This document shows, in pieces, positions 1 to 64,000 of a DNA stretch of 64,000 nucleotides (position 1 is its first letter; every line of letters starts with the position of its first letter). The stretch covers positions 1 through 64,000 of the forward strand of contig PGYU01000004.1 of the NCBI GenBank assembly GCA_002839825.1. The letters run 5' to 3'. The translations under genes and the position numbers were made by a program. The notes below the pieces were generated by a model that was given only the letters and a program-made list of their open reading frames with translations, was not told where the DNA came from and ran no database searches. This DNA comes from Ignavibacteriae bacterium HGW-Ignavibacteriae-1. GTDB taxonomy: Bacteria > Bacteroidota > Ignavibacteria > Kapaibacteriales > UBA2268.

Positions 1-2666
1 ATTGCAAGAGGGACCGTGAACATTATTATAAACGGGTCACGGAAGCTCTCGAATTGTGCTGATAATACCAAATAAATCAGTATCAAAGCAAGTGCAAATA
101 TGAAAACCAAGCTCGAAGCACTTTCACGGTAATCTTTCGATGGTCCATCTAATGATGTGTACATCGTTTCATCTAATACACTTCGGGAAATTCTTTCCAT
201 CACTTCGATTCCGTCCGCAATGGTTTTTCCGTCTGCTAAAGATGCTGATACTGTCGCCGAAGCAAATCTATCAAACCTGAAAAGTTGTGGGGGAGAGCTA
301 GTTTCCGAAACTGTCACTACATTGTCGAGTTGTATCAATTCTCCACGATTATTTCTGACATAAATAGATTTCAAATCGAGCGGTGTATTTCTATTTTGTC
401 GTTCCAGTTGCCCGATTACCTGATATTGCTTCCCGTCCATCACAAAAAAGTCGAACCTTGCACCACTAAGAGTCAGCTGCAATGTTTGAGCAATATCAGC
501 GATTGAAAGACCTAAATCGCGAGCTTTCATACGGTTGATATCTACTTGCAGTTCGGGTTTGTTGAATTTCAAATTTACGTCAGCTTGTGCAAATGTTGCA
601 TCATTCATGACACTATCCATAAAAATCGGGATTATGGTTTTCAATTTTTCCAAATTTGGTGCTTGCAAAACATATTGCACAGGCAATCCGCCTCTGGATG
701 AACCGATTGATTGTTCTTGAATAACAAAACTTCTTGCATCGGGTAGTTGTGGCAGTATTTTCTGAATATTTTGAGCCACTTGCTGTTGCGTAGCTTCTCG
801 CTCGTCCGGTTCACTCAACATCACGCGTATAAAACCGCTGTTCACGGAGCTTGATGCACCAAATCCGGGCGAAGTAATCGATATTAAAGTTCTCTTTTCG
901 GGTATTTTTTCATCCAGCAAATCAACTAAATCATTCATGTAAGTCTCCATGAAATCATAGCTTGTGCCTTCCGGTGCGGTAGATAGCACACGAAGTGAAC
1001 TACGGTCCTCAACCGGAGCTAATTCGCTCGGAAGTTGACTTCCGAAAAAGTAAATCGCTCCCATTGCTACGAGAATAATAGGGAAAGACAACCAGCGGCG
1101 CTCCATGAACCAATCAAGTGAGTCTGAATAATTTTTTGACATTGAAACGAAAAATGGTTCCGTGGCTTCGTAGAATTTATTATGTTTAGTTCTTTTTTTC
1201 AAAATTTTCGTTGCAAGCATCGGTGTCAATGTTAAGGCAACGAACGATGAAATTATAACTGCGCCTGCTATGACAATGCCAAATTCCCTGAACAACCTTC
1301 CTGTAAGCCCTTCGAGAAACAAAATAGGCATAAAAACCGATGCCAGAGCTATTGTAGTAGCTATTACAGCAAAAAATATTTCCGCAGCTCCTTTGACTCC
1401 TGCTTCTTGGGGAGACATTCCGAGTTCGATTTTTTTGTAAATATTTTCGAGTACAACAATGGCATCGTCCACTACTAATCCGATTGCAAGTACAATTCCA
1501 AGTAGTGTGAGAACATTAATCGAAAAATTAAATAAATACATTATGAAAAAGGAGCCTATCAAAGCAATTGGAATTACTATTACAGGTATTATAGTCGTTC
1601 GCCAATCTCGCAGGAAGAAAAATATTATGAAAATCACCAATAAGAAAGCTATGAAAACTGTTTGGACTACTTCGTCTATTGATTGTCTAATAAAAGTTGT
1701 TTGGTCGAATCCTATGCCGATTTCGATATCGGAAGGCAAATCTTTTTTGATTAACTCTATTCGGCGGTAAAATTCATCAACGATTTCGATATAATTGGCT
1801 CCGGGCTGAGGAATCAGAACTACCCCAACCATAGGTATCTTATCTCGTTTTAATAATGTTCGTTCGTTTTCGGGGAATAACTCGGCTCTACCGACATCTT
1901 TGAGTCTGACTATACCGTTTCCGTCTTGTTTGATAATTAAATCATTAAATTCATTAACTGTAGTCAATCTGCCTAATGTCCTGACGGTTAATTCCGTGTT
2001 TTGCCCTTCGATTCTGCCTGTCGGCAGTTCAACATTATTTCGGTTTAATGCCTCGCGAACGTCTAAGGGCGTCATTTCAAAAGCGGCTAATTTATATTGA
2101 TTTAGCCACAATCTCATCGAATATCGTTTTTGCCCCCATATTCTTATTTCGCTCACTCCGTCAATTGTCTGAAGCCTCTCTTTGAATACATTTTCAGCTA
2201 TTGCAGACAAATCAAGCAAAGAACGTGTTTCACTTTTAATATTCAGAAAGGCTATCGGGCTTGCATCTGCATCAGCTTTACTGACTGTTGGAGGGTCAGT
2301 GTCCGGCGGTAAATTCCGCTCTGCTCGAGAAACTCTGTCCCGAACGTCATTTGCAGCAGCTTCCAAATCTACATCAATATTGAATTCTACTGTTATTGTG
2401 CTTCTGCCGTCACGGCTGACTGATTTGAGCGACCTGATACCTGCTATACCGTTAATTGATTCTTCGAGTGGTTCGGTGATTTGCGTTTCCATTACATCAG
2501 CATTTGCACCGGTGTAATTTGTTGAAACAGTAATGATAGGCGGGTCAACGCTGGGATACTCGCGCACACCAAGAAAAGTATAGCCGATTGCTCCAAACAA
2601 AACTATTATAATGGACATAACAGTAGCTAAAACTGGTCTCTTAATGCTTATTTGGGATAAACTCAT
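1..2666 (-). CDS. RND efflux permease, AcrB/HAE1 type (3' end outside window)
   Basis: Inner-membrane drug/proton antiporter subunit of a tripartite RND pump. About 888 residues are visible from the ATG; the frame stays open to the left edge. Family members are about 1020-1050 aa, so the last transmembrane helices are missing. The start MSLSQISIKRPV followed by a hydrophobic helix is the usual RND N-terminus. The segment GIVLAIGLVVDDAIVVLENI, with the paired aspartates of TM4, and the later FMPILFLEGLTG segment are AcrB hallmarks. The upstream adaptor gene ends only 4 bp before this start, so the two are co-transcribed. The substrate cannot be told. No TolC-type outer-membrane partner is in view and may lie beyond the edge. 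The family call is firm; drug rather than metal export is inferred from the HAE1-like motifs. Confidence 0.93.
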   Translation of the reverse strand, partial: MSLSQISIKRPVLATVMSIIIVLFGAIGYTFLGVREYPSVDPPIITVSTNYTGANADVMETQITEPLEESINGIAGIRSLKSVSRDGRSTITVEFNIDVDLEAAANDVRDRVSRAERNLPPDTDPPTVSKADADASPIAFLNIKSETRSLLDLSAIAENVFKERLQTIDGVSEIRIWGQKRYSMRLWLNQYKLAAFEMTPLDVREALNRNNVELPTGRIEGQNTELTVRTLGRLTTVNEFNDLIIKQDGNGIVRLKDVGRAELFPENERTLLKRDKIPMVGVVLIPQPGANYIEIVDEFYRRIELIKKDLPSDIEIGIGFDQTTFIRQSIDEVVQTVFIAFLLVIFIIFFFLRDWRTTIIPVIVIPIALIGSFFIMYLFNFSINVLTLLGIVLAIGLVVDDAIVVLENIYKKIELGMSPQEAGVKGAAEIFFAVIATTIALASVFMPILFLEGLTGRLFREFGIVIAGAVIISSFVALTLTPMLATKILKKRTKHNKFYEATEPFFVSMSKNYSDSLDWFMERRWLSFPIILVAMGAIYFFGSQLPSELAPVEDRSSLRVLSTAPEGTSYDFMETYMNDLVDLLDEKIPEKRTLISITSPGFGASSSVNSGFIRVMLSEPDEREATQQQVAQNIQKILPQLPDARSFVIQEQSIGSSRGGLPVQYVLQAPNLEKLKTIIPIFMDSVMNDATFAQADVNLKFNKPELQVDINRMKARDLGLSIADIAQTLQLTLSGARFDFFVMDGKQYQVIGQLERQNRNTPLDLKSIYVRNNRGELIQLDNVVTVSETSSPPQLFRFDRFASATVSASLADGKTIADGIEVMERISRSVLDETMYTSLDGPSKDYRESASSLVFIFALALILIYLVLSAQFESFRDPFIIMFTVPLA

Positions 2667-2670
2667 ATTT

Positions 2671-3732
2671 TTATTGATTTTTTGATATATCTACTTTCAT
2701 TCCGGGACGCAACATCATTATACCTGAGGTAATCAACGAATCTCCGGTTTGCAATCCGTCGGTAATGCTGACATGTGTTTCATTTCTGAATCCTGAACTG
2801 ACTTTGCGAATTACAGCTTCTCCATTTTCATAAACATAAACCTTGTCAGATTCTAAATCCGGAATGAGCGCCTGCGTTGGTATCATAAATAATTCTTCTT
2901 TCGTATCTTTGATTAATTCCACTTCTACATATGTCCCGGGGAAAATACGGTCTATATTTCTGTATTCCGCTCGCAGTCTTACAGTTCTGGTTGACCTGTC
3001 AATTCTTGGTTCTATTACATAAACTTTTGCCGTATGCACTTTGTCACTTGGTGGTACTTTGAATTGAACATTTTGTCCGGCTTTGATTTCCGTGGCATAC
3101 CGTTGTGGAATTGTAAAATCAAGCCTGAGTCTGTCAATAATTTGCAATGTTGTGATTACTTTTTCAGGTGATACAATTGCGCCATTGCTGATTTCCCTAA
3201 TTCCCAAAATCCCTGAAAACGGGGCACGAATCTCAGTTTTATCAATCATCGCCTCGATATAACTAACCGTGGCTCTTTGCATATTAAGCTCATTCAAGGA
3301 AATTTCGTACTCTTCTACACTGATTCCCTTTTTGTCGAGTAATTGCTTTTGTCGGGATTCGATGCTCTCCAAAAGTTTGATTCTCTCTTTCGAACGTAGT
3401 AGTTCCGCTCTCAAATCAGAATCATTCAACTTCACCAAAATATTGCCTTTCTGGGTGTTGCCGCCTTCTTTGAAGTTGATGTTTGTTACTCTGCCGCTGA
3501 TTTCGGGTTTGATTTCCACTTCTTCAAATGGTGAGAGAGTACCACTAAGGACCAATTTGTCTTCGATGATTTCTTTTTGTACAATTTGGATTTGTACTCT
3601 CAAATTGGCTTGCTCTGTCTTTGTATTGTTCGGTTCTTTATCGGATTTTAATAATTTTGGTACTAATACAATTGCAACTAAAATTAAGATTATGCCGATT
3701 ATCGTCGTGTATTTTATTACTTTAGAACTCAT
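2671..3732 (-). CDS. RND efflux periplasmic adaptor (membrane fusion protein)
   Basis: Periplasmic adaptor that links the RND permease to an outer-membrane channel. At 353 aa it has the usual length. Residues about 7-27 form an N-terminal membrane anchor. The first lipoyl half lies around residues 62-105 (EIKPEISGRVTNINFKEGG), followed by a short helical hairpin at about 108-140. The returning lipoyl half (EIRAPFSGILGIREISNGA) and beta-barrel/membrane-proximal domains come after. It is the first gene of a two-gene operon; the permease start follows its stop by 4 bp. It faces the decarboxylase gene across a 76-bp divergent gap that must hold both promoters. I saw no repressor gene next to it. 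Confidence 0.92.
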   Translation of the reverse strand: MSSKVIKYTTIIGIILILVAIVLVPKLLKSDKEPNNTKTEQANLRVQIQIVQKEIIEDKLVLSGTLSPFEEVEIKPEISGRVTNINFKEGGNTQKGNILVKLNDSDLRAELLRSKERIKLLESIESRQKQLLDKKGISVEEYEISLNELNMQRATVSYIEAMIDKTEIRAPFSGILGIREISNGAIVSPEKVITTLQIIDRLRLDFTIPQRYATEIKAGQNVQFKVPPSDKVHTAKVYVIEPRIDRSTRTVRLRAEYRNIDRIFPGTYVEVELIKDTKEELFMIPTQALIPDLESDKVYVYENGEAVIRKVSSGFRNETHVSITDGLQTGDSLITSGIMMLRPGMKVDISKNQ

Positions 3733-3808
3733 TAATTTTGTTTAAATTTTTAAAAAGATAGCGACGAATCAATATTGATTGTATTTATTAACTGAAAATG
3801 AATAAAAT

Positions 3809-5242
3809 ATGAAGAAAAATGAATTTATAAAACACGGTTATCAAATAATTGATAAAATTGCCGAATATTTGTCCGAAGCCGACAAATATCCTGTGCGTTC
3901 GCAAGTCAAGCCCGGGGAGGTCAGAAGCCAAATTCCGGCTTCTCCACCTAATGAAGGTGAAGATTTTGATGATATTTTGAAAGATTTTGATAATATCATT
4001 ATGCCGGGTCTAACTCATTGGCAGAGTCCGAATTTTTATGCTTATTTCCCGGCAAACACAAGTTATCCTTCAATTTTGGGCGAATTGATGACATCGGGGT
4101 TGGGCGTTAATGCTTTTTCGTGGGAAACATCTCCCGCCGCTACCGAATTGGAAGAAACTGTTATGGATTGGCTGCGTCAAATGCTTGGTTTGAGCAATGA
4201 TTTTGTAGGTGTAATCCAAGACACTGCCTCGACTGCAACAATATGCTCCATACTCACTGCTCGCGAAAAAATGTCAAATTTCGAATCCGGAAAAAAAGGC
4301 ATCGGCGGTAAAATATTTCGCGTTTATGCTTCGACCGAAATTCACTCATCCATAGAAAAAGCTGTCCGAATTGCGGGAATCGGGACAGATAATTTAGTCA
4401 AAATACCTACCGATGAAAATTATGCTATGCGTTCAGATTTGCTCCGCGACGCTATTCAGTCCGATTTGAAGGCAGGATTCACACCAATGTGTGTAGTTTC
4501 GGCAATGGGTACGACCGGCTCTTTGGCATTCGATCCAATAGCAGAAAATTATGAAATTTGCAAAGAGTTTGGCTTATGGCACCACATTGATGCTGCGTAT
4601 GCTGGAAGTGCATTCATTTTGGAAGAATTCAAGCATTTGTCCGAACTCGCTTCACTTTGCGATACTTTTGTTTTCAATCCTCACAAATGGCTTTTCATCA
4701 ATTTCGATTTCTCTGCATATTTTGTCAAAGATGAAGAATCTTTGATTAGAACATTCGAAATTTTGCCCGAATACTTGCGTTACAAACGAGGTTCGGAAGT
4801 GAAGAATTATCGCGATTGGGGCATCCAATTAGGACGCCGATTCAGAGCCTTGAAAGCATGGTTTGTAATTCGCAGTTTCGGAGTTGACGAGCTAAAGTCT
4901 ATTCTCCGTCATCATATTGCTTTGGGCGCCATGTTTCACGATTGGGTCAAATCGAACAAAGACTTCGAGGTGTTGGCTCCTGTAGTGATGAACGTTGTTT
5001 GTTTCCGCTTCCATCCTGTCGGAATTGACGATGAAACGCTTTTAAATAGCATTAATGTGCAATTGCTTGACGAAGTGAACTCAACAGGCAAGGTGTTTTT
5101 GAGCAAAACAAAGTTAAATGATATATTCACAATTCGCATGGTAACGGCTAATTTAAACGTCACCGAACAACACATTAGCGACGCCTGGAAATTAATTGTT
5201 GAAACTTCGGAAAATCTAATTCGTAAAACAAATTTACGCTGA
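3809..5242 (+). CDS. PLP-dependent group II decarboxylase (aromatic-L-amino-acid decarboxylase type)
   Basis: Probably decarboxylates an aromatic amino acid such as tryptophan, tyrosine or phenylalanine. At 477 aa it has the family's usual length. The N-terminal THWQSPNFYAYFPAN substrate loop is typical of AADC enzymes. The central HHIDAAYAGSAFI stretch carries the PLP-contacting aspartate. Lys293 in FNPHKWLF is the Schiff-base lysine. The C-terminal part (RFRALKAWFVIRSFG) is also characteristic. No signal peptide is visible, so it is cytoplasmic. No Shine-Dalgarno site precedes the ATG. It is the first gene of a plus-strand run in which the next gene starts 15 bp later, although that neighbour is an envelope protein with no obvious metabolic link. 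Substrate specificity cannot be read from the sequence. Confidence 0.93.
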   Translation: MKKNEFIKHGYQIIDKIAEYLSEADKYPVRSQVKPGEVRSQIPASPPNEGEDFDDILKDFDNIIMPGLTHWQSPNFYAYFPANTSYPSILGELMTSGLGVNAFSWETSPAATELEETVMDWLRQMLGLSNDFVGVIQDTASTATICSILTAREKMSNFESGKKGIGGKIFRVYASTEIHSSIEKAVRIAGIGTDNLVKIPTDENYAMRSDLLRDAIQSDLKAGFTPMCVVSAMGTTGSLAFDPIAENYEICKEFGLWHHIDAAYAGSAFILEEFKHLSELASLCDTFVFNPHKWLFINFDFSAYFVKDEESLIRTFEILPEYLRYKRGSEVKNYRDWGIQLGRRFRALKAWFVIRSFGVDELKSILRHHIALGAMFHDWVKSNKDFEVLAPVVMNVVCFRFHPVGIDDETLLNSINVQLLDEVNSTGKVFLSKTKLNDIFTIRMVTANLNVTEQHISDAWKLIVETSENLIRKTNLR

Positions 5243-5257
5243 TATATTTACAAATAA

Positions 5258-6853
5258 ATGAAACTAAATCGAGTTATTCTGATAATTGCTTTGCTTATGA
5301 TTGCACTTCTTTGCAAATCATGCTTTCTAATCCCTATAGCACTTGTTGAACAATTGGATAGCTTGGAAGAATCGAGAATTACAAATGATTCGACCTCCAA
5401 GAGAGTTTACCTTAGCGGTAGCACCAGAATAGCCTCAGCAGATGATTTTTTTGATGAATACAGCAAGCAAATTGATTCCATTGCTTCAATCGCAATAGAC
5501 GGCAAACCGGATACAACAAACATAGATTATCAAGTTAGGTCTGTCTCCACCAAAGGAGATACAGTCCACATTTATGTCGCTCCGCCTCCTGAAAAAAAAG
5601 CTATTGATTTGAAATTTGATATAATAAACGTTGATGATTCGAACTATCCTGATGAAATCAAAGTCAGAGCACTTGTTTACGATAACGAGGGCAAATATAT
5701 CAGCGGGCTCGCTCCTCCATATCTTTCGGAAGGTAGAACTGTCGGCGATTATTGGAAAAGCGTTCATGATAGTTGTCGTGGCGATAATTACCAAATTGAA
5801 AAATTTGATGTTGTGGAAATCCGAGAGAGTGAAGCTCGCAAGCATGCCATAGCTTTTGCTTTAGACCATTCGCCGTCCATGGGAAATTACCGTATCGCTA
5901 AATTGCAAATTGCTGTTCAACGCTTGTTGCGTGCCATTAAACCCGGCGATGCAGTTGCTATCATCAAATTTGATTCCAAATTGCATACGGAAGTGGACTT
6001 GACTTATGAAATGTCATCAGCAATAAAAAAATTCGTGGTTGATAGCGGCAAATCAGGCAAATACGGTGGTGGTACCGCTCTATTTGATGCAGCAAACCAT
6101 GGAATTAGCTTGCTGAACAAAGCGGACGATTCCTACAAAAAGGTGCTAATAGCGTTCAGCGACGGACAAGATAATTCATCAAAATCGAAGATTGACAGCT
6201 TGTTGCGATTTGCCAAAGCATCGAATGTCGAGATTTATTCAATCGCTTACGGAGCGGCGGATAAATCTCTCGAAACTATGGCTGAATACACCGGCGGAAG
6301 AATGTATCGGACATTGTCGTCAAACGAATTTCCATTTATTTTCAGAGATATTTATTTATTGCTCAAAAATTATTATTTGATTAGCTATCGTCCACCCGAA
6401 TGTGACAATTTGCACAAAGTCAATGTTACGCTCGGCTCTGCAGACGGTCGCCTCACTTTCGATGCAAGCGGGCAGTATGATAGGAGCGTGTTCCAGAAAT
6501 ATTCTCCGGTCGGCACAATTGCAATTATGAATATCGAATTTGATTTCGGTAGCGACAAAATCGAAGCTGAATCATTTCCAATGTTGGATAAAATTGCCGA
6601 TGCAATGAAAAATAATCCCAGTATGAAAATATTAGTCACCGGTCATACTGACGATGTCGGGAGCGATGACAGCAATTTGGCGCTTTCTGTGCGACGTGCT
6701 GTATCAGTCAAAGCGGCACTCGTCCAGCGTGGTATTGCCTCAGATAGAATCAAAACTGTGGGGAAAGGTGAAAAAATACCGATAGTGCCCAATACTTCGG
6801 AGGAAAATCGCAGAATTAATCGCCGAACCGAATTCACTATAATCGAGAATTAA
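5258..6853 (+). CDS. Lipoprotein-like VWA plus OmpA domain protein
   Basis: Envelope protein of 531 aa. The N-terminal signal segment ends in IALLCKSC, so lipidation at Cys19 or Cys22 is plausible. A von Willebrand A domain follows at about residues 195-370. It has a MIDAS-like DHSPS loop starting at Asp203, GGTALFDA as the second metal-loop region, and the strand IAFSDGQDNSS. The C-terminal 110 residues are an OmpA/MotB peptidoglycan-binding domain: FDFGSDKIEAES, then GHTDDVGSDDSNLALSVRRA, ending NRRINRRTEF. I infer that it anchors a metal-dependent protein-binding module to peptidoglycan. The next gene begins 1 bp after its stop, so co-translation with the T9SS protein is likely. Domain calls are strong; the binding partner is unknown. 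Confidence 0.9.
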   Translation: MKLNRVILIIALLMIALLCKSCFLIPIALVEQLDSLEESRITNDSTSKRVYLSGSTRIASADDFFDEYSKQIDSIASIAIDGKPDTTNIDYQVRSVSTKGDTVHIYVAPPPEKKAIDLKFDIINVDDSNYPDEIKVRALVYDNEGKYISGLAPPYLSEGRTVGDYWKSVHDSCRGDNYQIEKFDVVEIRESEARKHAIAFALDHSPSMGNYRIAKLQIAVQRLLRAIKPGDAVAIIKFDSKLHTEVDLTYEMSSAIKKFVVDSGKSGKYGGGTALFDAANHGISLLNKADDSYKKVLIAFSDGQDNSSKSKIDSLLRFAKASNVEIYSIAYGAADKSLETMAEYTGGRMYRTLSSNEFPFIFRDIYLLLKNYYLISYRPPECDNLHKVNVTLGSADGRLTFDASGQYDRSVFQKYSPVGTIAIMNIEFDFGSDKIEAESFPMLDKIADAMKNNPSMKILVTGHTDDVGSDDSNLALSVRRAVSVKAALVQRGIASDRIKTVGKGEKIPIVPNTSEENRRINRRTEFTIIEN

Positions 6854-6854
6854 G

Positions 6855-7580
6855 ATGATAAAATACATTTTCATTTTTTTAATATTAGCTTCAAATTTAC
6901 TCAATTCGCAAATTCGGATAGATTCGGCTTTTGGCAAAATAGGGCAGAGCACGGAAATGGCAATCACCATAAGCCCGGAATTGCTCGAACAAAATATTAA
7001 TATCGAAGGACAGTTCACATTATCCAATCCTACGGTTTTTTTCCCCGATTCGGTGACTACCTTGGCAATAGGATTGGAGTGCTCGCTGACACGTCTAAAT
7101 GAATTCGACTACGAATTTGCCGTTTCAGGGGCTCTTAGCGGAGATTTAACTGATTCTTTGAATATTTTCATTGTCGGTGAGCTTTTAGCAGGTTACGACT
7201 CGGTTTGTGTGCTTCATTTTGAATATATCAAAGTCGGCTCGAATACATTAAGCGATTTAAGCGGAATTGTCGTATCCGAATCAATCGGAACTCCATTGCC
7301 CTATGTCCGAAGGTCGGTTCTGAGTTTGAATTACCCGAATCCAATCTTTGCCGGAGAATCCACAGAGTGGGCGTATAAAATAGATTTACCTTCCCAAGTT
7401 AGGTTCATAATTTACGATTTGAACGGCAAAGTTTACAAAGATATTGATTTGGGAATTGTTCCTGCGGGTGCGCATAAATTTGAATTGCATACAAACCCGA
7501 CTTTCGCTGCCGGAGCATATTTGATTCATTTCATATCTCCAAGTGCTTCCAATAAACGAATGTTTATGGTGATTAAATGA
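6855..7580 (+). CDS. Small T9SS type A sorting-domain protein
   Basis: Secreted protein of 241 aa. A signal peptide (MIKYIFIFLILASNLLNS) is followed by a beta-rich body with no recognised fold, perhaps cohesin-like or Ig-like. The C-terminal 80 residues match the T9SS type A sorting domain: SLNYPNP, then RFIIYDLNGKVYKDI, GIVPAGAHKFEL and a GAYLIHFI strand, ending in a short basic tail. It should be exported by Sec and then moved across the outer membrane by T9SS. It sits between the VWA-OmpA gene (1-bp gap) and a probable outer-membrane protein, whose ATG overlaps its stop as ATGA. The three probably form one envelope unit. The function of the body is unknown. Confidence 0.85.
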   Translation: MIKYIFIFLILASNLLNSQIRIDSAFGKIGQSTEMAITISPELLEQNINIEGQFTLSNPTVFFPDSVTTLAIGLECSLTRLNEFDYEFAVSGALSGDLTDSLNIFIVGELLAGYDSVCVLHFEYIKVGSNTLSDLSGIVVSESIGTPLPYVRRSVLSLNYPNPIFAGESTEWAYKIDLPSQVRFIIYDLNGKVYKDIDLGIVPAGAHKFELHTNPTFAAGAYLIHFISPSASNKRMFMVIK

Positions 7581-8536
7581 AAATATTATTATTAATCACA
7601 TTATTATTTTTTGGGCTTAACTCAGCAGCAATATCCCAAAATGAGGGTGAAGACCAACAATTAGATTCACTTTGGAATTTAGAAGATTTAAACCCCGATG
7701 ATTATGATTTTACTGAAGATTTCCCGATGACATATTCCAAAGGGTGGTTTCCGCGACCATTAAAAACTACTTTTGGCATTGGCTTAAGTTATGGAGGCGG
7801 CAGCACTCATGATGCGGCTTCAAAAATGCGGTCGAAGTCCTTCGTTCAAACCTATAATGGATTTCAGGGCGGCTATGGTTTCAAGGATGACCAAGAGGAA
7901 ATTAAGAAACAGGGTTCGGAGGATTTTGAAGATGAATATCCCGAACCAACCCTCTGGGATTTGGGTTTAACAGGCTTTTTCTCATCAAAATATTTAATAT
8001 TCGAAGCTCAAGCCAAGTATAGCCGAACGCACGGCATTCTATCTTCGATTGACGATACGCGCTCATTCTTGAATTTGGCAGGGCATAAGCAAAAGTTCCT
8101 CGAAGGAGCAGTCGTTCACATTGCTGACCATAATATCAGATTATCATTCGGGCTGACACTTCCAATTTATGGAGCTTTCGTGTTCGAGAATTATTCCATT
8201 TCGTCATATTATTATATCCAAGCAGGTGTAGCATTCGAAATTCCAATATCGAGCAGTGCCACACAATATTTCCAAGTTTTAGATACGAAGGATGATTTGC
8301 GTTATGGAAATGGAACAGATACAGTCAGAGTGATGCACGACGTCAAACTCAACACATTGACTGATGTAAGGAAAAGTTTCGAAATTGCACTCGGCGGTAT
8401 TACTGATTTCAACGTAGTGGGAATCGAATACAGCTTTAGATATTCATTCATGTTCAATTCAATGTTAACTGATGCTATTTGGAAGCAACATCAATTCCGA
8501 CTGAATATGGGAATTTACTACAATATCCACAGATAG
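7577..8536 (+). CDS. Secreted, probable outer-membrane protein of unknown function
   Basis: A 319-aa protein with a clear Sec signal (MKILLLITLLFFGLNSAAIS). An acidic stretch follows, then alternating hydrophobic/polar strands rich in Tyr and Phe (TFGIGLSYGGGS, SISSYYYIQAGVAF, FNVVGIEYSFRYSF, FRLNMGIYY). This pattern is what a small outer-membrane beta-barrel would give, but I recognise no named family. Its start overlaps the upstream T9SS gene by 4 bp (ATGA), so translation is probably coupled. A strong hairpin terminator follows and ends this plus-strand unit. The barrel assignment is inferred from composition only. Confidence 0.7.
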   Translation: MKILLLITLLFFGLNSAAISQNEGEDQQLDSLWNLEDLNPDDYDFTEDFPMTYSKGWFPRPLKTTFGIGLSYGGGSTHDAASKMRSKSFVQTYNGFQGGYGFKDDQEEIKKQGSEDFEDEYPEPTLWDLGLTGFFSSKYLIFEAQAKYSRTHGILSSIDDTRSFLNLAGHKQKFLEGAVVHIADHNIRLSFGLTLPIYGAFVFENYSISSYYYIQAGVAFEIPISSSATQYFQVLDTKDDLRYGNGTDTVRVMHDVKLNTLTDVRKSFEIALGGITDFNVVGIEYSFRYSFMFNSMLTDAIWKQHQFRLNMGIYYNIHR

Positions 8537-8583
8537 TTGGTATAGCTTTTTAAACATTTAGTTAATAAACTATCTCAAAAAAC

Positions 8584-8621
8584 AAAATGGGCTGAATGCA
8601 ATCGCAAACAGCCCATTTTTT
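8584..8621. terminator. Bidirectional rho-independent terminator
   Basis: An 11-bp perfect stem (AAAATGGGCTG paired with CAGCCCATTTT) with a 14-nt loop. It is flanked by A-rich sequence on the left and T-rich sequence on the right, so it can stop transcription from both sides. It lies between the convergent envelope unit and the ferritin gene. Confidence 0.85.
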
Positions 8622-8637
8622 ATTTCTGTAAATCACC

Positions 8638-9123
8638 TTATTGTCTGAATTTCAATTCTCTGTCCATCATGAACAAACCTTGCGGATTTTCGTTGATTAA
8701 ACGAAGTCTTTCCAAAAGTTCGCTTGCTGTAGCTTCTTCTTCAACTTGCTCGTCAACAAACCAACGGAGCATGTTTTCAGTTGCGCGGTCTCTTTTGCTA
8801 ATTGCCAATTCCAATAAGTCGTGAATTGAAGCAGTTACCAATTGTTCGTGCGAATAAACCATCTCGAAAGCGGCAAGTGCAGAATCCCAAGTAGTGGGAG
8901 GTGCAGCAATTTGGGCAACGATAGGCTGAGAGCCTCTCAAAATCATATAATCAAATATTTTCAAACCGTGAGCTAATTCTTCTTGTGACTGAAGGCGTAA
9001 CCAGTGTGCGAATCCGTTGAAATTTTTCGCTGCAAAATATGCCGACATTGCCAAATAGAGATTGGATGAGTAAATCTCTTTAGTGATTTGCGAGTTCAGT
9101 TCGAGTGCTAATTCCTTATCCAT
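8638..9123 (-). CDS. ftnA: Ferritin with intact ferroxidase centre (FtnA type)
   Basis: Non-haem bacterial ferritin, 161 aa: a 24-subunit iron-storage cage protein that oxidises Fe(II) and stores it as ferric mineral in the cytoplasm. All expected ferroxidase ligands can be placed by eye against E. coli FtnA with an offset of one: Glu16, Glu49, His52, Glu93, Gln126 and Glu129. The third-site glutamates Glu48, Glu125 and Glu128 are also present. Motifs are KEIYSSNLYLAM in helix A, QSQEELAHGLKI in helix B and FVDEQVEEEATASELLERL in helix D. It has a modest AGGA ribosome site. Three divergent paralogs lie immediately upstream on the same strand, each spaced by 170-240 bp. This is the only member of the array with a complete catalytic site. 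Confidence 0.95.
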   Translation of the reverse strand: MDKELALELNSQITKEIYSSNLYLAMSAYFAAKNFNGFAHWLRLQSQEELAHGLKIFDYMILRGSQPIVAQIAAPPTTWDSALAAFEMVYSHEQLVTASIHDLLELAISKRDRATENMLRWFVDEQVEEEATASELLERLRLINENPQGLFMMDRELKFRQ

Positions 9124-9205
9124 CGAAATTCCTTTATTTTTAAAAATTGAATAAAATTTATTATTTATTTACGTTAGTTCTTGCCAATTATTTCAATCAT
9201 ATCGA

Positions 9206-9247
9206 AAACAAAAAACAGTTTATATGCTCTGAACATATAAACTGTTT
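9206..9247 (-). terminator. Rho-independent terminator of the second ferritin-like gene
   Basis: Read on the minus strand: a 14-bp perfect stem (AAACAGTTTATATG with its complement), a 7-nt loop and then a run of T residues. It lies 45 bp after the stop of the ferritin-like gene at 9293-9751 and separates its transcript from that of the canonical ferritin. Confidence 0.8.
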
Positions 9248-9292
9248 GTTAACTAAAAATTAATGAAAGCTAAATCATTGATTATTACTAAT

Positions 9293-9751
9293 TTAGTTAA
9301 TAATAATATTATCTGAATATAATAATCGCGTCCTTTCTAGCATTCCGTTGGCTGATGCTTCTTCTTCCGTTTGTTCATCTACCAAATCACGGATGAACCT
9401 TTCCGATAATTTGTCTGAATTCAAAGCAACCAACCCCTGAGCAGCAATTATTACAAAAGTACACATCGCTTCCTGCCTTGTTATTTCTTCTATTGCTTGA
9501 ACCGCATAGAAGGGCTCAAAATGAGATTGAGGATTCTGTAAATCCAAACTATGACCATGTAACATCAAATAGCTGTTGATTAGAGAAATCTCTGCTACCT
9601 TATGGATTGATTTTTTCTCTAACAATTTATCATAACCACTTAAACCCCAAGCTACAAATAATGGACGTAATAGATTGATACAATCATCTGAATCCAATAA
9701 AGACATTCGATATCGTTGAAGTGCACTTAAAATACTCGGGGCTAAAGCCAT
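9293..9751 (-). CDS. Ferritin-like paralog lacking ferroxidase ligands (copy 2)
   Basis: A 152-aa ferritin-fold protein that aligns with the neighbouring ferritin over most of its length. The ligand positions of helices A and B are replaced: the helix-A Glu is Leu18, the helix-B Glu is Lys51 and the helix-B His is Glu54. Helix C keeps its Glu (Glu94, in ITRQE). Helix D is almost unchanged (LVDEQTEEEASANGMLER). It is closest to the next copy upstream, sharing a start of the form MxLAPxILSALQ and the sequence RDLVxEQTEEEA. It has a strong GGAGG ribosome site and its own terminator, and its frame is intact, so it is probably expressed. I infer a structural, non-catalytic cage subunit or a regulator of the cage. 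Function is not known. Confidence 0.85.
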   Translation of the reverse strand: MALAPSILSALQRYRMSLLDSDDCINLLRPLFVAWGLSGYDKLLEKKSIHKVAEISLINSYLMLHGHSLDLQNPQSHFEPFYAVQAIEEITRQEAMCTFVIIAAQGLVALNSDKLSERFIRDLVDEQTEEEASANGMLERTRLLYSDNIIIN

Positions 9752-9860
9752 AAATACCTCCGAAAAGTTTTTTCTTGATTTTGAAAATATTCTAATGCAA
9801 AATTAGTAAAAAAATATCAAAACACAAAAAAATATTTTCATAGAAATTCGCTTAAATATA

Positions 9861-9992
9861 ATATTTCAAATATAGTTAGAAACGCAATCAAATTTAATCC
9901 TTTCTACCTTTCCATTTGGCTTATGGCAAATTATAATCAATCAGTATTAACTGAATATTTCGAGGTAAAGTACCGATATAACGTATTCGGCT
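9861..9992 (-). repeat. Decayed 3' copy of a ferritin-like gene (direct repeat A)
   Basis: This stretch is a diverged copy of the 3' end and downstream flank of the ferritin-like gene at 10665-11144. Read on the minus strand it still encodes SRIRYIGTLPRNIQLILIDY followed by NLP and a stop, against SRIRYTGRNIQLIPIDYNLP in the intact gene, including the TAA and about 50 bp of trailing sequence. It begins exactly where the copy-3 gene stops. It is the footprint of an unequal tandem duplication in which a copy-3 type gene replaced the body of a copy-4 type gene. Confidence 0.8.
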
Positions 9993-10483
9993 TATTGATG
10001 TAACCAATCATTAATTAAAGTAAGTCCCCATAGAGGTGGCTGACCTGTGTAAAACAATCTCGATCTTTCGAGTAATTCACTCGCAGTTGCTTCTTCTTCA
10101 GTCTGTTCTTCTACCAAATCACGGATGAACATATCCGATAATCTGTCTGAACTCAATGCAGGTAATCCCAGAGCAGCAATTATTACTAAAGAGCAGCTAA
10201 CTTCCTGCCTTGTTATTTCTTCCATTGCTTCTATCGGATTAGCGGGTACAATTGGAGATTGAGGTATCTGTATATCTAAAGGATGACCATGCAACAGCAA
10301 ATAGTTTTCTATTTCCTGAATTTCTGTCAACTTATGAGCAATTTTTTCGCTCAACCATAATGCGTAACCACTTAATTGCCAATCTACAAATATTGGATGC
10401 AATTGATTGAATCTATCACTTGCATCCAATAGTGACGAGCGAAATTGTTGAAGTGCAGATAAAATACCCGGTGCTAAGCCCAT
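9992..10483 (-). CDS. Ferritin-like paralog lacking ferroxidase ligands (copy 3)
   Basis: A 163-aa ferritin-fold protein and the closest relative of copy 2. The helix-A Glu is Leu18, the helix-B Glu/His pair is Lys51/Glu54, the helix-C Glu is kept (ITRQE), and helix D is intact (LVEEQTEEEATASELLER). The C-terminus has a unique tail (GQPPLWGLTLINDWLHQ) that ends at the junction with the decayed 3' repeat, so the tail may be partly created by recombination. A CGGAGGT ribosome site lies about 7 nt before the ATG. No frame damage is seen. As with its neighbours, iron oxidation by the classic centre is not expected; a cage-building role is inference. Confidence 0.84.
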   Translation of the reverse strand: MGLAPGILSALQQFRSSLLDASDRFNQLHPIFVDWQLSGYALWLSEKIAHKLTEIQEIENYLLLHGHPLDIQIPQSPIVPANPIEAMEEITRQEVSCSLVIIAALGLPALSSDRLSDMFIRDLVEEQTEEEATASELLERSRLFYTGQPPLWGLTLINDWLHQ

Positions 10484-10604
10484 TTGAACCTCCGAAAAAT
10501 TTATTCATGAATGTGAAATCATTATAAATCAAACGTATAAAAAAAACGCAAAAACAAAAATTAATTTATAGTCATAATATTACGATGCCAATTTTGCTGA
10601 CTTG

Positions 10605-10728
10605 ATATTTCAAATATTGTTAGAACCGTAATCAAATTTCATCATTTCTACCTTTCCATTTGGCTTATGGCAAATTATAATCAATCGGTATTAACTGAAT
10701 ATTCCGACCGGTATAACGTATTCGGCTT
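10605..10728 (-). repeat. 3' end and flank of ferritin-like copy 4 (direct repeat B)
   Basis: Intact counterpart of the decayed repeat about 740 bp to the left. It holds the last 21 codons of the copy-4 gene and about 60 bp beyond its stop. The two copies can be aligned almost base for base, with a few substitutions and one 8-9 bp insertion in the left copy. Confidence 0.78.
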
Positions 10729-11144
10729 CTTTCCAATAGCTCACTCGCCGTTGCCTCTTCTTCAGTCTGCTCTTCTACTAAACTCCTCACAAAATTAGTT
10801 GTACTGTTGTCGGCTAAATTAGTAGAAATAATAATAATTTGATGCATCAAAATTTTTGTATTCGCTTGGTCACTATTGATGAATGTTAGTGCATCAATAG
10901 GGCTTGTAAACGGAGGTATAGGAGCAGGTGGTGGTATTTTCCCTTGGATTGCACCGCAAGAATTAAGATAATTTTGAATTTTTGATTCACGGGCTTGCTT
11001 TCTACTTACTCTAAGTTGCATGCGATGTGCATAACCGGGTAAATTGTTGGTTTGAAAATATGTGACTAAAATTTGATAAATATTGGCTGAATAGCCCTCT
11101 TTGCCTATCAATTCAGTGAGAGCATCGATAATTTGGGGGTCCAT
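10665..11144 (-). CDS. Ferritin-like paralog with altered ferroxidase centre (copy 4)
   Basis: A 159-aa ferritin-fold protein that aligns without gaps to the canonical ferritin over the first 130 residues. Helix A is kept (GKEGYSANIYQ, Glu16 present). In helix B the ligands are substituted (Lys49 for Glu, Arg52 for His, Arg48 for the site-C Glu), and in helix C Gln93 replaces Glu. Helix D is intact (LVEEQTEEEATASELLER). A proline-rich insert-like linker (GKIPPPAPIPPF) lies between helices B and C. The basic replacements would fill the metal site with positive charge, as a salt bridge does in animal L-chain ferritin. The ribosome site is AGAGGT. It is the first gene of the minus-strand array. 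The fold is clear; the role is inferred. Confidence 0.84.
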   Translation of the reverse strand: MDPQIIDALTELIGKEGYSANIYQILVTYFQTNNLPGYAHRMQLRVSRKQARESKIQNYLNSCGAIQGKIPPPAPIPPFTSPIDALTFINSDQANTKILMHQIIIISTNLADNSTTNFVRSLVEEQTEEEATASELLERSRIRYTGRNIQLIPIDYNLP

Positions 11145-11292
11145 TTTGTACCTCTAAATATTTTTTTGGAAAACAGTTCTTTATGAAACTAAAGTAATCA
11201 TTAGTATCATTATAAAACAATTAGTTTTTTCTACTTGACTTTTCATTTTTAATTCATATTTTTGATTATGAAACAAATTTAAAGTTTGATGA

Positions 11293-11811
11293 ATGATTAT
11301 AGAACTTGAGTCAATATTGATGCCTATAGTGGCTGCATCGCCACTTATTTATACTTACTTTAGGCATCTGAAGCGGAAGAAAATACTGAAGTCTCTCGGC
11401 GATGTTGAACTTGTCGTCAAACCCAAATCCCCGCTGACTAAGAGAATGTCTGTGATTATTGGAATCTTCGCCAGTCTGTTTTTCATACTCTTATTTAGTA
11501 TGGCATATACTGAAGGTAGGCTTGATATCGCACGAATTGCAGGTTCGCAAACCATTATGCTTGCCTCACTTGCCTTCATGAGTTATGATTATGGCAAAAT
11601 CTTTGTCGGCGAAAAGGGAATTTATGGAATCACGAAGGAAGTTTTCCTGTGGGATAATATCGAGAAAGTTGAGTTTGACAATGACATTAAGCAAACGCAA
11701 TACGGAGTGAAATTTTACATGAAAGACCAAAAAATACCTCTGAAATTCTACTTCAAGCGGTCAAAAATCGAGGAATTGAAAAAAATATTCGAAAAAATGA
11801 AAAAAAATTGA
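11293..11811 (+). CDS. Membrane protein with PH-like C-terminal domain
   Basis: A 172-aa protein of unknown function. It has a first hydrophobic segment near residues 5-22, then a basic stretch. A transmembrane hairpin spans about residues 53-100 (VIIGIFASLFFILLFSMAY, then TIMLASLAFMSYDYG). The C-terminal soluble domain (FVGEKGIYGITKEVFLWDNI, VEFDNDIKQTQYGVKFYM) has the strand order and IxWxxI signature of bacterial PH-like domains such as DUF5673. It stands alone, divergent from the ferritin array. No catalytic motif is visible. The fold suggestion is moderate and the function unknown. Confidence 0.65.
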   Translation: MIIELESILMPIVAASPLIYTYFRHLKRKKILKSLGDVELVVKPKSPLTKRMSVIIGIFASLFFILLFSMAYTEGRLDIARIAGSQTIMLASLAFMSYDYGKIFVGEKGIYGITKEVFLWDNIEKVEFDNDIKQTQYGVKFYMKDQKIPLKFYFKRSKIEELKKIFEKMKKN

Positions 11812-11890
11812 GTTCAGTGTTAACATTTTTCTTTTTTTTGTGTTATATATAATGTAGATCATGTTGTTTATAAAAAAAGTTGTGACAGAT

Positions 11891-12067
11891 ATGGCATTAG
11901 ATGAATTGAAAACAGAATTCCACAGTCTTATAGATGAAATATCTAACGAGAAGATACTGGAACATTTCTATACAATCCTAAATAATTTAGCAAAATCCGA
12001 AGAAGTAAGCAAGACTCTTATCAAGGATATAGCTCCCGAAATAAGCTCAGAACCGGTTATGCATTAA
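11891..12067 (+). CDS. Small acidic orphan protein (antitoxin-like N-terminus)
   Basis: A 58-aa protein if read from the second ATG. An ATG 30 bp upstream is possible, but a TATAAT box just 8 bp before that codon would leave it almost leaderless. The body is two predicted helices (LDELKTEFHSLIDEISNEKI, LEHFYTILNNLAKSEEVSK) with an acidic tail. The first helix pair resembles the N-terminus of many small antitoxin-like or Mobile-Mystery-type proteins. No toxin partner is adjacent, so I do not call it one. A strong hairpin terminator begins at the stop codon, which supports a real monocistronic gene. Confidence 0.5.
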   Translation: MALDELKTEFHSLIDEISNEKILEHFYTILNNLAKSEEVSKTLIKDIAPEISSEPVMH

Positions 12068-12092
12068 AAAAGCCGCTCGGAAGCGGCTTTTG
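12068..12092 (+). terminator. Rho-independent terminator
   Basis: Stem AAAGCCGCT/AGCGGCTTT with a 4-nt loop, starting right after the stop of the small orphan gene. It is A-rich on the left and T-rich on the right, so it may also serve the convergent rpsU transcript. Confidence 0.8.
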
Positions 12093-12113
12093 GTAAAAAA
12101 GGATGAATTAAGA

Positions 12114-12308
12114 CTAATCTTGCTCCATAGATATTCTGTGTTGTCTGCGGGCTGCTTTTAGCCTCGACATTCTGTTTTCGATAGAAGGTTTCATGAAAGC
12201 TGTACGCCTTTTGAATTCGCGCAAAACACCTGAACGTTCATATTTCTTCTTGAAACGTCTCAACGCTCTGTCAATGTTTTCATTGCCTTGAATTGTTACG
12301 CCAATCAT
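12114..12308 (-). CDS. rpsU: Ribosomal protein bS21
   Basis: Small-subunit ribosomal protein S21, 64 aa, very basic, located near the 3' end of 16S rRNA and the anti-Shine-Dalgarno region. Characteristic segments are IDRALRRFKKKYERSGVL, then REFKRRTAFMKPS. It is preceded by an unusually complete Shine-Dalgarno sequence (annotated separately). In Bacteroidota, bS21 helps hide the anti-Shine-Dalgarno end of the ribosome, and a strong site on rpsU permits autoregulation. The upstream gene on the same strand encodes a Tudor-like protein and lies 38 bp away, so the two may share a transcript. Confidence 0.95.
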   Translation of the reverse strand: MIGVTIQGNENIDRALRRFKKKYERSGVLREFKRRTAFMKPSIENRMSRLKAARRQHRISMEQD

Positions 12309-12311
12309 GTT

Positions 12312-12323
12312 TTCACCTCCTTT
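12312..12323 (-). promoter_or_regulatory. Extended Shine-Dalgarno site of rpsU
   Basis: On the minus strand the sequence AAAGGAGGTGA lies just before the rpsU ATG, with GGAGG ending about 7 nt from it. It is the longest match to the 16S 3' end that I see in the window; most other starts here show none. Its placement on rpsU fits autogenous control by bS21 as known from Flavobacteriia. That this organism uses it is inference. Confidence 0.75.
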
Positions 12324-12346
12324 AAAAACGATAAAAATAGTTAAAG

Positions 12347-12757
12347 TTAATAAACCATGTTTTCGATAAGCTTCTTTTCGCTGCTTTTCTCAAACTGTAC
12401 AATAATAGCGTTGCCACCGTTGCTAGTAACCTCTTTGGCTCTAACGATACCAACATCATCCCAAACCGAGTGGAAGATTATGTCGCCAATCTGATATTCG
12501 TCCTTAGGCGAATACTTGCGGGCATCTTCTCTCGATATATGCACTACTGCACGAGATTTGTCCGCCTCTGCTTCAATGGCGTCTAAGTTTATAAGCTGGG
12601 AATGCCTGCTTTTTGTACATCTTGCCCACTGTTTTCTGCCATCAATGTCTTCGATAGGTTCACCGACCAATTCATGCTTGGTCTCTTTCATCAAAAATGG
12701 AGAATACAGAGTTATGTATTTTGCTCTCCTCGTTCTTTTCTTGGCAATTGCGGCCAT
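12347..12757 (-). CDS. Tudor/KOW-like small basic protein of unknown function
   Basis: A 136-aa cytoplasmic protein. The N-terminus is strongly basic (AKKRTRRAKY). The middle (GRKQWARCTKSRHSQLINLD) carries a single cysteine. The C-terminal 50 residues (YQIGDIIFHSVWDDVGIVRA, then IIVQFEKSSEKKLIENM) match the small five-strand barrel found at the C-terminus of UvrD/PcrA helicases and in CarD-like proteins, of the form GDxVxHxxxGxGxVxxxxxxxxxxVxFxxxGxKxL. In those families the barrel binds protein, usually RNA polymerase. I infer a nucleic-acid-associated or RNA-polymerase-associated role. Its position just upstream of rpsU on the same strand suggests a link to gene expression, but this is not proven. 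Confidence 0.6.
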   Translation of the reverse strand: MAAIAKKRTRRAKYITLYSPFLMKETKHELVGEPIEDIDGRKQWARCTKSRHSQLINLDAIEAEADKSRAVVHISREDARKYSPKDEYQIGDIIFHSVWDDVGIVRAKEVTSNGGNAIIVQFEKSSEKKLIENMVY

Positions 12758-12907
12758 AAAAACTCACTTATTGTTGAATAATAAATGTAGCTAAGGTACA
12801 AAAATAGTGAATTTTTGGCAAACCACAAAAAATATTTTTATATAGGTAGGCATTTTAAGCAATATCAAATATATATAATAAATTTTATATGGAGCAAGGA
12901 AAAAATA

Positions 12908-13768
12908 TTAAGGTTGATTTTTTACCAAGAAAAATGTATCTCTAATTGCATGTGCAGAACCAAAATACCCAATGCCACCCTCAATACTTGTCAAAATGGG
13001 TTCGGCTTGACTGCGTCCTTGAGCTTGCAAAAACCATCGTAGAAAGTTCCAATCTGGCGAATAAACCGTTACGCTGTGTTTGCCGTACCATTTGAAAATA
13101 CTCCAAATTATTGGAGACTTTGTTGCCGGAATAGGTCCCATTCCGGATACTTCACGATAAAATCTGTCCTCTCGCCAAGGTCGCTCTATTCTGCGGTTCA
13201 ATTCAGTCGTTTGAGGGTCTAAATATTTTCCGTATTCGAGTGTATCAAGATTTGTAAAAGCAATTAGGAAAAAGTCAAAGCCTGCCACTTTTTGCCATGA
13301 TAAAGTATCTGTAGGCGGCAAACCAATCGAATCCTTCGGGAAATTCACCATTTCATCAGGTCGTTTGTCCCATGCCGTTTTCGCAGGTGTAAGCGTTGAC
13401 CCTGTGATTTTATTTCCGTTAGGGAGCGTGACTTCAATCGAATAATTTGTTTCAGCCTTGACCAAATAGTTTGTATCAGCGTAGAAATAGCCCCTTGTGC
13501 CTTCTTCTCGTGGTCTAAATTTCAGTTCAAATTCGCTGTCACCTTCTCTGATTATGATAATAGCGTCGTGTATCATTGCCGAATCATAATTATATGGCTC
13601 GAACAAAGGCTGCGTTTTAGTCAGAATTATGCCTTGAATTGGCTCATCAATTAGTATTAGAGCCTCAAGAACGTACTCTTCTACATAGCTTGTAGGTGGC
13701 AAATCTTCACAAGATTGTATAAATATTGCAAATACTGTCGCTAAGATAATTATAATTATTTTTTTCAT
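12908..13768 (-). CDS. DUF4249 lipoprotein, partner of the TonB receptor
   Basis: A 286-aa outer-membrane-associated lipoprotein. The SPII signal ends at Cys20 (FAIFIQSCEDLPP). A beta-sandwich domain (VLEALILIDEPIQGIILTKTQ) and a conserved YSIEVTLPNGNKITGSTLTP block are typical of DUF4249. This family is regularly encoded beside SusC-like TonB receptors in Bacteroidota and probably acts as a surface lid or ligand-binding partner, analogous to SusD. The gene starts 7 bp after the receptor's stop, so they are co-transcribed. The ligand is unknown. No terminator is obvious in the 150 bp that follow. Confidence 0.85.
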   Translation of the reverse strand: MKKIIIIILATVFAIFIQSCEDLPPTSYVEEYVLEALILIDEPIQGIILTKTQPLFEPYNYDSAMIHDAIIIIREGDSEFELKFRPREEGTRGYFYADTNYLVKAETNYSIEVTLPNGNKITGSTLTPAKTAWDKRPDEMVNFPKDSIGLPPTDTLSWQKVAGFDFFLIAFTNLDTLEYGKYLDPQTTELNRRIERPWREDRFYREVSGMGPIPATKSPIIWSIFKWYGKHSVTVYSPDWNFLRWFLQAQGRSQAEPILTSIEGGIGYFGSAHAIRDTFFLVKNQP

Positions 13769-13775
13769 TTTTGCC

Positions 13776-16067
13776 TCAAAACTTTACTTCTAATGAAATA
13801 GACGGTAATATTGGAATCAGCTTGACATCTTCTATGACTGTTTCATCTTCGCGAGTGTTATAGAATCTGACCAAAATGTCACGTCTGCTGTAAACATTGT
13901 AAATATCAATAATCATTTTAGAATCTAATCCAAACATTTTAAAACTGTAGATTGCTGTCAGATTGAGTTGGTGAGACGGCGGCAAACGTAGTCCGTATCT
14001 TTGAGTAGGAACGGTTTTGCCTCTGCCTCTGATTTGCCCGGGCAATTGTGTATGAAATCGTGACGATGCGCCGGTGTAAGATTGACCGGTCTGGAAATAA
14101 AATGTAGCTCCGAATTCCCATCTGTCGTTCAGTTCATATTGCCCAACGACCTTAAAATCATGTGTTCTGTCATACTTCGGACGGAAAGCTTCGCCATTAT
14201 TGATACTATCGAATTTTGATTCGATAAATCCAATCGCATATCCCATCCAGCCGTTAAATTTGCCGAAACGCTTTTGAAGGAAAACTTCACCACCCCAAGC
14301 ATAAGCTTCACCGATAAAAAATACGTCTGAAACTGTTGCCCCTTGCAATGCAGTGGTGTTCAGTTCGCTAACATTATCAAACTTTTTGTAATATGCATCG
14401 AAAGTCAAATCATAGCCATCATAGGGAATTGTTTCCAAACTTAAGATGTAATGTGTTGATTTGCTTGCGGGCACTGTTGAATCAGTCGGCAGCCACGTAT
14501 CAAAAAATGAGAAATCCGGTTGAGTGGCAAGTCTAAGGTTTTGATGAAAAATCCCGGTTGCCGCTTTTAGAGCAATTCTATCTGTAAATCTATATCTTGC
14601 GGAAATTCTTGGTTCAAAATTTACCATATCGCTTAATTGCCAATAATTAGCACGTAATCCTGCTTGTACAGAAAATAATTCCGTAATTGACCATTTAGTC
14701 TGAGCATACATGCTTGTGTGCCAATCATCTATAGTCAAATTGGTGCTTCCGCCTGATGAGCCGACTTGAGTCGAATCTGTGTCACCTGTGAAATTTTGCA
14801 AATATTTGAATTTGAAGTTCGATGTTTCAACCCCGCTTTTGAATGTAATATCTTCACTGACAAACCACTCCAAATTAGCCTTGAGTGTGTAATCTGTGAT
14901 TGAATTATCTATAAGGAATTGATAACCCGATTGGTCGCCGCGAAAATTATTGTAGTAGTTGCTGTAGCTCAAATTAACTGTCGAGAACAATTGATTGTTA
15001 AAAATATGAGTCCAACGGCTTGCCAACATTCTGTTGCCGATGTCAAGCGTTAGTCCCAGCCCAAAACTTTCAAAAGCTAATTTATCGGCACTATTGAATC
15101 CGCTGATTGAGACTTTGTCATTATCACCGAAATCTTGCGTAATTTTTGCATTCAAATCATAAAAACCAAAGTCGGGGATAGGTTCCTCGGGGTTTTCTTT
15201 AATTAGCTTTTTAACTAAATCAAAATATGTACGGCGAGCCGAAACTGAAAAACTGCCGTTAAGCAAAGGTCCTTCAACAAATGCTCTCGATGAAATTGCC
15301 CCAATGGAAGCCAATCCTGAGAATTTGTTGCGATTGCCGTCCTTTTGTGTCAGATTCAACACCGCAGACATTCTGCCACCATATTCCGCATCAAAGCCAC
15401 CCTTGATGAGTTCGACATCTTTAATTGCATCTGTGTTGAATGTAGAAATAAATCCGAATAAATGCGTTGGGTTATATACGATAGAACCGTCGAGCAATAC
15501 AAGATTTTGGTCAGGCGAGCCTCCACGAACAAATAATCCGCTTGAAATTTGCGACGAAGTAAGCACGCCCGGCAAATATTGCAAAGTTCTGAATACGTCC
15601 GATTCGCCGCCTACTCTGATATTTTTAATTGTCTGAACGGGTACATTCACCTTGCTAATTGATATTTGGCGACGTTCGACTTCTCTTTGGGCTTCTACAA
15701 AAATTTCGTTCAGGACTACTTCGCTTTGATTCATATTGAAATCATTTCTAATAGGAACGCCTGCTACGAAGTTGAATTTGCTTTCGATTCTCTCATATCC
15801 TAAATAGCTTACTACGACGGTGTATGCGCCGGATGGAATTTTTGGAATTGTGTAAAAACCTGTCTTGTTAGTTCGGGCGCCCAATTTGGTTTCTTTGATG
15901 ATAACTGTGGCGCCAATCAATGTCTCGCCGGTATTCTTATCTTTGATTATCCCGCTCAATGATGATGATTCATCATCTAAAAGTTCAAATTCTTCGGCGT
16001 AAACGCCAACTAAATTAGCTAATATTATAAAAAGCAGCATGATGCTGTATTTATTACAAATTTCCAT
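13776..16067 (-). CDS. TonB-dependent outer-membrane receptor with carboxypeptidase-like regulatory domain
   Basis: A 763-aa outer-membrane transporter. After a signal peptide (to about residue 24) comes a CarboxypepD_reg-like beta domain at about 38-115 (GIIKDKNTGETLIGATVIIK, GAYTVVVSYLGYE). The plug domain covers about 135-245 (FRTLQYLPGV, GLFVRGGSPDQNLVLLDG, DVELIKGGFDAEYGGRMSAV). A 22-strand-type barrel follows and ends in a terminal Phe (SISLEVKF). It imports a ligand using TonB energy. Its DUF4249 partner follows by 7 bp. No sigma/anti-sigma pair or glycan-degrading gene is adjacent, so the substrate is open; a peptide, siderophore or glycan is possible. Confidence 0.93.
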   Translation of the reverse strand: MEICNKYSIMLLFIILANLVGVYAEEFELLDDESSSLSGIIKDKNTGETLIGATVIIKETKLGARTNKTGFYTIPKIPSGAYTVVVSYLGYERIESKFNFVAGVPIRNDFNMNQSEVVLNEIFVEAQREVERRQISISKVNVPVQTIKNIRVGGESDVFRTLQYLPGVLTSSQISSGLFVRGGSPDQNLVLLDGSIVYNPTHLFGFISTFNTDAIKDVELIKGGFDAEYGGRMSAVLNLTQKDGNRNKFSGLASIGAISSRAFVEGPLLNGSFSVSARRTYFDLVKKLIKENPEEPIPDFGFYDLNAKITQDFGDNDKVSISGFNSADKLAFESFGLGLTLDIGNRMLASRWTHIFNNQLFSTVNLSYSNYYNNFRGDQSGYQFLIDNSITDYTLKANLEWFVSEDITFKSGVETSNFKFKYLQNFTGDTDSTQVGSSGGSTNLTIDDWHTSMYAQTKWSITELFSVQAGLRANYWQLSDMVNFEPRISARYRFTDRIALKAATGIFHQNLRLATQPDFSFFDTWLPTDSTVPASKSTHYILSLETIPYDGYDLTFDAYYKKFDNVSELNTTALQGATVSDVFFIGEAYAWGGEVFLQKRFGKFNGWMGYAIGFIESKFDSINNGEAFRPKYDRTHDFKVVGQYELNDRWEFGATFYFQTGQSYTGASSRFHTQLPGQIRGRGKTVPTQRYGLRLPPSHQLNLTAIYSFKMFGLDSKMIIDIYNVYSRRDILVRFYNTREDETVIEDVKLIPILPSISLEVKF

Positions 16068-16157
16068 GTATTTTAAATAAAAATGATGAAGTCATTAATT
16101 GAATTCAATGACGAAAAGAAAAATTAAATGTTGCAACATCTTTTTTTCTCGAAATGT

Positions 16158-17495
16158 TCAAGAGCGGATAGCTTTTTCCAAACTTTGAGCGATAGATTGG
16201 ATATCTTTGCCTTTTAATTCTATGACAGTTGATTGGTTTCTTCGCTTGTCTAACCATTTGCTTATGATTTCCCATTCAACTTTGTCGTTGTCGCCATTTT
16301 GCGTTTTTTGCATCAAATCTAATTGGTGATGTATTTCGGTCAGTTCAGCCTTTTTGCCGATAGTTTTGTGGAAATGCAAATTCCCGTCACAAATTAAAAA
16401 TACATCGCATAGATATGTGTGTTCATTGTCGTTTATTACCACAGCAATATCTTTACAGACTTCCTTCTTGGGTGCAATACTTTCGGTTATCTTTTTGATG
16501 AAATCTTTGCCTAGCAAATTTTCAAGATTTTGAATACTTTTCAAAGCTTCGAGTTTGGGTTCATCTACGATTACACCATTATCACCTACTCCGTTCACAG
16601 GCGGTTTTCTATTGAATGGAGGCGAGCTTTCGTGCAAAATTCTGAAATAATCAAGTTCGAGATGCAGGTCGGAAGCACATTCTAAATATTCAACTTTATC
16701 TGTAGCAGAAATCATATCCGCAATCTTTTTTGATTGATTCTCTGCTTTGACTATCATCCGCACTACTGTAGCTCTTAGATTGCTGCTTTTGCTCACGAAA
16801 TGAATATCATTACTTGCGTTTTTGAAAATCAATAATCCTTGCCCATAGGGGAAATCATCAGCCGAGATTGAAAGCTTTGTAAGTGTTTCCTCCTTAGGCT
16901 TGAATGTCCTTTGTGTGCGGTTCTGAAAATCCAACAACTCTTCAGTTGTTAAAATATCATGTTCATTCTCGGCGATATTTAAGAGCTCGAGTAGAATATA
17001 AGCTGTAGCTTCAGCATCATCTAAGGCTCTGTGTCGAGAAATTATCGGGATTCCGAAAAAATTTGCCAGCGAGCCGACATTCTTCTTAATATCAGTTGGA
17101 AGTAGTTTTCGAGAAAGTTTCAAAGAACATAACTTTTCACATTCAAACATAAAAGCATTACGCTCGAATGAGGACTTGACAAATCTATAATCAAATTCGC
17201 AATTATGAGCTACAAATATAGTATCCGGCTTACGGAACATTGTTTTAATTCCGGGTACTGCATCGCCAAATTCAGGTGCACGCCGAACCATCGCATCTGT
17301 AATACCTGTCATTTTCTGGATAAACTCAGGTATTGGTTGGTGCGGATTGGCGAGAGTCGTGTATTTCTCTGTAATCAAGCCACTTCGGACTGTCACACAG
17401 CCGATTTCGGTTATTCGGTGCATCTTAGGGTCGGAACCGGTAGTTTCGACGTCTGTCACGACAAAATTTGTTTCCCAGATTGAAGCCATTTGCAA
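16158..17495 (-). CDS. DEDDh 3'-5' exonuclease fused to a degenerate GIY-YIG domain
   Basis: A 445-aa two-domain protein. Residues about 10-180 are a PolC/DnaQ-type DEDDh exonuclease with its motifs in order: DVETT with Asp15 and Glu17, VAHNCEFDYRF, and SRHRALDDAEA. Residues about 214-300 align with the UvrC/Cho GIY-YIG nuclease (QGLLIFKNASNDIHFVSKSS, then NLRATVV, and later YLECASDL and PPFNRKPP). The catalytic tyrosines are replaced (GIY is GLL, YIG is FVS) and the metal Glu is not found; only the Arg remains. The last 145 residues have no clear match. Such exonuclease-UvrC-like fusions occur in several phyla, and repair is the likely role. Here the second domain may only bind DNA. It precedes nothing essential on the strand and is 15 bp from the HAD gene. 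Confidence 0.85.
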   Translation of the reverse strand: MQMASIWETNFVVTDVETTGSDPKMHRITEIGCVTVRSGLITEKYTTLANPHQPIPEFIQKMTGITDAMVRRAPEFGDAVPGIKTMFRKPDTIFVAHNCEFDYRFVKSSFERNAFMFECEKLCSLKLSRKLLPTDIKKNVGSLANFFGIPIISRHRALDDAEATAYILLELLNIAENEHDILTTEELLDFQNRTQRTFKPKEETLTKLSISADDFPYGQGLLIFKNASNDIHFVSKSSNLRATVVRMIVKAENQSKKIADMISATDKVEYLECASDLHLELDYFRILHESSPPFNRKPPVNGVGDNGVIVDEPKLEALKSIQNLENLLGKDFIKKITESIAPKKEVCKDIAVVINDNEHTYLCDVFLICDGNLHFHKTIGKKAELTEIHHQLDLMQKTQNGDNDKVEWEIISKWLDKRRNQSTVIELKGKDIQSIAQSLEKAIRS

Positions 17496-17510
17496 GTGCT
17501 TGATTTATTA

Positions 17511-18134
17511 TTAATTAATGTGTGTAATATTTCTTATACTGTGTAATAATCCTGACAAATCCATGCTGCTATCAAAGTGCATAAATTCGATTCCCATCTT
17601 TAAAGCCCCTGATGAATTCTTGATATTGTCATCTACGAAAATTGTTTTATCGGGACTAAATTTCATTTTTCTACAAACAAAATCGAAGATTTCCATATCG
17701 GGTTTTCTCATTCCGATTTCATGCGAAAAGAAAACTTCTTGAAATTTCGGGAAGAAATCAATGCATTCATCTTTAAATTTTTGGAAGTGAATTTCATTTG
17801 TATTGCTCAGGATGATAATGTTGAACTGAGCAGCAAATTGTTCAGCTATTGAGATTGCATCAGCTTTTAAGCCAATAAGCATGGCATTCCAGGCTTCGAT
17901 AACAACATGTTCGGGCGATTGAATACTATATTGTTTGTGAATATCGGAGATGAAAGATGCTGAATCAATCAAACCCTTTTCATAAAGCTCAGGCATATCG
18001 AGTATGTCATCGAGCTTCATTGCACGAAGCCTTTCACCTTCGGGTGAAATCATCGCCAGAGCCTCTATAGTTCTGCGATAATCAACATTGTAAAAAACGC
18101 CGCCAAAATCAAAAATTATATTTTTAACTAACAT
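17511..18134 (-). CDS. HAD superfamily subfamily IA hydrolase
   Basis: A 207-aa cytoplasmic phosphatase-like protein. Motif I is FDFGGVFYNVD (nucleophile Asp9). The usual second Asp is Gly, as in many DFGGV-type members related to YihX and epoxide-hydrolase N-terminal domains. Motif II is ILSNTNEIH, motif III is the Lys in RKPDMEIF, and motif IV is FVDDNIKN. A helical cap lies between motifs I and II. The substrate is probably a small phosphorylated metabolite but cannot be told. It lies between RsmB and the exonuclease on the same strand with short gaps (28 and 15 bp), suggesting a three-gene operon. Confidence 0.88.
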   Translation of the reverse strand: MLVKNIIFDFGGVFYNVDYRRTIEALAMISPEGERLRAMKLDDILDMPELYEKGLIDSASFISDIHKQYSIQSPEHVVIEAWNAMLIGLKADAISIAEQFAAQFNIIILSNTNEIHFQKFKDECIDFFPKFQEVFFSHEIGMRKPDMEIFDFVCRKMKFSPDKTIFVDDNIKNSSGALKMGIEFMHFDSSMDLSGLLHSIRNITHIN

Positions 18135-18162
18135 GATTCTACAAAAATACTAAAAAAAAGGA

Positions 18163-19572
18163 CTAATATAACTTTCGCATTCGAGCCATATAAAAGCCAT
18201 CACAATTATGGACGTATGTCTTAGTTGTATAGCTGAAATCGTGTTCGCCCAAATCGGAAAGTTCGATTCCATGTGACTCAAAATGTGGTTTGAGTGGGTC
18301 CGGCGTGAAGTTTTCGTTATTTTGCAAAAAGTAATCTACCACTTCTTGATTTTCCTGGGGCATAACTGAACATGTAGCATAGACCAAAATCCCACCCGGC
18401 TTGACAAAATTTGAGTAATCACTCAAAATTCTCTTTTGCTTCTCTGCTAATCTCGCTAATAATCTATCTGTAAGTCTCAACTTTTTCATAGGGTCACGCC
18501 TGATTGTGCCCATACCCGAGCACGGTGCATCAATAAGCACCAAATCGAATTGGGTGCCGCTGAAGGTGTTCTTGAGCGATGCTAAATCAGGGGCTTTGAT
18601 GTGGATTGCCGAAATGTTGTTAAGCCCTCCACGAGAAGCACGAATTTTCAGCTCACGAAGTCGATTGAACTCGACATCAGCTGCCACAATATCAGAATTA
18701 CCCTGAGTCAAATCCGCCAAATGAAGCGACTTACCGCCGGCGCCCGCGCAAGCATCGAGAATCTTGTCGGTTGAATTCGGGTTACAAGCAAATCCTATCA
18801 ATTGACTGCCTTCGTCTTGAATTTCAAATTTCCCACTCTTATATTCGAGTGTGTTATCAATTTTTGCTCTTTCGGTCAAAATTATCGAACTTGGTGACAA
18901 TTTTCCGGCTTCAAAAGATATGTCCATGCTTTCTAACATTAGCTCAATCTCATCTTTTGAGGAGATTGTTGTACTAACGCGAAGGTTTACTGATGCCGGA
19001 TAAATAGATTTATTGGCATATTTGAAAGTATCAACAGACGTTTTGTCAATCTCTACTAACAAGTTTTGAGGGAAAGAGTAGCGTAATTCTACGTTCTTCC
19101 AATCATCGGGATGCAATTTGATGTTACTATCGAGTTCCTTAACAAAAGATTCAGTAGCAATTAACCAATCATTTACCGAACTAATCGTTACATTTATTTC
19201 AATTGAAATGTCATTTATTAATAAGTTTATAAAGTCTGATTCAGAAGTGCTGTTTAAACGATTAAAAATATCGAAGGAACCAAATTCCTCAAACTTTTTG
19301 TTTGCGGATAAGAAGCAATTACAAGCAGACATCAAGAAGAATTCGTTGCCTGCAATGTTATTATCGCGAGAGAACTTGTCTGCGAAGTGTTTCAACAAGA
19401 TGAAGTTTCGCAAAGTTGAGAAGATGTTCTCAGATAAGAATCTGCGTTCTTTGCTCCCAAAGTTTTTGCGTTTACGTAAAAACTCCGAAACAATGCCATC
19501 AGTAGGCTTGGGTGACTTAATCGCGACTTCAGTCACTTGCGATGCAATTTTTAATAATGAAGATAGTTTCAT
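18163..19572 (-). CDS. rsmB: 16S rRNA cytosine-C5 methyltransferase, RsmB/NOP2 family
   Basis: Methylates a cytosine of 16S rRNA using S-adenosylmethionine. At 469 aa it has the RsmB layout. The N-terminal 150 residues form a helical NusB-like RNA-binding domain, followed by a linker and a Rossmann methyltransferase domain. Motifs are ILDACAGAGGKSLHLA for SAM binding, LIDAPCSGMGTIRRDP with one catalytic Cys, and VYATCSVMPQENQEVV with the second Cys. It is the first gene of the minus-strand run with the HAD hydrolase and exonuclease. A 512-bp gap with the surface-protein locus lies upstream. The family is firm; the exact target cytosine (C967 in E. coli) is inferred. Confidence 0.9.
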   Translation of the reverse strand: MKLSSLLKIASQVTEVAIKSPKPTDGIVSEFLRKRKNFGSKERRFLSENIFSTLRNFILLKHFADKFSRDNNIAGNEFFLMSACNCFLSANKKFEEFGSFDIFNRLNSTSESDFINLLINDISIEINVTISSVNDWLIATESFVKELDSNIKLHPDDWKNVELRYSFPQNLLVEIDKTSVDTFKYANKSIYPASVNLRVSTTISSKDEIELMLESMDISFEAGKLSPSSIILTERAKIDNTLEYKSGKFEIQDEGSQLIGFACNPNSTDKILDACAGAGGKSLHLADLTQGNSDIVAADVEFNRLRELKIRASRGGLNNISAIHIKAPDLASLKNTFSGTQFDLVLIDAPCSGMGTIRRDPMKKLRLTDRLLARLAEKQKRILSDYSNFVKPGGILVYATCSVMPQENQEVVDYFLQNNENFTPDPLKPHFESHGIELSDLGEHDFSYTTKTYVHNCDGFYMARMRKLY

Positions 19573-20084
19573 TTACTTTTGTGTCAGTTCGTTATGATGA
19601 AAGTGCTAAATTACTAAAGATTTGATAGAATGTTGATAAAAAATTGCAAAATTATGAAAAAATCGAAAAAAAATTTGGTTCATTGTACTTTTTGAGTTAT
19701 TTTTAAAGTGCAGTAAAAGGGGAGTGTGTATTTTAAAAAGTAGAATTATAATGACATCTGACAAACGAGGCGTTTTAGACGCCTTTTCGGGTATTTTAAT
19801 AACGATGGATGAGGCAAAGCACGTATAAAAAAATTATACCATATATATATACGTGTTCTTTTTTTTTACAATTTTTAGGAATGTTTAAAAACTTTTTTGA
19901 TTATTAGAGTGAAATATTGTAAATTCGATTGCTATTTTAGGGAGAAAAAGCAAAAGTTTTTTCTGTTTTGTGCATGAAGCATATTGGCATGGTATTTGCA
20001 AATAAGTTATTTGAATTTTTTCGAGAATTTTAACAATAGAATGGAACTAAGTTTTAATATATTTTTTATAGGAGTAATGACTGT
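19573..20084. other. Long divergent intergenic region with hairpins
   Basis: A 512-bp AT-rich gap between rsmB (leftward) and the surface-protein locus (rightward). It holds a small hairpin (AGGCG and CGCCT around 19768-19787), a 25-codon frame at 19751-19828, and a second hairpin followed by a T-run. Downstream is about 200 bp of A/T-rich sequence that should contain the locus promoter and a long leader. An AGGAG ribosome site sits 10 nt before the ATG at 20085. No protein homolog is recognisable here. Confidence 0.5.
19820..19867 (+). terminator. Possible rho-independent terminator upstream of the surface locus
   Basis: Inverted repeat CACGTATA/TATACGTG with a 20-nt AT-rich loop, followed by a T-rich run of 12 bases on the plus strand. 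With a second hairpin 40 bp before it, it could end a short RNA (about 100-150 nt) transcribed from the rsmB side, or act as an attenuator for the giant genes. The stem is weak, so this is only a candidate. Confidence 0.35.
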
Positions 20085-20678
20085 ATGAAAAGATTTCTTG
20101 CGTATTTCGCAGTCTTAGGGTTGTTCGCAGTGTTGTTCGCAACAAGCGCATCCGCTCAAGGCTTAAAGCTGGAGAGATCTGTAATCGGAAGTGGTGGCAT
20201 GGTTGCTGCCCAAAATAATACCGACTACAGCTTAAACGGCGTTACAGGTCAATTTGCCATAGGTACATTGGCCGACCAGAGTCCCGGCTCTCAAAATTGG
20301 GATTTAAATCAAGGCTTTTGGGTTCCCGAACCTCCAGACCCTACCAGTGTGGAAGACAACAACCCATTAGCAGAAAACGACCTGTTCAACTACCCTAACC
20401 CGGTAAACAGGAACACTACAATTGAGTACTATCTGCCATCCGCAGCATACGTAACATTAACTGTTTACGATATGACCGGTAATCGCGTTAAAGTACTCTA
20501 TGACGGATACCAATCAGGCGGCACCCAAACAATGGATTGGGATACAAAGGCAGACAATGGCGTCGAACTAAGCTCAGGCTCATATTTGTACGAAGTTCAA
20601 GTTCGTTCATCCAATATGGCAGGTGCAGATACATTTAAGAGTTTCAGTAAAAGAAACATTATGGTTATCGTAAGATAA
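20085..20678 (+). CDS. Short T9SS type A sorting-domain protein, first gene of the surface locus
   Basis: A 197-aa secreted protein. The signal peptide ends at SASAQG near residue 25. The mature N-terminal part (RSVIGSGGMVAAQNNTDYSL, then GVTGQFAIGTLADQ) is a type often seen in Kapabacteria/Ignavibacteria cell-surface proteins. The last 90 residues are a complete T9SS sorting domain: LFNYPNPVNRNTTIEY, TLTVYDMTGNRVKVLYDG and LSSGSYLYEVQV. It has an AGGAG ribosome site. The 63-bp gap to the next, giant gene suggests co-transcription. I infer that it is a surface or base component associated with the fibres encoded downstream. Confidence 0.85.
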   Translation: MKRFLAYFAVLGLFAVLFATSASAQGLKLERSVIGSGGMVAAQNNTDYSLNGVTGQFAIGTLADQSPGSQNWDLNQGFWVPEPPDPTSVEDNNPLAENDLFNYPNPVNRNTTIEYYLPSAAYVTLTVYDMTGNRVKVLYDGYQSGGTQTMDWDTKADNGVELSSGSYLYEVQVRSSNMAGADTFKSFSKRNIMVIVR

Positions 20679-20741
20679 TTTCATGAAAAAGAAAATTAAA
20701 CATATTATATTTTGTGTAACAACATTTAGGAGTATCAAATA

Positions 20742-23700
20742 ATGAAGAAACTTATTCTTCTCAGTTTTGTACTATTATCTTTGATTATAGCCTCAGTTGG
20801 CTCGGTAATGTCTCAATCGAGACTTATCAACTATCAAGGTAATATTTTAGACCAACAAGGCAATCCTTATGCAGGATCTGCTCAAATGACATTCGAACTC
20901 TATGATAGAGAGTTCGGAGGCTCGCAACTATGGAGTGAAATCCAAAACGTAACAATGAATAAAGGTTATTTCAATGTTTACTTGGGTTCAAATACTCCTT
21001 TCCCCGCTGACTTTAGCTTCAACCGCGAATTGTGGGTACAAGTTACTGTCGGTACAAGCGCTCCATACCCGAGATCACCTCTCACTATGGTTCCTGCTGC
21101 TTTCGTTTCGGAAGTTGCTTCTTTAGCAAGATTTGCTGAAGACATTCCTGACGGATTAGTTAACTTGAACAAATTGTCTGATGAAGTCAAGATCATGGGC
21201 GGCGACCTTACCGGTACGCTTCCAAATCCAAGACTCAGACCAGGTGCTATCTTAGAAGGCATCGAAGATGGTTCAATCACTCAAAGCAAATTGGCTCCTA
21301 ACGTTACTACTAGACCTTCAGGTCCTGCAAGTGGCGACCTAACCGGTTTCTATCCGGATCCGTTAATTGCTCCAGGAGCGATTAATACTTTCAAAATTGC
21401 TGATGGTGCAGTTACTACAGACAAAATTGCTGACTTTGCTGTTACTTACAACAAATTCCAAAATGCTATAGGTCCTGTTGGAACTATTCTCGGATGGGAT
21501 GGTACACAATGGATTGAAACTTCAGTTCCTGAATGGGAACTTGGTAAAATTGTTGAAGTAATTGCCGGTGACGGTGTTTACGTAAATGAAATGGATACTG
21601 AATATGGTAACGGTTTCTATGATGTTCAAGTTGGTATCGCCGAATCAGGTGTAACTACTTCGAAAATTGCTGACCAAGCCGTAACTTATGGTAAACTTCA
21701 AAATGCTATGGGTCCTGTCGGAACTATTCTCGGTTGGGATGGTGAAGCATGGATTGAAACTGATGTTAATACTTGGGAAGCTGACGGTGTTATCGGTAAT
21801 GAAGTTTTAGACGCTACTCCTAACAGAGGTTTAGTAAGAGCCGGAATGGGCACTACAGAATCACCTTATACATTAGGTGTTGCTGAAGGTGGAATTACAG
21901 AAGAAATGATAGCTGATGGTGCTTTTTCTTTAACCAAACTTGCTTACGGTACTGAAACCGGTCAAATTCTTTGGTGGGATGGTGCAACTAACCAATGGAG
22001 ATATTCAACTGGTGCTGCTCCAACTCAAGATTATGTAATTAAATGGGTTGACGCCGGCGGTACATTAACTCCACAATGGGCTCCGGACGATATGACTATT
22101 CCTTTCGAAAAAACAATCACAGAACATGTTGAAACATTATTCTCTCTTACAAATAATGGTAATAGCGATGTAATGTCACTTACAACTACTGGAACAGGCG
22201 ATGGTTTACATATCAATATGACTCAAGATTTAAACGGTGGCGGTCACGCATTACATTTAAATGGTGCAGGATTCCAACAACCATCTATGATGATTAATGT
22301 TGAAACTGAATACGGTCTTCCTACAGGTGCTGCTACTGTCAATGCAACAATTAATTCTTTGGATGCTAATTCAGCAGGTTTCCAAATCAATACAGTTGTT
22401 AACGAAGATGGTAATAATTTATACGATGTAGAAGGTCTTCAATCTTTCTTGACTGTCAATGGCGCTTCACCTGATATATACTATACAGGTACTTGGAGTG
22501 TTGCTGCAACAGATAACGGTATTGCTACCGGTGTTTGGGGCGAAGCTGAAGGCACTAACGTTCAAAGTAACTTTGGTGTAATTGGTAGTGCTGATGATGC
22601 CACTGTATCTAACGTTGGTGTTTTGGGTGTTGCTAATGCTGCTGTTTATCAAGATTATACAACTCAATTCCCATCCGGATTTGGTGCAGGTATTGCTGCA
22701 TTGAACGAAGGTGGATCATTCATGGATTATGGTGTATATGCTTTAGTTGATGGCGAAGCTACAGGCGCTTATGTTGAAGCTGAAGATGCTTCAGCAGGCG
22801 TATTCACTAATAATAGTGATTTGACTGAAACTGTATTAGCTTTCAACCAAGCTAACGGTGACGTTGTTGTCGGTATTGCTAACGAAGGCTCAGCTTTTGT
22901 TGGTGTTAACGAAAGTGCAACCGGAACTGCAATTATTGAAAACATTGGTACAGGTTCAGCTATCGAAGCTGCTTCAATGGGTACTGATTTCCCAACTGTA
23001 TGGGCAGAAAATCTTAATGATGGTCCTGCTGCATGGTTCGTTGGTACTAACCCACAAACAGATGGTTTTGCTGATAATAATTCAGTTGCTGCTGTTGTTA
23101 ATGAAAATAATGGTCGTGCTTTATATGTAGAAGGTGGAGCGGCAAATGATGAAAATGCCGGTAACCCTTACTTGCAAGATCCTGCTAACAATGACGACGC
23201 TGCTTTAATCGTTGTTAATACTGCTTATCAAGGTGGCGCTCCTTGGGGAACTGCAATCAAAACTTACGGTGACATTTGGGCTAACTCTACTATCGGTGCA
23301 AGCCAATTAGTAGCTCTTGATGCTCTTGTTATCGGCGACCCATTTGGTTTAAATACTACTTTGACTCCTCCAGCATTCCTAGGTGCTCCTTTAGTAATCA
23401 ACACAGATGTTGAGATTCAAGGTGACTTGTATGTTAATGACATTTGGGCAAACGAAGTTAATGCAAACGTTCTTAACGCTGCTTTAGGCGTATTTGACGA
23501 TTTACAAGTTAACAATGATGCTAACGTTGATGGTAACACTACTTTGAACACACTTGCTGTTTCGGGTCTTTCAACTTTATCGAACACTCAAATTAACGGC
23601 ACATTAGGTGTAACAGGACATTCAACTTTAGCTACTGTTGCTGCCGGTAATACAAATATCACTGGTACATTAGGTGTAACAGGACATTCAACATTAGCTA

Positions 23701-25964
23701 CAGTTGCAGCCGGTAATACAAATATCACTGGCACATTAGGCGTAACAGGACATTCAACTTTAGCTACTGTCGCAGCCGGTAATACAAATATCACTGGTAC
23801 ATTAGGCGTAACTGGTCTTTCAACTTTAGCTAATACACAAATTAATGGTACATTAGGTGTAACAGGACATTCAACATTAGCTACTGTCGCAGCCGGTAAT
23901 ACAAATATCACCGGTACATTAGGCGTAACAGGACATTCAACATTAGCTACAGTTGCAGCAGGTAATACTGCTATTACTGGTACATTGGGCGTATCTGGAG
24001 CTACTACTTTAGCTAACACTTTGACTGTAAATGGTGCATACGCTCGTTTATCAAACACTACTGCTCTTCAAGTAGAAGGTGGCGACGCAGGTTTAGCCGG
24101 CGAACTTTTAGTTAGCCGCGGTGCAGGTTTATCACCTGAATGGACTAATTCACTTCCTTATCTTGAAGTATTTGACCTTGATGTATTAAACAATTTAACA
24201 GTTGGTAATGATACTGATATTACAGGCGACCTTACAGTTGCTGGTAATGCATTCTTAAATATGGATGGACCAGGCTTCTCTACTTTCGTTCAAGAACTCG
24301 TAGTTGCTGAAGATGCGATTGTCGGTAACGACCTCGCTGTTGGTAATGACGGTGTTATCGGTAATGACCTTTTGGTTGTTGGTGATGGTATCTTCGCTAG
24401 TGATGCTTATGTAATGGGTAATTTAGAAGTTTCGACTAATACTGAATTACTTGGTACTTTAGATGTAACCGGTGTTTCTACTTTCGCAAGTGAAGTTGAA
24501 TTTAACGGCGCTAATGTTGCTTTCGCAACTGGTACTGAAGTTCTTGCTTGGGATCCTACATTAATGACTAGCAACTTCGAAGGCGATGCCGGAGATTTAT
24601 TCGTTAGCCGTGGTCCCGGTTTATCACCTGAATGGTCTGACGAAATTCCTGACCTTACTGTTTCGGGTTTGTTTACTACTATGAACTTGCACGTTACTAA
24701 CGATGCTCAAATTGATAACGACTTAACTGTTGCTAATGACGTAGTTGTTACAGCAGGTGATGTTGATATTCAAAATGGTAGCTTAAACGTTGGTTTAGAC
24801 GTAACTGTTGGTAATGACTTAGCTGTTATCAATGATGGTGTCTTCGGAAACGATGTTATCATTCTTGGTGGTGACCTTGATGTTATTGCAGGCGATGCAA
24901 ATGTTGCAGGTGATGTAAACGCTACAAACGTTAACACTACTAACGACGTAAACGCAGGTAATGATGTAAACGCTGCTAACGATGTAAACGGTACTGATTT
25001 GAATGCATCTAACGATGTTAATGCAGCAAACAATGTTAACGGTACAAACGTTAATGCAACTAACAATGTTACTGCTCAAAACAACTTAGTATCAGTTAAT
25101 AATACTGTTGTTGGTAATAACTTGCTCGTTACAAACAATGCTACAGTTTCTGGTAATGCTACAGTCCAAGGTAATGCATTAATTAACGGTATATTAACTG
25201 TTGACCAAAATGCATTGTTCAAACAAAGCGTTACAATCAATCAAGACCTTACAATTGACCAAAACTTAACTGTTACAGGTACTTCTTCATTTAATAATAC
25301 TGTAAGTATTAATAATTCAGATTTGAATGTAACTAATGGTGGAATCAATGTAATCGGTGATGATGTAATTCTTGGTAATCCTGCAGGATTTGACAATCCT
25401 TCAGCATTTGAAGACCTTTACGTACGTGGAAATATCGAAGCTGACGGTATGATCTTCGGTGCTATCAACCCAGGTTTGACTCCGGGTTCGGTAACATTCG
25501 GTGGCGCTCTTGGCGAAATCGAAGAAGATAACGCTAACTTGTTCTATGACGACGCAACTAACAGATTGGGTATTGGTACTAACACACCTGCTCAAACTCT
25601 TGACGTTGACGGAACTATGAATGTAAGTGGTGCTTCAACTCTTGCTGCTGCAACTTTGAGCGGCAACTTGACTGCAAATAGCAGAATGATTCACGGTTAT
25701 GCAACTGCCGCTAACTTAGCAGCACTTGTTGCCGAAATCAATAGCGGTACTACCGTTATTCAATACGAAACTGCTAACGCTCTCGAAGCTAACCTCGTAG
25801 GTGCTTTACCTGCAGGAACTACTGGACAAATTATTTATATAATTAATAATACTTCAATTGGTTCTATCAGTGTTGGCACTCCAGTCAACCCAAGAACAAT
25901 TGTACAAAGCCAAATGGTTGCCTTGATTTACAATGGTACAAATTGGATTCCAATGGCTAACTAA
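20742..25964 (+). CDS. Giant secreted fibre-like protein with hexad repeats (1740 aa)
   Basis: Secreted protein with a Sec signal ending near residue 25 (VGSVMSQS). An N-terminal domain at about 25-130 (LINYQGNILDQQGNPYAGSA) and two GDLTG-xx-P-x-P motifs (near residues 155 and 195) are typical of tail-fibre-like surface proteins. Two copies of a GPVGTILGWDG module follow. Residues 953-1079 are near-identical 22-aa repeats. From about 1160 to 1530 the sequence is hexads with an aliphatic residue every six (IVGNDL, AVGNDG, VIGNDL), including an Asn-Asp-Val-Asn block at 1390-1448. The C-terminal 50 residues (QIIYIINN, MVALIYNGTNWIPM) form a cap shared with the next giant protein. No T9SS sorting domain is present. 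It is preceded by AGGAG. A surface fibre is the inference; enzyme motifs are absent. Confidence 0.82.
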   Translation: MKKLILLSFVLLSLIIASVGSVMSQSRLINYQGNILDQQGNPYAGSAQMTFELYDREFGGSQLWSEIQNVTMNKGYFNVYLGSNTPFPADFSFNRELWVQVTVGTSAPYPRSPLTMVPAAFVSEVASLARFAEDIPDGLVNLNKLSDEVKIMGGDLTGTLPNPRLRPGAILEGIEDGSITQSKLAPNVTTRPSGPASGDLTGFYPDPLIAPGAINTFKIADGAVTTDKIADFAVTYNKFQNAIGPVGTILGWDGTQWIETSVPEWELGKIVEVIAGDGVYVNEMDTEYGNGFYDVQVGIAESGVTTSKIADQAVTYGKLQNAMGPVGTILGWDGEAWIETDVNTWEADGVIGNEVLDATPNRGLVRAGMGTTESPYTLGVAEGGITEEMIADGAFSLTKLAYGTETGQILWWDGATNQWRYSTGAAPTQDYVIKWVDAGGTLTPQWAPDDMTIPFEKTITEHVETLFSLTNNGNSDVMSLTTTGTGDGLHINMTQDLNGGGHALHLNGAGFQQPSMMINVETEYGLPTGAATVNATINSLDANSAGFQINTVVNEDGNNLYDVEGLQSFLTVNGASPDIYYTGTWSVAATDNGIATGVWGEAEGTNVQSNFGVIGSADDATVSNVGVLGVANAAVYQDYTTQFPSGFGAGIAALNEGGSFMDYGVYALVDGEATGAYVEAEDASAGVFTNNSDLTETVLAFNQANGDVVVGIANEGSAFVGVNESATGTAIIENIGTGSAIEAASMGTDFPTVWAENLNDGPAAWFVGTNPQTDGFADNNSVAAVVNENNGRALYVEGGAANDENAGNPYLQDPANNDDAALIVVNTAYQGGAPWGTAIKTYGDIWANSTIGASQLVALDALVIGDPFGLNTTLTPPAFLGAPLVINTDVEIQGDLYVNDIWANEVNANVLNAALGVFDDLQVNNDANVDGNTTLNTLAVSGLSTLSNTQINGTLGVTGHSTLATVAAGNTNITGTLGVTGHSTLATVAAGNTNITGTLGVTGHSTLATVAAGNTNITGTLGVTGLSTLANTQINGTLGVTGHSTLATVAAGNTNITGTLGVTGHSTLATVAAGNTAITGTLGVSGATTLANTLTVNGAYARLSNTTALQVEGGDAGLAGELLVSRGAGLSPEWTNSLPYLEVFDLDVLNNLTVGNDTDITGDLTVAGNAFLNMDGPGFSTFVQELVVAEDAIVGNDLAVGNDGVIGNDLLVVGDGIFASDAYVMGNLEVSTNTELLGTLDVTGVSTFASEVEFNGANVAFATGTEVLAWDPTLMTSNFEGDAGDLFVSRGPGLSPEWSDEIPDLTVSGLFTTMNLHVTNDAQIDNDLTVANDVVVTAGDVDIQNGSLNVGLDVTVGNDLAVINDGVFGNDVIILGGDLDVIAGDANVAGDVNATNVNTTNDVNAGNDVNAANDVNGTDLNASNDVNAANNVNGTNVNATNNVTAQNNLVSVNNTVVGNNLLVTNNATVSGNATVQGNALINGILTVDQNALFKQSVTINQDLTIDQNLTVTGTSSFNNTVSINNSDLNVTNGGINVIGDDVILGNPAGFDNPSAFEDLYVRGNIEADGMIFGAINPGLTPGSVTFGGALGEIEEDNANLFYDDATNRLGIGTNTPAQTLDVDGTMNVSGASTLAAATLSGNLTANSRMIHGYATAANLAALVAEINSGTTVIQYETANALEANLVGALPAGTTGQIIYIINNTSIGSISVGTPVNPRTIVQSQMVALIYNGTNWIPMAN
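23598..23978 (+). repeat. In-frame 66-bp tandem repeats
   Basis: Five near-identical 66-bp units, each encoding 22 residues beginning GTLGVTGHSTLATVAAG, in order 3 units, one shortened 51-bp unit (GTLGVTGLSTLANTQIN), then 2 units. Copies differ mainly at synonymous third positions. A second shortened, diverged unit flanks each side. Such DNA is prone to slippage, so unit number may vary among strains. Confidence 0.92.
24909..25085 (+). repeat. Asn-Asp-Val-Asn hexad repeat block
   Basis: Encodes eight consecutive five- or six-residue units of the form N-[DN]-V-N-A-x (NDVNAG, NDVNAA, NDVNGT, NDVNAA, NNVNGT and variants). One valine per six residues in an Asn-rich background fits a left-handed or trimeric beta-helix with polar ladders. 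Codons vary (gttaac, gtaaac, gttaat), so the repeat is kept at protein level. Confidence 0.85.
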
Positions 25965-25976
25965 TAGTTAATATTA

Positions 25977-26017
25977 ATAGCATAGCCTGATTAATTTCAG
26001 GCTATGCTATGATTTTT
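25977..26017 (+). terminator. Rho-independent terminator after the 1740-aa gene
   Basis: A 14-bp perfect stem (ATAGCATAGCCTGA with its complement), a 6-nt loop (TTAATT) and GATTTTTT on the plus strand. The next giant gene, 100 bp further, therefore probably has its own promoter or relies on read-through. Confidence 0.85.
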
Positions 26018-26118
26018 TAAGTATTTAGCTTTTAGAAAAGTATTTTTATGGTATAGTTTTTGAGATAAGTTAGCTTAATTTGAAAAAAATTGTTTAATAT
26101 AATATAGGTGCAAACCTT

Positions 26119-29100
26119 ATGAAGAAATTTCATATTCTAATTTTTGGTGTAATTTTCTTGATGGCTACAAGCTTAACACAAGCTTTGCCGGAGATATTTT
26201 ACACCAATTTTGCTAGAACGACGGGTGGTGGCTTAGTCCTAAACTCGAACGTTGACGTAAGAGTAACCATTTTCGATGGTGCTACCGAGGTTTATAAAGA
26301 AACCCATGCCGGTATTACTACAGATGAATTTGGTTTATTTACGGTTCCTGTTGGTGGTGGCACTCCTGTTGCTCCTTTCAACAGCGCAATGTATGATGCT
26401 TTGATTGCTTCAAACAATCTTAACATCTACGCTGAAAGTGACGCCGGTGACGGTTACAGATTTATCGAATTACGTTCGCTTTTGAGTACAGCATTGAAAA
26501 ATGCTGAAATTCAAGGCATGGTTAATTTACAAAGTGCTTACGATGCTGGCAACGATATCGAAGTAGTTGTTGGATTTCCTGTTGACCTTACAGGCACAGG
26601 ACTAATCCAATCAGCAGCTTCAATTGCCGACATTAATGCAAATGGTGATGCAACATTGACTACTAAAGAATATGTTGATGACGCTATTGCTGCTATTTTC
26701 CCATTGCCACAAATTACTGAAGGCGATGCGATTGAAATTTTACCAGACGGTTATTATGATGGTACCGCTACTCAATCTATTGGTGTAGCTGATAACACTA
26801 TTACTAATGCCAAAATCAATGACAATGCAGAATTTGCAGAAGTCTCATCTTTAGGCGATGGTTATGCTGAAGGTACTGACGTCGGTTCTTGGTCAGTTAC
26901 AAATTCAAACAGAGTTCTAAATTTTGCCGGTGTAGGTTTGACGAATGTAACTCGCGATGGTAACACTGTTTTAATTGACGGTTCTGATAACTGGGGTATG
27001 CAAGTTGTTGAATCAGATGCTACTCTTCTTGGTGACGGTACTGTTGGTAATGAACTTGGTGTAGATGAAACTTATCCATTTGTTTGGACTGCTTACCACC
27101 AATTTATTCCTTCATCTGACGAACCTGCAATTTCGATCGATGGAACTAACTCAACAACTAATCCTTCTTTGATAGCTGTTGGTAATGCTGACCCTACCGT
27201 ACCTGACTTCATGCTTGAAGGCGAAATGGTACTTTTAGGTACAGATGATACTGATGTTAATGCAGAGTTAACTGTTTATGGTTCAACACAACTATTAGGT
27301 CAAAAAAATGACGGTCAACACGAACTTTATGTAGAAGGTGATGTTGAAATTACCGGTCATGTTGATGCTGAACGCGGATTCTTCACTTTTGATAATACAG
27401 GTGTTGGTATTGCGACTGCTCTTTTTGCAAGTGCAACCGGTGATACGCCTTCGAACCCTTCTTTCCCAACTGTAGCTCAAGCTGTTACAGGTGTTGCTAC
27501 TTATTCAGGCGCAGCTCCTAATATGACTGATATGCTTTCTGCAAATGTTGGTATAGCTGAAGCTGGAGCCGGTATCTTAGCTATCGGTACATACGGTGGT
27601 TCACGCTCTGATAACTTGGTAGCAAACGTCGGTGCTGTTGGTCATGCTTATAATTCATTGAGTCCTTATAATTCTCATGGTACTGTAGGTATGGTTACTG
27701 CTACTGCAGCTGGTGCAACTGAAATTGGAACTGCTTTAGGCTTAGGTATCAACTCCGGTATTACAGGTATCAATTTAGGTGTTGCTGCTAATGATTATGC
27801 AGGCTACTTTATTGGTAACGTTAACGTTGATGGCGATTTAAATAGTACAGGTAATGCTGTATTTGAAAATGATGTACAAATTGATGGTAATTTGAATGTC
27901 GATGGTACTATTACCGGACATGAATTGTTGCTAACTAGTGGAAACTTTCGTGTAGCAGAAGATGTTAACGATATTCCTTGGGTTAACATCAACAAAGCAT
28001 CAGGAACTGTAATGGAAATCGGTTTAGGTACTGATGGCGCTTCAGCTCCTGCAGGCTACGGATTACAAATAAATAACGACGCTGGTGATATGAGAGCCGG
28101 AATCGGTCTTCATGAAGGCAATTGGGTGGTTGGTGTTACTGATGGTGTTAACCAAGCAGGCGCTATTTCCGGTCCTTCTGCTACTATGTTGACTGTTTTA
28201 AATGCAGGAACTCCTATGTTTGTTGCTGACCAAGATGGTAATACATATGTTGCCGGTGATTTAGATGTTGACGGTACAATTACAGGTACTACTTTGAATG
28301 GTGCTTATACTGAAGGTTCTGTTCTTTTCGGTGCTGCTGATGGTAGTATTACTGAAAATAATGGCGAAATCTTTTGGGACGACGCTGCTTCATATTTAGG
28401 TCTTGGTACTACTACTCCCGGTGCTAAATTACATTTAGTTGAATCAACAGGTACAGCTTTATTTGTAGAAGGTGTTCAAGGCGACGCAACTCCTGACGTT
28501 ATGATTGACGGTGAAGTTTGGATTTTAGGTAACGTCGATACTGAACCTGAATTATATCTTAATGGCGGCGACGGCATCCTTTTAGATGGTGGTGCTGATA
28601 TTGTTGTTGCTGATGGCGGTACGCTTGATGTTGATGGCGACGGTACTTTTAACAACGACCTTTATGTAACTGATGATTTATTCGTTGGAGACAGCGCTTC
28701 TTTCGGTTCAGATGTTATGATAGTAAATGATTTGACTGTTGGTGGTCTTTCTACTTTTGAAAATGTAATGGTTAATGAATTTGCTGAATCTGCTAAAACT
28801 GGTGCTGAAATAGCAGCTGAAGTTAGTGATAACTTATTCGTTACTAAAGATTACGTTCAAGGTGGTCACTTCGGTACATTTAATACTTTAATCGCTTTCA
28901 ATCCTGCTTCAGGACCTGCGATTACTGCTACTTCATCCGATGCAACTGCTCCTACTGTTACAATCGAAAATACTCACCCTGATGGAACTGCATTGCAAGT
29001 TCAATCGAACAACGCTTCGACAACTGCTTTTGAAATTCCAACAGGTAACATGAGTATTGGTAATGGTCAGTTAATCATCTCCGCTAATGCGGGTATTACT

Positions 29101-29463
29101 TCCGCTCCTCCCGAAGGACAAGGACCTGCTCTTATTGTAGGTAACTTTGGTACTTCCGGCGAAAACGGTGGTGGTTTGATGGTTATCGAAGGACACACTG
29201 CTTTATCATTCAATTCCTATGATGAAACTACTACTGACTATTCAGACGTAGCTTATTCAGTTATTGATATCAATGCCGGTGCTGCTATGGCTATCACAGC
29301 TTTACCTGGCGCAGATGTTTCAGCAGATATGCCTGCTACATTGCTTTATATCATTAACTCAGGTACTTTTACTATTACTTTACCCGGTACTTTAGGTACT
29401 ATCCTAGCCGGTGAAGTTGCTACTTTTGTACACAACGGTTCAGCTTGGTACAGAATTAACTAA
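26119..29463 (+). CDS. Giant secreted fibre-like protein (1114 aa), paralog of the preceding gene
   Basis: Secreted protein with a signal peptide ending at LTQALP (about residue 23). The N-terminal domain (LVLNSNVDVRVTIFDGATEV) differs from that of its neighbour, but the middle has the same short-module style: DGSITENNGEIFWDDAASYL, LGLGTTTPGAKLHLVE, and hexads such as NDLYVTDDLFVGDSASFGSD. The last 45 residues (LLYIINSGTFTITLPG, EVATFVHNGSAWYRIN) correspond to the cap of the 1740-aa protein. No T9SS sorting domain is found. A weak AGGTG ribosome site precedes the ATG. It is probably a second fibre subunit or a phase-variable alternative of the first. Such LGxGTxxPxxxLHV motifs also occur in phage tail fibres and chaperone-of-endosialidase proteins, but no autoproteolytic domain is seen. 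Confidence 0.8.
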   Translation: MKKFHILIFGVIFLMATSLTQALPEIFYTNFARTTGGGLVLNSNVDVRVTIFDGATEVYKETHAGITTDEFGLFTVPVGGGTPVAPFNSAMYDALIASNNLNIYAESDAGDGYRFIELRSLLSTALKNAEIQGMVNLQSAYDAGNDIEVVVGFPVDLTGTGLIQSAASIADINANGDATLTTKEYVDDAIAAIFPLPQITEGDAIEILPDGYYDGTATQSIGVADNTITNAKINDNAEFAEVSSLGDGYAEGTDVGSWSVTNSNRVLNFAGVGLTNVTRDGNTVLIDGSDNWGMQVVESDATLLGDGTVGNELGVDETYPFVWTAYHQFIPSSDEPAISIDGTNSTTNPSLIAVGNADPTVPDFMLEGEMVLLGTDDTDVNAELTVYGSTQLLGQKNDGQHELYVEGDVEITGHVDAERGFFTFDNTGVGIATALFASATGDTPSNPSFPTVAQAVTGVATYSGAAPNMTDMLSANVGIAEAGAGILAIGTYGGSRSDNLVANVGAVGHAYNSLSPYNSHGTVGMVTATAAGATEIGTALGLGINSGITGINLGVAANDYAGYFIGNVNVDGDLNSTGNAVFENDVQIDGNLNVDGTITGHELLLTSGNFRVAEDVNDIPWVNINKASGTVMEIGLGTDGASAPAGYGLQINNDAGDMRAGIGLHEGNWVVGVTDGVNQAGAISGPSATMLTVLNAGTPMFVADQDGNTYVAGDLDVDGTITGTTLNGAYTEGSVLFGAADGSITENNGEIFWDDAASYLGLGTTTPGAKLHLVESTGTALFVEGVQGDATPDVMIDGEVWILGNVDTEPELYLNGGDGILLDGGADIVVADGGTLDVDGDGTFNNDLYVTDDLFVGDSASFGSDVMIVNDLTVGGLSTFENVMVNEFAESAKTGAEIAAEVSDNLFVTKDYVQGGHFGTFNTLIAFNPASGPAITATSSDATAPTVTIENTHPDGTALQVQSNNASTTAFEIPTGNMSIGNGQLIISANAGITSAPPEGQGPALIVGNFGTSGENGGGLMVIEGHTALSFNSYDETTTDYSDVAYSVIDINAGAAMAITALPGADVSADMPATLLYIINSGTFTITLPGTLGTILAGEVATFVHNGSAWYRIN

Positions 29464-29764
29464 TACTATTATTCAGGGCTGTCCGGCTTCTCGGAGTCGG
29501 ATAGCTCTGAAATAATAAATCTCTCATACTGAGATGAGTTATTGGCTCATCTCAGTATGAGAGATAAAGAAAATAATAGAAAACATGGATGTAGATTGGT
29601 GTAATTGAAAAATTTTCTTTGATTTTTTAGTAAAATTGTTTACTTTTATAATATAGATTTATGGGAAAGCTTATTATGACAGATTTTACTTGCTTCGGAT
29701 TTAACACGCATTACCTTTCTAAAAAAATTAAGGATATTTTGTTAATATTTGTGGGAGATTTTTT
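29464..29764 (+). other. Intergenic region with two strong hairpins
   Basis: A 301-bp AT-rich gap before the 3867-aa gene. At 29472-29511 an imperfect hairpin pairs TTCAGGGCTGTCCG with CGGATAGCTCTGAA. At 29520-29564 a perfect 19-bp hairpin follows. Neither has a T-run, so they are not textbook terminators. The remaining 200 bp hold a GGGAG ribosome site just before the ATG and presumably a promoter, which I cannot place with confidence. Confidence 0.6.
29520..29564 (+). other. Perfect 19-bp inverted repeat
   Basis: TCTCTCATACTGAGATGAG and its exact complement around a 7-nt loop (TTATTGG). No T-run follows. It could be a 3' stabilising stem of the upstream mRNA, a factor-assisted terminator or a protein-binding palindrome. 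No transposase or target-site duplication lies near it. Confidence 0.7.
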
Positions 29765-32700
29765 ATGAAAAAATTATCAACACTTCTGACCATTTTGGTG
29801 TGCTTTATATTATTAAGCACATCCGCATGGTCAGCAACTTGGACAGTAGATAACGTCGGTGGTGGCGATTATACAACTATTCAAGCAGCCGTCAATGCCG
29901 CTGCAGGTAATGACATAATCTATGTAAATGGTACTGGTACTGCTTACACTGAAAATGTTAATATACCCGGTGGTAAAAACCAATTATCAATAATTGGTGT
30001 TGATGACGGTTCTGGTTTGCCGGTGCTGGATGGCTCCGGGGTTGCAAACCCGAAAGTCGCTTTCAGAGTTAGCTCTGATAATGTGACTATTCAAAAAATG
30101 GTGATTCAAAACTATTTCTACGCTGGTGCAACTAACGTTGACCACGGTAGCGCCCAACGCGGTGTTGGTATTGAATCGCTTATCGCTTCTTCGGGACACA
30201 CTTTCTCCAATAATACAATAGATAATTGTAACTGGGGTATTTATGTTCGCGAAGGAAATAGTATTAGTGTTTCTAATAACACTATTACTAATACTGTTGC
30301 TACCTCACACGGTAGTGGCTATCCATTTACCGGTGGTACCGGTATCGCATTTGTTAGTGCAGGTGTTTCTTTGGATGAAAACTCAATCGAAGATAATACT
30401 GTAACTACAACTGCATACTATGGCGTATTTTTTGGTCGCAGACTTGATGGTGGCGTTCCCGTTAATGGTGATAACGTTGTTATTAATGGTAACACTATCG
30501 GAGCTGCAGGTATTGGAAACAATGGTTTCGCTATCTTTGTGAACAATATCAAGCCTAACGACGCCTTGAGAATTGAGAATAACGTGTTGAATGCTAACGA
30601 AGCAGGTCTATTGTTAGACCAAAATGCTGCAGCAATGACTGACGTTAATGTATTCGGCAACGAATTTAACAATACTGTTTCTACTATCGAAGTTCAAACT
30701 GATGATTTGTTCGATGGCGGAACATTATATGACATCATGTTCAATAATGACAACATTTTTGACGAAGGTACTCCAACTACAAATCCAGGTGCTGTCGCAG
30801 CATTGGACGCTTCGGTTGAAGCAGTTGTAAGCACCGGTTCAAATCGTTTCATCCGCAATAACTTTGCTACTGCAATTGTTGACGGCGAATTATATTTGTC
30901 AGCTGCTGCTGCAAGTACTGACGTTAAAGTTTATGCTATGGCAGGACTTTATGCTGATGAAGTTGCTGTTGTAACAAGCAACCCGGCAAACATGCAAAAC
31001 ATGGAAATTACAGGTGAAGTTTCCGGAGCTAATAATCTTGCAATTGCTAGAGGTGATGCTACCGGTAGCACAATTTTCGATATTGACCAATTAGGCAATC
31101 TTACTGTTACTTTCCAAAGTATCAATGTGGAAGTTAATGGTACAGTTGCCCAAACAGGTATTAGAACTGAATCTTCAAATACATCTGTTTTTGGTAGTAA
31201 TTTCACTTCAATTGTGAATTCTGCCGGTGTTTTTGGTGTGATGGCAGTTTCAGACTTATCGCAACAAACCGGATTTGTATTCGAAGATAATACAGTTAAT
31301 GGATTCTTTGAAATTGGTGTTGGTATTGACCAAGACAATTTCTTGATTTCTTGCAATCAATTTGGTACTTCTAACGGAGTTGGCGATGGTATCTTTATAA
31401 CTGACTTTAATACTGACTTAGTAGATATCATCGGTGGTAGAATCATTAGAAATACTTCTCTTGATATCGCTCCAAGTGTTGCTTGGAATATAAGAGTTAA
31501 CTTCCCAACTGCCCTTTCCGGCGGTTTGGTTGTCGGTGAACCCGATGCAGGTAACTTCTTTAATTCCGGTGACAGAGCTGTAAGTGTTACGCAATTAGCA
31601 GATAATCAAATTTCAGTAAATTATAACAGATTCCTTCTAGATAGTTATAGTTTTTGGATTGTCAATAACAATGCTTTTGATTTAAATGCAGGTTGGAATT
31701 TCTGGGATGTTGTAGGTCCTAATTATAACGCTGCAATCAGTGCAATGATTAGTGGTGCCGGTGCAGCTAATGTATCCTTCTTGCCAATCTACACTGATGG
31801 TACAGATATGGACTTAGATGCATGCGGTTTCCAAGTTGACCCAACTTCAGTATGGGTTCCTGTTTATACTGCAGTTTCTGAAACTGACCCATTGACTGAT
31901 GTTAATGCATTGTTCTTCTGGACAATCGAAGACGCTTTGGCTGATGCAAGTACAGGTATCGGTTCAGGTGGTACTCCTGAAAGATATGCGGTTTTATTAT
32001 ATAATAATACTGCATTTGGTGAAAACAATCCTTTGAGCGTAGATTTCCCGGTTTGGATTGGTGGCGCTCCTGCTCAAGCTTCAAACGGCAATATTGCTCC
32101 TGACCCAACTTTCTGGACTGTAGTAGCTCAAAATAACGCTGCTCCTTTGTTTGAAGTTACGGTTACAGGTACAGTTACTGACCCGATTGCTTTCGATAAC
32201 TTAACATTGCTTCCGTCATCAGCTGGTTTATCTTCAGCTAATAATGCAATTTTGATTGACGTTGTTGGTGCTATGTCTTATTTGTCTGTGACAAATAATA
32301 TATTTAATGTTGCTAACGTAAATCAATCAAATGCAATTTATGTTGATGCTACAACTACAACTTCAATTGATGAATTCTACATTTATAATAATGAATTCAT
32401 GAAGAATGATGCAGGATATGCTCTAAGAGTAGCAACACCTATCGTATCAACTGATATTGAATTCCTCAGTAATAATATTTTATGGAATATTGCGGGTTCT
32501 AGCCCCGGATTTTCAATTTATTTTGAAGATGGTGTTGATGGTTTGACTGTTCTCGGTAATAATTTTGAAGCAGGTATCTTATTAGAATCTGTTTTGAATA
32601 ATATTGATAACCTTCAAATCGGTGCAGCAGGTACTCATGGACTTGGATTTTTGCAAGGTAATACTTTCTTCAATCCTAATGTATCCGGGTTAGCTTACGG

Positions 32701-35700
32701 TATCTATATTCAATCACCTTTGGGTGGTGGCGATGTAGCTCTTACCGGAATATCAATTGAACAAAATTTATTTGAAGATATTACAGAAGCTATCTACTTT
32801 GAAGTAGAGCCTACTGAAATTACTTTGACAAATATTAATATCAATGAAAACTGGTTTGTAAATATTGGTGCTTCATCCATCGTAATTGATGGTCCAACAC
32901 CTTATGCTGGTCAAATTGATGCAACAAACAACTACTGGGCAACTGATGATGGTCCAATAGCTTTAATGACAGCTCCGGCTTGGCATGATAATTCTACATC
33001 ATCTACCCCAATTATTGCTAACTCATATAACTATGATGTGAATAACGCTGCATCTCCAAGTGGTGTGCTTTACGAAGCTGATTATATCAACTTCGTTTAT
33101 TGGTGGCAAAACTTTAATGCAAACATGGGACCGGGTTCATTCACCGGTGACCAATTTGCTCCTATTGTAAACTCACTTGGCGACGTTTTTGCTTCTTTGA
33201 TAATTGCTCTTGACAACACTCCTACAACTGAAGATATCTTTATCGTTGCCGGTGAATTTGTTGAGTCAAACACTATACAACAACCAACACTTCCATATGT
33301 AATTAATATTTATGGTGATGTAAATGGTGGAACTTATTTCAGACCTGACGCTTTAAATGCTAATGGCGCTTATTCAGATGAATATATGTTCTATTTTGCT
33401 AGTGGTGCGGGTGTAGGTGAACTAGTTGACATATCGCTATATTTCTTACATTTAGAAGATTATCGTCCATTCGTTTTACAAGATGAAAATGTCTATGCAG
33501 GTATTTTCGTTGATGGCGACGCTGCTAATTTAGCTACCGTAAACTTCTACAATGGTTCAATAAGCGGTATAGACTTCGGTACTGATGGTACAGGTTTCTA
33601 TGCAGTTGGTAATGCTGACGTAACTGTCGAAAATTCTGACTTCATTGAAAACGAATACGCCGGTATTAGGTTAGAAAACGACGCTGTTTCTGCTCCAACA
33701 GGTACATTCATCAATAACGTAATTGACGGTGCTAATGTTACTGATTATGGTATCTATTTGGATGGTGAATTAGATGCAACAATCCAATACAACGTAATTT
33801 TTGACAATACAGGCGCAAGTGCAGGTATTTTCTCTTCAGGTATTGGTGCAGGAAGTTTGACAATCGAATATAACCAAATCTTTGAAAACGGTTACGGTAT
33901 CGAACTTGGTGCCAATGGCGTAGGCGATGATTATTCGGCTGCTGTTATCCGCAACAACGCTATCTATAATAACGTTACTGCAGGTTTGATTTACTTCCCG
34001 AACGTTGCTTCTGCTGTTACAGTTGAAGATAACTTCTGGGGTCATGACGCAGGTCCTGCTTCTTTAGGCGATTTGGGTCTTGGTAATTCACAACGTAACG
34101 CTTACTTTGATTTAGGTATAACCCAAGGCAACGCAGTTGTTGACGGTAATGCTAATTCAGAAATAGATTACTTACCTTACAGATTGACTTCAGGCTTTAC
34201 ACCAAACATTTCGATGATTGCAGGTGCAAGATTTGCTCCTATCGTCAGAACAAATTCTGCAAATATTCCAATAGATTATTATGCAAACATGATTTCTGTT
34301 GATGTTGATGTAACGTCAGGTGCAGATGAAGGTGTATATGTATATGGTGGTAACTGGGCAGACTTGTTTGTTGCAGGTAATGACGAAGTAAGATATATCG
34401 GTAAAAGAAGAATGGCTCTGTATGCAGCATCATGGTTGATTAACCCACAAGGTTCAGCCGCTGATGCATGGGATGTAGCAGACAAAGGTGCTCACCCAAT
34501 GAACGATGGACCATTATTTATTACACATAATTATCCCGGTTACTTATTTAATGCTGCATTAGGTTCTCTTACAGAAATTTCAATTCAAGGTTTTGTTTTT
34601 GATTCTAGAGAAACAACAGCTGGCGTTGATGGTCCTTATACCGGTAATTTCGATAACGGTATGTTCATATATTTCTTTTCAACAGCTGACGAAGTTACTG
34701 TAAATCAAAATACATTCCTTGCAGATGAAGATGACTCTTCAATTAACTTTGAAAGCGGTTTAGCTACTAACTGGACTATTTCTAACAACTTGATTGATGC
34801 AAGTTTGTCAACTACAACTAACAACCCATTTGCAGTAAATGTGACAAATGGAGCTGGTGGTGGTCCTCATTCAGACATTTTCATTGATGCAAATGAAATA
34901 ATCGGTGGCGCAGTAAATATTTATGCCGGCAATGATGATGTTGCTGGTGTTATGGTAACTTTCAATGAGTTTACTGATTCCAAAGCAGGTGTTATTGCTT
35001 CTGCTGTTGGTGGAGTTGGTTTCCAATTAGCAAATATCTATGTTGCCAATAACGTATTTTACGATTATCCCGGTGTTGACCAATTTGCTTTCGGTATTCT
35101 TGCCGGAACTCCGAACGACGCAGTCTTTAGTGATTGGACAACAGACATCGTTTTCACTGAAAACTTAGTCGGCGTTGACCCACTTGATGTTGCTAATACA
35201 ATGCCTGCAGTTGGTTTCCAAAATGCTACACCACTACTTACTTACACTTCAGCTATTTCAGCTACTTGTAACTGGTGGGGTTCAGTAGACGGACCTACAT
35301 TTGCTCTAAACCCGGGTGGCGATGGCGCTACTGTAAGTGAAAGAGCTTATTTTGCTCCTTGGTTATCTGGCGATGCTAATAACGTAACATTTGGATTTGA
35401 TCCATTGGATGCTTGCGACGCCGGTATCAGAGTATGGGTTAACAATACAGGTAATCCTGCTGACCAATTTATTATATTCCCGGGCTTACAAATGGCTGTG
35501 GATGACCCGTCAGTTATGGCTGGTGTGAATGATTTCATTTTCGTTCACGCTGATTACACAACAGGTGGAACTCCGGGCTTCTTGGATGAAACTGTTACAA
35601 TTAATTGGGCAGGTTTATTCGGTCCAACTTTAGCTTCGGAAACATTTGTTGACGAAATTAACCTCAGTGGTTCATTAATATTTTCAGATAATTCATTTGA

Positions 35701-38700
35701 TTTATATATGGACTCACCGATGAGATTACAAACAGACTTGATTATTGACAGTCCATTCAGTGACGGTTGGTTAGTCTTGTTTGACGACGATTTCACTGTT
35801 GAAGGTCACATTACTGAACGCGGTAACACTTCACGTGTTAATACACTTGGTGACGGTTATCTCGTTAAAGAAAATGTTGTTTTCGGTGGTATAAACAACT
35901 TCCCGGTTGCACATCCTTACGGTGGTAATGAAATGCCGGTTCAATTTGTTGCTAATAACTCTGCATTCAACGGAACAAATAATGACATCTTGAAAGTAAG
36001 AGTAATGGCTACTGATCCGATTGCAGCTAAAGGTTTAGGACAAGACGGATTCGACGTTAACGCTCTTTGGTCAATTGACTTTGTTAATGCAACAGGAGCA
36101 AATCCTGACTTTGCAATGCAATTGAGATTCCCACTTGGTCCCGTTGATGCTAACTTTGACGTAGTAACTTCATACGGTGCATTCTGGGATATGGCTCCTG
36201 GAGCAACTCAATGGACTACTAAGAAATCAAATTCTTCTTGGAACGGTTCAGACGGTATTCAGGTTACTAATCTTAACTTAGAATCAGGACAAACTGATTG
36301 GTCAGTATTCTCAGGTCCAACTTCATTTGCATTGTCAGATGAACCAAACCAAGCTCGTAACATTATGTGGTACACTACTACAGACAGAAGCATTTCCTTC
36401 AAATGGACAAAAAATGACGCAGATGCACAATTCTATGCCATTCTTGCTCGCGAAGGTACAATGATTGCTGCTCCGTCAGCGTTTACTCCAACTCCGATTT
36501 CTACTTATGTTCCTTATACTTGCCCATCAATACCTAATGGTCCTTGGACTTGTAATCCTGGTCAATTGAACTTTGCTGATGGTAATGTTAATACTGTAGA
36601 TCCGAATTTCAATTGGGATGCTTCATTATTCCATGGCGACCAAGTTCCTAACGGCGTAAGAGTAATTAAGATTGGAGAATATGGTCCAGGTGCTATATTT
36701 GATGCGACTGTTAATAACTTAGAACAAGGTACTTACTACGAATTCTTCGTAGCTAACTTTAACTACGGTGATGGTACTACTCCTCTTGCTTCTATGGAAT
36801 CAGGAGCTGACGGTATGGCTAATTACAATCTTGGTCCAAATACTTTGAATCCAAGAACTCGTAAAACTATGCCTGCTGTTTATATGACTATAGACTTTAA
36901 TGGCGGATTCGCAACTAACGTTTTGAATCAACCAAATAGAGTTTGGGCTTATTCAGTTCCGGGTGTTTACAACCCAATGGACATTTACAACAATATCGTA
37001 AAAGATAATGGTGTATTAGGCTCATACGTAGTTGAAAACCAATATAATGGTGATGATTTGATAGGCGGTCATGTTGCAGAAGTCTGTGATGATGGTGCTA
37101 ACAGCTGGACAGCCAACAACGTCAGATTGAATTTCCGTAACTACGGAAACTATACTGCTCCGGGTTGGATTATCAAATACTCAGAAAACAATGACACTAA
37201 GACATTTACTACACCTTCAACAACTGCATTTACTGATAGAACAAGAACTGCTAACACAGACTACTATTTAGTATCAGCTTATGATGGTGACGGTAAAGTT
37301 GCTTACAAATATGACAACATGCAAACAATTAGATTCCAAGTTGACGAAGTAACAGATGTAACTTTAACAGAAACACCTGTTGTTATGCCGACTTGCGAAG
37401 GTAACAACGTAACTTTAGTTTCCGCTCCAAATAGCTATCCAAATGCTAATTTTGACAGATGGGAATATGATAACGGTAGTGGTTGGACAACTTTCACTAC
37501 TGCATTACCGGGTGGCTCAGCTGCTACAGGTGGTACATCAAATACTATTACATTAGACTATGCTGATAACGGAACTAACATTCGTGCGGTTTACACTAGT
37601 AATTCAATTTGCGACTTAGGTCTCGAATTTAATACTAATGCAATCCAACTTAGTATCTACGATGCTACTTTGACCGGTTTGCAACCTTATACAACTGCAC
37701 CTAGTGTTGTTGATACTGAAGCTCCGGGTGTATGCGAAGGCGCTAACGTAACATTCCAAGCTGATGCTGGTGGTCCTTACGCTTCACCAAACAGCTTAAC
37801 CTTTATTGGTTGGGAATATTTTGACGTCGCATGGAATACATTAGCAGACGGTGCTTTGGCAGGTGCTACTATTTCCGGTGCAGCTACTCAAACAATGACA
37901 ATTACAGGCGCTACTGTTGCTATGAACGGATATGATTTCCGCGCTGTATGGCAAAATGGTGACTGTTCTGTCGTTCCGACTACTGAAACTAACCTTGAAG
38001 TAATCACTCAACCTGTTATTTCACAACAACCAGTTGTTACTCCTGTTACAGTATGTGCAGGAACTGACATAGATGTTGATGCAATTGGCACACCTTTCAC
38101 AAGTGTACAATGGCAAATAAGCAACGATAACTCGACTTGGGTTGACCTTGTTGACGGTGCTGCATATGTTTACATGGGTGGAACTGCTGAAATTGCAGGT
38201 GCTACTACAGAAAACCTTACAATTACTCCGGTAGATAATACTTGGGATGCATTCTACGTACAAATCGTTTATACAAACGCAGGTAACGAAGGCGACGAAT
38301 GTATTACAACTTCAAACTCAGCACAACTTGACATCTTGTTGGCTCCAATCGTAACTGCATTTACTTCTCCTGTTACAGTTTGTGAAGGTTCGAATAATAG
38401 CTACTTAGCTACTATAACTAATCCTTACAATACTCCTGTACTTTGGGAATATAATGACGGTATCAGTGGTTGGTTATCACTTGGTGCAGGCGTTGTTGAT
38501 GGTACAACAGTATCATTCACAGGTGCCGGCGACGAAACACTTAATTTAGATAACATTGATTTAACATGGAATGGCTATCAAGTTAGAGTAACTGCTACAA
38601 ATGGCACTTGCTCAGATACAGAAGGCTTCACAGTTAACGTTGATGAATTACCTGTTGTAGTTACTAACCCTGTTGATGATGATGTTTGTGAATTCGGTAA

Positions 38701-41368
38701 CTTACAATACACTGCAGATTTCACTCCAACTACTGCTACAGTAACTTGGAAATTCTGGAATGGTGTTGTTTGGGCTGATGTTGTTGATGGCGTTTCATTA
38801 ACAGCTAACACATTCAACGTACCTACTATTACTACAGTTGGTGGTACAACTACTTTAGATGTTACTAACGTAAATGTTGCAATCAATGGCTGGGATGTAA
38901 GAGTTGCTCTTGATAACGGTGTTTGTGGTACAGTTAATACAACTGATGCAAATATGGGTATCTTCACAGTTCCTACTGTTCCTAACCCAATTGGTGCCCA
39001 AAACATCTTGTCGCATAAATTTGATGTTACTTATCCTGCTGACGCAAATGCAGTATCTTGGGATATCCAAGTTGCTGATGATGCCGGATTTACTAATATC
39101 GTTTACTCGACTACAGGTGCAGGTGCTTCACCATTTACAGGTATGACTGATTGTATTCTTGACCCTGCGTCAACTTACTACTTCAGAGTTCAAGCAGTTA
39201 ATGCTTGCGGTGTATCAGGATGGAGTACTCCTTCGAATCTCGTTACTTTAGACCCAACTGTTACAAACATGGCATGGTTAGGTGGATTTGACGGCGACTT
39301 CGGTACAGGCGACCTTGGAACTCCAACTGCAGCACAAACTTTGAGATTTACTTACTATCAATTAGACGCTGACATTGCAATGACAATTCCTGCCGACTTC
39401 GAAGCATTTATCGGTGGTAATTGGGTTACCGGTGTACAAAACTTAGGTTTGACACTTTATCTTGGCACTTCAGGTGCTCCTTTGACAACAGATATCTCAG
39501 TTCGTTTCAACGCTACAGTTTGTGGTGTAATTGATGAAGATATTACAATTGCTTCTAACGAAACATGTTCAGGTCATACTGACATAACAGTTGGTTCAAT
39601 CGCAGTTGAAGGATTTGGTAAAGTTCCACAACCTACTGTTCAAGCAAGCGCTGTTTACTTTACAGCTAACGCTAACACTAATTTCGACTTTACATGGACT
39701 AATGGTGATGGTAATGGCAGATTAGTAACAATCGTTGAAGACGGTGCTACTCCTTGGTCACCAACAGACTTTACTGATTATAGCAGTGTTGCAAGCACTA
39801 CTTTGGCTGGTGGTAATGAAATTACAACCGGTAACTGGATTGTTGCAGCAGGTAACGTATCAGGACCTTTGAATGTTAGTGGTTTGACTGCAGGCGTAGT
39901 TTACTATGCTTATGTATTCGAATTCAACGAATGTGCTTCAGGTACTGAAGATTACTTAACTCCTGGCGCTGTTGGTCAAGTTTACCAATTGGCATTCTTA
40001 ACTGACGAACCATCAACACCAATGAATGGTATTCCTGACCAAACTTCAGGCGTAGCATTTACACAATCAGACGAAACAACTCCACTTGAAATCGAAGTAA
40101 TGTTGTATGACCGTGCCGGCGCTCCGATAGCTAATCCATTTGGTGGATTTAGCGTATCAATCGCTGGTGACCCGGCTCTTGGATCAGTATCAGTTGATGC
40201 CGGTTCTACAACAATTGCTAACGGTGCTGCAAGTACAGCAGGTACTCCAATGACAATCACTTGGACTTATGCTAACGGTATTTTGAATGCAAACTTAGTT
40301 GCTTCAACTACTCAACTTGGTGTCTTAACCGGTGAATCGAATGACTTCGTTCTTAACGTTGCTCCTCCGACTACACAAGCTAAGATCATCCTTTGGGTTG
40401 GCATACCTTGTGCAGCCGGTACTGAATTCAAATGGACTAACGGTGACGGTGCTTCCAGACTCGTTGTAGGTCGTGACGGTTCTTTACCTGAATTACCAAC
40501 AGACTTGACTGATTATTCTGCACTTGCTAATACTGATTTCTCACTTGCCGGTACTCTCGGAACTGATACAAAGGTTCTTTCAGTTATCAATGGTAGTGGA
40601 AACTCAATTACAGTTACAGGTTTAACACTTAACCAAACTTACTACTTCCGCGTTTACGAATTTAATGGTACTGGCGGATTAGAAAGATACTTAACTGACA
40701 ACGCATCATTCAACCCGCGTTCACGTAAGATTACTTGCTCAGATGGAAACAACTTGTTTGACCTTATCGTTGAAGACTTCAACGTTGTTTCAGGCAAAGG
40801 TAAAGGAATCGTTTCTTGGAATACTGAATATGAACAAAATATCTCAGGTTTCGAAGTTTCGAGAATTGACCTTACTGAAGGTTCAAGCATGAATCCAATG
40901 CTCGTAGGTACTTATATGAATGCTGAAGAACTCGTTGCTGCCGGCAACACTACTACAGGTCAAACTTACAAATATACTGACAACACCGTGACTCTCGAAG
41001 TTGGCAGAACATACTTGTATCAATTGACTGCAGTTGCTTATGACGGCACACGTCTTGATGTTGCTGAATCAGAAATTACAATTACTGACGATATCATTGC
41101 AGGTCCGGCTGAATTCAGCGTAACTCCTGTTCAAGTTATCAACAATGAAGCTACTTTCAAAGTTATCACTAACACTACTCAAGATGCTACTATCGAACTC
41201 TACGATGTAATCGGTAACAGAGTTGCTGTAATAGCAAATGGTATCGCTTTAGGTGTTGGCGCTAACGAATTTAGCTGCCCGGTTGACAAACTTGTTAACG
41301 GTACATACATCATCTCCGTAAACGGTAAAGATGTATCAGCTATTCAGAAGTTCCAAATCGCAAGATAA
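29765..41368 (+). CDS. Giant T9SS adhesin-like protein (3867 aa) with beta-helix and Ig-like modules
   Basis: The largest gene in the window. The signal peptide ends near residue 22 (STSAWSA). Residues about 23-1880 hold four right-handed beta-helix modules. The first opens with DYTTIQAAVNAAAGNDIIYV as in pectate-lyase-like folds, and each module closes with an aromatic/Gly-Pro cap: WNFWDVVGP (about 644), NYWATDDGP (about 1055), NFWGHDAGP (about 1423) and NWWGSVDGP (about 1835). Five Ig-like domains, each starting with a Cys-Glu/Ala-Gly motif (PTCEGNN, GVCEGAN, TVCAGTD, TVCEGSN, DVCEFGN), cover about 2535-3060, followed by a fibronectin-III-like domain. The end (TIELYDVIGNRVAVIANG, LVNGTYIISVNGKD) is a T9SS type A sorting domain. 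It should be displayed on the cell surface. Adhesion or polysaccharide contact is inferred. No catalytic residues were identified. Confidence 0.88.
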   Translation: MKKLSTLLTILVCFILLSTSAWSATWTVDNVGGGDYTTIQAAVNAAAGNDIIYVNGTGTAYTENVNIPGGKNQLSIIGVDDGSGLPVLDGSGVANPKVAFRVSSDNVTIQKMVIQNYFYAGATNVDHGSAQRGVGIESLIASSGHTFSNNTIDNCNWGIYVREGNSISVSNNTITNTVATSHGSGYPFTGGTGIAFVSAGVSLDENSIEDNTVTTTAYYGVFFGRRLDGGVPVNGDNVVINGNTIGAAGIGNNGFAIFVNNIKPNDALRIENNVLNANEAGLLLDQNAAAMTDVNVFGNEFNNTVSTIEVQTDDLFDGGTLYDIMFNNDNIFDEGTPTTNPGAVAALDASVEAVVSTGSNRFIRNNFATAIVDGELYLSAAAASTDVKVYAMAGLYADEVAVVTSNPANMQNMEITGEVSGANNLAIARGDATGSTIFDIDQLGNLTVTFQSINVEVNGTVAQTGIRTESSNTSVFGSNFTSIVNSAGVFGVMAVSDLSQQTGFVFEDNTVNGFFEIGVGIDQDNFLISCNQFGTSNGVGDGIFITDFNTDLVDIIGGRIIRNTSLDIAPSVAWNIRVNFPTALSGGLVVGEPDAGNFFNSGDRAVSVTQLADNQISVNYNRFLLDSYSFWIVNNNAFDLNAGWNFWDVVGPNYNAAISAMISGAGAANVSFLPIYTDGTDMDLDACGFQVDPTSVWVPVYTAVSETDPLTDVNALFFWTIEDALADASTGIGSGGTPERYAVLLYNNTAFGENNPLSVDFPVWIGGAPAQASNGNIAPDPTFWTVVAQNNAAPLFEVTVTGTVTDPIAFDNLTLLPSSAGLSSANNAILIDVVGAMSYLSVTNNIFNVANVNQSNAIYVDATTTTSIDEFYIYNNEFMKNDAGYALRVATPIVSTDIEFLSNNILWNIAGSSPGFSIYFEDGVDGLTVLGNNFEAGILLESVLNNIDNLQIGAAGTHGLGFLQGNTFFNPNVSGLAYGIYIQSPLGGGDVALTGISIEQNLFEDITEAIYFEVEPTEITLTNININENWFVNIGASSIVIDGPTPYAGQIDATNNYWATDDGPIALMTAPAWHDNSTSSTPIIANSYNYDVNNAASPSGVLYEADYINFVYWWQNFNANMGPGSFTGDQFAPIVNSLGDVFASLIIALDNTPTTEDIFIVAGEFVESNTIQQPTLPYVINIYGDVNGGTYFRPDALNANGAYSDEYMFYFASGAGVGELVDISLYFLHLEDYRPFVLQDENVYAGIFVDGDAANLATVNFYNGSISGIDFGTDGTGFYAVGNADVTVENSDFIENEYAGIRLENDAVSAPTGTFINNVIDGANVTDYGIYLDGELDATIQYNVIFDNTGASAGIFSSGIGAGSLTIEYNQIFENGYGIELGANGVGDDYSAAVIRNNAIYNNVTAGLIYFPNVASAVTVEDNFWGHDAGPASLGDLGLGNSQRNAYFDLGITQGNAVVDGNANSEIDYLPYRLTSGFTPNISMIAGARFAPIVRTNSANIPIDYYANMISVDVDVTSGADEGVYVYGGNWADLFVAGNDEVRYIGKRRMALYAASWLINPQGSAADAWDVADKGAHPMNDGPLFITHNYPGYLFNAALGSLTEISIQGFVFDSRETTAGVDGPYTGNFDNGMFIYFFSTADEVTVNQNTFLADEDDSSINFESGLATNWTISNNLIDASLSTTTNNPFAVNVTNGAGGGPHSDIFIDANEIIGGAVNIYAGNDDVAGVMVTFNEFTDSKAGVIASAVGGVGFQLANIYVANNVFYDYPGVDQFAFGILAGTPNDAVFSDWTTDIVFTENLVGVDPLDVANTMPAVGFQNATPLLTYTSAISATCNWWGSVDGPTFALNPGGDGATVSERAYFAPWLSGDANNVTFGFDPLDACDAGIRVWVNNTGNPADQFIIFPGLQMAVDDPSVMAGVNDFIFVHADYTTGGTPGFLDETVTINWAGLFGPTLASETFVDEINLSGSLIFSDNSFDLYMDSPMRLQTDLIIDSPFSDGWLVLFDDDFTVEGHITERGNTSRVNTLGDGYLVKENVVFGGINNFPVAHPYGGNEMPVQFVANNSAFNGTNNDILKVRVMATDPIAAKGLGQDGFDVNALWSIDFVNATGANPDFAMQLRFPLGPVDANFDVVTSYGAFWDMAPGATQWTTKKSNSSWNGSDGIQVTNLNLESGQTDWSVFSGPTSFALSDEPNQARNIMWYTTTDRSISFKWTKNDADAQFYAILAREGTMIAAPSAFTPTPISTYVPYTCPSIPNGPWTCNPGQLNFADGNVNTVDPNFNWDASLFHGDQVPNGVRVIKIGEYGPGAIFDATVNNLEQGTYYEFFVANFNYGDGTTPLASMESGADGMANYNLGPNTLNPRTRKTMPAVYMTIDFNGGFATNVLNQPNRVWAYSVPGVYNPMDIYNNIVKDNGVLGSYVVENQYNGDDLIGGHVAEVCDDGANSWTANNVRLNFRNYGNYTAPGWIIKYSENNDTKTFTTPSTTAFTDRTRTANTDYYLVSAYDGDGKVAYKYDNMQTIRFQVDEVTDVTLTETPVVMPTCEGNNVTLVSAPNSYPNANFDRWEYDNGSGWTTFTTALPGGSAATGGTSNTITLDYADNGTNIRAVYTSNSICDLGLEFNTNAIQLSIYDATLTGLQPYTTAPSVVDTEAPGVCEGANVTFQADAGGPYASPNSLTFIGWEYFDVAWNTLADGALAGATISGAATQTMTITGATVAMNGYDFRAVWQNGDCSVVPTTETNLEVITQPVISQQPVVTPVTVCAGTDIDVDAIGTPFTSVQWQISNDNSTWVDLVDGAAYVYMGGTAEIAGATTENLTITPVDNTWDAFYVQIVYTNAGNEGDECITTSNSAQLDILLAPIVTAFTSPVTVCEGSNNSYLATITNPYNTPVLWEYNDGISGWLSLGAGVVDGTTVSFTGAGDETLNLDNIDLTWNGYQVRVTATNGTCSDTEGFTVNVDELPVVVTNPVDDDVCEFGNLQYTADFTPTTATVTWKFWNGVVWADVVDGVSLTANTFNVPTITTVGGTTTLDVTNVNVAINGWDVRVALDNGVCGTVNTTDANMGIFTVPTVPNPIGAQNILSHKFDVTYPADANAVSWDIQVADDAGFTNIVYSTTGAGASPFTGMTDCILDPASTYYFRVQAVNACGVSGWSTPSNLVTLDPTVTNMAWLGGFDGDFGTGDLGTPTAAQTLRFTYYQLDADIAMTIPADFEAFIGGNWVTGVQNLGLTLYLGTSGAPLTTDISVRFNATVCGVIDEDITIASNETCSGHTDITVGSIAVEGFGKVPQPTVQASAVYFTANANTNFDFTWTNGDGNGRLVTIVEDGATPWSPTDFTDYSSVASTTLAGGNEITTGNWIVAAGNVSGPLNVSGLTAGVVYYAYVFEFNECASGTEDYLTPGAVGQVYQLAFLTDEPSTPMNGIPDQTSGVAFTQSDETTPLEIEVMLYDRAGAPIANPFGGFSVSIAGDPALGSVSVDAGSTTIANGAASTAGTPMTITWTYANGILNANLVASTTQLGVLTGESNDFVLNVAPPTTQAKIILWVGIPCAAGTEFKWTNGDGASRLVVGRDGSLPELPTDLTDYSALANTDFSLAGTLGTDTKVLSVINGSGNSITVTGLTLNQTYYFRVYEFNGTGGLERYLTDNASFNPRSRKITCSDGNNLFDLIVEDFNVVSGKGKGIVSWNTEYEQNISGFEVSRIDLTEGSSMNPMLVGTYMNAEELVAAGNTTTGQTYKYTDNTVTLEVGRTYLYQLTAVAYDGTRLDVAESEITITDDIIAGPAEFSVTPVQVINNEATFKVITNTTQDATIELYDVIGNRVAVIANGIALGVGANEFSCPVDKLVNGTYIISVNGKDVSAIQKFQIAR

Positions 41369-41388
41369 TCGCGAACTAAAGCATTTTA

Positions 41389-41419
41389 AAGCCCGCTCAA
41401 TTGAGCGGGCTTTTTTTTT
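41389..41419 (+). terminator. Rho-independent terminator of the surface locus
   Basis: A perfect palindromic stem AAGCCCGCTCAA/TTGAGCGGGCTT with no spare loop bases, followed by nine T residues. It lies 20 bp after the giant gene's stop and is the strongest intrinsic terminator in the window. Confidence 0.93.
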
Positions 41420-41472
41420 GCTTTATTATTATTTTTGCATTGTGTTATTTAGAAATTTATTATATTGAATCC

Positions 41473-43446
41473 ATGCACGATACAAGTTTGATATTAGACT
41501 TATTGATTGTATTCACGCTATCTATAGCCGTTGTTTACATCTTTAATAGAATCAAAATTCCACCTATAGTTGGTTTTTTGCTGACGGGATTATTAATTGG
41601 TCCAAACGGTTTTCATCTAATCGGAATGGAAGAAGAAGTGGAAATTTTCGCCGAAATTGGCGTTATACTTATCCTCTTTTCGATTGGAATTGATTTCTCA
41701 GTTAGCAAATTGCTTAATATGAAGCGAAACATTATATTAGGCGGTTCCGTGCAAGTTCTCTCGACAATTGCTGTGATTGCACTAATAAGTTACGGAATAG
41801 GCTTTGAAGTAAACGTTGCTATTTTCTTAGGTTTCCTTGTAGCATTGAGTTCCACTGCCATAATACTGAAACTACTGATTTCCAATGGTGCACTCGAAAC
41901 ACCGCAAGGGAAAATCTCACTTGGAATACTAATATTCCAAGATATAATAATACTGCCTATGTTTTTGGTGACACCTCTTCTGGCAGGGATGTCAGAAAAT
42001 ATCGTTTTATCGGTTGTGCTACTTATTGCAAAAATTGTTGGGATTCTGGCGTTTCTTTACATTTCAATTAAATTTGTGATGCCAAAACTCATTTTCGCTG
42101 TCGCAAAAACACGCATCAAAGAGCTCTTCTTTTTCATCATAATTTTAATCGCACTCGTAGTTGTGTGGCTGTCCTCCGTACTTGGGATCTCACTCGCACT
42201 TGGAGCATTTCTCGCCGGATTAATCATTTCCGAATCCGATTATAGCCACGAAGCTCTCAGCTTTGTAGAGCCAATGCGAGATGTCTTCGGCTCCATCTTT
42301 TTCATTTCAATTGGGATGTTATTTGACGTAAGTCTCGTAATTGAAAATTGGGAATTTGTGTTATTTGGCACCTTGATAGTACTTATTGTCAAATTCTTCA
42401 GTCTTAGTCTTGCCGTATTCTTTTTGGGCTATCCTATCCGAATCATCATACTCGTCGGACTTATGTTAGCACAAATTGGGGAATTCTCATTCGTGCTTTC
42501 AAAAATTGGATTAGATAGCGGAATAATTAGTTTCGATATCTACAGCAAAGTTATCGCAGTCGCCGTCATTAGTATGCTTTTCACACCACTATATTTCGAA
42601 TTCGCTCCCAAAATCGCATTGGCAATTGGCAATCTAAAAATATTCGAAAAATATAATAACCGAGCCAAAACCGAAGCCGAACCACCCAAGAAATTGTCAA
42701 ACCACATGATAATAGTCGGATTCGGACTAAACGGTCGAAATCTGACAAAAGCAGCTTCAATTGCCGGACTCGAATACATTGTATTGGAAATGAACCCGAT
42801 TACCGTCAAAAATGAGAAAGAAAATGGCGAACCGATTCACTTTGGCGATGCCTCCAACGAAGCTATACTCGAATTTGTATCTGTCAAAAAAGCAAAAATA
42901 TTGGTCATTGCGATTTCCGACCCAACATCAACACGCGCCATAATTGCACAAGCCAAAAATATCAACCCCGACATTTACATAATTGCCCGCACACGTTTCG
43001 TCCAGGAAGTTCAAGCCCTTTACACATTAGGCGCCGATGAAGTAATTCCCGAAGAATTTGAAACATCAATTGAAATCTTTACCCGCGTGCTGACCAAATA
43101 TTTGATACCTCGTCAGGAAATCGAACGCCTTGTGAACGACATCCGCTCCGACGGCTACGATATGCTCCGTTCCATCAGCCGCCGAACAAGTTATACAGAC
43201 ATTGCAGAACACATCCCGCATTTCGATGTGTGCTCAATCCGCATTACCGACAAACACCATTTTATCGGCAAGTCGCTCAACGAACTTAAAATCCGCAACC
43301 GCTACGAACTCACCGTTTTAGCCGTCAAACGTGGCTCTGAATACATTGCAAACCCCCAAGCCGAAGAAGTAATTGCCAAAGACGACATACTAATCACCTG
43401 GGGCGAAAGAAAGCAAATCAGCGAATTCAACACGGATTTGGAGTAG
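41473..43446 (+). CDS. CPA2 cation:proton antiporter with RCK (TrkA-N/TrkA-C) domains
   Basis: KefB/KefC-like monovalent cation/proton antiporter, 657 aa, in the inner membrane. The ATG in ESMHDTSL is chosen because upstream in-frame codons run into the terminator hairpin. About twelve transmembrane segments fill residues 1-385, with the family motifs VGFLLTGLLIGPNG, VLILFSIGIDFS and LGAFLAGLIISES. An RCK/TrkA-N domain follows (MIIVGFGLNGRNLTKAASIA, nucleotide-binding Rossmann fold), and then a TrkA-C domain (VCSIRITDKHHFIGKSLNEL). It probably exports K+ or Na+ in exchange for protons under nucleotide control. It stands alone. The family is firm; the ion is not known. Confidence 0.93.
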   Translation: MHDTSLILDLLIVFTLSIAVVYIFNRIKIPPIVGFLLTGLLIGPNGFHLIGMEEEVEIFAEIGVILILFSIGIDFSVSKLLNMKRNIILGGSVQVLSTIAVIALISYGIGFEVNVAIFLGFLVALSSTAIILKLLISNGALETPQGKISLGILIFQDIIILPMFLVTPLLAGMSENIVLSVVLLIAKIVGILAFLYISIKFVMPKLIFAVAKTRIKELFFFIIILIALVVVWLSSVLGISLALGAFLAGLIISESDYSHEALSFVEPMRDVFGSIFFISIGMLFDVSLVIENWEFVLFGTLIVLIVKFFSLSLAVFFLGYPIRIIILVGLMLAQIGEFSFVLSKIGLDSGIISFDIYSKVIAVAVISMLFTPLYFEFAPKIALAIGNLKIFEKYNNRAKTEAEPPKKLSNHMIIVGFGLNGRNLTKAASIAGLEYIVLEMNPITVKNEKENGEPIHFGDASNEAILEFVSVKKAKILVIAISDPTSTRAIIAQAKNINPDIYIIARTRFVQEVQALYTLGADEVIPEEFETSIEIFTRVLTKYLIPRQEIERLVNDIRSDGYDMLRSISRRTSYTDIAEHIPHFDVCSIRITDKHHFIGKSLNELKIRNRYELTVLAVKRGSEYIANPQAEEVIAKDDILITWGERKQISEFNTDLE

Positions 43447-43501
43447 GAAAATAAAATGAAAAAGCCGGTATGAATTATTATCGTTCGAATGGTAAGAAAT
43501 A

Positions 43502-43789
43502 ATGAAAAAAAGTGTTAATATAGCGTGGATAGTTATACCAATTATGTTGGTATTAGCTTTAGTTGCATTATTGGTTGTAGCAGCTTATGACGAAGGTATT
43601 ATTAGAAATAATTTTTTAGTTAAATTGTGTTTCGGTTTGTTAAGTTTTTTCTCGTTTCCATTTAAATATTTTGAAGCTTGGAAAATATTTACAAGGTGGT
43701 GGGCGTTTATCTTATACTTTCTAAATGTAATCTTTTGGGCTATAATTCTTGTTTACATTGTAAAACTTTTAAAAGCCTTATATGAATAA
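43502..43789 (+). CDS. Small two-helix membrane protein, candidate orphan immunity protein
   Basis: A 95-aa protein with two hydrophobic helices (WIVIPIMLVLALVALLVVAA, then FILYFLNVIFWAIILVYIV) and a short basic C-terminus. I recognise no family. Its ATG overlaps the stop of a small upstream frame ending GMNYYRSNGKK (TAATG overlap), and an Rhs-like fragment begins in its own 3' end. This overlap pattern is typical of toxin-immunity pairs at the ends of Rhs proteins, so I suggest an immunity-type function. Codon use is AT-rich and unlike that of the antiporter gene before it. Function is not established. Confidence 0.5.
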   Translation: MKKSVNIAWIVIPIMLVLALVALLVVAAYDEGIIRNNFLVKLCFGLLSFFSFPFKYFEAWKIFTRWWAFILYFLNVIFWAIILVYIVKLLKALYE

Positions 43790-43910
43790 CAGGATGTTAA
43801 GAATGCCAACCTCGAAATTCTTTCAGAGCCACTATTTAAAGCACAAGCAGTACGAACTGAAAGACCAAGAAAGACAAAACAAGATTGAAAATTTTGGAGT
43901 TAGCCGATGA
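43782..43910 (+). pseudogene. Rhs/YD-repeat protein fragment fused to a short tail
   Basis: An in-frame remnant whose core reads SHYLKHKQYELKDQERQ. The motif HxLKHKQYELKDHLGNVR is the junction block of Bacteroidota Rhs-type proteins and recurs complete about 820 bp downstream. Here, right after LKD, the expected HLGNVR is replaced by QERQNKIENFGVSR and a stop. That stop overlaps the ATG of the next lipoprotein gene (ATGA). The simplest reading is a deletion joining an Rhs core to the last codons of a former C-terminal toxin, leaving the immunity gene in place. Too short to be functional. Confidence 0.6.
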
Positions 43911-44371
43911 AAAAATATTTATATATATTATTAGTAATAATACTCAGTTCTTGTCAGAAAAATATTCAGGAAACCTTATATGAAAAAATCAACTTGTCTT
44001 TAGGTGCAAAAGACACAATGACTATTAATATAACTGAATATATTGAATTTGACTGGGATAGTGCTTTTGTATTCAGATCTTCAATATCTGTTGAAAGAAT
44101 CAACGAAATAATGGGAATTGACTTTAAAGATACAAAGGGGGATGGTTTAAGAATATTGTTTATTAAAAACCAGAAAGTCATATTATATGATTTTACAGAA
44201 CAAATGTGGGATACATTTGAATTTCGTGAAACGTATGATTTAGATGAAAGAATTTTCTTTTTACTTCCTGAACAAGGTTATTTGAGATTTGATATGGAAA
44301 ATGCATATTTTTATGCAGAAAGGGAGTTTGCAGATGGTGAAAATTATATATCATTAGATTTATTAGAATAA
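43907..44371 (+). CDS. Small lipoprotein, candidate orphan Rhs immunity protein
   Basis: A 154-aa protein with an SPII signal (YILLVIILSSCQKN, lipid Cys near residue 16) and an acidic soluble domain with alternating strands (VFRSSISVERINEIMGIDF, then ILFIKNQKVILYDF). No family is recognised. Its ATG overlaps the stop of an Rhs-derived fragment by ATGA, which suggests translational coupling to a vanished toxin. Rhs immunity proteins are often small, acidic and sometimes lipoproteins. This role is inferred from position only. Confidence 0.55.
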   Translation: MKKYLYILLVIILSSCQKNIQETLYEKINLSLGAKDTMTINITEYIEFDWDSAFVFRSSISVERINEIMGIDFKDTKGDGLRILFIKNQKVILYDFTEQMWDTFEFRETYDLDERIFFLLPEQGYLRFDMENAYFYAEREFADGENYISLDLLE

Positions 44372-44437
44372 AAAAAATAATATAAATAGTTGGAGTTTTT
44401 CGAAGTAAGAATCTACTTTCTAAGTTCAACGAATTAA

Positions 44438-44737
44438 CAAAGGCATTACCCCTTAGACTCTATCAATTATACTAATCCCGCAGACAATCCGTTTTTATCA
44501 AATATTACACAGTATCACGTGAGTCCAAACTACTATACAGCTATGACAAACGAGTGGTATATATACGGAAGCAGTGGTCACGGGCGATTTGCCCGAGCTT
44601 TCCCCGTTGGTCTCGATGGTGGCTATGATAATCTATTCTTCCATACTTCACCTGCGATTCAGAGCCGCCACTTGAAGCATAAGCAGTATGAACTGAAAGA
44701 CCATCTCGGCAATGTGCGTGTGGTGGTGATACTATGA
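44438..44737 (+). pseudogene. Rhs/YD-repeat core fragment
   Basis: An open frame without a proper start. It reads through YHVSPNYYTAMTNEWYIYGS, with the GSSGHGRF block matching the common YIYGSSRLGR motif. It continues to SRHLKHKQYELKDHLGNVR and stops three codons later (VVVIL). In intact Rhs-type proteins this block continues with a VSD-type sequence and a PFGM motif, so the gene has been truncated or frame-shifted just after the core. DNA similarity to the fragment at 43782 covers about 60 bp. It is a relic of a large polymorphic toxin gene. Confidence 0.7.
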
Positions 44738-44821
44738 TGAGAGAGTGCAATACCGATAGCTAAAATAAAAATTTTCCTTTGGTGTCCTTGAACTTAGTTT
44801 GTTGAAATTGGAATAAGAGTG

Positions 44822-45070
44822 ATGCCAGTAGTATCGATTTTTTATGGAATCATCATCAAGATGTTCTTTCGGGACCATAACCCGCCTCATTTGCACGCTG
44901 TTTATGGCGAGTTTAATGGATTGATAGACCTCCGGACTTTAGAGATGTTCGAAGGTGATTTACCTCCACGTGCTTACGAATTAGTTCGTGAGTGGGCAAA
45001 AAATTATCAAGAGATTTTGCTCGAAATGTGGGAAAATCAAGAGTTCAAGAAACTTCCCGGTTTGAAATAA
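44822..45070 (+). CDS. DUF4160 protein
   Basis: An 82-aa protein; a GTG codon just before the chosen ATG is an alternative start. The signature FFRDHNPPHLHAVYGEFNGL is diagnostic of DUF4160, followed by GDLPPRAYELVREWAKNYQ. DUF4160 and DUF2442 genes are commonly adjacent and are suspected, not proven here, to form toxin-antitoxin-like or regulatory modules. The partner starts 1 bp after this stop. The pair sits among Rhs scars, so it probably came with mobile or accessory DNA. Confidence 0.85.
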   Translation: MPVVSIFYGIIIKMFFRDHNPPHLHAVYGEFNGLIDLRTLEMFEGDLPPRAYELVREWAKNYQEILLEMWENQEFKKLPGLK

Positions 45071-45071
45071 C

Positions 45072-45323
45072 ATGACCAAATACCCGAAAATCATTGACGC
45101 CAAAGCAAAATCACCTTATGTGATTGAGGTGCTGTTTGATAATCAAATCACCAAAATCTACGACTTTGAACCTTTGCTGAGTGATGCGAATTTCCGAATC
45201 TTGAATGAGTTCAATGTTTTCAAAAACTTCTCGATTTCAGCCGGTGGCTACGGTTTGGAATGGAACGAAGATTTAGACATCAGCGAATCCGAACTTTGGG
45301 TGAATGGGAAGGAGAGAGAGTGA
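45072..45323 (+). CDS. DUF2442 protein
   Basis: An 83-aa partner of the preceding DUF4160 protein. The family pattern is visible: VIEVLFDNQITKIYDFEPLL, then FKNFSISAGGYGLEWNEDLD and SESELWVNG. DUF2442 proteins are small alpha/beta proteins; some members bind DNA. The 1-bp spacing implies co-translation with DUF4160. The downstream membrane-protein gene starts 1 bp after this stop, so all three may be one transcript. Confidence 0.88.
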   Translation: MTKYPKIIDAKAKSPYVIEVLFDNQITKIYDFEPLLSDANFRILNEFNVFKNFSISAGGYGLEWNEDLDISESELWVNGKERE

Positions 45324-45324
45324 A

Positions 45325-45651
45325 ATGTTTCTTTTGAAATATATCTTTTGGCTTAGTATAATATCTTTTTTCAATTGTTATTTATTTTGGATAAGCTACA
45401 ATCTACAAAACGTGGGATTATTTCAAAAGTTCAATGATTTTTACAGAAATGGATATAGCATTGTTTCTACATTATCATACTTTGGTGGCGGAATAACATT
45501 AATTCTTGGAATCTTTAACTTATTATACTTTTTTTTGTTTCGAAAAAAAACTAAGAATGATGATAAACGCCATTACTTTTATTATACACCACTAATCCTC
45601 GGATTTGTATGGATTATATATATGATTTTAATTTTGAATCATGAAGCATGA
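45325..45651 (+). CDS. Small three-helix membrane protein of unknown function
   Basis: A 108-aa protein with three hydrophobic helices (LKYIFWLSIISFFNCYLFWI, then LSYFGGGITLILGIFNLLYF, and LILGFVWIIYMILIL) separated by a short basic loop. No family match is recognised. The ATG two bases after the DUF2442 stop is preferred to an in-frame ATG inside that gene. Its stop overlaps the ATG of another Rhs-like scrap (ATGAAGCATGA). Like its neighbours in this zone, it may be an orphan immunity protein or cargo; that is speculative. Confidence 0.55.
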   Translation: MFLLKYIFWLSIISFFNCYLFWISYNLQNVGLFQKFNDFYRNGYSIVSTLSYFGGGITLILGIFNLLYFFLFRKKTKNDDKRHYFYYTPLILGFVWIIYMILILNHEA

Positions 45652-45714
45652 AAACCTCTACCCCTTTGGGATGCTCCCGCCCGGCATGTACTCCGAGAAC
45701 GACGCCCCCCCACC
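45641..45714 (+). pseudogene. Rhs-type PFGM fragment
   Basis: A short frame reading NLYPFGMLPPGMYSEND, then APPPQK. YPFGM-L-x-PG is the block that follows DHLGNVR in Bacteroidota Rhs/YD proteins. The stretch is strikingly GC-rich compared with the flanking genes, which marks it as foreign relative to them. It runs into the 3' end of the convergent lipoprotein gene without any further Rhs similarity. It is a third relic of the same kind within 2 kb. Confidence 0.55.
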
Positions 45715-46803
45715 TCAAAAATACGTATTAGTTAGATTTAGTGATAAGAACATTCCAATATCATATGGTAATAATTTCCCTTTAATATATCCCTCTTGGT
45801 AAAAGCCTAATGTAACTGAAAATTTGTCCGAAATGTAGTACCCAATTGATTGCTTTAATTTGGTTCCAAAATAAAACCCATTAAACTTATCTTTTGTATT
45901 TTCAGTTTGACCACCTATTGAATAAGAAAGATCGATAAATAAACCATTCTTTTGTGGAGTTAAGTTAAATCTGTGAATAATTGGTATTGAAAAGGATAAG
46001 GATTTCCCTGTAATAACACCATTCGAAACGTCAGAAAATTGAACAGCAATACCGCGACCAAATTCATATCTAATATTCGGTCTTGTATAAAAAACAATAT
46101 ATGTCAACTGAATTCCATAATCTACTTTAAACCCTTTGTAAATATTAGCTATTACTCCGGATTTGGAGTCGAATTTAAATATTTGATATAAATCTACGGT
46201 GTCAATATCTTTCTTGCTTTCTTCGCTTGTAGTTGTATTCTGCTTAGTGGTGTCCATTGGATAATTCTTAAAATGATTGTATTGAAAAAATCTGGCGGTA
46301 TTTCGTATGCCACTCCTTATCAACTTATTTTGTTCTTGAATTTTTGGGTCCCAACATAAATTTGCTGAATCAAGGATTCTAAATTTGTTGATTTTATTAT
46401 TATAAGGATATTCAAACAAATAAGAATATTTATAAGTGGCGCACACACCAAAAAATTCAGCATATCTTCCGGAGTAAAATTCATCAATATAAACAGTGAC
46501 CGGGATTTTTTTTGATTGACTTGTGTCCGTGCTCATCAAAGTATTCAAAGACATTTTTATATAATCTTTCAATGGTCTATTTAATATCAATGGCTTTTGA
46601 AAGGCATCAGCCTCCCCAATTATCGAATCGGGGAGATTTCTATTATCAATTACCTGCACTACTTCAAAGCTATCAAGTAAGTATAATTTATCATTTTTAG
46701 CTAAATAAAATTTCGTCCCATCAAAAATATTTGATTCGGTAGCACAGGAATACAACAAGCATAATGATGAAATAAAGATTATTTTGTTAAATAATATTTT
46801 CAA
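45715..46803 (-). CDS. Lipoprotein with probable outer-membrane beta-barrel end
   Basis: A 362-aa protein of unknown function. The SPII signal ends at ISSLCLLYSCATES (Cys20). The N-terminal half is a soluble domain (LYLLDSFEVVQVIDNRNLPD, then KIPVTVYIDEFYSGRYAEF). A low-complexity linker (TTKQNTTTSEESKKD) separates it from a C-terminal half of amphipathic strands (FNGFYFGTKLKQSIGYYISD, KFSVTLGFYQEGYI) ending in Tyr-Phe, as in outer-membrane barrels. It lies just downstream of the Rhs scars on the opposite strand, and the next lipoprotein gene is 44 bp upstream. No named family is recognised. Confidence 0.6.
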   Translation of the reverse strand: MKILFNKIIFISSLCLLYSCATESNIFDGTKFYLAKNDKLYLLDSFEVVQVIDNRNLPDSIIGEADAFQKPLILNRPLKDYIKMSLNTLMSTDTSQSKKIPVTVYIDEFYSGRYAEFFGVCATYKYSYLFEYPYNNKINKFRILDSANLCWDPKIQEQNKLIRSGIRNTARFFQYNHFKNYPMDTTKQNTTTSEESKKDIDTVDLYQIFKFDSKSGVIANIYKGFKVDYGIQLTYIVFYTRPNIRYEFGRGIAVQFSDVSNGVITGKSLSFSIPIIHRFNLTPQKNGLFIDLSYSIGGQTENTKDKFNGFYFGTKLKQSIGYYISDKFSVTLGFYQEGYIKGKLLPYDIGMFLSLNLTNTYF

Positions 46804-46847
46804 GCCTCAATTTCCTAATATTAATATCGAAGCAATTCCCCAAACCC

Positions 46848-47510
46848 CTATTTTATAGAGTAATCAACTAATTCGACCATTCCCGAAGGACCGAAATCTA
46901 TCTTAATCCAACCTACTGATTTGGAGAAATACATTCCATACCTTGATGTTCGACTCCATTCTTGAAGATATGGATGATAAGATTGAGTTTCGATAGCCAT
47001 CAATATTATATCAGTATATGCCTTACCTCTGACCACAAAAGTATCCAATTTATCCAAAACTTCGAATATATATCGGTTGCGCATATTATTTAAATACAAT
47101 TCACTACTTATCCATTTGGTACCAATAGGCTCATCGGGTTTCAAGAAACATAATTCATATTCTTTTGAAACACCATAATCTGCTCCAAATCCTAATACGA
47201 AATACTGATTGTTTTCAACTCTAATAAAATATTCGTCAGTTTGATTTTTCATAACATCTCTCATTGATGCATAATAAACATCATCAATTTTTTGTTCGTC
47301 AATACAAGTGGTTGTGTGTCCCATATCCTGACCTGCTATCGCACCTTCGTATTTCCACCAAGAACCTTTTGAGGTGGGCCAATAAGAGTTTTCAGGCTTC
47401 TCGTTGCCGTTCAAATATGGGTCGTCATCGCTTTTGACCGGATTGCTGCTTTCTTTCTGGCACGAAATAATAAAAGTAGCAATTACTATAAATAATAAAA
47501 TCTTCTTCAT
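46848..47510 (-). CDS. Lipoprotein of unknown function
   Basis: A 220-aa protein with an SPII signal (LFIVIATFIISCQKES, Cys17) and a low-complexity, disordered start. The body is aromatic-rich with the motif YWPTSKGSWWKYEG, a pattern frequent in uncharacterised FCB lipoproteins in which a Trp-Trp-x-Tyr motif opens a beta-sandwich (WxF/Y repeats of the TPM or DUF-type). The end (SVGWIKIDFGPSGMVELVDY) resembles the same family. It is surface-exposed or periplasmic. It sits in a minus-strand run with a TPR protein upstream (35-bp gap) and a second lipoprotein downstream. Confidence 0.6.
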   Translation of the reverse strand: MKKILLFIVIATFIISCQKESSNPVKSDDDPYLNGNEKPENSYWPTSKGSWWKYEGAIAGQDMGHTTTCIDEQKIDDVYYASMRDVMKNQTDEYFIRVENNQYFVLGFGADYGVSKEYELCFLKPDEPIGTKWISSELYLNNMRNRYIFEVLDKLDTFVVRGKAYTDIILMAIETQSYHPYLQEWSRTSRYGMYFSKSVGWIKIDFGPSGMVELVDYSIK

Positions 47511-47545
47511 ATCAATACCTTTATTTTTAATTTACATTTATAGAC

Positions 47546-48253
47546 TTAAATCACCGCTTCTCCAAAATCATCTAAAGCGGCAAGTCCGTTTCTCGCTTTT
47601 ACGTCGTTGGGGTCTAATTCCAATGCTTTGCGATATGCAATCCGAGCATCATATTTTTTGTTCAAATTCAAATAGGCATCGCCAAGTAAAGCACATGCTG
47701 AAGGGCTTTCAGGGTTGTTGTCAACGACGTTTTTCAAGGCTGTCGCCGCTTCTTCGTAAAATCCCATCCGTAAGCATACTACGCCGAGATGGAAAAATGC
47801 GATGAGAAATTTTGGCTGAACTTTCGTGACGTGGGAGAAAAATTCTCTTGCTTCGGATAAATGCCCGCAATGATAGCTTAATATGCCCGACCAGTAATGT
47901 GCTATCAAGAAATTCTTGTCTAATTCGATACATTTTGCCAATGAGCGTAATCCTTTTTTCAAGCTGCCCATCCGATAATAACCCAATCCCAATTCGAAAT
48001 ATATCGTCGGGAAACTTGGCAATTTTTCGGCACCTATTTCAAGGTAGTGAACCGATTGCTCGATATCGCCGAGTCTGTAGAGTGCATTTCCGATATGTTT
48101 GTAAACAATTGCTAAGTCGGGATCACGGTCCAATGCTTTTTTGTAATGCTCGATTGCGTCCAGATACTGACCCTGTGTTTCGTGTTGGTAAGCTTCCAAA
48201 ATATCGGGGTCGTCCGAATCAAATCTAATATTAAGTCTATTTAAATCATTCAT
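47546..48253 (-). CDS. Tetratricopeptide-repeat protein
   Basis: A 235-aa cytoplasmic protein built almost wholly of about six TPR units (for example AIEHYKKALDRDPDLAIVYK, HIGNALYRLGDIEQSVHYLE and IAYRKALELDPNDVKARNGL). It has no signal peptide or catalytic domain and is expected to be a protein-protein scaffold. It lies between the acyl-CoA dehydrogenase-type metabolic genes and the lipoproteins on the minus strand. The partner is unknown. Confidence 0.88.
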   Translation of the reverse strand: MNDLNRLNIRFDSDDPDILEAYQHETQGQYLDAIEHYKKALDRDPDLAIVYKHIGNALYRLGDIEQSVHYLEIGAEKLPSFPTIYFELGLGYYRMGSLKKGLRSLAKCIELDKNFLIAHYWSGILSYHCGHLSEAREFFSHVTKVQPKFLIAFFHLGVVCLRMGFYEEAATALKNVVDNNPESPSACALLGDAYLNLNKKYDARIAYRKALELDPNDVKARNGLAALDDFGEAVI

Positions 48254-48327
48254 GATAAATTTTCGATATATTAAAAAATCAAATTTACGATATTTTCTGT
48301 CAATGACAAATTACTACTATCATATTT

Positions 48328-49209
48328 TTAAAATTTATTGGCAACCGGGACTTCCTGTCCGGCATAGAGATAAAATCCGTTTCCGGTTTTGCGTCCGTAA
48401 TGTCCGGCGGCTACCACTTTCTTCAATAATGGACATGGACGATATTTTGGGTCGCCAAGGTCGTTGTGGAGCACTTCCAATATTGCCAAGCATGTATCCA
48501 AACCGATTAAATCTGCCAATGTGAGGGGTCCCATTGGGTGTGCGAAGCCTAATTTGGCGACTTCATCAATTGCATCTACTGTACCTACATTTTCCATCAG
48601 AGCAAAGATAGCTTCGTTTATGAATGGCAAAAGTATTCGGTTAGAAATGAAACCCGGATAATCGTTTGCGGTAACGGGCGTTTTGCCTAATTTTTTGCAA
48701 AGCTCGACTGTTGAATTGTAAACTTCGTCGCCTGTGGTGAGTCCGCGAATTACTTCGACGAGTTTCATCATCGGGACCGGATTCATGAAGTGCATTCCGA
48801 TTACTTGGGCCGGTCGCTTTGTCCGAGCGGCAATTTCGGTGATTGATATAGTAGAAGTATTCGATGCAAGTATTGCTTCAGGCTTGGCAATTGCGTCGAG
48901 TTCGGCAAATATTTTGAATTTGAGCTCTTTGTTTTCTGTGGCAGCTTCGATTATGATGTCTGCATCTGCACAAGCTGACATTTCAGTCGTTGCGAAGATA
49001 TTTGCCATAGTTGCATCCATTTGTTCTTGCGAGATTTTCTCTTTCTTTACTTGGCGGTCTAAATTTTTGCTAATGGTACCGATTCCACGCTCAATCGCTT
49101 TGTCATTAATATCGAATAAAGTAACTTTGTAGTTTGCAAGTGCAAAAACGTGAGCTATTCCGTTGCCCATTGTTCCGGCGCCGATGACGGCAATTTTGTT
49201 GAATTCCAT
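48328..49209 (-). CDS. 3-hydroxybutyryl-CoA dehydrogenase
   Basis: Reversibly oxidises a short-chain 3-hydroxyacyl-CoA to 3-oxoacyl-CoA with NAD(P) in the cytoplasm. At 293 aa it has the family length. The N-terminal Rossmann fold is [18 protein letters not shown]. The catalytic block is [17 protein letters not shown] with the active-site His and Glu, preceded by [13 protein letters not shown] and followed by [19 protein letters not shown]. The C-terminal helical domain is [20 protein letters not shown]. Hbd/PaaH-type; whether it serves beta-oxidation or butanoate synthesis is not resolved. Other acyl-CoA genes lie within 10 kb but not in the same operon. Confidence 0.93.
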
Positions 49210-49242
49210 GATACTTACTCCCTAATTTTTTTAAAATTTAAA

Positions 49243-51495
49243 TCATTTAATTTTTACAATACGAAAGGCTTTATTTTTTGTTTGATTACTTACAGATAGT
49301 GTATATACACCTTGTGATAAGTGGCTACAATCAATATTCAAATCCCCTGATTGATTTCGCAGAACAATAATTTCACGTCCCTGGAGGTCGAATACCTTTA
49401 AATCGAAATTGCCCAAAAATTCCTCACCCGGATCGAAAGAGAAATTATCTGAAAATGGATTAGGATAAATTATAGCTTGTGGATTAGTATCAATTTTCGA
49501 GGCTTTGGTAAAATTTGGAATAGCTATAACTGTAATTGAATTTTTGGGGAATTCGTAGTATCGTGAAATTGTTTTCTTACTAATTTTCGGGACAATATTA
49601 AGTGGGTTTATTATATCGTTAACGTCATGATGATGATTGGAGCTGATTTCATAAATAGTGCCTGTTTGACCTAAAAATTTCTCATTCAAATCAAGTTCGG
49701 TGTTGACAGATTCAAAAGGGTGTGCATTTACAACCGCCAGATACAATGTATCACCTTTGGATGAAGCTAAAGTATTCAGCCAAGGCGCTCCATAAATAGG
49801 CAGTATTCCCATTATTTCACGAGTATAATACTTTTCAACATCAACATTAACTGGGTAAATTTTGCTTCCTGTGGTATTACTCAAAAGTTTGATTGCCTGA
49901 TAACCTACATTTCCCCAAATGACACGTCGCTTTGTAATTGGATGCTCACCTGTTTTGAAAAATGAAATAGCAAATGTTCTTTCGGCAAATTTAAGCATTT
50001 TAGGATTTTTTACATGAGAAATTTGAGTATTTGCATCCCACAAGCCTTGTTCCAAGGTTAATGAGCGCCAGTTTGTGTCTAAGTACCAATCTTGGGGTTT
50101 TCCGTAACTCATAAACCATTCAGTTGATGCAGCTTGAACATGTGGTAGTAAATTTGCGTCTTCCAGCCATCCGTAAACTGTACGGAAATAAAGTTCGAAA
50201 TGTGTCCAACCTCCGACTATACTAAAATATAGTTCCATATCAGTATGTTCTTCCTTGGTATAGCCGCTTTGAGCGGGATGGTAACCATAATAGTCGGCAT
50301 CTGTTTTAATAGTATCCATCAATGTTTTGAAGTAATCCTCTCCATGCCAAACGTCAGCAGCTAAAATTAATTTAATCTTATTATCGGATTTTAACATTTC
50401 ACGTCGAAAATCGAAATATTCATAAGCATATTCCTGTGGTCGAAACCATTGTTCATTGCCAACTTCCCAGTATTTAACGTTGAATGGTTCTGCATATCCA
50501 TGCTCCATTCGTAATTTACCGAATTGGGTATTTATGTCACCATTGCAATATTCAACCCATCCACCGGCAAGCTCGGGCCAACCATTGTCATAATTTGCTG
50601 TGATATGCGGAACAGTATTAATTAATTTGCAAAAATTAAGAAATTCAATTGTACCGAAATCAAATCTTTGTGATAATCTTAATGGTGGTGGGTCAATATT
50701 TGGTGATTGTCTTTTATCAATGTCTCCAACGCCATAATGCCAAAATGATGCATATGTATCTGCAAACGAACCACCCGGATATCGCAAAATACCCATATCC
50801 CAATCTTTAAGTAAATCATAATACTCTCGTCGTACCCCTAATACATTATTGGTCGGCATACAAGAGGATTCGTCCAAATCTATAGATCCTGTTCCATTTA
50901 ATCCTATAACTAATGCTACTTTGTTTTGTCCTGAAATTGGTGGGATGATTGTTGTGTATTTATACCATTCATCACTTGGAGAATCGAATTTGTGGGAATA
51001 AAGTAAATTATCAAAGTCATCATCATAAACTCTAATTTCAATGTTGCCGCTTTCAACTTTGCCTCGGCAATAAAAATACAGTTCGAGACTAACCGTATCG
51101 TCAACATAAACTTTTTGATATGCGCCCGCAAAGTCATTTAAACCGTTTTCTATTCTGACCAAATTTCTACCGTTTTCGTTATATCCACCGGCAATTCGCG
51201 AAATCACATTCGACTCACTCTCACCGTATTTTTTCCAATCTTTCAACCAATTATTCGAAGTATCTGTATAATCAAATCCGCGGTTTAAAAATTCTTGCGA
51301 CCAGAATCCGAATGGACCATTAACGAAATCGCGAATAAATTCTATAAATCCACCAAAATGAAGATTCGAGATAGTGTCTTTTGCAGGAGAATCCAATTCG
51401 ATTTTTAAGTAAGCCTCTTGTTGCGACTTTAAGCTCACCAAATTTGTCATTGCTATGACAATAATCGCTAAAAGAATATTATATTTGTGTTTCAT
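49243..51495 (-). CDS. GH51-like alpha-L-arabinofuranosidase with T9SS sorting domain
   Basis: A 750-aa secreted glycoside hydrolase. A signal peptide leads into a carbohydrate-binding beta-sandwich (about residues 100-215, with SLELYFYCRGKVESGN) that interrupts the start of the TIM barrel. The barrel then runs from MGILRYPGGSFADTY to about residue 540. The acid/base Glu is in KYWEVGNEQWF (about residue 348), and the candidate nucleophile Glu is in QAASTEWFMSYG (about 457). The last 80 residues are a T9SS type A domain (IYPNPFSDNFSF, DLKVFDLQGREIIV, SQGVYTLSVS). I infer cleavage of arabinose side chains from plant or algal glycans outside the cell. Substrate specificity needs an enzyme assay. 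No other CAZyme gene is in the window. Confidence 0.82.
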   Translation of the reverse strand: MKHKYNILLAIIVIAMTNLVSLKSQQEAYLKIELDSPAKDTISNLHFGGFIEFIRDFVNGPFGFWSQEFLNRGFDYTDTSNNWLKDWKKYGESESNVISRIAGGYNENGRNLVRIENGLNDFAGAYQKVYVDDTVSLELYFYCRGKVESGNIEIRVYDDDFDNLLYSHKFDSPSDEWYKYTTIIPPISGQNKVALVIGLNGTGSIDLDESSCMPTNNVLGVRREYYDLLKDWDMGILRYPGGSFADTYASFWHYGVGDIDKRQSPNIDPPPLRLSQRFDFGTIEFLNFCKLINTVPHITANYDNGWPELAGGWVEYCNGDINTQFGKLRMEHGYAEPFNVKYWEVGNEQWFRPQEYAYEYFDFRREMLKSDNKIKLILAADVWHGEDYFKTLMDTIKTDADYYGYHPAQSGYTKEEHTDMELYFSIVGGWTHFELYFRTVYGWLEDANLLPHVQAASTEWFMSYGKPQDWYLDTNWRSLTLEQGLWDANTQISHVKNPKMLKFAERTFAISFFKTGEHPITKRRVIWGNVGYQAIKLLSNTTGSKIYPVNVDVEKYYTREIMGILPIYGAPWLNTLASSKGDTLYLAVVNAHPFESVNTELDLNEKFLGQTGTIYEISSNHHHDVNDIINPLNIVPKISKKTISRYYEFPKNSITVIAIPNFTKASKIDTNPQAIIYPNPFSDNFSFDPGEEFLGNFDLKVFDLQGREIIVLRNQSGDLNIDCSHLSQGVYTLSVSNQTKNKAFRIVKIK

Positions 51496-51575
51496 AGAAT
51501 TAAATTTTTTGAAAATTATATATATTCAAAGTTAACAATAACAAGGTTAATATCAAAGGGAAAAAGGTTGTTTTT

Positions 51576-52577
51576 ATGTCGTCGTTACAATATAAAGCAT
51601 TTTATGTCGAAGAAGTCTCTCCAAATACATTTGTCAGAAGTATTATCGAATTGCCGATAGATAGTTTGCCCGATAACGATGTTTTAATCAAAGTTCATTA
51701 TTCCTCACTTAATTACAAAGACGCCCTTTCATCTAAAGGGCACAAAGGTGTATCGAAATATTATCCGCATACTCCCGGTATTGATGCTGCAGGAGTAGTC
51801 GTTGAATCAAAAGTGTCGGAGTTTACAGCCGGTGACGAAGTAATTGTAACAGGATATGACTTGGGTATGAATACTTCGGGTGGATTTGGCGAATACATCA
51901 AAGTTCCGGCTTCGTGGATTGTCAAAAAGCCCGAAACTCTGACTTTAAAAGAATCTATGATACTTGGTACAGCAGGTTTTACAGCGGGAATTTGCATCAC
52001 CGAACTTCAAAATCATAATGTAATGCCCGGTATGGGCAAAGTGTTAGTTACAGGAGCAACGGGTGGCGTTGGTTCATTGGCTGTTTCGATATTAGCGAAA
52101 ATCGGCTACGAAGTTGTTGCTTCAACAAGCAAATTGCATTACGAAGAGTTTTTGCTCAAAATGGGTGCTACAGAAGTAGTCCGCAAAAATATGATTCTCG
52201 ACCTGACGGCGCGTCCTCTGCTTTCTGGGCAATGGCTCGGTGTAGTTGAAAATGTTGGTGGTGGTACATTGTCTTCGGTGATACGTTCTACTCAACAGCA
52301 TGGTTGCGTTTGCGTGGTTGGTAACGTCGGGGGAGACGTACTCACAACATCGGTTTATCCGTTTATCTTACGCGGTGTAACTCTTTGTGGGATTGATTCT
52401 GCTTCCCGTCCGATGAACTTAAGAACCAATATTTGGGATAAATTGGCAACCGATTGGAAAGTAGAACTGCCCCAATCATTTGTGAATGTTGTAAAATTAG
52501 ATTCGCTATCTCGCGAAATTGATAAGATTCTTGACGGAAAACAAACCGGAAGAGTAGTCTTAGAGCATGACCACTAA
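51576..52577 (+). CDS. YhdH/AcuI family NADPH-dependent acrylyl-CoA reductase or quinone oxidoreductase
   Basis: Zinc-independent medium-chain dehydrogenase, 333 aa. The N-terminal GroES-like domain has SSLNYKDALSSKGHKGVSK and PHTPGIDAAGVV, typical of AcuI/YhdH. The Rossmann domain has VLVTGATGGVGSLAVSILAK. The later GTAGFTAGICI and LCGIDSASRPM blocks are also family features. AcuI reduces acrylyl-CoA to propionyl-CoA; other members reduce quinones or enals. The surrounding acyl-CoA and B12 mutase genes make the acyl-CoA role more likely, though this is inference. It stands alone, divergent from the arabinofuranosidase. Confidence 0.9.
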   Translation: MSSLQYKAFYVEEVSPNTFVRSIIELPIDSLPDNDVLIKVHYSSLNYKDALSSKGHKGVSKYYPHTPGIDAAGVVVESKVSEFTAGDEVIVTGYDLGMNTSGGFGEYIKVPASWIVKKPETLTLKESMILGTAGFTAGICITELQNHNVMPGMGKVLVTGATGGVGSLAVSILAKIGYEVVASTSKLHYEEFLLKMGATEVVRKNMILDLTARPLLSGQWLGVVENVGGGTLSSVIRSTQQHGCVCVVGNVGGDVLTTSVYPFILRGVTLCGIDSASRPMNLRTNIWDKLATDWKVELPQSFVNVVKLDSLSREIDKILDGKQTGRVVLEHDH

Positions 52578-52602
52578 TCCGGTCTATTTAATCTAAATAA
52601 AT

Positions 52603-53742
52603 TTATTTGAGTAAACTTCTGGCGATAACCAATCTTTGGATTTCGCTTGTACCTTCGTATATTTCGGTGATTTTCGCATCGCGGTAATAACGCTCGGCAT
52701 TGAAATCTTCAGTATAGCCGAATCCACCGTGTATCTGAATGGCTTTGTTGGCACAAAACATAGCTGCTTCCGAAGCATCTAATTTTGCCATTGCCGCTTC
52801 ACGGGAATAATCCATTCCTTCGTTTTTCATTTTACTTGCTCGCCAAGTAAGCAACCAAGCAGCTTCGTAACGTACCCACATATCGGCTATCATCCACTGG
52901 ATAGCTTGGAAATTTGAAATTGGTTGGTCAAATTGGAAGCGTTCTTTTGAATATTTTATCGCATCTTCAATTGCCGCACGAGCTATTCCCAATGCTTGAG
53001 AAGCAATTCCAAGTCTGCCGCCGTCCAAAGTCACCATTGCAACTTTAAATCCCTTGTTGAGTTCGCCCAAAAGTGCTTCTTTTGGTAATTCGACATTTTC
53101 TAAAATAATTTCGGCAGTAGAGGATGATTTGATACCAAGTTTACGCTCTAATTTGCCCACATAGCATCCCAGTGTACCTTTTTCGATGATGAATGCCGAA
53201 ATACCTTTAACTTTTTGCGATGGGTCAGTAGATGCAATCAAGATGTAAATTTCGGCTTCGTTACCGTTAGTAGCCCATAATTTTGCACCATTCAAAATCC
53301 ATTTGTCACCTTGCAATACAGCAGTAGTTTTCGTAGCACCGGCATCAGAGCCTGCGCCTGATTCGCTGAGTGAAAATGCCCCGATTTTATTCCCTGAAAG
53401 CAAATCCGGCAAATACTTTTGCTTTTGCTCCTCAGTCCCGAAACGATAAATCGGGTCGCAAACCAAAGACGAATGTGCCGAAATAATCACACCTGTCGAG
53501 GCGCACCATCGCGAAACTTCCTCAACTGCCAGCATGTACGAAATATAATCCATGTCGGCGCCACCATAATCCGAAGGATAAGCAATGCCCATCAAACCGA
53601 GTTCGCCTGCTTCTTTGATAATGTCAGCAGGGAATCTGTGATTGCGTTCATTTTCCGCCGCCACAGGTCCAATGCGTTCTTTGGCGAATTTATGCACCAT
53701 TTCTTTTAGCATAATTTGCTCTTCTGTCAACAAATAATCCAT
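52603..53742 (-). CDS. Acyl-CoA dehydrogenase (short-chain, butyryl-CoA type)
   Basis: FAD enzyme, 379 aa, that introduces the 2,3-double bond of an acyl-CoA. N-terminal helical domain, FAD/substrate site (GAFSLSESGAGSDAG, then WILNGAKLWATNGNEA), and C-terminal helices (FCANKAIQIHGGFGYTEDF). The catalytic base is the Glu of IYEGTSEIQRLVIA. Substrate length is inferred to be short or branched, since the sequence is closest in style to butyryl-CoA dehydrogenases. It transfers electrons to ETF, which is not in this window. It is convergent with acuI; only 25 bp separates their stops. Confidence 0.94.
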   Translation of the reverse strand: MDYLLTEEQIMLKEMVHKFAKERIGPVAAENERNHRFPADIIKEAGELGLMGIAYPSDYGGADMDYISYMLAVEEVSRWCASTGVIISAHSSLVCDPIYRFGTEEQKQKYLPDLLSGNKIGAFSLSESGAGSDAGATKTTAVLQGDKWILNGAKLWATNGNEAEIYILIASTDPSQKVKGISAFIIEKGTLGCYVGKLERKLGIKSSSTAEIILENVELPKEALLGELNKGFKVAMVTLDGGRLGIASQALGIARAAIEDAIKYSKERFQFDQPISNFQAIQWMIADMWVRYEAAWLLTWRASKMKNEGMDYSREAAMAKLDASEAAMFCANKAIQIHGGFGYTEDFNAERYYRDAKITEIYEGTSEIQRLVIARSLLK

Positions 53743-53909
53743 ATAATCCTCATTCGTAATAATTATTCTGAAATTTCATTTCCTAATTTTTTAAATATAT
53801 CAAATCATAACATCTTACCAAAACTTTAAATTCGATTTGTTCATAAAATTTAACAAAAAAGTGATACTTAAACGACATCATAAAGTATAAAAGAGATTAT
53901 ATTTGAGCA

Positions 53910-55007
53910 ATGGAAAGAAAAATTATCCACATAGATATGGACGCCTTTTTTGTGGCAGTAGAGCAACGCGACAACCCAAGTTTGCGTGGTAAACCCGTTG
54001 TGGTTGGCAGTCCGCACAAAAGGGGAGTGATTGCCGCAGCAAGTTACGAAGCGCGGAAATACGGGATATTTTCTGCGATGCCTTCTATTGTGGCTGCCCG
54101 AAAATGCAAAAATTTGATATTCGTTCCCGGGCGATTCCAAGCCTATAAAGAAGCCTCAGAGCAAATCATGCAAGTATTTTACGAATATACTGACCAAGTT
54201 GAGCCACTTTCATTGGACGAAGCCTATCTCGATGTAACCACAAACAAAATGGGTAATCCATCGGCGACTATAATAGCTAAAGAAATCAAAGCCCGAATAA
54301 AGGAATCTACCGAGTTGACGGCATCTGCCGGAGTGTCCTTCAATAAATTTTTGGCAAAAGTAGGCTCTGATTTCAACAAACCCGATGGATTGTGCGTAAT
54401 AACTCCTACAACTTCAACAAAATTCATCGAAGCGTTGAAAATTGAAAAATTCCCCGGAGTTGGCAAAGTGACAGCCCGAAAATTGCATGAATTGGGGATT
54501 TCGACCGGAAAAGATTTGAAAAAACTTACTCAAGAATCATTAATAAATCAATTCGGCAAATTCGGCGAATATCTCTTCAACATGTCTCATGGTATTGACA
54601 ATCGCGAAGTCATCGCAGAACGCATTCGCAAATCAATCGGTGCCGAAAGAACTTTTGGCGAAGACATTCTTGATGAAGCAAAATTGCTCGAATCATTGAA
54701 GCGAATTGCCGAAATCTTAGACAAAAGAATAAAAAAATCGAATTCGTCCGGCAAAACTTTGACACTTAAAATTAAATATTTCGATTTCGAGATTACAACA
54801 CGTTCCAAAACAGTCTTCAATCCAATTTCGGAAATTAACGAAGTTTTCGCACTTGCCCAAGAACTCTTTTACACACCTAAAGCTCCATTCAAAAGAGTGC
54901 GTTTGCTCGGCTTATCATTATCCAATTTGGACAATCATGAAATCAATATTGGCGACCAGTTGAAATTGAATTTTCGTGAACATCATAAGTTGAAAGTTGG
55001 GCTGTAA
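53910..55007 (+). CDS. dinB: DNA polymerase IV (Y-family, translesion)
   Basis: Error-prone translesion polymerase, 365 aa. The palm has IHIDMDAFFVAVEQ with the first metal Asp and PLSLDEAYLDVT with the catalytic Asp-Glu pair. The HhH thumb (EKFPGVGKVTARKLHELGIS) and little finger (RKSIGAERTFGEDIL) follow. A C-terminal GDQLKLNF is a plausible beta-clamp motif (QLxLF-like). No LexA box is evident in the 167-bp divergent promoter region. The start gives the family N-terminus exactly, with the metal Asp at residue 8. It stands alone as a housekeeping gene between the two acyl-CoA dehydrogenase genes. Confidence 0.95.
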   Translation: MERKIIHIDMDAFFVAVEQRDNPSLRGKPVVVGSPHKRGVIAAASYEARKYGIFSAMPSIVAARKCKNLIFVPGRFQAYKEASEQIMQVFYEYTDQVEPLSLDEAYLDVTTNKMGNPSATIIAKEIKARIKESTELTASAGVSFNKFLAKVGSDFNKPDGLCVITPTTSTKFIEALKIEKFPGVGKVTARKLHELGISTGKDLKKLTQESLINQFGKFGEYLFNMSHGIDNREVIAERIRKSIGAERTFGEDILDEAKLLESLKRIAEILDKRIKKSNSSGKTLTLKIKYFDFEITTRSKTVFNPISEINEVFALAQELFYTPKAPFKRVRLLGLSLSNLDNHEINIGDQLKLNFREHHKLKVGL

Positions 55008-55071
55008 TGCTTTTAAAATATCCGATATTACAAATCGTACTTTTCAATAAGTGAATGAACAAAGGTGAAAT

Positions 55072-55326
55072 ATGCTTAGTGAATATCTAAATGAAGCAAT
55101 CAAACAAGCTAAATATGAAATTTTAGAAGATGATAATTCCATCTATGCTGAAATTCCTGCTTGTCCGGGTGTTTATGCAAATGCGAAATCATTCGAAGAA
55201 TGCCGAACTTTATTAATAGAGGTTTTGGAAGAGTGGCTTTTCTTGAGATTGCGAAAGAATTTGCAAATCCCCACAATATCAAATATTGATTTGAACATGA
55301 CCAAAACTGCCGATGCCTCCTATTAA
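55072..55326 (+). CDS. hicB: HicB-family antitoxin
   Basis: Antitoxin of a type II HicBA module, 84 aa. The partial RNase-H-like HicB fold is visible: AEIPACPGVYANAKSFEECR followed by LLIEVLEEWLFLRLRK. There is no separate C-terminal DNA-binding domain, so it is the short form. Its 3' end overlaps the hicA start by 14 bp. HicB-first order is one of the two known arrangements. It neutralises HicA and probably represses its own operon. Confidence 0.88.
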   Translation: MLSEYLNEAIKQAKYEILEDDNSIYAEIPACPGVYANAKSFEECRTLLIEVLEEWLFLRLRKNLQIPTISNIDLNMTKTADASY

Positions 55327-55531
55327 ACCAATCAAGCGCCGTGAACTTGTTTACTATTTGAAGAAAGTCGGGTTTGACGGACCTTTCTCCGGTGGTAAAC
55401 ATCAATTTATGGAAAAAAATGACTTGGTTCTTACATTACCAAATCCGCATGAATCTGATATTTCGAAATCATTACTGCTAAAAATTCTAAAACAAGCTGG
55501 TATTGACAAAGAAGTATGGACAGCTTTATAA
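55313..55531 (+). CDS. hicA: HicA-family mRNA interferase toxin
   Basis: Small dsRBD-like mRNA interferase, 72 aa, that cleaves mRNA when free. The catalytic histidine lies in FSGGKHQFMEK, the standard HicA motif, and the N-terminus (KRRELVYYLKKVGFDG) and C-terminus (SLLLKILKQAGIDKE) also fit. The start overlaps hicB, so translation is probably coupled. The pair is complete and intact. It interrupts a metabolic neighbourhood between dinB and an acyl-CoA dehydrogenase gene. Confidence 0.9.
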   Translation: MPPIKPIKRRELVYYLKKVGFDGPFSGGKHQFMEKNDLVLTLPNPHESDISKSLLLKILKQAGIDKEVWTAL

Positions 55532-55675
55532 AATAAAATGTATTAGTTAAGTTAAACTCATATGCACATTATTATGATTTTACCTTCACAATCAACTAAA
55601 AACAAACAAAAATAAAATTAATTGAAATATATCTCGTTTACCGAAATTAATGACTTTACATAATTACGGTAGAAT

Positions 55676-56833
55676 ATGTCAATAAATAGGAATTTAACCA
55701 ACGAGCAAATTTTTTTACGAGATTCAGTTAGGCGCTTTGCCGAAGAGGTTATCAAACCTCAAGCGAAAGATTTGGACGAGAAAGAGGAGTTTTCATACGA
55801 AATAACTGCACAAATGGCGGAAATGGGATTTCTGGGAGCCTTCTTGCCCGAAAAGTACGGCGGAAGCGGGCTCGACTATCTATCGTATATTATCATTGTC
55901 GAAGAAATTGCCCGTGTTGACAGCTCTCAAGCAGCAACTATTGCCGCTCATAATTCACTCGGCACCGGTCCTATTTATGATTACGGCAGCGATGAACAAA
56001 AGGAAAATTACCTCCCTCAACTTGCAGGTGGCAAATTATGGGGCTTTGGTTTGACTGAACCCGAAGCCGGCTCTGATGCCGGGAATACCAAGACCCGCGC
56101 TTATCAAGAGCAAGGCGAATGGACTATTAACGGGTCGAAAATCTTCATTACCAATGCTTCTACAGACATTACCTTAGGCTCTACGGTTTTGGCTGTGACA
56201 GGTCAGCAACCCGACGGCAGAAAAGAGTTCACATCCTTCATTGTCGAAAATTCAAATCCCGGAATGGAATGTCGCCAAATGAAAGGCAAAATGATGTGGC
56301 GTTCATCGAATACTTCTGAGCTTTATTTCTCCGATTGCAAAGTGACTAATGAGTATATCTTAGGCAAACGTGGTGATGGATTCAAGCAAATGCTGGCAAC
56401 TTTGGACAAAGGACGACTTTCAATAGCCGCTATGGGATTGGGTTTGGCTCAAGGTGCTTTTGAATCGGCTCTTAATTATGCAAAACAAAGAAAAACCTTC
56501 GGACGTGCGATTTCTACATATCAATCGAATGCTTTCAAGCTTGCAGACATTGATATGGGAATCGAACTTGCCCGAAATTATTTATATGAAGTGTGTCGTA
56601 TGGCGGCTCGCGGTGAAAAAATCACAAAAGAATCTGCAATTGCAAAATTATATTGCTCCGAATTAGCCCACAAAGCCGCAGACCATTGCGTCCAAATACA
56701 CGGCGGATACGGGCTGATGAAGGAATATGATGCAGAGCGATTCTACCGTGACCAAAAATTGCTCGAAATCGGCGAAGGCACTTCCGAAATTCAAAGATTA
56801 GTTATTTCACGTATTATAGGATGTTTCGATTAA
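55676..56833 (+). CDS. Acyl-CoA dehydrogenase (branched-chain type suspected)
   Basis: A second FAD acyl-CoA dehydrogenase, 385 aa, distinct from the one 2 kb to the left. FAD/substrate site: GFGLTEPEAGSDAGNTKTRA, then WTINGSKIFITNAS. The catalytic Glu is in EIGEGTSEIQRLVIS (near residue 371). An HMG-CoA lyase gene follows by 22 bp, and IcmF after that. That order suggests oxidation of a leucine- or valine-derived acyl-CoA (isovaleryl- or isobutyryl-CoA). Which one is not resolved. The start MSINRNLTNEQ is the normal family N-terminus, although no ribosome site is seen. Confidence 0.93.
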   Translation: MSINRNLTNEQIFLRDSVRRFAEEVIKPQAKDLDEKEEFSYEITAQMAEMGFLGAFLPEKYGGSGLDYLSYIIIVEEIARVDSSQAATIAAHNSLGTGPIYDYGSDEQKENYLPQLAGGKLWGFGLTEPEAGSDAGNTKTRAYQEQGEWTINGSKIFITNASTDITLGSTVLAVTGQQPDGRKEFTSFIVENSNPGMECRQMKGKMMWRSSNTSELYFSDCKVTNEYILGKRGDGFKQMLATLDKGRLSIAAMGLGLAQGAFESALNYAKQRKTFGRAISTYQSNAFKLADIDMGIELARNYLYEVCRMAARGEKITKESAIAKLYCSELAHKAADHCVQIHGGYGLMKEYDAERFYRDQKLLEIGEGTSEIQRLVISRIIGCFD

Positions 56834-56855
56834 TTATGCAACATAAGGTTTTGAG

Positions 56856-57707
56856 ATGACTCGCATTATAGAATGTCCGCGCGATGCGATGCAAGGCATT
56901 GAGGAATATATCCCAATAGCGACAAAAGTTAATTATATAAATAAACTTCTGAAAGTAGGGTTCGACACGATTGATTTCGGTTCATTTGTATCTCCGAAAT
57001 CTGTGCCGCAAATGAGAGATACTGCTGAAGTTCTCAGAAAATTGAATCTGAACGGCTCAAGTTCGTTTCTTCTGGCAATTGTAGCGAATTTGCGTGGTGC
57101 TGAAGATGCTGTTATGTTCGATGAAATTGATTTTCTCGGCTTCCCATTTTCTGTATCTGAGACCTTCCAGAAAAAGAATACAAATTCTACGATTGACCAA
57201 TCTTTGGCAAGGGTTGAAGAAATCCACGATACTTGCGTCCGAACCAACAAGGAATTGATAATTTATCTTTCGATGGCGTTCGGCAATCCTTACGGCGACC
57301 CTTGGAGTTTTGACGAAATAGGGCGGCGTGTAGAGCAATTGACCGATTTAGGCGTGAATACTATTGCATTATCGGATACTGTGGGAGTCTCTAACCCGGG
57401 AAATATCAAGCATTTATATTCAAATCTCACTGAAGAATTCCCATTTATTGAATTTGGGGCACATTTACACAGCAGCCCGGACTCGTGGCACGAAAAAATT
57501 CAAGCTGCTTACGATAGCGGTTGTCGCCGGTTTGATGCTGCTCTCAAAGGTTGGGGAGGATGCCCGATGGCACAAGATGATTTGGTTGGCAACGTTGCGA
57601 CCGAAAATTTGATAGCTTTTCTGAAGCAAAATGAGGACGATTTCGAGATAAATGAGCATGAATTCAATCTTGCTCTCGAAGCTGCCAATAGTATTTTCAA
57701 ATTTTAA
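56856..57707 (+). CDS. mvaB: Hydroxymethylglutaryl-CoA lyase
   Basis: Cleaves HMG-CoA to acetyl-CoA and acetoacetate, the last step of leucine degradation. At 283 aa it is the short bacterial form. Metal and active-site motifs are ECPRDAMQ (catalytic Arg-Asp), FVSPKSVPQM, GAHLHS with the metal histidines, and KGWGGCPMAQDD with the catalytic Cys. The TIM-barrel DRE-TIM metallolyase fold is clear. It lies 22 bp after the acyl-CoA dehydrogenase and ends at a strong terminator, so these two genes form a unit. A methylcrotonyl-CoA carboxylase would be expected but is not in view. Confidence 0.92.
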   Translation: MTRIIECPRDAMQGIEEYIPIATKVNYINKLLKVGFDTIDFGSFVSPKSVPQMRDTAEVLRKLNLNGSSSFLLAIVANLRGAEDAVMFDEIDFLGFPFSVSETFQKKNTNSTIDQSLARVEEIHDTCVRTNKELIIYLSMAFGNPYGDPWSFDEIGRRVEQLTDLGVNTIALSDTVGVSNPGNIKHLYSNLTEEFPFIEFGAHLHSSPDSWHEKIQAAYDSGCRRFDAALKGWGGCPMAQDDLVGNVATENLIAFLKQNEDDFEINEHEFNLALEAANSIFKF

Positions 57708-57728
57708 ACCAGAATTTATAATATTGCT

Positions 57729-57762
57729 AAAAGGGAATTCATAAAACAAATTCCCTTTTTTT
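57729..57762 (+). terminator. Rho-independent terminator after the HMG-CoA lyase gene
   Basis: An 11-bp stem AAAAGGGAATT/AATTCCCTTTT with a 9-nt loop and a T-run. It separates the acyl-CoA dehydrogenase/HMG-CoA lyase unit from the fused mutase gene 40 bp downstream, which must have its own promoter or use read-through. Confidence 0.85.
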
Positions 57763-57802
57763 CGTCTATGCAAAAATTATATGACCATTATTTGGAGCTT
57801 TG

Positions 57803-60800
57803 ATGCAAAAGATAAGAATAGTTACAGCCGCAGCACTTTTTGACGGACATGATGTCTCAATCAATCTTTTCCGCAGGTTACTCCAAAAACGTGGTGCTGA
57901 AATTATTCATATCGGGCATAATCGCTCTGTCAGCGAAGTCGTTACCGTTGCACTTCAAGAAGATGCGGATGCGATTCTTGTTAGCTCCTACCAAGGCGGA
58001 CATAATGAATATTTTCGTTATATGGTGGATATGCTCAAGGAAAACGATGCTGCCGATATTTTGATTTTTGGCGGTGGCGGTGGTGTAATTCTACCTTCGG
58101 AAGCTACTACGCTCGAATCTTACGGCGTTAAACGCATTTATCATGCTACCGAAGGTCAAAAAATTGGAATTGACGGCATCGCTGATGATATCATCAATTC
58201 AATTTTAGAATATCGCAAATCAATTGCTAGATTTATTCCAAATGATGAATTAATCAAACAAAATAATTCCGCACAAAGTTACTTAATCGCTAAACAATTA
58301 TCCTTCTTCGAAAATTGTACTGAGGATTGCAATCGCGACTCATTCCGTAAAATCTATGCGGACAACGACCAAGGCAAATCTATTGTGCTCGGTGTGACAG
58401 GTACAGGTGGAAGCGGTAAAAGTTCCTTAAATGACGAAATAATCGGTAGATTTTTATCTACATCTCCAAATTTTAAAATCGGCATATTGGCTGTTGACCC
58501 ATCAAAAAGCAATACAGGCGGGGCATTGCTCGGCGATAGAATTCGCTATAACCAAATTTACAACGAAAATGTCTTTTTCCGTAGCTTTGCCACTCGTTCC
58601 AGCAAATCGGAAATTCCCGAAAGTATTATAGATTCGATTGCCATAATGAAATCTTGCGGATTTGATTTAATTATTGTCGAAACATCGGGTATTGGTCAAG
58701 CTAATAGCGAAGTCGTTACGATTAGCGATAAATCGGTTTATGTGATGACCGCAGAATTTGGAGCTCCAACACAGTTGGAAAAAATTGATATGCTCGACAA
58801 AGCGGACTTCATCGTAATCAATAAATTCGAGAAAAGAGGCTCCGAAGATGCGTATAGAGAAGTCAAAATCAATTATCTCCGCAACCGCAACGTCCAAACC
58901 GATAAGTCGCTTACACTTGATGAACTCGAATTGCCCGTTTACGCTTGCAGCAGCAATCATTTCAATAATCCCGGATTAAATCGCTTATTCAAAGATTTGG
59001 CTGCTTGCTATGCCGATAAAAATGTAAAATTCGACCACGAATTCATTGCCAAAATGCCTACAAAGCATATCATTGATTACAGTTTGATTAATAATGACAA
59101 AATCAGCTATTTATCGGAAATTGCCGAATCTATCGCGCAATACAAAATTCAAGTAACTCGCCAATCCGGCATTGCCGAAAAAGCTTATGCTTATAAAATT
59201 GCTTACGAAAACACGAATGATAGTGATTTGCGAAATAGATTGATTGCAGAATACGAAATTTTCTATGATGAATTGACCGAAGAAAGCAAAAAATATATAA
59301 ATAATTGGGCGAAAGTCACTGAAAACTATTCGCAAGATGAGATTAAATACTTAGTCCAAGGCAAAGAATTTTCGATTAATTCATTTACCAAATCACTATC
59401 CGGTTCGAAAATTCCCAAAGTTGCATTGCCAAAATTTAATGATTGGAAAAGTATAATAGAATTCTGCTATATGGAAAATTTACCCGGCGAATTTCCCTAC
59501 ACAGCCGGTGTTTTCCCATTCAAAAGGACAACGGAAGACCCAAAACGACAATTCGCAGGTGAGGGCAGCCCCGAAAGAACAAATCGAAGATTCCACTATT
59601 TATCCAAAGATGATGCTGCAAAACGGCTTTCTGTAGCATTCGACGGCATTACGCTTTATGCAGAAGACCCTGCCGAACAACCCGACATTTACGGTAAAAT
59701 CGGCGAATCCGGTGTTTCCATCTGTAGTGTCGAGGATATGGACAGATTGCTCGCAGGATTTGACCAAACTGACCCTTTGACGTCAGTTTCTATGACGATA
59801 AATGCTCCGGCGCCAATCATGGTGGCATTTTATTTCATGACTGCATATAACAGAGCATTGAAAAAACTCGAAAATGAAGGCATCAAATTGGACGAAGCTG
59901 CAAGGGAAAATCTCAAAGTCGAGACTTTCAGAAAACTTCGCGGAACAGTCCAAGCCGATATGTTGAAGGAAGACCAAGCCCAAAACACTATTATTTTTTC
60001 GATTGATTTTGCGATGAAACTAATCGGCGATTTGCAAGAATATTTATCAATTAATAAAATTCGCAATTATTATTCGCTGAGCATAAGCGGTTATCATATT
60101 GCTGAAGCGGGTGCTAATCCAATTTCACAGCTTGCATTTACTCTCGCAAACGGTTTTACTTATGTAGAGTATTTCCTGAATCGTGGGCTAAAAGTTGATG
60201 ATTTCGCCCCAAATCTTTCATTCTTCTTCTCAAATGGCATGGACCCCGAGTATTCGGTAATCGGGCGAGTCGCTCGGAGAATTTGGTCTGTAGCGATGAA
60301 AAATAAATATGGCGCCGATGAAAGAAGCCAAAGACTGAAATATCACATTCAGACTTCCGGCAGGTCACTTCACGCTCAAGAAATTGATTTCAACGACATT
60401 AGAACCACATTGCAAGGTTTGTTGGCATTTTACGATAATTGCAATTCATTACACACAAATTCCTACGATGAAGCTGTGACAACTCCTACTGAGGAATCCG
60501 TTCGTCGCTCGATGGCTATCCAATTGATTCTATCCAAAGAATTCGGTATGTTGAAAAACGAAAATCCGATTCAAGGTGCTTACATTTTCGAAGAGCTTAC
60601 CGAGCTTGTCGAAGAAGCCGTGTTGATGGAATTCCGCCGTCTGTCTCGTCGTGGAGGAGTTCTCGGAGCGATGGAAACACAATATCAGCGCTCAAAAATT
60701 CAAGAAGAATCAATGTATTACGAATATATGAAACAAAGTGGCGATTTCCCGATTATCGGTGTGAATACATTTCTTAATTCGAGTGATGATAATCCGTACG

Positions 60801-61039
60801 AGAAAATGCAAATTATCCGTACGTCCGATGAAGAGAAAATGCAGAGACTCTCTGAAGTTCATGGCTTCAAGGAACGCAATGCCGATAAAGTTGAAGCCGC
60901 ACTCAAAAATTTGATTGAAGTCGCAATTTCCGGCGGAAACATCTTTGCCGAATTACTCAACACAGTTCAATATGCAACTATGGGACAAATCACAGCCGTT
61001 CTTTACAAAATTGGCGGAAAATACCGCAGAGGGATGTAA
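57803..61039 (+). CDS. icmF: Fused isobutyryl-CoA mutase with G-protein chaperone (IcmF)
   Basis: Adenosylcobalamin-dependent acyl-CoA mutase fused to its MeaI-type chaperone, 1078 aa. The ATG is taken rather than the TTG one codon earlier. Residues 1-135 are the B12-binding domain (AALFDGHDVSINLFRRLL, GHNRSVSEVV). Residues about 190-420 are the GTPase (GVTGTGGSGKSSLNDEII, ILAVDPSKSNTGGALLGDRI, VETSGIGQANSEV, VINKFEKRG). The mutase TIM barrel starts near 560 (FPYTAGVFPFKRTTEDP). Two specificity positions read Phe584 (RQFAGEG) and Gln727 (DQAQNTIIF), as in IcmF; methylmalonyl-CoA mutase has Tyr and Arg there. It should interconvert isobutyryl- and n-butyryl-CoA. The ABC exporter follows by 9 bp. 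Confidence 0.93.
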   Translation: MQKIRIVTAAALFDGHDVSINLFRRLLQKRGAEIIHIGHNRSVSEVVTVALQEDADAILVSSYQGGHNEYFRYMVDMLKENDAADILIFGGGGGVILPSEATTLESYGVKRIYHATEGQKIGIDGIADDIINSILEYRKSIARFIPNDELIKQNNSAQSYLIAKQLSFFENCTEDCNRDSFRKIYADNDQGKSIVLGVTGTGGSGKSSLNDEIIGRFLSTSPNFKIGILAVDPSKSNTGGALLGDRIRYNQIYNENVFFRSFATRSSKSEIPESIIDSIAIMKSCGFDLIIVETSGIGQANSEVVTISDKSVYVMTAEFGAPTQLEKIDMLDKADFIVINKFEKRGSEDAYREVKINYLRNRNVQTDKSLTLDELELPVYACSSNHFNNPGLNRLFKDLAACYADKNVKFDHEFIAKMPTKHIIDYSLINNDKISYLSEIAESIAQYKIQVTRQSGIAEKAYAYKIAYENTNDSDLRNRLIAEYEIFYDELTEESKKYINNWAKVTENYSQDEIKYLVQGKEFSINSFTKSLSGSKIPKVALPKFNDWKSIIEFCYMENLPGEFPYTAGVFPFKRTTEDPKRQFAGEGSPERTNRRFHYLSKDDAAKRLSVAFDGITLYAEDPAEQPDIYGKIGESGVSICSVEDMDRLLAGFDQTDPLTSVSMTINAPAPIMVAFYFMTAYNRALKKLENEGIKLDEAARENLKVETFRKLRGTVQADMLKEDQAQNTIIFSIDFAMKLIGDLQEYLSINKIRNYYSLSISGYHIAEAGANPISQLAFTLANGFTYVEYFLNRGLKVDDFAPNLSFFFSNGMDPEYSVIGRVARRIWSVAMKNKYGADERSQRLKYHIQTSGRSLHAQEIDFNDIRTTLQGLLAFYDNCNSLHTNSYDEAVTTPTEESVRRSMAIQLILSKEFGMLKNENPIQGAYIFEELTELVEEAVLMEFRRLSRRGGVLGAMETQYQRSKIQEESMYYEYMKQSGDFPIIGVNTFLNSSDDNPYEKMQIIRTSDEEKMQRLSEVHGFKERNADKVEAALKNLIEVAISGGNIFAELLNTVQYATMGQITAVLYKIGGKYRRGM

Positions 61040-61048
61040 AGTTAAATC

Positions 61049-62821
61049 ATGCGTGGAAATTCATTCGGCTCTGAATACAACAAAATTGATTTCAATTTAA
61101 TCAAAAGATTAATTGTTTTCCTCAAGCCATATAAAAAGTTCGTTTTTGTTTCAATTTTCCTGACGCTTTTAGTTTCGGCATTGGCACCCTTGAAACCATA
61201 TCTTATTAAAATCGCTGTTGATGATTACATTTCATTAGGCGACAAACAAGGTTTGCTCAACATTATAGTGATTATTTTGGTAGTTCTCGTATTGCATGGC
61301 GCAATCAGATTTGGACTGACCTTTATTATGCAATGGGTCGGTCAAAACTGTCTCAACGATATTCGGAATCAGCTATATGCGCATTTGCAAAAGCTTTCGA
61401 TGAAGTATTACGATAAAAATCCTGTCGGCAGATTGGTTACGCGAGTCACTAACGATGTCGAAGTCCTTAACCAGCTTTTTTCATCGGGGCTTATAATGAT
61501 GGTTGCCGATGTGATGCTGATTTTCTGGATTATTGGCTTTATGTTCTACACAGATGTTAAGCTGACTTTACTCACCATCACCGTTTTACCGCTTTTGCTT
61601 ATGCTGACAACTTTTTTCCGACGTAAAGTACGAGTATTATTTCGAGATTTGCGGAATGAAGTATCAAAAATGAACTCTTTTTTGAATGAATTTATTTCGG
61701 GAATATCCACCGTTAAAGTCTTTGGTCAGGAGAAAAAACTGAACGATGAGTTTGATGTGATTAACAAAAAAACTCGCGAATTGAATATCGACACTGTTTT
61801 TTACTATGCAATATTTTTCCCGGCAGTCGAAATGATTGGAGCTATTGCAACTGCAATTGTCTTGTGGTATGCAGCCGGTAATATTTTATCGGGCGTAATG
61901 ACAGTCGGGGTTTTGATTGCATTCATTCAATATTCGCATATGTTTTTCCGCCCGGTAAGGGATTTAAGCGAAAAATACACAACTCTACAAAATGCTATGG
62001 CTTCATCGGAAAGAATTTTCAGCCTCTTGGATACTGAGGAATTCTTGGAAGATGCTCCCGATGCTCTGGAAAAATTTGATTTTAACGATAAGATTGAATT
62101 TGAAAATGTCTCATTCAGCTATGACGATAACAAATGGGTGCTTAAAGACATATCGTTCGAAATTAACAAGGGTGAAACAGTGGCAATCGTTGGAGCGACA
62201 GGCTCCGGCAAAACTTCTATTATAAATTTGCTTTGCCGTTATTATGATTATCAGTCCGGCACAATCAAAATTGATGGCATTGAACTGAAAAATATTAAGC
62301 AAAAAGCCTTAAGAGATAAAATCGCACTTGTAATGCAAGATGTTTACTTGTTTTCCCGAACAATCAAAGAAAATATCAACCTTAACTCTGAAGAAATTTC
62401 GGATTTAGACGTTCGGAATGCTGCAATTGCTCTCGGAGCGGCACCTTTTATCGAAGCCAATCCCGACAGTTTTGATTATCTCTTGAACGAACGCGGGCAA
62501 TCACTTTCCACAGGGCAAAGACAATTAATTTCATTTTGCCGTGCTTATGCAGCCAAACCTGAGCTTTTGATTCTTGATGAGGCGACTTCAAGCATTGATA
62601 CCGAAACTGAAAATGTAATCGAAAAATCTCTCGAAAAGCTATTGGAAAACAGAACTTCAATAGTCATAGCGCATAGGCTTTCGACTATCAAGCGTGCCAA
62701 CAAGATTTTGGTATTGCACAAAGGGCAAATTCGCGAGCAAGGCACTCACGAAGAATTATTGCAGTTGAACGGTCTATATGCCAAATTATATATGTTGCAG
62801 TATAACGAAGTGTCGGCTTAA
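61049..62821 (+). CDS. ABC transporter, fused permease and ATPase (MsbA/MdlB-like)
   Basis: Homodimeric type IV ABC exporter half-transporter, 590 aa, in the inner membrane. Six transmembrane helices fill residues 20-320 (VFVSIFLTLLVSALAPLKPY, then AIRFGLTFIMQWVGQNCL). The nucleotide-binding domain has Walker A VGATGSGKTSII (about 380), the signature LSTGQRQLISFCRAYA (about 487), Walker B LLILDEATSSID (about 510) and the H-loop IVIAHRLSTI. The exported substrate may be a lipid, drug or peptide. It starts 9 bp after IcmF, perhaps by chance. Its stop shares the tetramer TTAA with the stop of the convergent gene. Confidence 0.93.
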   Translation: MRGNSFGSEYNKIDFNLIKRLIVFLKPYKKFVFVSIFLTLLVSALAPLKPYLIKIAVDDYISLGDKQGLLNIIVIILVVLVLHGAIRFGLTFIMQWVGQNCLNDIRNQLYAHLQKLSMKYYDKNPVGRLVTRVTNDVEVLNQLFSSGLIMMVADVMLIFWIIGFMFYTDVKLTLLTITVLPLLLMLTTFFRRKVRVLFRDLRNEVSKMNSFLNEFISGISTVKVFGQEKKLNDEFDVINKKTRELNIDTVFYYAIFFPAVEMIGAIATAIVLWYAAGNILSGVMTVGVLIAFIQYSHMFFRPVRDLSEKYTTLQNAMASSERIFSLLDTEEFLEDAPDALEKFDFNDKIEFENVSFSYDDNKWVLKDISFEINKGETVAIVGATGSGKTSIINLLCRYYDYQSGTIKIDGIELKNIKQKALRDKIALVMQDVYLFSRTIKENINLNSEEISDLDVRNAAIALGAAPFIEANPDSFDYLLNERGQSLSTGQRQLISFCRAYAAKPELLILDEATSSIDTETENVIEKSLEKLLENRTSIVIAHRLSTIKRANKILVLHKGQIREQGTHEELLQLNGLYAKLYMLQYNEVSA

Positions 62822-64000
62822 AGCATTCCCGAACGTTTGCGTATAAACCATTCGACCGAAAATAGCAAAATCGCTATTATCAACAACCAAGGCTGACTCC
62901 ACAAGGCAAATTCGCTCCTTTCTGTCACAGGGCGAGCTTTGAAATTCTTGTGATTTTTAATTGCATCCAACAATTCATTTGCATTATCGGGAGTGAAAAA
63001 TTCGCCACCCGAAATATATGCCAAACTACGCAGCAAACTTGTGTTCATCCTCAAATTGAGATATTCCGCAGGAGTTTCGCCTACCGAGAATCTGCCGTCA
63101 TCAGTGCCTAATATGTTCTGCCCCAATTTTGCAATTCCTTTGAATTTGTGGTCTCCTGCAGGTAAGGATTCCATTGCACCGAAATATCGCCCATTGTTGA
63201 TTGGAGACATTATTATTGTGCGAGTTTCATCCGGCGATTCAATTTGCAATTCAACTATAGCATTATCAACAGTTTGGTATGATGCATCATAAACCTGAGC
63301 AACGAATTCGATTCGCTCGCCAACATTGTATAATTGCTTTGTGGGCTTAATGATGAGTTGTTTTGCCTTATATTTTAGTGATAGCCAACGAATTGAATTT
63401 TCCATAAACAGTGTAAATATATCCGTTGCTTCGTTCCGTCCGCGAGAAACTTCAAGAGCATGCCCGCCTAATTTCCATCGGAATAATCCGTAGCCCATCA
63501 CTGCAATACTCTTTGTTTGCTGGAATTCGCGCGTCATGATTAATGGCTCGGCAATCGGCACATTATTTACTTTCATCGAAGCCACAAGCTCGGATTCCGA
63601 TTTGATTCTGACAAATGTCTCGGTTTTATATATTGGAGGCAAATTATTCCACAAAGTCAAATCTTCATCAGTGCCGTTGATTCTAATCAAAGGATTGGAC
63701 AAGGCTCTTGGATTGAGGTCAAGGTTGACCATAAATTCTTTTGCTCGAGTGGAAGCCACATTGAATGGCAAAAATTCTTCAAACTTTTTGAGTTTATTGT
63801 AATCAGTTTCCCGTCCGGCAACAAATAATATTGATTTACCTTTGGAAATGTGGTTCACCAAATTCTGTACCGTTGCATCGGAGGTGTTAATTGTTGGGAA
63901 ATTTACGAAAATAAAGACTTCGGTTTCGTTCAAATCTTTTTGAGTCGGCTCAGTATAAAAGCTCGTTCCCAGACTTTGGATGAACTCTCTGATTTCGATA
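62818..64000 (-). CDS. BatA/VWA-like membrane protein (5' end outside window)
   Basis: At least 393 codons; the frame is open to the right edge, so the true start is beyond it. The visible part begins in a GATase1-like fold (VFIFVNFPTINTSDATVQNL, then HISKGKSILFVAGRETDY), then a beta-sandwich (VGERIEFVAQVYDASYQTVD, GRYFGAMESLPAGDHKF), and ends with a membrane helix (PWLLIIAILLFSVEWFIRKR) and a short tail. This layout is typical of the large VWA-glutamine-amidotransferase-like proteins in FCB bacteria, which often sit near MoxR and Bat genes. None of those genes is in the window, so the call is moderate. It overlaps the ABC transporter's stop by 4 bp. Confidence 0.7.
   Translation of the reverse strand, partial: IEIREFIQSLGTSFYTEPTQKDLNETEVFIFVNFPTINTSDATVQNLVNHISKGKSILFVAGRETDYNKLKKFEEFLPFNVASTRAKEFMVNLDLNPRALSNPLIRINGTDEDLTLWNNLPPIYKTETFVRIKSESELVASMKVNNVPIAEPLIMTREFQQTKSIAVMGYGLFRWKLGGHALEVSRGRNEATDIFTLFMENSIRWLSLKYKAKQLIIKPTKQLYNVGERIEFVAQVYDASYQTVDNAIVELQIESPDETRTIIMSPINNGRYFGAMESLPAGDHKFKGIAKLGQNILGTDDGRFSVGETPAEYLNLRMNTSLLRSLAYISGGEFFTPDNANELLDAIKNHKNFKARPVTERSEFALWSQPWLLIIAILLFSVEWFIRKRSGML

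Follow-up and report, generated by a model that had tools for sequence, protein, structure and literature searches.

Displacement of C-terminal tips has been described in Enterobacteriaceae, where it yields dissociated Rhs tips (Jackson 2009, PMC2935791), and orphan rhs-CT/rhsI immunity units have been described as well (Koskiniemi 2014, PMC3967940). In the T6SS clusters of Vibrio cholerae, sequential effector displacement produces arrays of orphan immunity genes (PMC5361080), and clusters of immunity-type genes are also described as polyimmunity loci (Zhang 2012, PMC3482391). Neither tip displacement nor the occurrence of orphan immunity genes in arrays is new as such. The DhiT/DhiA toxin-antitoxin (TA) pair was shown to work in Dickeya dadantii, and dhiTA has been tested in a plasmid stability vector (PMC8198452).

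Here we analyze a locus of Ignavibacteriae bacterium HGW-Ignavibacteriae-1 that resembles each of these systems and differs from each; below, the window means the whole stretch of 64,000 nucleotides that was analyzed. In Enterobacteriaceae, recombination in the core displaces C-termini and explains rows of core fragments that bear tips and immunity genes. The locus likewise carries repeated core pieces, but it has no full-length parent, its pieces are short (about 15-75 codons), the toxins have been lost by deletion, and a TA pair stands between them. As in the V. cholerae T6SS arrays, effectors are lost and putative immunity-type genes are kept in an array, but here Rhs core scraps serve as separators, and protection is putative. 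Similarly to polyimmunity loci, different putative immunity-type genes that vary between strains are clustered without linked toxins; here, in contrast, the genes encode small membrane proteins and a lipoprotein with no match to an Imm family, and Rhs scars lie between them. We consider it probable that the locus is an acquired, worn remnant of a displaced array of Rhs tip cassettes, from which toxins were lost while immunity-type genes were kept, with a TA pair lodged among the scraps.

Rhs core fragments

The features of the locus are listed in Table 1. Scar 2 is the top match in a six-frame search of the window with an Rhs-core profile built from relatives (74 aa, E = 7.6e-16; E = 2.7e-12 with a second profile) and includes RHLKHKQYELKDHLGNVRVVV. 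Scar 1 repeats part of it at the DNA level: in a DNA search of the whole genome, it matched positions 44658-44703 of scar 2 with 87% identity (E = 2.5e-9). The core of scar 1 stops after YELKD. Because of their shortness, scars 1 and 3 do not reach significance alone in the profile search, where they rank second (E = 0.25) and third (E = 1.8). In scars 1 and 2, the reading frame ends no more than 14 codons past the core, and no toxin C-terminal domain was matched behind the core pieces among the window proteins. Judged from the profile match and the repeat, scars 1 and 2 are of Rhs ancestry.

Table 1. Features of the locus and its flanks (positions in the window)
Feature	Position	Strand	Remark
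KefB-like cation/proton antiporter with TrkA-like tail	41401..43446	+	Left conserved flank; named from reading the protein
Strain-specific segment A (small genes, scars 1 and 2, DhiT)	43461..45071	+	No counterpart in G001 and G002, which hold other genes there
Membrane protein, 95 aa, 27% GC	43502..43789	+	Immunity-like by position and type only
Rhs scar 1: ...SHYLKHKQYELKD fused in frame to tail QERQNKIENFGVSR, then stop	43822..43867 (ORF 43782-43910)	+	Repeat of scar 2
Lipoprotein, 154 aa, lipobox LSSC, 26% GC	43907..44371	+	Probable orphan immunity gene; homologue in G005
Rhs scar 2: EWYIYGSSGHGRF...SRHLKHKQYELKDHLGNVRVVV, then stop	44510..44734	+	Rhs-core profile
Leader TTGGTGTCC... before DhiT	44779..44806	+	Common to the leader of a RelB-type antitoxin elsewhere in the genome
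DUF4160, predicted DhiT-type toxin	44819..45070	+	Pfam E = 3.6e-19; NCBIfam toxin_DhiT E = 1e-25
DUF2442, predicted DhiA-type antitoxin	45072..45323	+	Pfam E = 1.1e-12
Membrane protein, 109 aa, 25% GC	45325..45651	+	Immunity-like by position and type only
Rhs scar 3: NLYPFGMLPPGMYSENDAPPP	45653..45714	+	Motif; starts just past the membrane-gene stop
Lipoprotein or outer-membrane-like protein	45715..46803	-	Strain-specific, not Rhs-related; 40% identical homologue in G050
Lipoprotein, no role assigned	46848..47510	-	Strain-specific; missing at the site in both G001 and G002
TPR-like protein	47546..48253	-	Right conserved flank; named from reading the sequence

An earlier note on this DNA, made by reading the sequence, had reported two copies of LKHKQYELKD and one YPFGM fragment. 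Both observations hold: the six-frame translation of the window contains exactly two copies of KHKQYELKD (for the looser pattern [YF]E[LIMV]KD, block-shuffled sequence of 64 kb gives an expectation of 0.13), and YPFGM occurs once (45659-45673) and in none of 60 block shuffles. Since the profile match of scar 3 (about 14-21 aa) is not significant, its assignment rests on motif, strand, and position; the YPFGM piece is short but unlikely to be due to chance, and it lies in a patch of 62% GC among genes of 25-30% GC. The non-significance of scars 1 and 3 taken singly is what would be expected if the motifs were chance or unrelated sequence rather than Rhs, but the profile match of scar 2 and its repetition in scar 1 refute a chance origin for these two, and shuffled sequence contains the motifs rarely or not at all, making this explanation extremely improbable.

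Small membrane proteins and the lipoprotein

The small cargo genes have a GC content of 25-27%, compared with 38.7% for the window, and the starts or stops of three of the reading frames overlap. The overlap noted at 43499-43502 is real (TAATG, at 43502), but the frame upstream of it that ends in MNYYRSNGKK, about 15 codons with an ATG at 43470, showed no similarity to Rhs and was rejected as a scar. The Rhs fragment with a foreign tail does overlap the lipoprotein start, through the ATGA at 43907-43910 that ends the ORF of scar 1. The last frame, opening at 45641, overlaps the end of the second membrane gene upstream of its stop codon (TGA, 45649-45651), as had been claimed, but its Rhs-like codons begin only at 45653, after that stop.

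None of the three genes has a Pfam or NCBIfam match. No convincing homologue of the membrane genes was found in 295 genomes; weak matches in G198, G076, and G026 were dropped because no Rhs motif lies beside them. The lipoprotein has a homologue in G005, a genome of the same family but another genus (31% identity, E = 1.3e-8). There, a VVSQKEFD core scrap with a short tail overlapping the lipoprotein frame is followed by the lipoprotein and by the next scrap, MVSQKEFEVKDHLGNVR..., and the two core scraps share 91% identity along 33 bp. The window has the same toxin-less plan: ...KHKQYELKD with the tail QERQNKIENFGVSR, the lipoprotein, and the next core scrap, which reads ...KHKQYELKDHLGNVR. 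A wide contig scan for more relatives of the lipoprotein returned only the G005 contig again, a third relative (in G157) has no Rhs nearby, and no intact toxin was found beside members of this family. AlphaFold, run with two sequences, gave no usable structure for the lipoprotein (pLDDT 42). A natural explanation is that the lipoproteins of the window and of G005 are immunity genes of lost toxins and that the tail QERQNKIENFGVSR would be the end of one such toxin. By their position and type, the two membrane genes are probably immunity-type as well. Protection still conferred by these three genes is a putative function.

Predicted toxin-antitoxin pair

Between scar 2 and the second membrane gene, a DUF4160 gene is followed on the same strand by a DUF2442 gene, with 1 bp between them. 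The order DUF4160 toxin, then DUF2442 antitoxin, on one strand is that of DhiT/DhiA in D. dadantii (PMC8198452), but the window pair lies among Rhs scars, its DhiT score is just under the NCBIfam equivalog cut-off (90.2 bits versus 100), and the DhiA match is weak (17.1 versus 200). Judged from family identity, 44819-45323 is a predicted DhiT/DhiA-type type II TA pair, not a set of immunity genes. The earlier note had missed this pair and regarded the small genes as immunity-like; homology to an unrelated known function, which it held to speak against that view, was found for 44819-45323, and for neither of the membrane genes nor the lipoprotein.

The leader of the DhiT gene is 88% identical over 41 bp (E = 6.8e-7) to a segment just before the start of a RelB-like antitoxin gene (G000:C14:11769-11809). 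A leader TTTGGTGTCC... is common to the DhiT gene of the window and to RelB-like antitoxin genes at that position and at G000:C36, near 66340.

Variability of the site

Three genomes share the kefB-TPR site, namely the window genome and the congeners G001 and G002. The antiporter is 96% identical in amino acid sequence to that of G002 and 89% to that of G001. Collinearity with both congeners (blastn) ends at 43460 on the left side and resumes from 47547 on the right side. An Rhs-core profile detected no Rhs scraps at the site in G001 or G002. Instead, G002 has an apparently secreted 140-aa protein, and G001 has a methyltransferase and a 150-aa PIN-like protein (PIN by eye, with no Pfam PIN match). 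As the congeners have other small genes and no Rhs scraps, the site is variable. Its cargo was probably imported. The DUF2442 gene is the only island gene common to the window and both congeners (95% nucleotide identity to G002 and 94% to G001, where the copy has an internal stop codon). The identity to G001 exceeds that of the neighboring antiporter gene (84%; binomial P = 1e-6), which suggests lateral exchange at the site.

The same data could be expected of a generic accessory-gene hot spot, where illegitimate recombination brings in small AT-rich genes and TA modules, and where the Rhs scraps would be hitch-hiking filler unconnected to the genes beside them. The congeners' site does hold unrelated small genes without Rhs scraps, and the genes at 45715-47510 of the same region are not of Rhs type; no Rhs motif lies beside the G050 homologue of the first of them. 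But the succession of core scrap, tail, lipoprotein, and core scrap recurs in another genus (G005), and the overlap of frames fits the expectation for a toxin/immunity operon, so that we regard a hot spot with Rhs filler as unlikely.

Upstream of the site, several other genes can be observed. A single secreted-looking repeat protein of 3867 aa (29765-41368) directly precedes the antiporter gene and is itself preceded by two further long secreted-looking proteins (20742-25964 and 26119-29463). Four ferritin-like paralogues, three of them diverged, stand in a row at 8638-11144 (named from reading the sequences).

Rhs cores in related genomes

The scrap query matched in 27 of 198 genomes, the window genome included, and the fetched regions together with the window yielded 101 core matches at E < 1e-3. 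In G125:C81, G076:C23, G018:C65, G026:C112, and others, core fragments follow one another on one strand at intervals of 1-3 kb. In most cases, the fragment runs into a tip of 110-330 aa, which is followed by one small gene, often encoding a lipoprotein or a membrane protein. Some ORFs beside toxin-bearing cores match the Pfam families Imm27 and Imm-NTF2-2. This layout corresponds to the C-terminal displacement of Jackson et al. (PMC2935791) and to the orphan rhs-CT/immunity units of Koskiniemi et al. (PMC3967940).

Locus L116 (G018:C72, 3653-4381) combines a FRIMDKRQY frame and about 60 foreign codons with a subsequent signal-peptide protein, and is possibly a third toxin-less cassette. Eroded Rhs cores in G026, G039, and G051 are followed by DUF559 (endonuclease-like) genes that closely resemble one another (L092 8530-8916, L130 424-816, and L134 6439-6831).

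The parent Rhs protein, already said by the earlier note to be missing from the window, is missing more widely. DNA, protein, and profile searches of the 98.8%-complete genome found no parental Rhs of the scar lineage; the only Rhs core of this genome, at C34, belongs to a different sequence lineage. Relatives of the scar core were found nowhere in the genomes of the two congeners, both of which do hold Rhs cores (TIGR03696). A weak match next to HicA/RelB-like genes at G000:C36 (E = 0.027) failed confirmation with the relatives' profile and was rejected. Because the parent of the scraps is absent from the genome and from the congeners, import of debris is likelier than local tip exchange; more likely, the tips were swapped elsewhere and the debris was imported. 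Thus, the earlier proposal of repeated tip exchange that leaves immunity genes behind is retained in part. Tip exchange with retention of immunity genes agrees with the core-tip-immunity arrays of relatives and with the lipoprotein slot of G005, but its repetition at the kefB-TPR site does not agree with congeners lacking both scraps and relatives of the scar core, nor with a genome lacking the parent.

TA genes beside eroded Rhs cores

The core matches of the fetched regions were divided by the length of the frame after the core into truncated and toxin-bearing ones. ORFs of TA families (PIN, ParE, HicA, HicB, RelB-like, and DUF2442, chosen after looking at the data) made up 10 of 63 beside truncated cores and 1 of 122 beside toxin-bearing cores (Fisher P = 1e-4), in sets that include some spurious frames, with the ParE gene of G042 added by hand to the eroded set and with the intact set rich in immunity genes by construction. 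Genome-wide, five PIN and ParE matches lie within 2.5 kb of Rhs cores, compared with 0.5 expected (P = 1.7e-4). About 95% of the PIN and ParE genes of relatives are not near Rhs, and such a small share near Rhs (about 5%) also agrees with a generic accessory-gene hot spot. DhiTA-type (DUF4160/DUF2442) pairs adjoin Rhs scars in three genera, represented by the window, G033:C57, and G042:C14. In G033:C57, the DUF4160 frame is broken by an in-frame stop, and the DUF2442 frame ends inside the next core piece, its stop codon lying within the codons for NNYYSYG.

Two loci illustrate such neighborhoods. In L138 (G033:C57, 24-1721), Rhs scraps alternate with DUF4160/DUF2442 and with a PIN gene and its small partner. 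In L129 (G076:C82, 11573-12878), two Rhs core pieces that are adjacent in the core profile (positions 131 and 132) flank a PIN gene and small partner on the opposite strand, as if a VapBC-like module had inserted into an Rhs gene.

Several interpretations of this association can be considered. TA modules have been proposed to stabilize integron arrays. By analogy, DhiTA-like modules could be functional array members that occupy tip slots and kill cells losing the array, through recombination between repeated core pieces, thereby stabilizing the immunity store. Both enrichments and the recurrence in three genera are consistent with this scenario, as is the test of dhiTA in a plasmid stability vector mentioned above; but the congeners keep only the antitoxin-type gene, once with a stop, unlike an active addiction system, DUF4160 of G033 is interrupted, and the association would be equally expected if both kinds of genes pile up in dispensable DNA. 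We consider such a stabilizing role very unlikely. It is likewise distinctly unlikely, though slightly less so, that in this bacterial lineage type II TA modules (DhiTA, VapBC, RelBE/ParDE, and HicAB) insert preferentially into eroded Rhs tip slots, where they would take the place of the former toxin and keep the orphan immunity genes from being lost. Dispensable DNA may generally attract TA modules. A direct report of TA modules within Rhs arrays was not found in the open-licence literature searched.

Origin of the locus

The most probable scenario for the locus is decay of a displaced tip-cassette array. In relatives, a cassette consists of a short conserved Rhs core piece with a toxin tip, followed by an immunity-type gene. 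Each new cassette would enter by recombination in the core and displace the older ones in the downstream direction, and such core recombination would have built the array in another genome or in an ancestor. The toxins would then have been lost, leaving short core pieces, the lipoprotein, and probably two small membrane proteins. TA modules would have colonized the remnant, with DhiT/DhiA placed between scraps. Since neither the genome nor its congeners contain a parental Rhs of the scar lineage, the debris was probably brought by lateral transfer.

In this scenario, the locus represents the late decay of a displaced Rhs array that has no parent weapon: toxins were lost first, while immunity-type genes and a few core codons stay. 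The TA association is a less expected point than the Rhs leftovers. That TA genes are enriched next to eroded cores can be tested further; no description of this pattern was found in the literature searched, and it may only reflect dispensable DNA. If the small genes still protect, the cell would be defended against the Rhs toxins of its neighbors without owning the weapon.
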